Shown in pieces: positions 1 through 32,205 of a stretch of DNA of 32,205 bases. The stretch spans positions 1 through 32,205 of the forward strand of contig CANSLJ010000038.1 in the NCBI GenBank assembly GCA_947647735.1, written 5' to 3'. The stretch's first letter is position 1. Each line of letters begins with the position of its first letter. The notes under the pieces were generated by a model. That model was given only the letters and a program-made list of their open reading frames with translations. It was not told where the DNA came from and searched no databases. The stretch comes from an uncultured bacterium. GTDB taxonomy: Bacteria; Bacillota; Clostridia; Lachnospirales; Lachnospiraceae. Position numbers and translations under genes: made by a program.

Positions 1-54
1 TAAGGCAACGGACTCTGACTCCGTCATTTCAAGGTTCGAATCCTTGTAGCCCTG
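1..54 (+). tRNA. tRNA-Gln(CTG), 3' portion
   Basis: The window opens inside a tRNA. The anticodon stem pairs bases 8-12 (ACGGA) with 20-24 (TCCGT) around the loop CTCTGAC, which places the anticodon CTG at 15-17 and reads the glutamine codon CAG. The T arm is CAAGG (30-34), TTCGAAT, CCTTG (42-46), followed by the 3' acceptor strand TAGCCCT and a discriminator G. CCA is not encoded. The 5' acceptor strand and most of the D arm lie before the window. Confidence 0.9.
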
Positions 55-59
55 TATGA

Positions 60-94
60 AAGACCTCAGTGATCGTGATTACTGAGGTCTTTTC
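60..94 (+). terminator. Rho-independent terminator after tRNA-Gln
   Basis: An 11-bp perfect stem, AAGACCTCAGT (60-70) with ACTGAGGTCTT (81-91), has a 10-nt loop and runs into a short T tract. It lies a few bases after the tRNA end, so it most likely terminates the tRNA transcript. Confidence 0.85.
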
Positions 95-144
95 TCGAAT
101 ATAAACAAAACTGCGAAAATGATCATGAAAGGAAAGGCTTCGCC

Positions 145-858
145 ATGTATACCTATGACGCAAGAATCAGATACAGTGAAGTGGATTACAAAAATAAACT
201 GACGCTGGGAAGGCTTCTGGATTACTTTCAGGATTGTTCTACATTCCAGTCCGAAGATCTCGGGCTAGGGGTAAAATATCTGCAGGAGAAGCATCAGGTA
301 TGGCTGTTAAGTTCCTGGCAGATCGATGTGGAGCGGTATCCTGAGATCGGGGAGAGAGTGAGAGTCGGGACGCTGCCTTATGATTTTAAGGGATTTATCG
401 GATATCGTAATTTCTGGATGACGGATGAACAGGGAGTGAGGCTGGCGGCGGCGAACTCCATATGGACACTTTTTGATATGGAAAAAGGAAAACCGACGAT
501 GCCCGATCAGAGAACGAAGGAGGGATATCAGATCAGCCCTAAGATAGAGATGGAATATCTGCCCCGGAAGATAGCGCTGCCGGAGGGCGGCGAGGCAAAA
601 CAGGAGTTTCCTATCACAAGGCATTATCTTGATACAAACAACCATGTGAATAATGGACAGTATGTAAAGATGGCATTGGAATATCCGGAGGAGGGCTTTG
701 TGGTCAGACGGCTTCGGGCGGAATATAAGAAGCAGTCTTATCTGGGAGATATTTTCTGCCCGGTGGTTTATGAAAAGGAAAATGCGTATGTGGTGAGCCT
801 GAATGATAAAAACGGAGAGCCTCATGCGGTGGTGGAACTGACCGGGGAGAAAGAGTAA
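145..858 (+). CDS. Acyl-ACP thioesterase
   Basis: This 237-residue protein matches the bacterial acyl-ACP thioesterase family (double hotdog fold), which releases free fatty acids from acyl-ACP in the cytoplasm. The first hotdog begins with MYTYDARIRYSEVDYKNKL. The second carries the family motif D163-x-N165-x-H167 within DTNNHVNNGQY, the residues implicated in catalysis in plant and bacterial members. Length fits the roughly 240-residue bacterial enzymes. An AAAGGAAAGG ribosome binding site lies about 9 nt before the ATG. The gene follows the tRNA terminator and is 39 nt upstream of the S1-domain gene, so the two may be cotranscribed. Chain-length preference cannot be read from the sequence. 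Confidence 0.88.
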   Translation: MYTYDARIRYSEVDYKNKLTLGRLLDYFQDCSTFQSEDLGLGVKYLQEKHQVWLLSSWQIDVERYPEIGERVRVGTLPYDFKGFIGYRNFWMTDEQGVRLAAANSIWTLFDMEKGKPTMPDQRTKEGYQISPKIEMEYLPRKIALPEGGEAKQEFPITRHYLDTNNHVNNGQYVKMALEYPEEGFVVRRLRAEYKKQSYLGDIFCPVVYEKENAYVVSLNDKNGEPHAVVELTGEKE

Positions 859-897
859 CAAGGTAATAAAAGCAAACAAACAGAACGGGAGAACAGA

Positions 898-1728
898 GTG
901 ATCGAATTAGGAAAAAAACAGAAACTGGCGGTAGTCAAAGAGGTAGATTTTGGCGTTTATCTGGGGGAGGAGAAGGAAAAAGTGCTTCTGCCCGGGAAAC
1001 AGGTGCCGGAGGGCACAAAAAAGGGAGATGAACTGGAGGTCTTTATTTACCGGGATTCAGCGGACAGGCTGATCGCAACGGTAAACACTCCGAAGCTGAC
1101 GCTGGGTGAGGTTGCGCTTTTAAAGGTATTGGATGTTACGAAGATCGGAGCTTTTTTGGACTGGGGGCTGGAGAAAGATCTTCTTCTGCCTTTTCGCGAG
1201 CAGACAAACAGGGTGAAGGCAGGGGAGGACTGCCTTGCGGCCCTCTATATAGATAAGAGCGGAAGGCTCTGCGCCACGATGAAGCTGTACCACTACCTGA
1301 GAACAGACAGCCCCTATCAGAAGGATGATACGGTGAAAGGGCGCATTTATGAGATCAGCGGGAACTTCGGCGTGTTTGTGGCGGTGGATGACAAATATTC
1401 CGCGCTGATCCCCAAAAAGCAGATGTACGGGGCGAAGGATTTCAAACCGGGTGATATCATCACAGCCAGGGTGACGGAAGTGAAGGAGGACGGCAAGCTG
1501 GATCTGTCAGTGAGACAGAAGGCCTATCTCCAGATGGATGACGATGCGGAAAGGCTGATGGAGATCATTGAAAGTTATGAAGGTGTGCTTCCTTTTTCGG
1601 ATAAGGCGGATCCTGAAGTGATCCGAAGGGAGACCGGCATGAGCAAAAATGAATTCAAGAGGGCAGCAGGGCGTCTATATAAAGAGCGCCGTATTGAGAT
1701 TGGCGAAAAAACAATTCGCAAAATCTGA
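898..1728 (+). CDS. cvfB: CvfB-like S1 domain RNA-binding protein
   Basis: A 276-residue protein of the CvfB/YitL family, known in Firmicutes as an RNA-binding post-transcriptional regulator (virulence factor B in Staphylococcus). S1-like OB folds occupy the N-terminal two thirds. The clearest, at about residues 143-205, runs from KGRIYEISGNFGVFVAV to KEDGKLDLSVRQ. The C-terminal 50 residues (FSDKADPEVIRRETGMSK onwards) resemble the winged-helix domain of CvfB. The start is GTG, preceded by a GGGAGAA ribosome binding site, and gives MIELGKKQKL at the usual family N-terminus. Its targets in this organism are unknown. Confidence 0.85.
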   Translation: MIELGKKQKLAVVKEVDFGVYLGEEKEKVLLPGKQVPEGTKKGDELEVFIYRDSADRLIATVNTPKLTLGEVALLKVLDVTKIGAFLDWGLEKDLLLPFREQTNRVKAGEDCLAALYIDKSGRLCATMKLYHYLRTDSPYQKDDTVKGRIYEISGNFGVFVAVDDKYSALIPKKQMYGAKDFKPGDIITARVTEVKEDGKLDLSVRQKAYLQMDDDAERLMEIIESYEGVLPFSDKADPEVIRRETGMSKNEFKRAAGRLYKERRIEIGEKTIRKI

Positions 1729-1841
1729 TATAGCGGGTAAATACTTGACTTTTGGATGAATTTCACAAAAATGTCACATAAAAATTGTGCATTATAGCCA
1801 GTCGAAAAGATCATTTTTGAAAAAAAGCGTGTGAAAAGAGA

Positions 1842-1853
1842 GAAAACGTTTTC
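1842..1853. promoter_or_regulatory. LacI/CcpA-type palindrome (possible cre site)
   Basis: GAAAACGTTTTC is a perfect 12-bp palindrome centred on CG, the layout typical of LacI-family operators and close to the CcpA cre consensus. It lies about 7 nt upstream of a candidate promoter for the 78-residue small protein gene. Assignment to CcpA is an inference. Confidence 0.4.
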
Positions 1854-1859
1854 CGCCTA

Positions 1860-1887
1860 TTGCAATTTGGAAAAAAGTGAGTAAAAT
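1860..1887 (+). promoter_or_regulatory. Candidate sigma-A promoter for the small protein gene
   Basis: TTGCAA (1860-1865) and TAAAAT (1882-1887) are separated by 16 bp, in the 227-bp gap before the gene starting at 1956. Both hexamers match the consensus at five of six positions. The rest of that gap is AT-rich; an additional TTGACT occurs near 1745 without a convincing -10. Confidence 0.5.
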
Positions 1888-1955
1888 CAGAGATGTAAGC
1901 AAAAATGATTAAGGTTTGGTTCCTGCAAAGACACGCAGGAAGAAAGGAGTACAAA

Positions 1956-2192
1956 ATGAAAGTACAGAACATTAAAGACATCGAAAAGTTTTTCAAGGTA
2001 GTTGACGGCTGCGCAGGCAAAGTAGAGCTGGTTACAGGCGAGGGCGACAGATTAAATCTGAAATCCAAACTGTCCCAGTATGTGTCCATGGCAAATATCT
2101 TCTCCAACGGTGAGATCCCTGAGCTGGAGATCATCGCATACGAGCCGGAAGATATCGGCAAACTGGTAAACTTCATGATGGAGAATGACTAA
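1956..2192 (+). CDS. Small conserved protein of unknown function
   Basis: A 78-residue acidic protein beginning MKVQNIKDIEKFFKVVDG. The start is set by a strong AGGAG (1945-1949) 6 nt before the ATG; an upstream in-frame ATG at 1905 lacks such a site. No signal peptide or membrane segment is visible. It resembles short conserved Clostridia proteins that I cannot link to a function. It is preceded by a promoter and a LacI-type palindrome and ends 5 nt before the CPBP protease gene, so translation of the two is probably coupled. The strong ribosome binding site suggests high expression. Confidence 0.75.
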   Translation: MKVQNIKDIEKFFKVVDGCAGKVELVTGEGDRLNLKSKLSQYVSMANIFSNGEIPELEIIAYEPEDIGKLVNFMMEND

Positions 2193-2197
2193 TATAA

Positions 2198-3163
2198 ATG
2201 AACAGTAAAAGGGTCGGCGTTTCTTTTCTGCTGCTGGTACTGGTTCACTTTCTGGTAGTGATCGGCATATCCGTATACTATGTGATGGGCCCGGCAGGAA
2301 AAGATATCGGTATTGTGGAAAATTTAATATTGAGCCAGATGATCAACATCATCCCTGTGTCGCTCGTCGTTTTAGCCGGGCGCAGGAAATTCAGGCAGGA
2401 AAAGGTTTTTACCGATGTGCTGGGATTTCGGCGCATTAAAATATCCACAGTCCTTATGACCGTCCTTTATACGTTCTTACTGATGCCATTGACAACACTT
2501 GCCAATGCGATATCCATGATCTTTGTGGATAATACGGTAGCAAATCTCACGGGGGACATTTTGAATGTCCCCTTTGTTGTTATGTTTTTGATCATGGCGG
2601 TCTTCGGGCCGTTTTGCGAGGAGCTGGTCTTCCGGGGAGCTTTTTACCGGGGATTTCGGAAATCCGGCAATATTTTCGGGGCGGTCCTGATGTCAGGCCT
2701 TTTATTCGGGCTGATGCATATGAACTTCAATCAGGCGGCATACGCGGTGCTGCTGGGGATCATGATGGCGCTTTTAGCGGAGGCGGCGGGTTCCACAACG
2801 GCAACGTTTATCATGCATCTGATCTTTAACGGACAGTCCGTATGCCTGATCTATCTGGAGGATAAGCTGTTCCCGGAAGTGATCGAGGAGGGGCTGGAGA
2901 ACTATAGTTATACTTCGGAAGAAATGATGTTTGTCATTGCGGTTTATCTGCTGCTTGCGGTAGTCTGCACGTCGATCGCATTCTGCGTGGTAACATGGAT
3001 CGCGGGGAATGAGGGCAGGCAGAATTTCCTGAGGACGATCTGGGCGTCCAGAAAAAACCGCTTTGAGAGGATATGGAGCGTGTGCCTGATCATCGGGATC
3101 GTTTTATCGCTTGCCTATATGACGTTTGAGGCGGTGGCGGAGTATATGATGCGTGTGGCCTGA
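2198..3163 (+). CDS. CPBP family intramembrane metalloprotease
   Basis: A 321-residue multi-pass membrane protein of the CPBP (CAAX protease and bacteriocin-processing, Abi) family. Motif 1 is E141-E142-x3-R146 (FCEELVFRGAFYRGFR), motif 2 is H174 in FGLMHMNFNQ, and motif 3 is H207-x3-N211 in MHLIFN; together these build the intramembrane active site. At least seven hydrophobic segments surround them. Family members cleave prenylated proteins or process and resist peptides in bacteria; no substrate is suggested here. The gene starts 5 nt after the small protein. Its final 60 bp overlap the 3' end of the convergent acyltransferase gene. Confidence 0.88.
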   Translation: MNSKRVGVSFLLLVLVHFLVVIGISVYYVMGPAGKDIGIVENLILSQMINIIPVSLVVLAGRRKFRQEKVFTDVLGFRRIKISTVLMTVLYTFLLMPLTTLANAISMIFVDNTVANLTGDILNVPFVVMFLIMAVFGPFCEELVFRGAFYRGFRKSGNIFGAVLMSGLLFGLMHMNFNQAAYAVLLGIMMALLAEAAGSTTATFIMHLIFNGQSVCLIYLEDKLFPEVIEEGLENYSYTSEEMMFVIAVYLLLAVVCTSIAFCVVTWIAGNEGRQNFLRTIWASRKNRFERIWSVCLIIGIVLSLAYMTFEAVAEYMMRVA

Positions 3164-4210
3164 ATACAGACAGGCGACAAGCCTGTTATAGCCGGAAAAC
3201 TTTTTGATCAGTTCGATCAGGATCGAGAGTATCAGACAGATGATCAACAGCACCGGCAGTATTTTCCATGTATCCCGGAAAGAATAGATGAAATCCGGAT
3301 AGAAATAATAGTAAACAAACGTATGGATCAGGAAAATATTGGCGGAATGTTTTCCGAGAAATTCCAGACATGAATTCAGGACCGGAATCTGTGCGATAAA
3401 TTCATATACCAGATACGGGATCGCAAACACCAACAGATAGCTGAATTCCAGAGCGGTATACTTGCTCAACAGATAGGAGAGATATAACAGAAACAGACAG
3501 GCAAGGAATTTGCCTGTTTTTATTATGTTATTCCCCTGCATCCAGTCCCTGAGCCTTTCAAACCAGTTTTCATAGGCGAAAGCGCACCCCAGAAAGACGG
3601 TCGGCAGATAGCACCAGAATTCCACACGCGCCCCCGGAATGACCAGAGAGATCATGCAGGCGGCGGGCAGCAGAAGATACCGGAATTTTTCGTAGGCCTT
3701 AAAAAGAAAAGGCATCACCACGATCAGCAGGACCGCATAGGACAGATACCACCAGGTCACATTGATGGCGGGGATACCTGCATAGGCTGCAAGCCCCAGA
3801 GCGTCGATGCACATACAGAGTATGATATGGGCGGTATCCAGATCCGTTTCGGCATAAAGCAGGCTGAGGGGCTGTTTCATGACAAACTGTCTGTATAGAG
3901 CGGCGAATATATAGAGGATTACAACGGCACTTTCCAGCTTAATAAGCCTGTTTACCATAACAGACATGCCTTCCGACGCGTTCCCGGGCTGTTTCTGCAT
4001 CAGGGATCGGGTAATGCCGAAGGCTGAGAGAAAGGAAAATCCGGCAACGCATATCTTAAACCAGGTGACGATCTGTGTCACGAGAACGGGATTCGGCAGG
4101 ATCGTTTTTACCTCATAGAGAACCATGTTATCCGGTGAGAACAGATGGTGCGCCAGCATAAGAATGATCAGGATCCCCTTGGTTATCGTTGAATGCTTTC
4201 TGGAAAACAT
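3104..4210 (-). CDS. Acyltransferase 3 family membrane protein
   Basis: A 368-residue polytopic membrane protein that looks like an acyltransferase-3 (OafA/WecH-type) enzyme, which transfers acyl groups such as acetyl onto cell-surface polysaccharides. The N-terminal segment ITKGILIILMLAHHLF contains the His pair in the first membrane helix that is typical of this family, and about ten hydrophobic helices follow. A GGAGG ribosome binding site lies 7 nt before the ATG. The gene is on the minus strand, downstream of the YjfB gene but separated from it by a terminator. The acceptor molecule is not evident. Confidence 0.75.
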   Translation of the reverse strand: MFSRKHSTITKGILIILMLAHHLFSPDNMVLYEVKTILPNPVLVTQIVTWFKICVAGFSFLSAFGITRSLMQKQPGNASEGMSVMVNRLIKLESAVVILYIFAALYRQFVMKQPLSLLYAETDLDTAHIILCMCIDALGLAAYAGIPAINVTWWYLSYAVLLIVVMPFLFKAYEKFRYLLLPAACMISLVIPGARVEFWCYLPTVFLGCAFAYENWFERLRDWMQGNNIIKTGKFLACLFLLYLSYLLSKYTALEFSYLLVFAIPYLVYEFIAQIPVLNSCLEFLGKHSANIFLIHTFVYYYFYPDFIYSFRDTWKILPVLLIICLILSILIELIKKFSGYNRLVACLYSGHTHHILRHRLKRHIGKR

Positions 4211-4231
4211 TTTTATCCTCCGTTATGATGA

Positions 4232-4261
4232 GAAAACAGACAGAAAGGATTCTGTCTGTTT
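4232..4261 (-). terminator. Terminator after the YjfB-family gene
   Basis: AAACAGACAGAA (4234-4245) pairs with TTCTGTCTGTTT (4250-4261), a 12-bp stem with a 4-nt loop. Read on the minus strand it ends in a T run (TTTTC) and lies about 50 nt after the YjfB stop codon and before the acyltransferase start. The plus-strand side also has T residues, so it could work in both directions. Confidence 0.75.
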
Positions 4262-4313
4262 TTGTGTGTGTCTTTCGACATACATTGTCTGTGGATATGC
4301 GCTCTTACTGTTG

Positions 4314-4514
4314 CTATATGCGGACGTCAAACTGACTTCCGACATAGGGATTGACAGAAAGCTCCATCTGAGAAGCCGGGACGGAAGCGATCATTTCAGA
4401 TAACTGCGAACCCTGTGACTTAGCGGTATCCATAGCCTTATCCAGCATCTTCATACCCCAGCCGGTCTGAAGGTTGGACATAGACAAAGCAGTCGATAAA
4501 CCGGCAATATCCAT
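4314..4514 (-). CDS. YjfB family putative motility protein
   Basis: A 66-residue protein starting MDIAGLSTALSMSNLQTGWG, which matches the YjfB/putative motility protein family found in flagellated Firmicutes. The ATG at 4514 is chosen because an AGAGGTG ribosome binding site lies just upstream of it; the longer reading from 4541 has none. The central part has the family pattern of a helix with MKMLDKAMD, and the C-terminus (NPYVGSQFDVRI) is also typical. Biochemical function is not known. In Bacillus the family is associated with the motility regulon, but here a sigma-A-like promoter rather than a clear SigD promoter precedes it. Confidence 0.8.
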   Translation of the reverse strand: MDIAGLSTALSMSNLQTGWGMKMLDKAMDTAKSQGSQLSEMIASVPASQMELSVNPYVGSQFDVRI

Positions 4515-4572
4515 CTGACACCTCTTTCTGCGCATCTGCACTTACGCACAGGCGCGATTTTCTTACAATTAT

Positions 4573-4601
4573 AGTATAGATGCCGGAACTTTTTTTGTCC
4601 A
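4573..4601 (-). promoter_or_regulatory. Candidate sigma-A promoter for the YjfB gene
   Basis: On the minus strand TGGACA (4601-4596) and TATACT (4578-4573) are separated by 17 bp and lie about 60 nt upstream of the YjfB start. Each hexamer matches the consensus at five or more positions. Confidence 0.55.
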
Positions 4602-4656
4602 GAGGTTTATTTATGTGATACGAATTCCCCTCGGCCGTCCGGATTTTTCATCAACC

Positions 4657-4685
4657 TTGCTAAACAGCCCCTTATATGATATGCT
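4657..4685 (+). promoter_or_regulatory. Candidate promoter for the WecG/TagA-like gene
   Basis: TTGCTA (4657-4662) and TATGCT (4680-4685) with a 17-bp spacer, 57 nt upstream of the ATG at 4743. Each hexamer matches at four of six positions, so this is a moderate call. Confidence 0.35.
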
Positions 4686-4742
4686 ACTTTTATAGAAATG
4701 TGACAAGAATATTGGAATCATATTCTTCACAAAAGGAGAGGT

Positions 4743-5435
4743 ATGCAAAAAATTAATTTACTGGGGATGAATCTGACGGATTACTCCCTGCGGGAGGCTG
4801 TCGGGATCACGGACAGGTTTCTGGGGAGCGGCAGTCTGAACACGATTCTTTTTATTTCCGCAAAGATCCTGGTGGGGGCTGGAGTCAATGTGGAAGAACA
4901 GGAATGGATCAGAGAGGCTGATCTGATCATCTGGAGTGATGCGGAAATTGTACGGCAGGCGGGTATTAAGGCGAAGGAACGCATTCACGAAGTGGAGAAT
5001 CAGGACTATATCAAAGAAGTCCTGAAACGTCTGGGGAAAGGAAAAAAGCCGCTGTATCTGCTTGCGGAATCGGAGGAGGAAGTCAGGAAGCTGGAATCTG
5101 ATCTGAAACTTCTTCGCGAGGACCTGAATATTGTGGGATGCGGCATTGCAGGCGGCGTACAGGAAGAGTGGGACGATGAGGCGAACCGTATCAATGAACT
5201 CGCACCCGCTGCGGTTATATCCAGAATGCAGTTTGAGCGGCAGGCAAGGCTGATGGACAGGATGAAAAAGATATTGAACGCGGATGTGTGGCTTGCGCTG
5301 AATACACAGATGGAACTTGGCATCAGAAAAGTTCCCGTTTTAAGGCGGCTGCTCAGCAAGTGGTATCACCATCTGTTCCAGAAACAGCTGCTGGAATATC
5401 ATGATGCCAACAAAAACGAACAGGATACGGAGTGA
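4743..5435 (+). CDS. Divergent WecG/TagA/CpsF-like glycosyltransferase (GT26)
   Basis: A 230-residue cytoplasmic protein with the overall layout of GT26 enzymes, which transfer N-acetylmannosamine-type sugars in teichoic acid or capsule synthesis. Recognisable parts are the N-terminal LLGMNLTDYSLREAV, the ADLIIWSDAEIV segment carrying the conserved Asp, and a central Rossmann-like stretch (PLYLLAESEEEVRKL). The usual family motif GLGxPxQE is replaced around residues 158-170 by ISRMQFERQAR. The C-terminal RLLSKWYHHLFQKQ region is basic, like the membrane-binding tail of TagA. It is preceded by AAAGGAGAGGT and stands alone between a promoter and a terminator. It may be a catalytically altered paralogue. 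Confidence 0.6.
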   Translation: MQKINLLGMNLTDYSLREAVGITDRFLGSGSLNTILFISAKILVGAGVNVEEQEWIREADLIIWSDAEIVRQAGIKAKERIHEVENQDYIKEVLKRLGKGKKPLYLLAESEEEVRKLESDLKLLREDLNIVGCGIAGGVQEEWDDEANRINELAPAAVISRMQFERQARLMDRMKKILNADVWLALNTQMELGIRKVPVLRRLLSKWYHHLFQKQLLEYHDANKNEQDTE

Positions 5436-5446
5436 AAATAAAAGGG

Positions 5447-5485
5447 GGCTCTCTTCTGATCTGTCAGAAGGGAGTCGTTGTTTGT
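5447..5485 (+). terminator. Terminator after the WecG/TagA-like gene
   Basis: GGCTCTCTTCTGA (5447-5459) pairs with TCAGAAGGGAGTC (5464-5476), a 13-bp stem with two G-U pairs and a 4-nt loop, followed by the T-rich GTTGTTTG. It begins 12 nt after the stop codon. Confidence 0.75.
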
Positions 5486-5635
5486 ATAGGTTTACCATTG
5501 TTAAAATTATACAAATTTTTGAAAAAACATAAAAAAACAAACAAAAAATGTTCGAAAAAAGGTAGATTTATTTGTGCACTTGTTTTAGAATAGAAAATAG
5601 GTTGTGAAAAAGGCCTTTTATGGGGTGAAAATGTA

Positions 5636-5663
5636 TTGTTAAAAATGTATAAAGAAGTATAGG
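5636..5663 (+). promoter_or_regulatory. Weak candidate promoter for the PucR-type regulator
   Basis: TTGTTA (5636-5641) and TATAGG (5658-5663) lie 16 bp apart, about 43 nt before the regulator's ATG. The very AT-rich 5486-5705 leader also holds a 12-bp palindrome, AAAAGGCCTTTT, near 5610, whose role is unknown. Confidence 0.3.
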
Positions 5664-5705
5664 CATTGTAGACAGCCAATGTGTTTGCAGAAGGGAAGGG
5701 AAAAG

Positions 5706-6788
5706 ATGATTTCAAACCAGATTTTACAGAACACGATCGAAGGGTTAAAGGCGATCGCCAGAGTGGAGCTTTGCATCATGGATACCGACGGAAAAGAGGT
5801 TGCGGCAACGGTGAGCATGTATGAATGTGAAAAACCGGCGATGGAATTTGCGCAGTCTCCGGCGGACTCTCAGGAGATCCAGGGATATCAGTATTTTAAG
5901 ATATACGATGAGCAGCAGCTGGAGTACATACTGATCGCGGGCGGTTCCGGCGAGGACGTCTATATGGTCGGCAAGATGGTTGCCTTCCAGATCCAGAACC
6001 TTCTGGTGGCTTATAAGGAGCGTTTTGACAAAGATAATTTCATCAAGAACCTGCTGCTTGACAACCTGCTTCTGGTGGATATCTACAGCCGCGCAAAGAA
6101 GCTGCATATCCAGGCGGATGTCAGGCGCGTGATCATGATCATCGAGACGGACAGTACGAAAGACTGTAATGTGCTGGAGATCGTGCGGAGCGGCAACACA
6201 AACACCAGAGATTTTGTGACGGCGGTGGACGAGAACAATGTTATCGTGGTGAGGGATCTGAGCGAGGGGGATTCCCCCGTGGAGATAGATAAGGGCGCGA
6301 AGGCGCTGGAGAGCTTTCTTGTGAAGGAGGGTATGAAGAATGTGCGGGTGGCTTACGGTACGGTCGTAAAAGAGATCAAGGATGTCAGCCGTTCCTACAA
6401 GGAGGCGAAGATGGCGCTGGATGTGGGAAAGATCTTCTTCAGCGACAGGAACGTGGTGGCGTACAGTGAGCTTGGCATCGGGCGTCTGATCTATCAGCTG
6501 CCGCTGCCGCTCTGCCGGATGTTCATCAGGGAGATCTTCGGCGGAAAGAGCCCGGATGATTTTGATGAGGAGACTCTGACAACGATCAATAAGTTCTTTG
6601 AAAACAGCCTGAACGTATCGGAGACTTCGAGGCAGCTCTTTATTCACAGAAATACGCTGGTCTACAGGCTGGATAAGCTGCAGAAGGCAACGGGGCTGGA
6701 TCTTCGGGTGTTTGAGGACGCCATCACGTTCAAGATCGCTCTGATGGTCGTAAAATATATGAAGTATATGGAAACATTTGATTACTAA
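5706..6788 (+). CDS. PucR/CdaR-type helix-turn-helix transcriptional regulator
   Basis: A 360-residue cytoplasmic regulator. The C-terminal helix-turn-helix of the PucR/CdaR type occupies about residues 300-350, with the hallmark LNVSETSRQLFIHRNTLVYR followed by a second helix pair. The middle (about 130-260) fits the GGDEF-like CdaR domain, and the N-terminal part resembles the sugar-diacid-recognition type sensor but is not diagnostic. The ATG at 5706 is preceded by AAGGGAAGGG; an earlier in-frame ATG at 5679 has no good site. It lies 70 nt upstream of ftsE. I infer that it may act on the division block downstream, but no operator was recognised. The ligand is unknown. Confidence 0.8.
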   Translation: MISNQILQNTIEGLKAIARVELCIMDTDGKEVAATVSMYECEKPAMEFAQSPADSQEIQGYQYFKIYDEQQLEYILIAGGSGEDVYMVGKMVAFQIQNLLVAYKERFDKDNFIKNLLLDNLLLVDIYSRAKKLHIQADVRRVIMIIETDSTKDCNVLEIVRSGNTNTRDFVTAVDENNVIVVRDLSEGDSPVEIDKGAKALESFLVKEGMKNVRVAYGTVVKEIKDVSRSYKEAKMALDVGKIFFSDRNVVAYSELGIGRLIYQLPLPLCRMFIREIFGGKSPDDFDEETLTTINKFFENSLNVSETSRQLFIHRNTLVYRLDKLQKATGLDLRVFEDAITFKIALMVVKYMKYMETFDY

Positions 6789-6858
6789 AACGGCACTTAT
6801 AAAAAGTGCACATAGTAACCGGAATGGAGAACCGGTCACAAAGGAGAGGAATATAATA

Positions 6859-7593
6859 GTGGCGGAAAAAACGGTAAAGAAGAAACGAAAGAGAAAAAGC
6901 GGCGATATTATCCTGCTGGAGCATGTGAGTAAATCTTACGAGACCGGTTCGCCGGCTTTAAATGATATCAATCTGAGGATCAAACCGGGAGAATTCGTAT
7001 TTATCGTAGGGGACAGCGGCTCGGGAAAATCAACCATGATCAAGCTGCTGCTTCGGGAACTGACGGCGACGGAGGGAAACGTGAAGGTGTTGGGCTATGA
7101 CCTGAACAGGATCAGACACCGGAAGATACCGGAGTTTCGCCGCAATATCGGTATCGTATTTCAGGATTTCCGTCTGTTGAAGGACAGAAATGTTTATGAG
7201 AACGTGGCGTTTGCCCAGAGGATCGTGCTGACGCCCACAAAGCAGATGCGGAAAAATGTGCCGGCTGTTCTGGCCTCGGTGGGGCTTGCGGGAAAATATA
7301 AGGCAAAACCGAAGCAGCTCTCCGGCGGTGAGCAGCAGAGGGTGGCGCTGGCGAGGGCGCTGGTGAATGAACCCACATTGCTTTTGTGCGATGAGCCCAC
7401 CGGAAATCTGGACCCGAAGAATTCCTGGGAAATCATGAATATGCTGGAGGAGATCAACAAGACAGGGACTACTGTGCTTGTGGTTACTCACAATAAGGAG
7501 ATCGTCAACCAGATGGAGAAGCGGGTGGTGACGCTGAAAAAGGGCGTGATCATCAGTGATGAGGAGAAGGGAGCATACATAGATGAGGATTAG
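6859..7593 (+). CDS. ftsE: Cell division ATP-binding protein FtsE
   Basis: A 244-residue ABC ATPase, the cytoplasmic half of the FtsEX complex that drives septal peptidoglycan hydrolases. Walker A is GDSGSGKST (51-59), the Q-loop is FQDFRLLKDR (101-110), the signature is LSGGEQQR (154-161), and Walker B is LLLCDEP (174-180). The start is taken as GTG at 6859, 9 nt after AAGGAGAGG; the reading frame is open upstream to 6778 but without a site. The N-terminus has a short very basic extension (KTVKKKRKRKSG). It overlaps ftsX by 11 bp. Two small hairpins, GCACTT/AAGTGC and ACCGG/CCGGT, lie between the regulator and this gene (6793-6836) and may be a processing or weak regulatory structure. Confidence 0.95.
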   Translation: MAEKTVKKKRKRKSGDIILLEHVSKSYETGSPALNDINLRIKPGEFVFIVGDSGSGKSTMIKLLLRELTATEGNVKVLGYDLNRIRHRKIPEFRRNIGIVFQDFRLLKDRNVYENVAFAQRIVLTPTKQMRKNVPAVLASVGLAGKYKAKPKQLSGGEQQRVALARALVNEPTLLLCDEPTGNLDPKNSWEIMNMLEEINKTGTTVLVVTHNKEIVNQMEKRVVTLKKGVIISDEEKGAYIDED

Positions 7594-8479
7594 TACATTT
7601 TTTTACACCATCAAGCAGGGCTTCCGCAATATCTTCCGGAACAAGCTTTTCTCTCTGGCGTCCATTGCGACGATCACGGCATGCCTGTTTATGTTTGGTA
7701 TTTTTTATTCGGTGGTGGTAAATCTGCAGAGCATGGTGCAGAATGCCGAGGAGGGTGTCTGCGTTACCGTATTTTTTGAAAAGGGAACGGATGATGCCAG
7801 GATACAGGAGATCGGGCAGAAGATAGCGGGCAGGATGGAGGTTTCCGAGGTGGAGTATATCTCCGCCGATCAGGCGTGGGAGGACTGGCTGGCGGGGTAT
7901 CCGCCGGAGTATGCGGAAGGTTTCACGGAAAATCCGCTGGAGAACTGTGCCAATTACAGGGCTTACCTGAGTGATGTTTCCATGCAGGATTCCCTGGTCA
8001 CCTATCTGGAATCCATGCCGGAAGTCAGGAAGGTTAACCGTTCCCAGCTCACGGCAGATGTGCTTTCCGGTTTTAATTCGCTGCTGGGATATGTCTCCAT
8101 TGGCCTGATCGCGATCCTGCTGGGCGTATCGGTATTTCTGATCAGCAATACCGTGACCATCGGCATCAATGTGCGGAGGGAAGAGATCACCATCATGAAA
8201 TATATCGGCGCGACGGATTTCTTCGTGCGTTCGCCTTTTGTGATCGAAGGGATTCTGATCGGCCTGGTGGGTGCGGGGATTCCACTGGCGATCATTTATT
8301 TTGTATATAATAAGGCGGTGGCCTATGTGTTGGAACGGTTTTCCATTCTGACCAATCTGCTTACCTTTCTTCCGGTGAAGGAGATTTTCCATATCTTATT
8401 GCCGCTGTCTCTCGGCATAGGTGTGGGGATCGGATTTCTGGGCAGTTTTATTACGGTGAGAAAACATCTGCGGGTGTGA
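7583..8479 (+). CDS. ftsX: Cell division membrane protein FtsX
   Basis: A 298-residue permease-like protein with the FtsX layout: a short cytoplasmic N-terminus (MRISTFFYTIKQGFRNIF), one membrane helix at about 22-45, an extracellular domain of about 115 residues, then three helices at about 165-190, 215-240 and 265-290. The motif RREEITIMKYIGATDFFVRSPF between helices two and three is diagnostic of the family. FtsX couples FtsE ATPase activity to an extracellular peptidoglycan hydrolase. The start codon lies inside the 3' end of ftsE, indicating translational coupling. The extracellular domain is the expected contact for the M23 protein encoded next. Confidence 0.95.
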   Translation: MRISTFFYTIKQGFRNIFRNKLFSLASIATITACLFMFGIFYSVVVNLQSMVQNAEEGVCVTVFFEKGTDDARIQEIGQKIAGRMEVSEVEYISADQAWEDWLAGYPPEYAEGFTENPLENCANYRAYLSDVSMQDSLVTYLESMPEVRKVNRSQLTADVLSGFNSLLGYVSIGLIAILLGVSVFLISNTVTIGINVRREEITIMKYIGATDFFVRSPFVIEGILIGLVGAGIPLAIIYFVYNKAVAYVLERFSILTNLLTFLPVKEIFHILLPLSLGIGVGIGFLGSFITVRKHLRV

Positions 8480-8555
8480 TCTGAAGGATCGGTTTGGGCG
8501 GAACAGGAGCTGAGTTAAATCGCATTTTGGACGAGGAATACGGCGGAGATTTGGT

Positions 8556-9785
8556 ATGAACTGTAAAAAGCATTTGAAAAAATATATATTGATCTTCCCG
8601 CTCCTTTTGATCATGCTTCTGCAGACAGGGGAGGCGGAGGCGGTTTCACTTTCCTCCATCACATCCGATAGTATCCGTGAGAAGGAAGGACAGATATCTG
8701 CGGCGCAGGATGAGAAAAATCAGCTCTCATCAGCCCTGACGGATATCAAGGCGCTGAAGGATCAACTGGAGAAAGAAAAAGCGAGCCTGGAGAGCTATGT
8801 GGTGGCGCTGGACAATAATCTGGCTGAGATCCAGCAGAAGATATCCGAACTGAACGGCATGATCGTGGAGAAGGAGGAGGAGATCCGGGAGACTGAGGAG
8901 GAACTGAAGGCTGCCACACAGAAAGAGGAAGAGCAGTATGCGGCTATGAAATACCGGATCCAGATGATGTACGAGCAAAATGACGATTATTATCTGGAGA
9001 CGATACTGAGTGCAGAATCTTTTGCGGATCTGTTGAATAAACTGGATTATATCCAGCTTGTGATGGAGTATGATGACAAGAAGCTGGAGGAGTATATGCT
9101 GATCCGGCAGTATGTGGAAGTCTGCAGGGAAGAGCTGGATGCCGAGAAAGAGGTGCTGGACGAGGCGAAGGCCGGCGTTGAGAAGGAGGAGGCTTCTCTG
9201 GCTCAGCTGATTTCCGATAAGGAGACGGAAATCGTGGCAAAGCAGGGGGATATCAGCAATAAGGCGGCAGCGATCGCCGAGTATGAGGCGGATATCCAGG
9301 CGCAGAATGAGCTGATCGCCTCTCTGGAGGCAGCGGTTGCTGAGGAACGGAAGCGGATCGCGGAGGAAAACGGCAGGCGCTTGACCTATGACGGCGGAAT
9401 GTTTACCTTCCCGGCGCCTTCCTACACCAGGATTTCCGATGATTATGGAAATCGTATGCACCCTACGCTGGGGGTGGAGAAGTTCCATAACGGAATAGAT
9501 CTGGCGGCACCCAACGGCAGCCCGATCCTGGCGGCTTATGACGGTGAAGTGGTGGCGGCGGCATACAGCGGCAGCATGGGAAACTACGTAATGATCGACC
9601 ACGGGGACAGCCTCTATACGATATATATGCACGCTTCTGCGCTTTATGTATCAAAGGGGGATCTTGTGGCAAAAGGAGAACAGATCGCGGCGGTAGGTTC
9701 TACCGGAAGATCCACCGGTCCGCATCTGCATTTCGGTGTACGAAAGAACGGAAGTTATGTGAGTCCCTGGTCATATCTGGGATAA
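8556..9785 (+). CDS. Secreted coiled-coil M23 (LytM) peptidoglycan hydrolase
   Basis: A 409-residue exported protein. Residues 1-29 form a signal peptide (KKHLKKY, then a hydrophobic core, then GEAEA). Residues 35-275 are a long heptad-rich coiled coil. Residues 285-405 are a LytM/M23 metallopeptidase with intact zinc and catalytic residues: H311 and D315 (HNGID), H359 (YMHASAL), and H390-x-H392 (GPHLHFGV). The layout is the same as PcsB/EnvC-type partners of FtsEX, and the gene directly follows ftsX by 76 nt. Unlike EnvC, whose LytM domain is degenerate, this domain looks catalytically complete, so it probably cuts peptide crosslinks itself under FtsEX control. Confidence 0.92.
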   Translation: MNCKKHLKKYILIFPLLLIMLLQTGEAEAVSLSSITSDSIREKEGQISAAQDEKNQLSSALTDIKALKDQLEKEKASLESYVVALDNNLAEIQQKISELNGMIVEKEEEIRETEEELKAATQKEEEQYAAMKYRIQMMYEQNDDYYLETILSAESFADLLNKLDYIQLVMEYDDKKLEEYMLIRQYVEVCREELDAEKEVLDEAKAGVEKEEASLAQLISDKETEIVAKQGDISNKAAAIAEYEADIQAQNELIASLEAAVAEERKRIAEENGRRLTYDGGMFTFPAPSYTRISDDYGNRMHPTLGVEKFHNGIDLAAPNGSPILAAYDGEVVAAAYSGSMGNYVMIDHGDSLYTIYMHASALYVSKGDLVAKGEQIAAVGSTGRSTGPHLHFGVRKNGSYVSPWSYLG

Positions 9786-9876
9786 GGAGATATCTTAGCG
9801 GTACCTTCCGTACGGAATACCTGTTGAGGCGGGAATGCATGGAACAGAAAATGAGTAAAAAGGTGGCGTATGGGTT

Positions 9877-11118
9877 TTGGTTTGGAGTAAGAAGCAGGAA
9901 AGGTCAAGCGGTTACGGCGTTGGCGTGATAACCGGGATTCTGGCAACAGCGCTGGTGTTTTGCGGCGCGTGGACCGGAAAAATATTATATGATAACAGCA
10001 GGGCGAAAACGGCGTCCGTCTCCGGCACATCGGAGGGAGAGTCCGTGGTGAACACGGAGACGATCAGCAAGATGGCTGCCATCGAGGAGATGGTGAATGA
10101 GCGGTTCTATTTTGGCGATGTGGAGGAGGAGGAACTGCAAAAGGGAATCTGCAACGGTATGATAGAGGCGCTGGATGACAAGTATGCGGCATATTATACG
10201 GCGGAGGAGCTGAATGCCCAGCTGGAAAGCAATGAGGGGATCTATTACGGCGTGGGTGCCTATGTCAGCATGGATGAGGAGATTGAGACGCCCTATGTCA
10301 GCGGCGTGATAGAGGGAACCCCTGCCGAGGAGGCGGGACTGCGGATGGGCGATATCATCTATGCGGTGGACGGGACGAGGACGTTCCAGATGACGCTGGA
10401 TGAGGTGACTGCGTTGATCAAAGGCGAGGAGGGAACCCATGTGACACTGACACTGGTGCGGGATGAGGAGGTCTTCGACCAGGATGTGGTGCGCCGGCGT
10501 GTGGATCGCCCTACGGTGACTTCCAGAATGCTGGATGAGGAGATCGGCTATATTGGCATTTCCGAGTTTAAGGATGTGACGGTGGATCAGTTTACGGAAG
10601 CCTACGCGGTGATAAAGGGTTCCGGTGCAAAGGCGTTGGTTCTGGACCTGCGGGGAAATCCCGGCGGGCTGCTGGATGCGGTGGTCGATATCGGCAGACA
10701 GATCCTGCCGGAAGGGCTGATCGTTTATACGGAGGATAAGAACGGCAAGCGTGTGGAATATGACTGCGACGGGAAAAGGGAGATAGAGATTCCGATGGTA
10801 GTGCTTGTCAACGGCGGTTCCGCCAGCGCGGCGGAGGTGCTCACCGGAGCCATAAAAGATTACGGCGTGGGGACGATCATGGGCACGACCACGTACGGGA
10901 AAGGAATTGTCCAGAAGATCATCGCGCTCTCGGACGGTTCTGCGATAAAGCTTACGACAGACGGTTATTTCACGCCGAAGGGAAATAATATCCACGGGAA
11001 AGGGATTGAGCCGGATATCGTGGTGGAGTTTGATGCGGAAGCCTATTATGGCGAGGAGCAGATCGATAATCAGCTGGAAGCGGCACAGGAGTATTTGAGG
11101 AAGAGGCTGCACGGATAA
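9877..11118 (+). CDS. S41 family C-terminal processing peptidase (CtpA/CtpB-like)
   Basis: A 413-residue membrane-anchored serine protease. A signal anchor (VGVITGILATALVFCGAW) spans about residues 15-33, a PDZ domain about 120-200, and the S41 core about 215-390. The catalytic Ser-Lys dyad with Gln is S317 (NGGSASAAE), K342 and Q346 (TYGKGIVQ); the 25-residue S-K spacing equals that of Prc and CtpB. The start is TTG at 9877, after AAAGGTGG; no ATG is available in frame downstream before the membrane anchor. Such proteases process secreted or septal wall enzymes, consistent with its place behind ftsEX and the M23 gene. A well-placed ATG at 9839 is in another frame (see findings). Confidence 0.9.
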   Translation: MVWSKKQERSSGYGVGVITGILATALVFCGAWTGKILYDNSRAKTASVSGTSEGESVVNTETISKMAAIEEMVNERFYFGDVEEEELQKGICNGMIEALDDKYAAYYTAEELNAQLESNEGIYYGVGAYVSMDEEIETPYVSGVIEGTPAEEAGLRMGDIIYAVDGTRTFQMTLDEVTALIKGEEGTHVTLTLVRDEEVFDQDVVRRRVDRPTVTSRMLDEEIGYIGISEFKDVTVDQFTEAYAVIKGSGAKALVLDLRGNPGGLLDAVVDIGRQILPEGLIVYTEDKNGKRVEYDCDGKREIEIPMVVLVNGGSASAAEVLTGAIKDYGVGTIMGTTTYGKGIVQKIIALSDGSAIKLTTDGYFTPKGNNIHGKGIEPDIVVEFDAEAYYGEEQIDNQLEAAQEYLRKRLHG

Positions 11119-11140
11119 GATCAGGAATATAGAAATGATA

Positions 11141-11180
11141 CAGCCGGTCGGTTTTCGGAGGAAACCGACCGGCTGTTGTT
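11141..11180 (+). terminator. Strong terminator after the S41 peptidase gene
   Basis: CAGCCGGTCGGTTT (11141-11154) pairs perfectly with AAACCGACCGGCTG (11162-11175), a 14-bp stem with a 7-nt loop followed by TTGTT. It closes the division block. Its 3' end touches the stop codon of the convergent DeoR gene; on the minus strand the T run is poor. Confidence 0.9.
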
Positions 11181-11949
11181 ATACAACATCGGTGTGGATG
11201 GAAGAAGCCTTTAAAAGTTCGACTTCCTTAGCCGGTATACGGGAGTCGGTGATGATATGATCGACTTCAGCCGTCTTGGCAAAAGAGTAGAGCGCAGTCT
11301 GATGAAACTTGCTGTAATCAACCAGAAAATATGTCTGGTCGGAAGCAGAAAGGAACGCCTGCTTGATCTCTCCCTCCATGGAAGAAAAAACGGTCATTCC
11401 ATGTTCCATGTCAAAAGCGGTGGTGGCAAGGAAGCTCTTATTGACATGATAGTTACTGATCATCCGGATCACATCAACACCGGTATAGGCAAAACCGGCG
11501 CTGCGCCGCAGTTCCCCCCCGGTACAGAGTAAAGTCACTTTATCATTATTGATCAAAAGATAGGAGATAAAAGGATCGTTCGTGATGACGATCACTTTTT
11601 TATCCAGAATTTTTGCCAGTTCGAGCGTGGTCGAACCGGAATCCAGAATTATGATATCCCCGTCGTTAATGTAGGAAAGAGCAGCTGCGGCAATAGCCTG
11701 CTTTTCTTTACTGTTCCTGTGCCTTTTAGCAGGAAGGGGATAAATCTCGTTCGTGCTGCTTTTAATGATGGCACCGCCGTGGACACGTTCCACAATTCCC
11801 ATTTTCTCCAGAGTAGCCAGATCCAGCCGTATTGTTTTTTCTGTCACCTGAAGAGATTCACTCAGTTGGGCGACGCCCATGCTTCCGTGAATGCCGAGAA
11901 GTTTTGTAATTTCTTCTAATCGTTTTGTTTTCATTCTCAAGATTATCAT
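11179..11949 (-). CDS. DeoR family transcriptional regulator
   Basis: A 256-residue regulator. The N-terminal DeoR helix-turn-helix covers about residues 8-60, with LQVTEKTIRLDLATLEKMG as recognition region and the family hallmark RVHGGA just after. Residues 80-235 form the DeoRC effector domain, with DSGSTTLELAKIL and VITND as sugar-phosphate-binding motifs. The start at 11949 is preceded by AGGAAATGGCGG; a second ATG at 11934 is also possible. It is divergent from the transaldolase/TRAP genes across a 161-bp gap that holds a repeated TTTCCGATAA element. I infer that it controls that operon in response to a phosphorylated sugar-like intermediate. Confidence 0.9.
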   Translation of the reverse strand: MIILRMKTKRLEEITKLLGIHGSMGVAQLSESLQVTEKTIRLDLATLEKMGIVERVHGGAIIKSSTNEIYPLPAKRHRNSKEKQAIAAAALSYINDGDIIILDSGSTTLELAKILDKKVIVITNDPFISYLLINNDKVTLLCTGGELRRSAGFAYTGVDVIRMISNYHVNKSFLATTAFDMEHGMTVFSSMEGEIKQAFLSASDQTYFLVDYSKFHQTALYSFAKTAEVDHIITDSRIPAKEVELLKASSIHTDVV

Positions 11950-11985
11950 ACCGCCATTTCCTAGATATAAATAATACTATCATTT

Positions 11986-12046
11986 TTTCCGATAAAATAC
12001 TACTATTTTACACAAAATAAAACAAAAGTCTTGCAATTTCCGATAA
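11986..12046 (+). promoter_or_regulatory. Direct repeat TTTCCGATAA, candidate DeoR operators
   Basis: The 10-mer TTTCCGATAA occurs at 11986-11995 and again at 12037-12046, 51 bp apart, between the divergent DeoR and transaldolase-like genes. The second copy falls within the spacer of the candidate promoter of the transaldolase-like gene. DeoR proteins commonly bind repeated sites with looping, but the binding claim here is an inference. Confidence 0.45.
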
Positions 12047-12059
12047 TGTATGATAAAGT
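12031..12059 (+). promoter_or_regulatory. Candidate promoter of the transaldolase/TRAP operon
   Basis: TTGCAA (12031-12036) and TAAAGT (12054-12059) have a 17-bp spacer and lie about 50 nt before the ATG at 12111. The -10 is weak (four of six), which would suit an activated or tightly controlled promoter. Confidence 0.4.
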
Positions 12060-12110
12060 TCATTTATAGGAACGAAAACAAACTTTAAGGAGAATGAAAG
12101 GAGAAGGGAA

Positions 12111-13427
12111 ATGACACTTGAAGAGACAAACTGTACCATTGGAGCGCTGGTGGGCTCGGGACAGTTGGCTGTAGCGGAGGGAACGGAAACGGAGTTATAT
12201 GAACGGATTCGGAATACAAAATTATCTTTGAAAGACTTTCTGGCTTCAGCGGGATACATTAAGTATGTGGGGGTAACTGACGAATTCCGGAAGGTATTGA
12301 AGACGTTTCCGGTTCCGGAGGGCGAGACGCCGGCGGGGTTCAGAAAGGAACTGATCTTTGGAGATGACGGCTGCCTGCGGGTGGATCTTGTAAGAGATAT
12401 TGCTTTTGAAAAAAATGGAGAGCGGCGTCCTACCAATATGCTGTTTTCAGCAAATACGGCGAATCCGTTTGAGGTGGAGGCGATGAAGAACTTTATCGCC
12501 AACCTGACAACGAACCCGGCTATTATTTATGAACATTTTTTAAATAATCCGAAAGCGAACAAAAACAATCAGTTTAAGGACAGATACGAGGTGCTGGAGG
12601 AACTTGGGAGGCTGGTAGGGCCCGGTGTGGACATCAGCGTTGAATTTGATGACCCGTTTGCGCCGGAAGAGAAACTGATGGAGGAAGTTTCCCGCTTTGA
12701 GGAGATTCTCACTCCTTACCGCCTGGTGGTAAAGGTGCCGCATACGGGGCCGTTAAACACGGAGAATGTCGGAGATTTTCTGGGAGGAAAATACCCTGCT
12801 GTGGAAGAGGGAGCTACTAAAGATTTCTTTTATGGGCATAACCTGGCATACCGGCTTCAGGAAAAGGGATATAAAGTGAACTTTACATTGATGGGAGAAC
12901 CGCACCAGACAGCGCTGGCATTGCTCGCAAAACCCTATTTTATCAATGCTTTTGTGGAAAAGAGGCACGATCAGACAGGCAGGTTGGCTCAACTTATTGA
13001 GAACCTGGATAAAACGGGGGACGCGGTTTACCGCGGTATGATTCATGACTATATGATGAAATCGGATATGCTTGCTTCGGATGATACGGATCTGGCGGGA
13101 GCGGAAGAAAAAGCGAGAAGGATCGTTCGTTATCGGAATTATTATTCACAGGAGGGATATGACGGACTGGACAGTGTGCGTCATAGTTTAAGAGTGCTGA
13201 AGCAGGCGAATCTGCCTGATACGCGCCTGATCATATGTAATACAAAGAGCGATCAGATGTATTATGACATCGATAAATTATCGGTAGAGCCGGAGTTCGC
13301 GGATATGAAACAAAGGATCGTTCTAACCTGTGAGCCGGGATATTTCGGAAGATTTACAGGCTCTCCTACTATTTATACATATCAGCGCTCATTCCTGAAC
13401 AGTGTTTCAAGTGGAGGGGGTTCATGA
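12111..13427 (+). CDS. Atypical transaldolase/fructose-6-phosphate aldolase-like protein
   Basis: A 438-residue cytoplasmic protein. Residues 110-285 carry the signatures of the transaldolase/FSA fold: NLTTNPAII (131-139, compare GVTTNPSII), VVKVPHTGPLN with K208 at the position of the Schiff-base lysine (compare VKVPVTAEGL in E. coli FSA), and VNFTLMGEPHQTALALL followed by FINAFVEKR (compare the family's TLIFSxxQALLA and YVAPFVGR). It is much longer than FSA (about 220) and has about 110 extra N-terminal residues plus about 150 C-terminal ones. The Asp of the family's first strand (LDTAN) is replaced by LFSANTAN. It overlaps dctQ by 4 nt. A class I aldolase or transaldolase acting on the TRAP-imported compound is the best inference; the exact reaction is unknown. 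Confidence 0.7.
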   Translation: MTLEETNCTIGALVGSGQLAVAEGTETELYERIRNTKLSLKDFLASAGYIKYVGVTDEFRKVLKTFPVPEGETPAGFRKELIFGDDGCLRVDLVRDIAFEKNGERRPTNMLFSANTANPFEVEAMKNFIANLTTNPAIIYEHFLNNPKANKNNQFKDRYEVLEELGRLVGPGVDISVEFDDPFAPEEKLMEEVSRFEEILTPYRLVVKVPHTGPLNTENVGDFLGGKYPAVEEGATKDFFYGHNLAYRLQEKGYKVNFTLMGEPHQTALALLAKPYFINAFVEKRHDQTGRLAQLIENLDKTGDAVYRGMIHDYMMKSDMLASDDTDLAGAEEKARRIVRYRNYYSQEGYDGLDSVRHSLRVLKQANLPDTRLIICNTKSDQMYYDIDKLSVEPEFADMKQRIVLTCEPGYFGRFTGSPTIYTYQRSFLNSVSSGGGS

Positions 13428-13933
13428 AGAAGGTAATATTAAAAATAGTTGATAATTTTGAAGTATATATCTGTTATGTTACATTGGTTGTGTCATTGGT
13501 GGTTCTTTTTGTGCAGGTGATCCTGCGGTACGTGTTCGGCAATGCCACAAGCTGGTCAGAAGAGGTCGGGAGATACTGCCTGATCTGGCTTATTTTCATA
13601 GGAACCAGTTTCGCGGTAAAAAATGAAGCACATATACGGATCGATGCGGCGCTTATGATATGGCCAAAGAAAGTGCGTCCTGTCATACTGGAGATCGGAG
13701 ACGGCATCTGGTTTTTGTTTAATCTCCTGATGATCTATGTCAGTGCCTCTTATACGAAGGAAATATTTGATATGGGAAGTATCGCGCCGGGGTTGAAGAT
13801 ACCTTTGGGATTTGTTTATACTGCGATCCCGCTGGGGTTTTTGCTGATGTGCATCCGCATGATCCAACTGAAATACAAAAAGCTGAAAGCGTTTCTGGGA
13901 AGGGATAAGGACGGAAAGGAGGAGGGAAAATGA
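13424..13933 (+). CDS. dctQ: TRAP transporter small permease (DctQ)
   Basis: A 169-residue membrane protein with four hydrophobic helices, the usual DctQ size. The family pattern is clear in VILRYVFGNATSWSEEVGRY (residues about 29-48) and in LIFIGTSFAVKNEAHIRID. It forms the small membrane subunit of a tripartite ATP-independent periplasmic-type (TRAP) importer driven by sodium. Its ATG overlaps the stop of the aldolase-like gene (ATGA) and its own stop overlaps the dctM start in the same way, so all three are translationally coupled. Confidence 0.92.
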   Translation: MKKVILKIVDNFEVYICYVTLVVSLVVLFVQVILRYVFGNATSWSEEVGRYCLIWLIFIGTSFAVKNEAHIRIDAALMIWPKKVRPVILEIGDGIWFLFNLLMIYVSASYTKEIFDMGSIAPGLKIPLGFVYTAIPLGFLLMCIRMIQLKYKKLKAFLGRDKDGKEEGK

Positions 13934-15210
13934 ATCCGGGATTGATTATATTTATTGTTTTTATGGTTTGTGTGTTTTTGGGCGTGCCGATCGTTTTTTC
14001 TCTTGGAATTGCGTCGATCATAGGAATCGCGGTATTTGATATTGTGCCGTTGTCATACTATATTCAGGTATTATATGCCGGGAGCGATTCGTTTACCCTG
14101 CTGGCAGTGCCATTCTTTATTCTGGTCGGAGAGATATTGTGTATCGGAGGGATTGCCGAACGGCTGGTCTCCTTTGCCAACTCAATCTTCGGGCGGGCAA
14201 GCGGTTCGCTGGGATATATCACAGTATTTGTATGTGCGATCTTTGCGGCGATATCCGGGTCTGGCGTTGCGACAGTTGCGGCAGTCGGCGGCATTATGGT
14301 TCCGGCTATGATAAAAGAAGGGTATGATAAAAATTATGCGGGTTCGATCGCTGCATCCAGCGCGACGCTGGGGCCGATCATTCCTCCCAGCCTTCCGATG
14401 GTAATGTATGGAATCACAGCAGGCGTTTCCATTACCAAGCTGTTTACAGCAGGGATCGGGCCAGGACTTTTGATGGTGGTATCTTTAATGCTGTTGAACT
14501 TTGCGGTGGTGAAGAAACATCACTTTCAGCCGGCGAACAAAGAAGGAAGCTTTAACTGGCGTGCATTGGGAAAAGAGTTTTTGTCCGCGATCTGGGGGCT
14601 GCTTGTTCCGATCATTATCCTGGGCGGTATTTACGGCGGGATCTTTACACCTACCGAGGCGGCTGTTGTAGCCTGTGTATGGGGATTGTTTGTCAGTGTA
14701 TTTATTTATCGGGAAATGGATCTCAAGAAATTTATACTGTGTCTGAATAATACGATCAAGACAACAGGAATGTGCCTGATCATGGCAAGCATCGCTCTGG
14801 CGTTTGGGAGGGTGCTGACATTGATGGGCGTACCGGTTGCGATCACAAACGCGATCACTTCCATAACGGACAGTAAGATCGTGATCCTGTTATTATTCAA
14901 CGTGATCCTGTTTATTGCCGGTATGTTTCTGGAGACACTGGCGGCGGTATTTATCTTTACACCATTGTTGTTACCGATCGCACAGTCTGTTGGCGTAGAT
15001 CCGATCCATTTCGGCCTGATCATGTGCGTGAATCTGGCGATCGGACTGGTGACACCTCCGGTAGGATTGAATCTGTTTATTGCTTCCAAGCTGGCGGATA
15101 CCAAGATGGAAGCACTGCTGGGATGGGTAATGAAATTTATCATTGTACTTTTGATCGATCTGATGTTGATCACATTTGTTCCACAGTTGTCTCTGTTCCT
15201 GGTTGGTTAA
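13930..15210 (+). CDS. dctM: TRAP transporter large permease (DctM)
   Basis: A 426-residue polytopic protein of the DctM family, the large channel subunit of a TRAP importer. Family signatures include FSLGIASIIG, VPFFILVGEI, the ISGSGVATVAAVGGIMVPAM segment and GPIIPPSLPMVMYG at about residues 150-165, and FGLIMCVNLAIGLVTPPVGL near the C-terminus. About twelve hydrophobic segments are present, as expected. It overlaps dctQ by 4 nt and is followed after 69 nt by the binding protein gene. TRAP systems normally take up carboxylates or sulfonates. Confidence 0.95.
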   Translation: MNPGLIIFIVFMVCVFLGVPIVFSLGIASIIGIAVFDIVPLSYYIQVLYAGSDSFTLLAVPFFILVGEILCIGGIAERLVSFANSIFGRASGSLGYITVFVCAIFAAISGSGVATVAAVGGIMVPAMIKEGYDKNYAGSIAASSATLGPIIPPSLPMVMYGITAGVSITKLFTAGIGPGLLMVVSLMLLNFAVVKKHHFQPANKEGSFNWRALGKEFLSAIWGLLVPIIILGGIYGGIFTPTEAAVVACVWGLFVSVFIYREMDLKKFILCLNNTIKTTGMCLIMASIALAFGRVLTLMGVPVAITNAITSITDSKIVILLLFNVILFIAGMFLETLAAVFIFTPLLLPIAQSVGVDPIHFGLIMCVNLAIGLVTPPVGLNLFIASKLADTKMEALLGWVMKFIIVLLIDLMLITFVPQLSLFLVG

Positions 15211-15279
15211 CAGAAGGCGGCAAAAAAGAGAAGGGAAGTTTACATAATATCTTTATATTCATCTAAGAAAGGGAAAATT

Positions 15280-16368
15280 ATGAAGAAAAGAACATTAACA
15301 GCGGTTTTATTGGTATTGGTAATGCTTATAACAGCGGGGTGCGGGAAGAAGGAAGAAGCGCCCAAGGCGGAAGAAAACACAGCAAATGCGGAAGCGGGCG
15401 AAGCGGCTGCAGAAGACAGCCCGAAGGAAGGGGAGGCTTATACGATCGTAATTCCCCAGACGCAGAATGAGAGCGATCCCCAGGTAATAGCGTATCACAT
15501 GCTTGAGGAAGCTCTGGAAGAGCGTTCGGAGGGAAGGATCCAGGTAGATGTTTACAGCGGTGGAACGATCAGTTCAGGCGACACGGAAACCCTGCAGCTT
15601 GTGGCGTCGAATGCGGCGCAGATCGGGAACTGCCCGAACTTTACTCTGGCGGAGAGCATCGGCGTGAAAGCGCTCTATATCTGGGATTATCCGTTCTTAT
15701 TCCAGTCATCGGAGGAAATGTATCAGATCATGGATGATCCGGATTTCTGGAGCGATGTTTCCGCACAGATAGAAGCGAACTCCTCTCTGAAGGTTTATTC
15801 CAATTATGTAAACTCATGGCAGCTCATCAGCAACAGTAAACGCGCAGTTGCTACACCGGCAGATCTGTCCGGGCTGAAGATCCGTACTTCTACAGCGGAA
15901 CTCTATGTATCCACGATCAATGCGCTGGGTGGAAATGCGACACCTATGGCATGGGGCGAAGTGTTCAGTGCTCTGCAGCAGGGTACCGTGGACGGAGCTT
16001 TTGTGGCATCCACATTGTTTGATCTGAATAAGTTCAGTGAAGTACAGCAGTATGCAACAGATGTAAATCCGAATGCCAATCTGCAGATCGTATTTATCAA
16101 CCGGGATTTCTATAATTCACTGCCGGAGGACCTGCAGAAGATCGTGGACGAAGAGATGGCAAATTTTGTGACAAATGTACGGGAATTATGTGCTGAGACA
16201 GAGGCAAATGCATGGGACAGCATTGAAAGCTCCGGCGTGGAAGTAACACATCTGACAGAAGAGCAGAGAGCGGAATTTACGGAAGCAGGAAAAGTGATCT
16301 GGGAAGAAAAAGCGGATGTAGCCGGTGAAGAAGTGGTAGCTCTGGTGAGAGAAAAATTAGGAAGATAG
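15280..16368 (+). CDS. dctP: TRAP transporter solute-binding lipoprotein (DctP)
   Basis: A 362-residue exported lipoprotein. The lipobox LITAGC places the lipidated cysteine at residue 21, followed by an acidic, Ala/Glu-rich linker to about residue 52. The DctP signature LSGLKIRTSTAELYVSTINA with R202, then GGNATPMAWGEVFSALQQGTVDG, is intact. In characterised DctP proteins this Arg binds the substrate carboxylate, so the ligand here probably carries a carboxylate or similar acid group. It lacks the Arg-rich features that would allow a finer ligand guess. A good AAAGGG ribosome binding site precedes the ATG. Confidence 0.93.
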   Translation: MKKRTLTAVLLVLVMLITAGCGKKEEAPKAEENTANAEAGEAAAEDSPKEGEAYTIVIPQTQNESDPQVIAYHMLEEALEERSEGRIQVDVYSGGTISSGDTETLQLVASNAAQIGNCPNFTLAESIGVKALYIWDYPFLFQSSEEMYQIMDDPDFWSDVSAQIEANSSLKVYSNYVNSWQLISNSKRAVATPADLSGLKIRTSTAELYVSTINALGGNATPMAWGEVFSALQQGTVDGAFVASTLFDLNKFSEVQQYATDVNPNANLQIVFINRDFYNSLPEDLQKIVDEEMANFVTNVRELCAETEANAWDSIESSGVEVTHLTEEQRAEFTEAGKVIWEEKADVAGEEVVALVREKLGR

Positions 16369-16434
16369 TTTAGCGGATAACGTAAAAGGCAATCGTGAAT
16401 GGCAATAGATGAATAGAGATATATGAAAAGAAAG

Positions 16435-16500
16435 CAGGGAAGTCCGGCAAAAGAACTGATTCATCAGTAAAAGGCAGGGCTTCCTGTTTTCAAAAACAGG
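16435..16500 (+). promoter_or_regulatory. Overlapping hairpins before 4hbD (possible attenuator)
   Basis: CAGGGAAGTCC (16435-16445) can pair with GGGCTTCCTG (16477-16486), with one bulge and one G-U pair, followed by TTTT, and it encloses a smaller ACTGA/TCAGT hairpin (16455-16468). The same CCTG then also pairs with ACAGG in a second hairpin, CCTGTTT/AAACAGG (16483-16500), that covers part of the 4hbD ribosome binding site AGGAG (16498-16502). The two structures exclude each other. It could be an intercistronic terminator or attenuator; function is inferred. Confidence 0.5.
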
Positions 16501-16511
16501 AGAAAATGACA

Positions 16512-17648
16512 ATGAAACAGATTTTGATAAAGCCCGAGATACACTCTTATGATACATTTCATACATTTGCGGCAGAGTATGCGCTGGGAGAGCAGGATGT
16601 GATCCTGACCAACGAATACATCTACAACCCTATCATGGCAGCAGAAGATCTGAAATGTGCGGTGATCTATCAGGAAAAATATGGGACGGGTGAACCCACG
16701 GATGTAATGACAGAGGCGATCCTGGAGGAAGTGAGAAAATATGACGCACGAAGGATCATCGCGGTGGGCGGTGGAACGATCATCGATATAGCCAAGGTTC
16801 TGGTGCTGGAGGGTGCTGATCGGATTGACGATATGTATGAAAATATGGCAGAGCTGAAAAAGGGGAAGGAATTGATCATCATCCCTACCACATGTGGTAC
16901 GGGCAGCGAGGTGACCAATATTGCGGTGCTTAACAGGACAAAACTGGGAACAAAACAGGGCATGGTTTCCCAGGCGATGTTCGCGGACAAGGCGGTGCTG
17001 ATCCCGGAATTTCTCGGGAGCCTTCCCTATAAGGTATTTGCGACAAGTTCCATTGACGCGCTTGTCCACGCCGTGGAATCTTATCTGAATCCCGATGCCA
17101 CCGTTTTTTCCGAGATGTATTCTGTGAAAGCGATCGAGATGCTTTTGGAGGGGTATTGCAGGATCGCGGAGGAGGGGACAGAGGCATGGAAAAAGGACGC
17201 GGAGAAGTATCTGATCGCCAGCAATATGGCGGGGATCGGGTTTTCCAACAACGGCTGCGGGGCTGTCCATGCCATGGCCTATGCGATCGGCGGCAAATAT
17301 CATGTGCCCCACGGGGAGAGCAATTATCAGTTCTTTGTGCCGGTTCTGAAGTTATATGAGAGGAAGGTTACCGGGGGGAAAATGGCGGAGTTGAAAAATA
17401 TTCTGAAGGCATGCATGGTAAACGGGGGATTTGGCGGCGCAGACAGTGACGAAAGTGCCATAGACCTGCTGAGGAGCCTGCTGGATAAAGTGCTTCCTGC
17501 AAAGAAGATGTCCGAATACGGCGTGGTGCAGGAAGATATCGTTCCTTTCGCACAGAGCACCGTGGACAACCAGCAGAGATTGCTGAAGAACAGTCATGTG
17601 CCGCTCAGTCAGGATGAAATTCAGGCTGTTTATCAGGAATGCCTGTAA
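16512..17648 (+). CDS. 4hbD: 4-Hydroxybutyrate dehydrogenase (iron-type alcohol dehydrogenase)
   Basis: A 378-residue group III (iron-dependent) alcohol dehydrogenase that strongly resembles the Clostridium kluyveri 4-hydroxybutyrate dehydrogenase along its length (for example FDTF-type start, CGTGSEVTNI, HVPHGESNYQFF). It interconverts succinate semialdehyde and 4-hydroxybutyrate with NAD(H). The cofactor motif GGGT is at 86-89. Metal ligands are D182, H186 (SSIDALVHAVES), H253 and H267 (HVPHG), with the family spacing. The ATG at 16512 is preferred because AGGAG lies 9 nt upstream; the ATG at 16506 is only 3 nt from it. It begins the 4-hydroxybutyrate section of the cluster, 53 nt before the dehydratase gene. 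Confidence 0.9.
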   Translation: MKQILIKPEIHSYDTFHTFAAEYALGEQDVILTNEYIYNPIMAAEDLKCAVIYQEKYGTGEPTDVMTEAILEEVRKYDARRIIAVGGGTIIDIAKVLVLEGADRIDDMYENMAELKKGKELIIIPTTCGTGSEVTNIAVLNRTKLGTKQGMVSQAMFADKAVLIPEFLGSLPYKVFATSSIDALVHAVESYLNPDATVFSEMYSVKAIEMLLEGYCRIAEEGTEAWKKDAEKYLIASNMAGIGFSNNGCGAVHAMAYAIGGKYHVPHGESNYQFFVPVLKLYERKVTGGKMAELKNILKACMVNGGFGGADSDESAIDLLRSLLDKVLPAKKMSEYGVVQEDIVPFAQSTVDNQQRLLKNSHVPLSQDEIQAVYQECL

Positions 17649-17701
17649 AGCGAAACGATGAAGATAAACGAACGGGATCAAAAGAAAAAGGAGAGAAGAT
17701 T

Positions 17702-19153
17702 ATGGCAATGATGACAGGTGAGCAGTATGTCGAGAGCATGCGCGCAATGAAATTGAAAGTATATATGTTTGGAAAGAAGATTGAGAATCCGGTGGATGAT
17801 CCGATCCTTCGTCCCTCCCTCAATTCCGTAAAGGCAACCTATGATCTGGCGCAGAACCCGGAGTACGAGGATTTGATGACAGCCACATCCATATTTACAG
17901 GGGAGAAAATAAACCGGTTTTTACATATCCATCAAAGTCCGGAGGATCTGGTGAAAAAAGTAAAGATGCAGAGACTCTGCGGACAGCAGACGGCGGCATG
18001 TTTTCAGAGATGTGTCGGCATGGATGCGTTCAATGCGGTTTACAGTACGTCTTATGAGATCGATAAAAAATACGGGACTTCCTACTTTGAGAATTTTAAA
18101 AAGTTTGCAGCCTACTGTCAGGAGAAAGACTTTACGGTGGATGGCGCAATGACAGATCCGAAGGGGGACAGAGGGCTTGCGCCTCATGCCCAGCCCGATC
18201 CTGACATGTATCTCCGGGTAGTGGAGAAGAGGGAGGACGGCATTGTGGTCAGAGGGGCAAAGGCGCATCAGACCGGGGCGATCAACTCTCAGGAGATCCT
18301 GATCATGCCGACCATTTCCATGGGACCGGAGGATAAGGATTATGCGGTGGCATTTGCGGTTCCCACTGACACGGAAGGGATCACTATGATCATCGGAAGA
18401 CAGTCCTGCGATACGAGAAAGCTGGAAGGTTCCGAACTGGATGTGGGAAACAGTGAATTTGGCGGTGTGGAAGCGCTGGTTATTTTTGACGATGTGTTTG
18501 TGCCCAACGACAGGATCTTCCTGAACGGCGAATATGAGTTTGCGGGAATGCTGGTGGAGCGGTTTGCGGGGTATCACAGACAGAGCTACGGCGGATGTAA
18601 AGTGGGCGTGGGAGATGTGCTGATCGGAGCGTCCGCTCTGGCGGCGGAGTATAACGGGGTGGCAAAAGCTTCTCATATTAAGGACAAGCTGATCGAGATG
18701 ATACACCTGAATGAAACTTTGTACTGCTGCGGCATCGCCTGCTCTGCGGAAGGGTCAGAGACTGAATCCGGCAACTATATGATCGATCTGCTTCTTGCCA
18801 ATGTGTGCAAACAGAATGTGACAAGATTTCCCTACGAGATCGCACGGCTGGCGGAGGACATTGCGGGCGGTATTATGGTAACCGCTCCCTCGGAGGCTGA
18901 TCTCAGAGGGGAGGAGACCGGAAAATGGGTGGAAAAATATATGGTTGGCGCAGCGGGCGTTTCCGTTGAAAACAGGATCCGCATTCTCAGGCTGATCGAA
19001 AATCTGTGTCTCGGCACAGCTGCAGTCGGTTACCGCACGGAATCCCTGCACGGAGCCGGGAGCCCTCAGGCACAGCGGATCATGATCTCCCGTCAGGGCA
19101 ATCTGCCTATGAAGAAAGAGCTTGCAAAGAAGATTGCTAAAGTGAAAGAGTAA
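17702..19153 (+). CDS. abfD: 4-Hydroxybutyryl-CoA dehydratase / vinylacetyl-CoA isomerase
   Basis: A 483-residue flavin and [4Fe-4S] enzyme, very similar throughout to AbfD of Clostridium aminobutyricum. It dehydrates 4-hydroxybutyryl-CoA to crotonyl-CoA by a radical mechanism and is oxygen-sensitive. All four cluster ligands are present: C100 and C104 (CFQRC), H292 and C299 (GYHRQSYGGC). Other hallmarks are VDGAMTDPKGDRGLAP, VRGAKAHQTGAINS, HLNETLYCCGIACSAEG and TESLHGAGSPQAQRIMI. The loop after residue 420 (SEADLRGEETGKW) is a few residues shorter than in C. aminobutyricum. The ATG at 17702 follows AAGGAG by 8 nt. Its neighbours supply the substrate (CoA-transferase) and probably the cluster (Nfu-like protein). 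Confidence 0.95.
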   Translation: MAMMTGEQYVESMRAMKLKVYMFGKKIENPVDDPILRPSLNSVKATYDLAQNPEYEDLMTATSIFTGEKINRFLHIHQSPEDLVKKVKMQRLCGQQTAACFQRCVGMDAFNAVYSTSYEIDKKYGTSYFENFKKFAAYCQEKDFTVDGAMTDPKGDRGLAPHAQPDPDMYLRVVEKREDGIVVRGAKAHQTGAINSQEILIMPTISMGPEDKDYAVAFAVPTDTEGITMIIGRQSCDTRKLEGSELDVGNSEFGGVEALVIFDDVFVPNDRIFLNGEYEFAGMLVERFAGYHRQSYGGCKVGVGDVLIGASALAAEYNGVAKASHIKDKLIEMIHLNETLYCCGIACSAEGSETESGNYMIDLLLANVCKQNVTRFPYEIARLAEDIAGGIMVTAPSEADLRGEETGKWVEKYMVGAAGVSVENRIRILRLIENLCLGTAAVGYRTESLHGAGSPQAQRIMISRQGNLPMKKELAKKIAKVKE

Positions 19154-19180
19154 CGGATGGACATCGGAGGTTATGGTAAT

Positions 19181-20491
19181 ATGGAATGGCAGAAAATTTA
19201 TGATGAGCGCAGAGTGGATGCTGAGGAAGCGATCAGGCTGATCCATGACGGGGACCGTGTTGTGATCGGGCATGCGGTGGGCGTTCCCCTTGCGATCACC
19301 GATGTACTGGTGGAGCATAAGGAGGATTACAGGGATGTTGAGATCGTACAGATGGTTTCCATGGGAAATGCCAGATTTTCAGAACCGGGGACAGAGGGAC
19401 ATTTTCGGCTGAATTCCTTTTTTCTGGGGGTGCAGTCCAGGCCTGCGGTGAAGGAGGGGCGGGGAGATTTTACACCCTGCTGCTTCTCGGAGGTACCCGG
19501 ATTATTCAGGGAGTATTTGCCGGTGGATGTAGCTGTCGTGATCGTAACGCCGCCGGATAAGGACGGCTACTGCAGCTGCGGCATTTCTGTGGATTATACG
19601 TTGCCTGCGGCGAGATGCGCAAAAAGAGTGATCGCGCAGGTAAATCCGCGGATGCCCAGGACGCATGGAGATACTTTTTTACATGTGTCCGAGATCGATG
19701 CGTTTGTGGAGATAGAGGAGCCTGTTCTGGAGCTTTCGCTCCCGAAGATCAGTGAGGTGGAAAAAGCAATCGGGGAAAACTGTGCGAAGCTGATTCACGA
19801 TGGGGATACGTTGCAGCTCGGCATCGGCGCGATCCCGGATGCGGTCCTTCTGTTCCTGAAAGACAAAAAGGATCTGGGCATCCATTCGGAAATGATATCG
19901 GACGGCGTTGTGGAACTGATCGAGGCGGGTGTGATAACCAACAAGAAGAAAACGCTGCATCCGGGGAAGACGGTGGTTACTTTTCTGATGGGAACAAAGA
20001 GGCTGTATGATTATGCGGATGATAATCCGTCCCTGTACATGTGCCCGGTGGATTATGTAAACGATCCGTTTATCATTGCCCGGAATGACGGAATGGTCTC
20101 CATCAATTCCTGCATTCAGGTGGATCTTCAGGGACAGGTTGCCGCTGAGAGCGCAGGGCTCTCCCAGATATCCGGCATCGGCGGCCAGGTTGATTTTGTC
20201 CGCGGCGCAAGGAGGAGCAGAGGGGGAAAGTCTATTATGGCGATCGGCTCCACGGCAAAGAGGGGCACAGTATCCAAGATCGTGCCGTTTCTGGACGAGG
20301 GAGCGGCGGTAACTACCTCCAGAACGGATGTGGATTATATTGTGACGGAATATGGTATTGCGGCTCTGAGAGGAAAGACGTTAAGGGAGCGTGCGGCGGC
20401 GCTGATCCGCATCGCGCATCCGGATTTCAGAGAAGGACTGGCTGCCGAGTATGAGAGGAGATTTTCGTGTAAATATGGGGAGCCGGATTGA
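19181..20491 (+). CDS. abfT: 4-Hydroxybutyrate CoA-transferase
   Basis: A 436-residue family I CoA-transferase of the AbfT/Cat2 type, which moves CoA from acetyl-CoA or butyryl-CoA to 4-hydroxybutyrate. The glutamate that forms the covalent intermediate is E237 in GIHSEMISDGVVEL, equal to E238 of C. aminobutyricum AbfT. The oxyanion and CoA motifs QLGIGAIPDAVL and QISGIGGQVDFVRGA are intact. The start MEWQKIYDERR at 19181 matches the family N-terminus and lies 10 nt after GGAGG; a longer reading from 19157 is open but unlikely. It lies 27 nt downstream of abfD and 22 nt upstream of the Nfu-like gene, so all are probably one transcript. Confidence 0.93.
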   Translation: MEWQKIYDERRVDAEEAIRLIHDGDRVVIGHAVGVPLAITDVLVEHKEDYRDVEIVQMVSMGNARFSEPGTEGHFRLNSFFLGVQSRPAVKEGRGDFTPCCFSEVPGLFREYLPVDVAVVIVTPPDKDGYCSCGISVDYTLPAARCAKRVIAQVNPRMPRTHGDTFLHVSEIDAFVEIEEPVLELSLPKISEVEKAIGENCAKLIHDGDTLQLGIGAIPDAVLLFLKDKKDLGIHSEMISDGVVELIEAGVITNKKKTLHPGKTVVTFLMGTKRLYDYADDNPSLYMCPVDYVNDPFIIARNDGMVSINSCIQVDLQGQVAAESAGLSQISGIGGQVDFVRGARRSRGGKSIMAIGSTAKRGTVSKIVPFLDEGAAVTTSRTDVDYIVTEYGIAALRGKTLRERAAALIRIAHPDFREGLAAEYERRFSCKYGEPD

Positions 20492-20513
20492 AAACAGTAT
20501 AGGGATCTTGAGC

Positions 20514-20807
20514 ATGGAAGAGAAGAAAAAGCAAATAGAAGCTGTTTTAGAAAAATATGTGGCGCCATATCTGGCACAACATGGGGGGAACCTTTATCTG
20601 GAAGAGGTCAGAGATGATGTTGCCTATGTAAGATTTACCGGGCACTGCAGCGGTTGCCCGTCTGCGAAGCATACGCTGGAAGGCGTTGTAAAGGAGGAAC
20701 TTTTGAAGCATACAGATGCGGTGAAGGATGTGAAGCTGGCGGAGGGGGTGAGCGATGAGCTGTATGAGCTGGGGAGGGCGGTGCTGCGGCGTGAGGTGAA
20801 GCTGTAG
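20514..20807 (+). CDS. NifU C-terminal domain (Nfu-type) Fe-S scaffold protein
   Basis: A 97-residue protein consisting almost entirely of an Nfu domain, which carries and transfers iron-sulfur clusters. Residues AQHGGNLYLEEVRDDVAYVRF and the cluster-binding C45-x2-C48 (GHCSGCPSAKHTLEGVV) are diagnostic. The ATG at 20514 gives the usual family N-terminus (MEEKKKQIEAVLEKYV); its ribosome binding site (AGGGA) is modest. It is the last gene of the 4-hydroxybutyrate cluster. The position suggests that it helps mature the [4Fe-4S] cluster of the dehydratase, although general housekeeping use cannot be excluded. Confidence 0.88.
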   Translation: MEEKKKQIEAVLEKYVAPYLAQHGGNLYLEEVRDDVAYVRFTGHCSGCPSAKHTLEGVVKEELLKHTDAVKDVKLAEGVSDELYELGRAVLRREVKL

Positions 20808-20849
20808 AAGAGACGATCCCGGCCGCCTGTGAAAATAGTGAAAAAATGA

Positions 20850-20878
20850 TTGACAACAGCCTGCGTTGAATATATATT
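20850..20878 (+). promoter_or_regulatory. Sigma-A promoter of the DMT transporter gene
   Basis: A perfect TTGACA (20850-20855), 17-bp spacer, and TATATT (20873-20878). It starts 42 nt after the Nfu gene's stop and reads into the DMT gene. No clear terminator was seen between the Nfu gene and this promoter. Confidence 0.8.
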
Positions 20879-20894
20879 AAAAAATACAAGATGA

Positions 20895-20910
20895 GATAAA
20901 ACGTTTCATC
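20895..20910. promoter_or_regulatory. LacI-type operator before the DMT gene
   Basis: GATAAAACGTTTCATC is a 16-bp palindrome with one mismatched pair and differs at a single base from the perfect palindrome at 23083-23098. It lies 17 nt after the -10 box, where a bound repressor would block transcription. The likely ligand is the LacI-type regulator encoded at 21833-22852. Confidence 0.7.
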
Positions 20911-20953
20911 AAACCTGCCAAAAAAATAAAATTTGCACATAGGGGATAAGATT

Positions 20954-21820
20954 ATGATCTACTTGATGATTTCATTAGCAGGCTTTTGTATGTTGTCGAT
21001 CGGATTTAAGCTGGTCAGTATTTACCACGCTGATATGAGAAGGGTAATATTTATCAATTATATTGCGGCAACGGCGCTGACAATGGCAGTGGCGCTCCTG
21101 AGTCTGAAAGATAAAAATATTTTTGAAGGATTTGGAGATGGCGGTTTTTGGAAGATGGCATGCCTGGCGGTTGCGCTGGGACTTTCCATGATCCAGAATC
21201 TGTGGTGTACGGAAGTGAGTACGGACAAAAACGGCCTTGGAAGCACAACTTTTTTCAGCCGGGCGGGTTTTTTGATCTGCATTATCCTTTCAGCGGTGCT
21301 GTGGCAGGATTTTCCGGGAATTCTCCAGGCGGCGGGCATTCTGGTGCTGCTGGTGTCCATGGCGGAGATGATGCGCGGGACTCAGGATGGAAGCGTGGCA
21401 GGCGACCGAAAGCTGTTTCCTGTTTTGTTCATAGGAAGCGGGCTGGTGTTCTTTTTTAATGCGGTATACGGGAAATATTTTCCGGCGGAATTTAAACCGC
21501 TTTTTCTGTCTATCGTGTTTATGGTGACGCTTATCAGCAGCATAGTCCTGTTATTCCGTGGAGGAAAGGAACAAAGCGGTTCTCTGGCCGCAGATATTCT
21601 GCTGGGCAGTGTGATCGGTATATCAAATGCGATCGGCACTTTCTTTCAGCTCAAAAGCCTGGACTTTTTAAGCGTTGCCATAGTGATGCCGGTATCTGCA
21701 GCCGGAAATCTGCTGATCGTGGCACTGGCAGGGCGATTTTGCTTTAAGGAAAAGGGCAATCGCCATACCGTGATAGCGCTGGTCCTGGCGGTGATCAGCC
21801 TGATTCTCATCAATATATAA
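20954..21820 (+). CDS. DMT superfamily transporter
   Basis: A 288-residue protein with about ten hydrophobic helices arranged as two similar halves, the layout of EamA/DMT metabolite transporters. The start at 20954 is preceded by AGGGGATAAG; the longer TTG reading from 20933 is less likely. The second half ends with LLIVALAGRFCFKEKGNRHTVIALVLAVISLILI, the typical final-helix pattern. Its promoter and LacI-type operator closely match those of the nucleoside hydrolase operon. That suggests, by inference only, transport of a nucleobase, ribose or nucleoside. It is convergent with the LacI gene, 12 nt apart, with no terminator visible between them. Confidence 0.75.
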   Translation: MIYLMISLAGFCMLSIGFKLVSIYHADMRRVIFINYIAATALTMAVALLSLKDKNIFEGFGDGGFWKMACLAVALGLSMIQNLWCTEVSTDKNGLGSTTFFSRAGFLICIILSAVLWQDFPGILQAAGILVLLVSMAEMMRGTQDGSVAGDRKLFPVLFIGSGLVFFFNAVYGKYFPAEFKPLFLSIVFMVTLISSIVLLFRGGKEQSGSLAADILLGSVIGISNAIGTFFQLKSLDFLSVAIVMPVSAAGNLLIVALAGRFCFKEKGNRHTVIALVLAVISLILINI

Positions 21821-21832
21821 GAAGGCTGTTTA

Positions 21833-22852
21833 TCAGTCTATCTTCCGGGTGCTTTTCCTGAGGATCAGCTTCAGATCGAAAGTAGTGATCACAGGTTTGG
21901 CATCCGGATGTTCGGCGGCGTGGATCAGGATCCTCGCCGCTTCTTTTCCCATTTCATAGACGGGCTGGCGTACCGTGGTAAGAGGAACCGTTAAGATGGC
22001 AGACAAAAAATGGTCATCATATCCGACAACGGATACATCTTCCGGCACGGATAAATTGTATTTGGAAAGGCCGTTGTATACGCCGTAAGCCATCAGATCA
22101 TTCAGGGCAAAGACAGCCGTGAATTCCCTGTCACAGAGATAATCAATACCGTTCAGGCCTGATTCATAGGTATAGTCCCCTTCGTAAACCAGATCGTCAT
22201 CCCATTTCAGATTATATTTATGGAAAGCCCTTTTACAGCCTTCCAGACGGCTCTGTGCTGCTTCCAGGCCGGAAGGACCGGTAATAAAGGCAATTTTCCG
22301 GTGTCCCAGTGAGAGCAGGTGGAGGGTTGCGATATAACCGCCTTTTTCGTGGTCACAGACAACTGCGTTGATCGGTTCTCTGTAGTTGGTCAGGTCGGTC
22401 TGAACGATTGGAACCTTCATGGAAAGAAGCAGTTCCCTGTTGGAGTCATAAATGGAATCATCAGCAGAAGACGGTGTGGTAACAATTGCGACACCGTCTA
22501 TGTTTTTCGCGTAAAGTGCTTCGATATACTGTTTTTCTCTCAGGGGATGCTGGTTGGTGGTACATAAGATCATGCTCCAGTTCATTTCCTGGCAGACATC
22601 TTCCAGACCTTTGGCATAAGTGGCATAATAGTCGTTTCGGATATCCGGAATGACCAGTCCCAGGGTATAGCTGCGGCTGGTCCGCAGGTTGACGGCAGCA
22701 AAACTGGGGTGGTATCCCATTTCCTGTGCCAGGGCTTTGACCTTGTTTTTGGTGCTCTCGGAAATGCGGGAAGGGCGGTTATTTAAAACAAGAGATACGG
22801 TGGCAGGAGAAAGTCCTGCCGCCTGCGCGATGTCTGTGATCGTAACTTTCAT
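21833..22852 (-). CDS. LacI family transcriptional regulator
   Basis: A 339-residue repressor. The N-terminal helix-turn-helix is unmistakable: TITDIAQAAGLSPATVSLVLN (residues 3-23) with hinge-helix region RISESTKNKVKALAQEMGYHPS. The rest is a periplasmic-binding-protein-like effector domain (SYTLGLVIPDIRNDYYATYA, FALNDLMAYGVYNGL, VSVVGYDD). It sits between the DMT gene and the nucleoside operon; both have near-identical palindromic operators next to their promoters, so I infer that it represses both. The effector is probably a nucleoside, nucleobase or ribose. A second, differently spaced palindrome lies upstream of its own gene. Confidence 0.93.
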   Translation of the reverse strand: MKVTITDIAQAAGLSPATVSLVLNNRPSRISESTKNKVKALAQEMGYHPSFAAVNLRTSRSYTLGLVIPDIRNDYYATYAKGLEDVCQEMNWSMILCTTNQHPLREKQYIEALYAKNIDGVAIVTTPSSADDSIYDSNRELLLSMKVPIVQTDLTNYREPINAVVCDHEKGGYIATLHLLSLGHRKIAFITGPSGLEAAQSRLEGCKRAFHKYNLKWDDDLVYEGDYTYESGLNGIDYLCDREFTAVFALNDLMAYGVYNGLSKYNLSVPEDVSVVGYDDHFLSAILTVPLTTVRQPVYEMGKEAARILIHAAEHPDAKPVITTFDLKLILRKSTRKID

Positions 22853-22891
22853 ATTGAAATTCCTTTTCAGAAAAAATCATTCTATCAGGGT

Positions 22892-22918
22892 TGTCAAAAG
22901 TTGATAAATGTTTATCAA
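22892..22918 (-). promoter_or_regulatory. LacI gene upstream region: -35 box and palindrome
   Basis: On the minus strand TTGACA (22897-22892) is a good -35 for the LacI gene; the matching -10 is weak. Directly upstream lies TTGATAAATGTTTATCAA (22901-22918), with two perfect 8-bp arms around a TG centre. Its GATAAA half-sites equal those of the operators at 20895 and 23083 but are set 2 rather than 4 bp apart. It may serve autoregulation. The remaining 300-bp gap to the hydrolase start holds only AT-rich sequence and the promoter described separately. Confidence 0.45.
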
Positions 22919-23038
22919 AGATTACCATATTTAAGAGAAAACTGCAACTGTATAATGCATAAATCTGATGAAAGTTGTGAAATTGCACAAAAAAAGGACG
23001 GAATATTTGTATATAACAGCAAAAAAACTAAAATAAAG

Positions 23039-23068
23039 TTGACAAAAGGTTTTACCATGTGTTATTCT
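23039..23068 (+). promoter_or_regulatory. Promoter of the nucleoside operon
   Basis: A perfect TTGACA (23039-23044), an 18-bp spacer and TATTCT (23063-23068), 85 nt before the first hydrolase start. The arrangement relative to the downstream palindrome (15 nt) is nearly the same as at the DMT gene (17 nt). Confidence 0.65.
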
Positions 23069-23082
23069 GTTTTCGCAGGGAG

Positions 23083-23098
23083 GATAAAACGTTTTATC
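23083..23098. promoter_or_regulatory. LacI-type operator of the nucleoside operon
   Basis: GATAAAACGTTTTATC is a perfect 16-bp palindrome centred on CG, just downstream of the promoter and about 55 nt before the hydrolase start. Its near-identity to the site at 20895-20910 and the adjacent LacI gene support repression by that protein. Confidence 0.78.
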
Positions 23099-23152
23099 TT
23101 TTACGGCCGAAAGGATGGAACATTTTAAACAAACCGGAAAGGAAAAGGAATT

Positions 23153-24100
23153 ATGAGTGATAGAAGAAAAATTATTATTGACTGCGACCCCGGACATGAC
23201 GATGCGGTAGCGATCATGCTGGCGGCGCGCAACCCGAAGATAGAGCTTCTTGGAATTACAACCGTGCGCGGAAACCAGACTCTTGAAAAAGTAACGAAAA
23301 ATGCTTTGAATATCTGCCAGTATCTGGGAATTGATGTTCCGGTTTGTCAGGGACTCGGCGAAGCGATCGTGCGGAAATCACCGCCGGTAGAAGAGAGAGT
23401 GCACGGGGACAGCGGACTGGACGGTCCCGTATTTGATCCGTTAACAAAGCAGCTGGATCCCAGACATGCGGTAGATTTCATTATAGAAACCGTACTGAAT
23501 GCGGATTCCCCTGTGACATTAGTACCGACAGGGCCTTTAAGCAATATCGCTATGGCGATAAAAAAGGAGCCCAGAATACTCGAAAATATTGATGAAATAG
23601 TTTTGATGGGAGGCGCTTATCAGCACGGAAACGTGACCGCAGCTGCCGAATTTAATATTTATGCGGATGCCGAAGCGGCACATGTGGTATTCAGCTGCGG
23701 CCGCAGGGTGGTTATGATGGGGCTGGACCTGACAAGACAGGCGCTCTGCTATCCGGAGATCGTGGAGAGGATGGAGAAGGTAAAGACCAGGGCAGGAAAA
23801 CTGTTTGTGGATCTGATGAAATTTTTCTGTATGACACAGAAGAGGACTTTTGGGTGGGAAGGCGGCCCGCTGCATGATCCTACCACGATAGCGTATCTGA
23901 TCGATCCGTCCTGTATCGAAACGAAGGATATGTATTCGGAGATCGATATTACCGGCGGCCCGAGCCATGGACGTACCAACTGTGATTTCTTTAATCTTAT
24001 GAAAGATAAAGAGATGAACAGCAAAGTAGCGGTGAAACTTGATGTGGAAAAGTTCTGGGATATCGTGGAAGATAACTTACGGCTGTATGACAGCATCTGA
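23153..24100 (+). CDS. Nucleoside hydrolase (inosine/uridine-preferring type)
   Basis: A 315-residue cytoplasmic nucleoside N-ribohydrolase, which splits ribonucleosides to base and ribose. The calcium-binding motif is D10-x-D12-x3-D16-D17 (DCDPGHDDA). H84 in HGDSGLDGP and H241 in GPLHDPTTIAYL correspond in context to the two active-site histidines of the pyrimidine-specific E. coli enzyme RihB, and N168 (AAEFNIYADAEAA) is the ribose-binding Asn. This points to a RihA/RihB-like enzyme, though the exact base preference cannot be read safely. It is first in the operon, directly behind the LacI-type operator, and is followed after 42 nt by the nucleoside-type binding lipoprotein. Confidence 0.92.
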   Translation: MSDRRKIIIDCDPGHDDAVAIMLAARNPKIELLGITTVRGNQTLEKVTKNALNICQYLGIDVPVCQGLGEAIVRKSPPVEERVHGDSGLDGPVFDPLTKQLDPRHAVDFIIETVLNADSPVTLVPTGPLSNIAMAIKKEPRILENIDEIVLMGGAYQHGNVTAAAEFNIYADAEAAHVVFSCGRRVVMMGLDLTRQALCYPEIVERMEKVKTRAGKLFVDLMKFFCMTQKRTFGWEGGPLHDPTTIAYLIDPSCIETKDMYSEIDITGGPSHGRTNCDFFNLMKDKEMNSKVAVKLDVEKFWDIVEDNLRLYDSI

Positions 24101-24142
24101 TAACCTGAGAAGAAACAGCATAGAAAGAGAAGGGAATATAAT

Positions 24143-25318
24143 ATGAAAAAATTATTGGCATTGATATTAGCGTTGGGAATGACTTTCAGTCTTGTGGCAT
24201 GTGGTTCCGGTTCGGATTCCGCTCCGGAAACGCCGGCTGCCACCGAGGGAGAGAGTTCCGGAGAAACAGCAGAGGCGGAAAATCCCGGGGGGGGTGAAAG
24301 TGCCAGCGGAAAAAATCAGATCGCGCTATTGATATCATCCGTCAGCTCTCTGGATGATAAAGCGTTCAATACCGCTTGCTGGGTTGGTATGAACCGATTC
24401 TGTGACGAAAATCCGGAATATACCTGTACCTATTTCCAGCCTACAGAAGATACGGTTGAAGCGCAGGTTTCCATCTGTGATGCGGCAGTTGCCGGAGGAG
24501 CGGAGTTTATCGTGGTAGCTGCGGACCAGTTTAAGGTATCTCTTCTGGAAATGAGCCGGGCATATCCCGATGTGAAGTTTTTATCCATCGAAGCGGCGCC
24601 TCAGACTATAGACGGGGAAGTTTCTATTGAAGATAATGTACAGGTTGTGACTTATAAGGCGGAACAGTCCGGTTTCTTTGCAGGCTATGCGGCAGTGAAG
24701 GAAGGATATCGTTCTCTGGGAACGATCGGCGGTATGGCGGTACCGGGTGTTATCCAGTATATGTACGGTTTTGTGAAGGGGGCTGATGTTGCGGCGGAAG
24801 AAATGGGACTTGATGATGTGACCGTAAAATATACTTATGCGGGCAACTTTGAAGCAAGCCCGGAGAATCAGGCAAAAGCGGCAGCGTGGTACCAGTCCGG
24901 TACGGAAGTGATCTTTGCTGTTGCCGGCGTTATGAACAATTCCATCTTTGCAGCTGCGGAGGAAAACGGAGATGTGGTAGCAATGGGATGTGACGCAAAT
25001 CAGAATGAGATATCCGAGCGGATCGTTACAAGTGCATTGAAAGATACGGAAAATACTACATATAACGGTCTGGTAGCATGGAAAGACGGCACGATGGAAA
25101 CCGGCAAGACAGTGGAACTGGGAAGTGCGGATCAGGCATGCGGCCTTGCGATGGACGGTGCAAGGTTCCAGAACTTTACTCAGGAAGAGTATGACAGCCT
25201 GTTTGAGAGAGTTGCAAGTAATGAAAATGGTATAGCGGACAGCATTCCGGATGATTCTGCATATGAAGACCCTACTCAGATTCCGGTAAATGCGATCACA
25301 CTTGATTTTATCAAGTAG
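24143..25318 (+). CDS. BMP family solute-binding lipoprotein of a nucleoside ABC importer
   Basis: A 391-residue exported lipoprotein. The lipobox LVAC puts the lipidated cysteine at residue 20, followed by an acidic Ser/Gly/Glu-rich linker to about residue 55. The rest matches the BMP/Med family of purine nucleoside receptors (PnrA, RnsB): SSVSSLDDKAFNTACWVGM, FLSIEAAPQTIDGEVSIEDNVQ, GFFAGYAA, and GMAVPGVIQYMYGFVKGAD. It delivers nucleosides to the ATPase and permeases encoded next. Three nucleoside hydrolases in the same operon agree with that substrate class. A hairpin in the gap downstream probably raises its level relative to the membrane parts. Confidence 0.9.
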   Translation: MKKLLALILALGMTFSLVACGSGSDSAPETPAATEGESSGETAEAENPGGGESASGKNQIALLISSVSSLDDKAFNTACWVGMNRFCDENPEYTCTYFQPTEDTVEAQVSICDAAVAGGAEFIVVAADQFKVSLLEMSRAYPDVKFLSIEAAPQTIDGEVSIEDNVQVVTYKAEQSGFFAGYAAVKEGYRSLGTIGGMAVPGVIQYMYGFVKGADVAAEEMGLDDVTVKYTYAGNFEASPENQAKAAAWYQSGTEVIFAVAGVMNNSIFAAAEENGDVVAMGCDANQNEISERIVTSALKDTENTTYNGLVAWKDGTMETGKTVELGSADQACGLAMDGARFQNFTQEEYDSLFERVASNENGIADSIPDDSAYEDPTQIPVNAITLDFIK

Positions 25319-25374
25319 AAACAGTATTTATTGTTGCAGGATGACTAAAAGTCGGCAAGCATAGGCGGTTATGT

Positions 25375-25414
25375 AAAAGCGGCTAATTTATAAAAAATTA
25401 GCCGCTTTTTATAA
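25375..25414 (+). terminator. Intercistronic terminator/attenuator after the binding protein gene
   Basis: AAAAGCGGCTAATTT (25375-25389) pairs perfectly with AAATTAGCCGCTTTT (25395-25409), a 15-bp stem with a 5-nt loop and a following T run. The operon continues 20 nt later, so it more likely acts as a partial terminator or mRNA stabiliser. Confidence 0.75.
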
Positions 25415-25434
25415 AAAGGATACAGGTGTGTTTT

Positions 25435-26958
25435 ATGGAAAATATTATTGAAATGCGCAATATTACAAAAATTTTCCCCGGAATCATTGCAAACGACGAT
25501 ATTACGCTTGAATTGAGAAAGGGTGAGATCCATGCTCTTTTAGGTGAGAACGGCGCCGGAAAATCTACTTTAATGAGTATATTATTCGGACTGTATCAAC
25601 CCACAAGCGGTAAGATCATAGTAAAAGGGAAGGAAGTAAAAATGTCTTCACCGAATGCGGCAAATGATCTGGGGATCGGAATGGTGCATCAGCATTTTAA
25701 GCTGGTAGGCGTTTTTTCGGCTCTGGAAAATATCATTCTGGGTGTTGAGACTGTACAGAATGGATTTTTAAAGATGAATGAAGCGCGGGAAAAGATTATT
25801 AAATTGAGCGAAAAATACGGGCTTATGGTGGACATAGATGAAAAGATCGACAATATGACTGTCGGGATGCAGCAGCGTGTAGAGATTTTGAAGATGCTGT
25901 ACAGAGAGAACGATGTATTGATATTCGATGAGCCAACGGCCGTATTGACACCTCAGGAAATCGAAGAACTGATCAAAATCATCCGCAGGCTCGCGGAAGA
26001 AGGAAAATCTATTTTATTCATTTCACATAAGTTAAATGAGATCAAAGAAGTGTCTGACCGGTGCAGTGTTTTGAGAAAAGGAAAATATATCGGGACTGTA
26101 GATACGGAGAGTGTGAATGTGGAGGAACTCTCTGAAATGATGGTCGGAAGGAGCATATCTCTTCACGTTGAGAAAAAGGCTGCAACACCGAAAGATGTGG
26201 TTCTCTCCGTGAAAGATCTGACGGTCGTACCCCAGACGGGAAAGAAGGAGAAGGTAAAGAATGTATCCTTCGATGTCAGGGCGGGGGAGATCGTCTGCAT
26301 TGCAGGAATTGATAATAATGGTCAGCAGGAGCTGGTATTTGCACTTACAGGAATGATGCCCTCGAAGGGGGAGATCATTCTGAACGGAGAGTCTGTGGCG
26401 GATAAGAGTATTCGTTACCGCAATACACATGGAATCTCACATATTCCGGAAGACCGGCATAAGCATGGGCTGGTGCTGGATTTCAACATCTCTCAGAATA
26501 TGATACTTCAGACTTATTTTGAGGATGATTTCATAAAAAAAGGCTTTCTGAAATTTGACGATATCATCAGATTCTCCGATAAGGCGATCGAAGACTTCGA
26601 TGTGCGGAGCGCAAAGGGATCGACTAATATCGTGCGAAATATGTCAGGTGGAAATCAGCAGAAAGTTATTCTGGCGAGAGAGATCATCAGGGACCATAAT
26701 CTGTTGATCGCAGTACAGCCGACAAGAGGGCTGGATGTGGGCGCTATAGAGTTTGTTCATAAACAGCTGGTAAAAGAGCGGGATGAAGGGAAGGCGGTCC
26801 TTCTGGTTTCTCTGGAACTGGATGAAGTCATGGAAGTGAGCGATCGGATACTCGTTCTGCATGACGGAGAGATTATGGCAAATGTACGTCCGGAAGATGT
26901 AACGGTCCAGAAACTGGGGCTTTATATGTCCGGAGCAGAAAGGGAGGAAGCGGTATGA
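25435..26958 (+). CDS. Nucleoside ABC importer, double ATPase subunit
   Basis: A 507-residue protein with two fused ABC domains, the layout used by BMP-type nucleoside importers and by sugar importers. Domain 1 has Walker A GENGAGKST (37-45), a reduced signature TVGMQQRVEIL and Walker B LIFDEPTAVLTPQE. Domain 2 has a degenerate Walker A (GIDNNGQQELV), the signature MSGGNQQKVILAREI and QPTRGLDVGAIEFVH; this asymmetry is normal for the family. The ATG at 25435 is taken with AGGTG 6 nt upstream; GTG at 25426 is an alternative. It overlaps the first permease by 4 nt. Confidence 0.92.
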   Translation: MENIIEMRNITKIFPGIIANDDITLELRKGEIHALLGENGAGKSTLMSILFGLYQPTSGKIIVKGKEVKMSSPNAANDLGIGMVHQHFKLVGVFSALENIILGVETVQNGFLKMNEAREKIIKLSEKYGLMVDIDEKIDNMTVGMQQRVEILKMLYRENDVLIFDEPTAVLTPQEIEELIKIIRRLAEEGKSILFISHKLNEIKEVSDRCSVLRKGKYIGTVDTESVNVEELSEMMVGRSISLHVEKKAATPKDVVLSVKDLTVVPQTGKKEKVKNVSFDVRAGEIVCIAGIDNNGQQELVFALTGMMPSKGEIILNGESVADKSIRYRNTHGISHIPEDRHKHGLVLDFNISQNMILQTYFEDDFIKKGFLKFDDIIRFSDKAIEDFDVRSAKGSTNIVRNMSGGNQQKVILAREIIRDHNLLIAVQPTRGLDVGAIEFVHKQLVKERDEGKAVLLVSLELDEVMEVSDRILVLHDGEIMANVRPEDVTVQKLGLYMSGAEREEAV

Positions 26959-28049
26959 AAAAGAAACTTTCAGAAAACAGCCCTGTTTTTGGCGTACTCG
27001 CATCTGTTATGTCAATTATCAGCGGCCTTGTAGTAGGATTGATCATTATGCTGATCTTTAACCCGGAGACAGCGGTTACAGCCTTTGGAATGCTTTTGAA
27101 GGGCGGTTTTTCCAACGGTTTAAAAAGTATGGGACAGGTGTTTCATTACATTGCGCCCTATGCTATGTGCGGGCTTTCCGTTGCCTTTTCCTTCCAGACA
27201 GGCGTATTCAATATAGGTGTTGCCGGACAGTTTACAGTGGGCGGTATGGTTGCGGTTCTGATCGGTGGTATGGCGCTGGGGATTCCTGATCCGATCCGTT
27301 GGATCGTTGCGATCGTTCTTGCGGGCCTTGCCGGAGTGATTTGGGGGATGATCCCCGGGCTTATGAAAGCATTTTTAAACTGTAATGAAGTGATCGCCTG
27401 CATTATGATGAACTATATCAGCATTTATTTCAGTAACTGGGTGATACAGACCTATTTCTACGATCCCACGTTGGTGGCGTCCAAATATGTAAAATCGACT
27501 TCCCTGCTTCCGAGAATGGGGATGGACAAGATCTTTCCCGGATCCAGTGCGAGCAGTGCCGTTTTTATTGCTCTGCTATTCTGCATTGTTATTTATATTT
27601 TACTTTACCGGACAGGGTTTGGTTATGAACTCCGTGCAAGCGGTTTTAATAAAGACGCTGCGTATTATGCCGGGATCAATGAAAAGAGGAATATTATTCT
27701 GGTGATGCTGATCGCCGGTTTTATCGCAGGCGTAGGTGGAGGTATGCTTTTCCTTTCCTCCCAGACCAAGAATTTCCTTGTCTCTGAAGTAGCTATCGTG
27801 GAGACAAGCTACGGGATCCCGATCGCGCTTCTCGCGTTAAACAATCCGATAGGGGTGTTCTGTGCGGCATTTTTACTGGCATGGCTCACCGTGGGTGGAA
27901 CAATGGTGCAGAGCGCAGGATTTCCGACGGAAACGGTAGAGACTATTACAGCTGTTATTATATATTTCAGCGCGTTTTCACTGATCTTTACGCAGCTTAT
28001 TCAGAAATGGTACTTTAAAAAAAGCGAACAGCAGAAGGGAGAAAAATAG
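26955..28049 (+). CDS. Nucleoside ABC importer permease 1
   Basis: A 364-residue polytopic permease of the BPD_transp_2 group, as in NupB/RnsC-type nucleoside importers. Family signatures are SVAFSFQTGVFNIGVAGQFT (residues about 76-95), CNEVIACIMMNYISIYFSNW, and the coupling region GYELRASGFNKDAAYYAGIN, which contacts the ATPase. Around ten hydrophobic helices are visible. ATGA overlap with the ATPase gene shows tight coupling, and the second permease starts directly after its stop codon. Confidence 0.92.
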   Translation: MKKKLSENSPVFGVLASVMSIISGLVVGLIIMLIFNPETAVTAFGMLLKGGFSNGLKSMGQVFHYIAPYAMCGLSVAFSFQTGVFNIGVAGQFTVGGMVAVLIGGMALGIPDPIRWIVAIVLAGLAGVIWGMIPGLMKAFLNCNEVIACIMMNYISIYFSNWVIQTYFYDPTLVASKYVKSTSLLPRMGMDKIFPGSSASSAVFIALLFCIVIYILLYRTGFGYELRASGFNKDAAYYAGINEKRNIILVMLIAGFIAGVGGGMLFLSSQTKNFLVSEVAIVETSYGIPIALLALNNPIGVFCAAFLLAWLTVGGTMVQSAGFPTETVETITAVIIYFSAFSLIFTQLIQKWYFKKSEQQKGEK

Positions 28050-29003
28050 ATGGATATGATATTCTTTTTATTGAGGCATATGTTTAATTTCGCAGTACCG
28101 CTTTTGCTGGCGGCGCTGGGGTGTATGATCTCTGTTCGCAGCGGTGTAAATAATATAGGTCTTGACGGTATGATGATCATGGGCGCTTTTTTCAGTGTCT
28201 ATTTTATCAAGGGTACGGGCCTGGTGATCAGCGGACAGGGGCAGCTGATGATAGCGATCTTGATCTCAGTGGCGACCGGTATGGCGATTTCCGTATTTCA
28301 TGCGTTTGCATCTATCAATCTGAAGGCAAACCAGATCATATCCGGTGTCGCGATCGCCAACTTTGCGCCCGCGTTTGCGGTATTTGCGGCAAGGCTGATA
28401 ACCGGTGAATCCGTTATGAATTTTAACAATACTTTTTTGATCTCGGAAGTGCCTGTATTGGGCAGGATACCGATCATCGGTGATATCTTTTTTCAGAAAG
28501 TATATATTACGACCTATATCGCGGCTGTTCTCTTTGTCGTCATAACGGTGGTTTTATATAAGACGAAATTTGGTCTGAGACTTCGATCCTGTGGGGAAAA
28601 CCCTTCCGCATCCGCATCGGTTGGAATCAATGTTCCCAGAATGCGCTGGGTGGCAGTCCTGATATCAGGCGCATTATGCGGGCTGGCGGGCCTGGCATAT
28701 GTCATTCCCAATTCCATCAGCTTTAATGGAACGGTAGCAGGTTATGGCTTTCTGGCATTGGCGGTTATGATCTTCGGCGAATGGGATCCCGTTAAGATCC
28801 TGGGATCTGCGATGCTGTTCAGCGTGGCCATGACTCTGGCCTCCACATACTCGGCGATAGATTTTTTAAACCGGTTGGGAATACCCTCCAATTTTTATAA
28901 GATGCTGCCCTATATTATGACACTGATCATCATTGGCATTGCCAAGGGCGGCGCAAAAGAACCCAAAGCGGCAGGAAAGCCGTTTGAAGTAGATGCAAGA
29001 TAG
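28050..29003 (+). CDS. Nucleoside ABC importer permease 2
   Basis: A 317-residue permease paired with the previous one, resembling NupC/RnsD-type subunits. Signatures are GCMISVRSGVNNIGLDGMMI near residue 30, NLKANQIISGVAIANFAPAF, and the ATPase-coupling segment GLRLRSCGENPSASASVGIN. The start codon follows the upstream TAG without a gap, with GGGAG inside the previous gene as ribosome binding site. The tandem hydrolases begin 16 nt downstream, so import and cleavage are coexpressed. Confidence 0.92.
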   Translation: MDMIFFLLRHMFNFAVPLLLAALGCMISVRSGVNNIGLDGMMIMGAFFSVYFIKGTGLVISGQGQLMIAILISVATGMAISVFHAFASINLKANQIISGVAIANFAPAFAVFAARLITGESVMNFNNTFLISEVPVLGRIPIIGDIFFQKVYITTYIAAVLFVVITVVLYKTKFGLRLRSCGENPSASASVGINVPRMRWVAVLISGALCGLAGLAYVIPNSISFNGTVAGYGFLALAVMIFGEWDPVKILGSAMLFSVAMTLASTYSAIDFLNRLGIPSNFYKMLPYIMTLIIIGIAKGGAKEPKAAGKPFEVDAR

Positions 29004-29019
29004 AAAGGAGTAACATAAA

Positions 29020-30003
29020 ATGTCAAAAAAAATCATACTTGATGTGGATACCGGTTCGGATGATGCCGTTGCCATTATGGCGGCGATCCTTTCTCCCGAT
29101 ATTCAACTGGAAGCGATATGTTCCGTAGTCGGAAATAAGGATCTGGATAAAACAACAGAAAATACGCTGCGGGTTGTGGAACTGATGGGAGCGGATGTTC
29201 CTGTATACAGAGGATGCCGGACGCCTTTTGCAAAATGGCTTTCTTCCGATCATATTGTACCGGACAGGAGGGAATGCAAGGCAAAGGACGGCGATAAAGT
29301 GATCATGATCCATGAGGATTATCTTGATATTCCCGCGGCCTCCATAAAAGAGCAGGAGATAAGGGCGGTAGAGTTTTACGTAAAATATTTAAGAGAAGCC
29401 AGTGAGCCGGTCACAATAGTGGCGGTGGGCCCGCTTACCAATGTGGCTGCTGCGCTTCTTGTAGATGAGACTATTGTAGATAAGATCGAAGAGATCGTTA
29501 TTATGGGAGGCGGGTATAATATTACCAATACGACACCGTCCGCTGAATTCAATATCTGGCAGGATCCGGAAGCGGCACAGCGGGTCATCCACTGTGGGGC
29601 GAAAGTGACGATCGTTCCGCTTGACGCGACGCATGCTGCCTGCATTACACTGGATGACTGTAAACGTTTCAGGGAGATCGGCACGGTTTCCGGCAATTTT
29701 GCGGCGGAACTCTGCGAGCAGCGGATTTTTGTACATAATGCCGCCCAGCCCCTGGATGTTCCGGATGCCGCGGCAGTACATGACGCACTCTGCATTGCGT
29801 ATCTGATCGATCCGACTGTACTGAAGGATGTCCGCCACGCTCATGTTGATATCGGTTTCCGGGATTACAGCGAGGGACAGACAATTGTTGACTGTCGTTA
29901 TTATACGGAAGATAAAAACTGTTATTATGCGTTTGACGGCGACCGTTTTAAATTTGCGGATATTCTTTGCGACTTATTTGCAAGGGACTTAAAGAGGAGG
30001 TAG
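29020..30003 (+). CDS. Nucleoside hydrolase, tandem copy A
   Basis: A 327-residue hydrolase of the inosine-uridine family. The metal site is D8-x-D10-x3-D14-D15 (DVDTGSDDA), the ribose-binding Asn is N178 (SAEFNIWQDPEAA) and the late active-site pair is H254-D255 (AVHDALCIAYL). The loop that reads HGDSGLDG in the first hydrolase of the operon is replaced by a segment around IHEDYLDIP (97-105). It shares clearly more than half of its residues with the next gene and much less with the first hydrolase, so it belongs to a separate subgroup. AAAGGAG lies 9 nt before the ATG. Confidence 0.88.
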   Translation: MSKKIILDVDTGSDDAVAIMAAILSPDIQLEAICSVVGNKDLDKTTENTLRVVELMGADVPVYRGCRTPFAKWLSSDHIVPDRRECKAKDGDKVIMIHEDYLDIPAASIKEQEIRAVEFYVKYLREASEPVTIVAVGPLTNVAAALLVDETIVDKIEEIVIMGGGYNITNTTPSAEFNIWQDPEAAQRVIHCGAKVTIVPLDATHAACITLDDCKRFREIGTVSGNFAAELCEQRIFVHNAAQPLDVPDAAAVHDALCIAYLIDPTVLKDVRHAHVDIGFRDYSEGQTIVDCRYYTEDKNCYYAFDGDRFKFADILCDLFARDLKRR

Positions 30004-30008
30004 AAGAG

Positions 30009-30992
30009 ATGGCAACAAAAATTATACTTGATGTAGACACCGGTTCGGATGATGCCATTGCTATTATGGCGGCGGTTCTGTCACCTGATATCGAAGTGGA
30101 AGCGATCTGTACCACATGGGGAAACCAGTGTGTTGATTTTACAACGGATAACACATTGAGGCTGCTGGATGCCATGGGGGCGGATATTCCGGTTTATAAA
30201 GGCTGTGATACAGCTATGACAAAATATCTCACGCATGATTATATTGAAGCAAAACCTTTTGCGCCGGTTATGCATGACGGGAAACCGGTCATTATGCACT
30301 CGGAGCACCTTGACCTGCCGGAGGCGAAAAGTGTGCCGCAGGATATGCCCGCCGCCTGTTTTTATGTGGACTATCTGAGAAAGGCAAAGGAAAAGGTTAC
30401 GCTGGTTCCGGTTGGACCGCTTACGAATCTGGGGCTGGCACTGAGGATCGCGCCGGATATTGTAGATCATATCGAACAGATCGTTATTATGGGAGGCGGA
30501 AGTAAGGAGGCAAATCTGACACCCTGCGCGGAAGCCAATATATGGCATGATCCCGAGGCGGCTGAAATTGTTGTACAGAGCGGCGCCAGGCTTGTATGGG
30601 TTCCGCTGGATGCAACCCATAAGGCCTGTGTAACGCTGGATGACTGCAAGCGTTTCAGGGAACTTGATAATTTTGCCGGAAACTTTGCGGCGCAGCAATG
30701 TGAGCAGCGGATCATAGTGCATAATGCCAGACAGCCATTGGAAGTTCCGGATGCCGCGGCGGTGCATGATGCGCTCTGTATCGCATATCTGATCGATGAA
30801 AGCGTACTGACAGATGTCCGTAATTGCCATGTGGAGATCGGGCTTTCAGGATACGGGGAAGGGCAGACTATCATTGACCAGAGGGCGGAAGTGATCGCTG
30901 AGGAGAAGAACAGTTACTTTGCCTTTAATGCCGACCGGTTTAAGTTTGTGGATATCTTATGCGATTGTTTTAAAAACTGTGAAGTAAAATAG
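30009..30992 (+). CDS. Nucleoside hydrolase, tandem copy B
   Basis: Another 327-residue hydrolase, the same length as the copy before it and sharing long segments such as DVDTGSDDAxAIMAA, LDATHxACxTLDDCKRFRE and VPDAAAVHDALCIAYLID. The metal-binding Asps (D8, D10, D14, D15) are retained. The loop equivalent to IHEDYLDIP reads MHSEHLDLP, and CTTWGNQCVDF replaces CSVVGNKDLDK, so the substrate pockets probably differ. The ATG at 30009 follows GAGGAGG by 7 nt and lies 5 nt after the previous stop; the reading open from 29967 would overlap it. It is the last gene of the operon before a terminator. Confidence 0.88.
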   Translation: MATKIILDVDTGSDDAIAIMAAVLSPDIEVEAICTTWGNQCVDFTTDNTLRLLDAMGADIPVYKGCDTAMTKYLTHDYIEAKPFAPVMHDGKPVIMHSEHLDLPEAKSVPQDMPAACFYVDYLRKAKEKVTLVPVGPLTNLGLALRIAPDIVDHIEQIVIMGGGSKEANLTPCAEANIWHDPEAAEIVVQSGARLVWVPLDATHKACVTLDDCKRFRELDNFAGNFAAQQCEQRIIVHNARQPLEVPDAAAVHDALCIAYLIDESVLTDVRNCHVEIGLSGYGEGQTIIDQRAEVIAEEKNSYFAFNADRFKFVDILCDCFKNCEVK

Positions 30993-31002
30993 ATGTCAGA
31001 GA

Positions 31003-31056
31003 GGGCTGTCGTATTAACGGAAAAAAACATATCCTGATCAATACGGCAGCCCTTTT
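31003..31056 (+). terminator. Terminator of the nucleoside operon
   Basis: GGGCTGTCGTATT (31003-31015) pairs with AATACGGCAGCCC (31040-31052), a 13-bp stem with one G-U pair and a long 24-nt loop, followed by TTTT. It begins 10 nt after the last hydrolase stop and lies between two convergent genes. Confidence 0.8.
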
Positions 31057-31064
31057 GCCGCAGG

Positions 31065-32205
31065 TTAAAAGATGGCGGCCATGCATAAATATAACAGGGT
31101 TGTCACGATCAGCATGATAACTGAAACCGGCAGAGTGCGGCGGAAGATATCATTGATCGATACTTTAAACTGTTCAGCGCACAGGGAGATGCACATATGG
31201 GTCGGGCAAAGCTGGTTGGCGAGATGTCCAAGGCTTGCCAGATAGACGGTCATGGCGGCAGGAGAGCCGACGGTGGATACGGCCAGTGGAAAAACGGTCG
31301 GGATCATGGCGGTAAAATTGCTGGATATGGAACCGACAAATACAATAGCGCCGTAAATGAGAAACAGAGGGATCCTGGCACCCAGACAGAGGTTAAGGAG
31401 CGTGTCGGGTGCCTTTGTCAGGCTCAGGATATTTGTGAATGCCAATATCGTAATGACCATAAGCAGCATATTCCAGTTGAGGGATGACTTAAGAAAACGG
31501 CCGAGTTTTCGAAGCGGAAAACGGTTCAGAAGTAAAAACAGCCCCAGAGTCAGAAATACTGCCCAGATAGTGTCTATATGTAAACATAGAATAAGGATGA
31601 TGATCAGAAAGATCGGCCAGAGTGCCCTGAACGCATGGAAAAACAGGGTATGCCGGGGGAGGTCATGGCATTCGGAAGCTTCCGGCATGTCTGCTTTTTT
31701 CAGATAAAGGAAATACGGAATCAGAAAATTCAGGATCGTATAGGGAAGCATTAAAAGAAGAAATTTCCATTCCGGCGTGCCTGTTACGGCACACATCAGG
31801 ATCACGTTTGTGTATACAGGCAGAAGGGCTTCCGGGATATGGCGGAAATAAGTGGTGGCAAAAGCCATTATATCGTCAGGAAGGATTTTTTCATATCGTT
31901 TTTTGAACATAGTACCTGCGATCAGTACGGCGGCGGGGGAGGGCAAAAGCCCTGTGATAATAGGGGATATCACACTTCCGGCTTTTGGATCAGGCGCCAG
32001 CGCACAAAGATTCTTTTCTGCGTCGGACAGCATATCCTGTTCTTCCATCAACTGCTGGAGAAGGATCAGGCCGTAAGTGATAAAGAGCAGTTTTATGCAG
32101 TCTATACCGAATATTGTACGCTTTATTTCGGAAAGGAAAAGAAGAGGCTCCATTTTAAAAAGAAGGCTGACCAACAGAGTCGCAGCCGTAACAGCGCCCC
32201 ATAAA
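31065..32205 (-). CDS. DUF401-type integral membrane protein (5' end outside window)
   Basis: A polytopic membrane protein on the minus strand, at least 380 residues, with about ten hydrophobic helices. The segment ISPIITGLLPSPAAVLIAGTMF and the late GSISSNFTAMIPTVFPLAVS resemble the DUF401 family, relatives of ion/carboxylate-type transporters of unknown substrate. The frame stays open to the window edge (reading LWGAVTAATLLVSLLF at its start), so the true N-terminus lies beyond 32205; the TTG at 32174 is probably internal. It is convergent with the nucleoside operon and shares the terminator region. Confidence 0.7.
   Translation of the reverse strand, partial: LWGAVTAATLLVSLLFKMEPLLFLSEIKRTIFGIDCIKLLFITYGLILLQQLMEEQDMLSDAEKNLCALAPDPKAGSVISPIITGLLPSPAAVLIAGTMFKKRYEKILPDDIMAFATTYFRHIPEALLPVYTNVILMCAVTGTPEWKFLLLMLPYTILNFLIPYFLYLKKADMPEASECHDLPRHTLFFHAFRALWPIFLIIILILCLHIDTIWAVFLTLGLFLLLNRFPLRKLGRFLKSSLNWNMLLMVITILAFTNILSLTKAPDTLLNLCLGARIPLFLIYGAIVFVGSISSNFTAMIPTVFPLAVSTVGSPAAMTVYLASLGHLANQLCPTHMCISLCAEQFKVSINDIFRRTLPVSVIMLIVTTLLYLCMAAIF

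Follow-up and report, generated by a model that had tools for sequence, protein, structure and literature searches.

A transaldolase-like protein and a TRAP importer beside a 4-hydroxybutyrate branch in a Lachnospiraceae genome: a possible operon for acidic ketoses

Butyrate formation in gut Lachnospiraceae is attributed chiefly to the acetyl-CoA, lysine, glutarate and succinate/4-aminobutyrate routes, and the known 4-hydroxybutyrate (4HB) pathway is fed by SucD or from GABA (Clostridium kluyveri, C. aminobutyricum). The window analysed here (the whole 32,205-nucleotide stretch, from genome G000) encodes a 4HB branch preceded by a transaldolase-like protein (ALD) and an importer, raising the question of what feeds this branch. 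Our preferred answer, to which we give somewhat less than an even chance, is that the window carries an operon for the breakdown of an acidic sugar of the ketose type, whose cleavage by ALD feeds the 4HB branch.

Gene content and layout of the locus

The eight open plus-strand genes (12111-20807) reported in the initial annotation are all present where it placed them, next to a divergent regulator:

11179..11949, minus strand: DeoR-family regulator, divergent (PF00455 150 bits, PF08220 55 bits)
12111..13427, plus strand: ALD, 438 aa, transaldolase/FSA fold (PF00923 31.1 bits)
13424..13933, plus strand: DctQ, TRAP small permease (PF04290 114 bits)
13930..15210, plus strand: DctM, TRAP large permease (PF06808 385 bits; TIGR00786 415 bits, cut-off 268)
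15280..16368, plus strand: DctP, TRAP binding protein (PF03480 217 bits)
16506..17648, plus strand: 4HbD, iron-type 4-hydroxybutyrate dehydrogenase (aldehyde reductase) (PF00465/PF25137; 30sm)
17639..19153, plus strand: AbfD, 4-hydroxybutyryl-CoA dehydratase/vinylacetyl-CoA isomerase (1u8v, Fe-S ligand residues)
19157..20491, plus strand: AbfT, 4-hydroxybutyrate CoA-transferase (3eh7, 3gk7)
20451..20807, plus strand: Nfu-type Fe-S scaffold (PF01106 70.6 bits)

The enzymes of the 4HB module have close structural relatives: 30sm (Cvir-Hbd2) for 4HbD (E 2.7e-100); 1u8v for AbfD (E 8.3e-236); and 3eh7 (E 1.5e-160) and 3gk7 (E 1.4e-152) for AbfT. The 1u8v alignment begins at AbfD residue 24, indicating that the ORF start is probably some 20 codons too early. 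Cys99, Cys103, His292 and Cys299 (1u8v numbering), which we take to be the [4Fe-4S] ligands of the HpaB-like AbfD family, are identical in the aligned protein (C121/C125 and H313/C320 in the window), and the motifs recur in 12/12 copies checked, with Phe preceding His at L064. Judged by these residues, AbfD is a 4-hydroxybutyryl-CoA dehydratase and the 4HB branch is predicted to be genuine. The three enzymes are homologous to those of the C. kluyveri/C. aminobutyricum pathway, Fe-S ligand residues included; the difference is that SucD or GABA feeds that pathway, whereas here ALD and TRAP, or a split transketolase (TK), stand beside the module. Nfu-like ORFs recur near abfD at other loci.

Measured between longest ORFs, the spacings are -4 nt (ALD/dctQ), -4 nt (dctQ/dctM), 69 nt (dctM/dctP), 137 nt (dctP/hbd), -10 nt (hbd/abfD, unreal if AbfD starts later, as is probable), 3 nt (abfD/abfT) and -41 nt (abfT/nfu). 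Both overlaps from which a coupling of aldolase and import had been proposed are therefore present in the window, but ALD/dctQ is not conserved as an overlap, the gap being +30 nt in G001. The 137-nt gap, in which a terminator-like site was searched for and none was listed, could hold a separate promoter. In G001 dctP and hbd are separated by 11 or 26 nt, depending on which of two candidate hbd starts is used, so that import and 4HbD look co-transcribed there. The genes of the window operon would be co-transcribed in the preferred reading. The DeoR regulator keeps its position in G001 and G003 (synteny; 61% identical).

The reported lack of SucD and GABA transaminase holds for the window, where neither was recognised among the ORFs scanned; neither was recognised in the whole genome, which is 86.55% complete, so absence at that scale is not proven. 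The three Aldedh proteins of this genome are MdlD/SSADH-like, EutE-like (about 29% identical to the SucD-like proteins adjoining AbfD elsewhere) and a protein of about 414 aa (C4, Aldedh match alone), and its aminotransferase class III matches are ArgD and BioA. An Aldedh protein adjoined AbfD at 3/40 loci, detected with Pfam at L063 and with BLAST at L068 and L100. A family of about 468 aa, considered as a regular SucD neighbour of AbfD in relatives, was rejected, as it resembles sigma-54 regulators (one member scanned).

The transaldolase-like protein and the importer

ALD has the transaldolase/FSA fold, according to the structural matches of its predicted model and a PF00923 match at residues 124-306 (31.1 bits, gathering cut-off 27), and extends N-terminally by about 105 residues compared to TalB, FSA and BmSF-TAL. 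It shares with these enzymes (E. coli TalB, FSA, BmSF-TAL) the Schiff-base Lys (Lys208, TalB Lys132; the same in 10/10 aligned sequences, from which the partial ALD of G009 at a contig end, L018, was excluded) and the Asn, Glu and Thr equivalents. The equivalent of Ser176, by contrast, is Asn in 10/10 ALD sequences, and that of Arg181 is Lys in the window ALD by sequence alignment. ALD probably also lacks the catalytic Asp of the family (TalB Asp17/FSA Asp6): the structural-match register (model 110 = chain 1), in a part of the model with low local pLDDT (residues 116-124 below 50), places Asn115 there, a position that is Asn in 5/5 window-type ALDs and Asp in 5/5 of the other subfamily; sequence alignment pairs Asp17 instead with Asn118, present in 10/10, the window having Asn either way. 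The catalytic Asp is thus probably replaced by Asn in the window subfamily, making the activity of ALD itself uncertain. A PDB sequence search with ALD gave no relative (a designed miniprotein alone, E 0.48), and a search of the plasmid collection by protein gave no match.

All three subunits of a TRAP transporter (DctPQM) are encoded (PF04290, PF06808, PF03480). The closest PDB relative of DctP is the isethionate-binding DctP 8t9t (E 4.2e-38), and its LKIRT motif, whose Arg is presumably carboxylate-binding, aligns with LKVRT/LKIRT of PDB relatives, which is consistent with a predicted anionic ligand. The N-terminus of DctP looks lipoprotein-like by eye. A close DctP (91%) occurs in a single relative, G001 (next best 35%), and DctP orthology was dropped as a substrate clue because the close form is common to G001 only. 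Two other substrate ideas were discarded: a sulfonate pathway, as SarD scored 165, far under the cut-off of 700, and AbfD/AbfT are ill-suited to sulfonates; and quinate/shikimate, considered because AroE-like genes lie nearby in G003 (150 bits, cut-off 200) and at L010, with none in the window. SarD and the isethionate-binding DctP were the best named matches behind the sulfonate idea.

Transketolase-headed modules and the distribution of ALD

At the head of a second 4HbD-AbfD-AbfT-Nfu module in the same genome stand a split TK and an IolN-type hydrolase. AbfD is present twice in both G000 and G001, and the other copy has a transketolase beside it. AbfD was found at 50 places (E up to 1e-3), and 40 neighbourhoods, window included, were read (left out: G176, G079 second, G099 second, G376, G442, G211, G389, G276 second, G322 and G405 second). 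TK adjoins AbfD in 8/40 (5 genera, 2 families; same-genus AbfD rows not independent of each other), and none was seen near AbfD in the other 32/40, some of them cut by contig ends. The AbfD-linked TKs have Asp461 and Asn469 in 8/8 (E. coli numbering), at positions linked to head-group and aldehyde specificity, suggesting an altered pocket; neither D469N nor H461D figured among the engineered TK variants consulted. In G092 the AbfD-linked TK is 45% identical to the own-genome TK, and another G092 match comes closer to it (50%).

Inositol-type enzymes stand beside TK at two loci (IolN at both, IolG at one). IolN lies upstream of the TK-4HB genes in G092 and, with a marginal score, in G000 (C12, 255.5 bits, cut-off 245), where no IolG exceeds its cut-off (best 94.8 of 355). 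Neither IolG nor IolN exceeds its NCBIfam cut-off in the window, which lacks the inositol-catabolism genes. IolB, marker of the 2-deoxy-5-ketogluconate route, was not found above its cut-off of 205 in 15 genomes; weak matches (86 and 91 bits) fall within or close to the TK-4HB clusters in G092 and G088. Putative genes for IolD, IolB and a thiolase, read by eye in the flank of the G092 locus, were set aside as evidence, the weak match being all that backs the IolB reading.

ALD matches were found in 8/195 relatives and in 1 further genome among 392 of the order (own genome counted in both tallies). ALD directly adjoins AbfD in the window only. For G001 and G003 the two genes lie on different contigs and are linked across their ends, and the adjacency there stays presumptive, since no contig-end overlap joining the contigs was found; the two G003 contigs carry complementary H+-PPase parts (profile 3-232 and 248-644). 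The ALD-DctQMP-AbfD adjacency proposed as a search is accordingly direct in the window and by way of contig ends in G001, but G003 has a sugar-type ABC importer, not TRAP, so the importer differs within the ALD-linked clade (TRAP in G000 and G001). In the AbfD tree the ALD-linked copies (window, G001, G003) form one clade (96/82), with TK-linked copies from that genus as its sister group; TK, ALD and SUCD labels were fixed before the trees, those of L052 and L053 as ALD resting on contig ends. Across the AbfD tree as a whole, TK labels showed no clustering (4 changes; 153/500 shuffles as low). In the hbd tree, of 8 chosen rows, the ALD-TRAP-adjoining G001 copy fell outside both groups, and the ALD clade appeared in 10% of bootstrap trees.

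The refutation named beforehand, homologous aldolase-TRAP units consistently without the 4HB genes, is borne out in part: ALD homologues at L010, L014-L017 and L069 have no AbfD within the stretch read. Five of these loci have nucleoside or transketolase genes and L010 has CoA-transferases. The other ALD subfamily has split TK, FGGY kinase and class II aldolase nearby (L017, L069) or lies in nucleoside-type operons (L014-L016). Neighbours of window-type ALDs include dehydrogenases, IolN (an IolN homologue follows ALD at L011, like L018 a short contig), TRAP and 4HB genes.

Proposed route and alternatives

The head of the 4HB branch is thus ALD or TK, two kinds of ketose-cleaving enzyme. The AbfD clade and the TK beside the same module make it reasonable that a C-C cleaving enzyme acting on a carboxylated polyhydroxy compound feeds 4HB; the earlier proposal thus stands in outline, with the substrate and succinate semialdehyde release as its predicted parts. 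We infer the pathway direction, the substrate class and C4 aldehyde release by ALD as follows. DctPQM would import the acidic ketose-type sugar as an anion; ALD, as a class-I enzyme (Schiff-base, Lys208), would cleave it, the dihydroxyacetone part being released or passed to glyceraldehyde-3-phosphate, and free a short carboxylate-bearing aldehyde, either succinate semialdehyde itself or a precursor with four carbons; this would be reduced by 4HbD, AbfT would then form the CoA ester, and AbfD, its cluster served by Nfu, would dehydrate 4-hydroxybutyryl-CoA and so supply crotonyl-CoA for butyrate. Elsewhere in the genus, and in further genera, ALD is replaced by a split TK with an altered head-group pocket, accompanied at two loci by enzymes of the IolN/IolG type, which open a ring to a keto acid.

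These data hint at an as yet undescribed route from acidic sugars to butyrate. The wider claim is possible, although we lean against it: a new butyrate route in which TAL-like or split-TK enzymes, as interchangeable heads of a common 4HB module, would cleave acidic ketoses, imported or derived from cyclitols via IolN-type ring opening, yielding a four-carbon acid aldehyde (succinate semialdehyde, or this compound with a 3-hydroxy group) from which 4HbD, AbfT and AbfD would make crotonyl-CoA. Such a route would parallel, for carboxylates, sulfo-TAL/sulfo-TK glycolysis. Among the titles that an open-access library listed, none linked AbfD/4-hydroxybutyrate with transketolase, inositol or transaldolase. 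If a ketose-cleaving enzyme does feed AbfD, some genes read as 'succinate/GABA to butyrate' would belong to sugar-acid or cyclitol routes, and the 438-aa transaldolase-like family and the AbfD-linked split TKs, two groups with no assigned role, gain a testable function.

From a C6 5-keto acid, cleavage by a transaldolase leaves a C3 acid; a C4 acid needs a C7 ketose acid, of which no source was seen. Two neighbouring units are a doubtful but substantial alternative: a C3 product of ALD-TRAP (malonate or tartronate semialdehyde) would be used elsewhere, and the 4HB module would be a general electron sink receiving succinate semialdehyde from some other source. Besides the C6 chemistry, this would suit the 137-nt dctP-hbd gap, the IolN (L011) and CoA-transferases (L010) beside ALD, which would fit a C3 acid, and the six loci without AbfD; against it stand the short dctP-hbd distance in G001, the unrecognised SucD/GABA-T source, the single AbfD clade that ALD accompanies, and the transketolase alongside the second AbfD copy of G000 and G001.

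Import of 4-hydroxybutyrate, or another short hydroxy acid, for AbfT/AbfD, with ALD in a different route, is improbable. TRAP binding proteins take small anions, isethionate (a C2 hydroxysulfonate) is the ligand of DctP's best PDB relative, and dctP closely precedes hbd in G001; yet in the window ALD is the operon's first gene, with an overlap into dctQ, G003 combines ALD with the ABC importer and probably keeps the 4HB module, and imported 4HB would make 4HbD needless.

The preferred reading, cleavage of an acidic ketose by ALD, has parallels in known systems. Sulfoglycolysis (PMC11659671) uses a transaldolase (SftT) or a split transketolase (SqwGH), and is bifurcated also in Faecalicatena, Lachnospiraceae. 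As described there and in the proposed route alike, a TAL-fold enzyme or split TK removes C3/C2 from a ketose whose head group is a non-phosphate acid, leaving an acid aldehyde, with TK head-group positions altered; unlike there, the genes downstream here would handle a carboxylate on the way from 4HB to crotonyl-CoA, where sulfoglycolysis has a sulfonate. At 438 aa, ALD has about double the length of the SftT/FSA chains that it matches, with about 20-22% identity to them. Its link to the sulfo-TAL pathway, marked by an SF-transaldolase with a sulfonate-binding WAR motif and by an SQ isomerase/importer, is the presence of BmSF-TAL among its fold matches. The Thermotoga-type inositol route (IolG, IolN; TIGR04380, NF041098) resembles the loci with IolN near TK-4HB or ALD, but TK/ALD and 4HB genes stand here where its known later steps would stand, and the window has no iol genes.

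That ALD is an ordinary, divergent pentose phosphate transaldolase, here by chance, is as improbable as the import of 4-hydroxybutyrate: the fold and the sugar- or nucleoside-type surroundings of the other subfamily would fit, but the Asn/Asp split at position 115, the rarity of ALD among relatives and the dehydrogenase, IolN, TRAP and 4HB neighbours of the window subfamily speak against it.

The operon headed by an aldolase-like gene

The eight genes proposed in the initial annotation, encoding a transaldolase-like protein (ALD), the TRAP importer DctQMP and a 4-hydroxybutyrate to crotonyl-CoA (4HB) module of 4HbD (gene hbd), AbfD, AbfT and Nfu, were borne out by the window ORFs and profile matches. 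The profile scan gave strong Pfam family matches for DctQ, DctM and DctP, and relatives of solved structure were found for 4HbD (E 2.7e-100), AbfD (E 8.3e-236) and AbfT (E 1.5e-160); at the four Fe-S ligand positions, AbfD is identical to 1u8v in the alignment. The head of the operon is:

12111-13427, ALD, 438-residue transaldolase/FSA-fold protein (PF00923, 31.1 bits)

The operon is closely packed, except for the dctM-dctP (69 nt) and dctP-hbd (137 nt) gaps, no terminator-like site being listed within the latter; a divergent DeoR-type regulator lies upstream. A nucleoside-salvage cluster distinct from this operon occupies positions 21833-30992 and has a LacI-type regulator, three nucleosidases, ABC transporter genes, and a 391-residue lipoprotein-like ORF named by eye.

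Transketolase-headed modules

AbfD matches were present in 27 of 195 relatives and 25 of 392 genomes of the order; 50 AbfD places were found and 40 neighbourhoods read. A split transketolase (TK, N and C subunits) adjoins AbfD in eight of the 40:

family f1: G000 (the window's own genome, contig C12), G001 (contig C10), G005, G006, G066, G088, G092
family f2: G293

Since the ten genomes searched (1.9-4.9 Mb) hold 2-8 TK C-subunit matches each, a rough estimate (about 4.5 TK copies, 16 kb flank, 3.4 Mb genome; related genomes are not independent) puts the chance expectation below one of 40 loci.

The second module of G000 (L050, C12:60001-78000, at 4104-11607) comprises, in order, an IolN-like hydrolase, split TK, hbd, abfD, abfT, nfu, a GntP-like permease and a CoA-transferase-like ORF. 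Its IolN-family protein (255.5 bits, barely above the cut-off) is 35% identical to the IolN of G092, which scores 522 bits (cut-off 245). The operon-like run of G092 (L067) looks like a cyclitol-to-butyrate route: two Zn-ADHs, IolN, IolG (432 bits, cut-off 355), TK, AbfD, AbfT, crotonase, the acyl-CoA dehydrogenase Bcd, Etf (EtfA and a putative EtfB), 4HbD and a PfkB kinase. In G293 (L106, 1-10729; genes named by BLAST against L067 and window proteins), the genes for crotonase, a 282-residue ORF, Bcd, EtfBA, split TK, hbd, abfD and abfT stand one after another.

Exchange of the heads

In the 40-row AbfD tree, the window copy groups with those of G003 and G001 (C128) (96/82), and the sister of this clade (97/91) contains the TK-linked AbfD of G006, G001 (C10) and G005, plus that of G008, whose contig begins at abfD. 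The ALD label requires one change over the whole tree (equally low in 8/500 shuffles) and the TK label four (153/500), indicating that TK linkage recurs across several AbfD lineages and does not mark one. A TK 66-68% identical to that of G000 occurs in G001, G005, G006, G008 and G293; none at this level was found in G003 (best 45%), whose only AbfD is the ALD-clade copy. The AbfD-linked TKs of G066, G088 and G092 reach 45-50%, and G092 has another TK copy closer to that of G000. The picture from the hbd tree is less clear. There the G001 copy adjoining ALD-TRAP falls outside both groups, and the ALD-linked copies come together as one clade in 10% of bootstrap trees. We interpret these patterns as a single 4HB module that can carry either of two ketose-cleaving heads, ALD or TK.

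The order DeoR, ALD, DctQMP, hbd is common to the window and G001. At the same spot by DeoR, G003 has a Zn-ADH, sugar-type ABC importer parts, a second Zn-ADH, ALD, an AroE-like protein and, near the contig end, a partial H+-PPase; another G003 contig carries the complementary H+-PPase part near its start, followed by hbd (87%), abfD (95%) and abfT (92%). The H+-PPase CDS is split at contig ends (starts of L013 and L053), between the ALD and 4HB genes, and by eye both of these ends look repeat-like. Other ALD neighbourhoods vary, so that ALD by itself is no sign of the 4HB branch: Zn-ADH, ALD, AroE-like protein, CoA-transferases and AP_endonuc_2 (L010); ALD and, next after it, an IolN homologue that shares 67.6% identity with the one of G092 (L011); and a second ALD subfamily. 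The latter is adjoined at L014-L016, where it is perhaps a pentose-type transaldolase, by Fe-ADH, a PF01676 metalloenzyme and ABC genes (amidohydrolase at L014 and L015; DeoC-like aldolase at L014 and L016; scanned PnrA-type binding protein and nucleoside phosphorylase at L014), and at L017 and L069 by FGGY kinase, split TK and class II aldolase.

Single parts are already known; among open-access titles listed for AbfD or 4-hydroxybutyrate together with transketolase, inositol or transaldolase, their combination did not turn up. The headed module would function like known sulfoglycolysis by transaldolase or transketolase, yet lies outside those pathways.

Transketolase residues and source of the C4 aldehyde

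All eight AbfD-linked TKs have Asp461 and Asn469 (numbering of E. coli TktA, from its genome record) and keep Arg520, Phe434 and His473; position 385 is Ala (five), Cys (two) or Ser (one), and Arg358 is kept in six, with Lys in two. Three TKs of ALD loci lack this pattern (one canonical, two otherwise different). Judging from these residues, the AbfD-linked TKs are a special group. Propionaldehyde, like succinate semialdehyde, has no alpha-hydroxyl. A paper on Faecalicatena reports that sulfofructose TKs carry RAFDR for RSFHR and ties this to the non-phosphate head group (PMC11659671), and changes at H461 and D469 of E. coli TK raise propionaldehyde activity, D469N and H461D not being among the variants there (PMC3657141). 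This pattern fits succinate semialdehyde as a candidate TK product.

TK removes two ketose carbons and so turns a C6 5-keto acid into a C4 acid aldehyde. Transaldolase removes three: from the same C6 acid it yields a C3 aldehyde, and it requires a C7 ketose acid to reach C4. Either the TRAP substrate is a C7 ketose acid, or the ALD product is C3 and used elsewhere, not in the 4HB branch. The cluster contents of G092, G088 and G293 suggest a further candidate route, in which a 3-hydroxy-C4 aldehyde would pass through 3,4-dihydroxybutyryl-CoA, crotonase and acyl-CoA dehydrogenase. SucD and GABA transaminase were not recognised in G000 (86.55% complete). An EutE-like acylating aldehyde dehydrogenase lies on its contig C6 (L094, near 110254), with neighbours that look microcompartment-like by eye.
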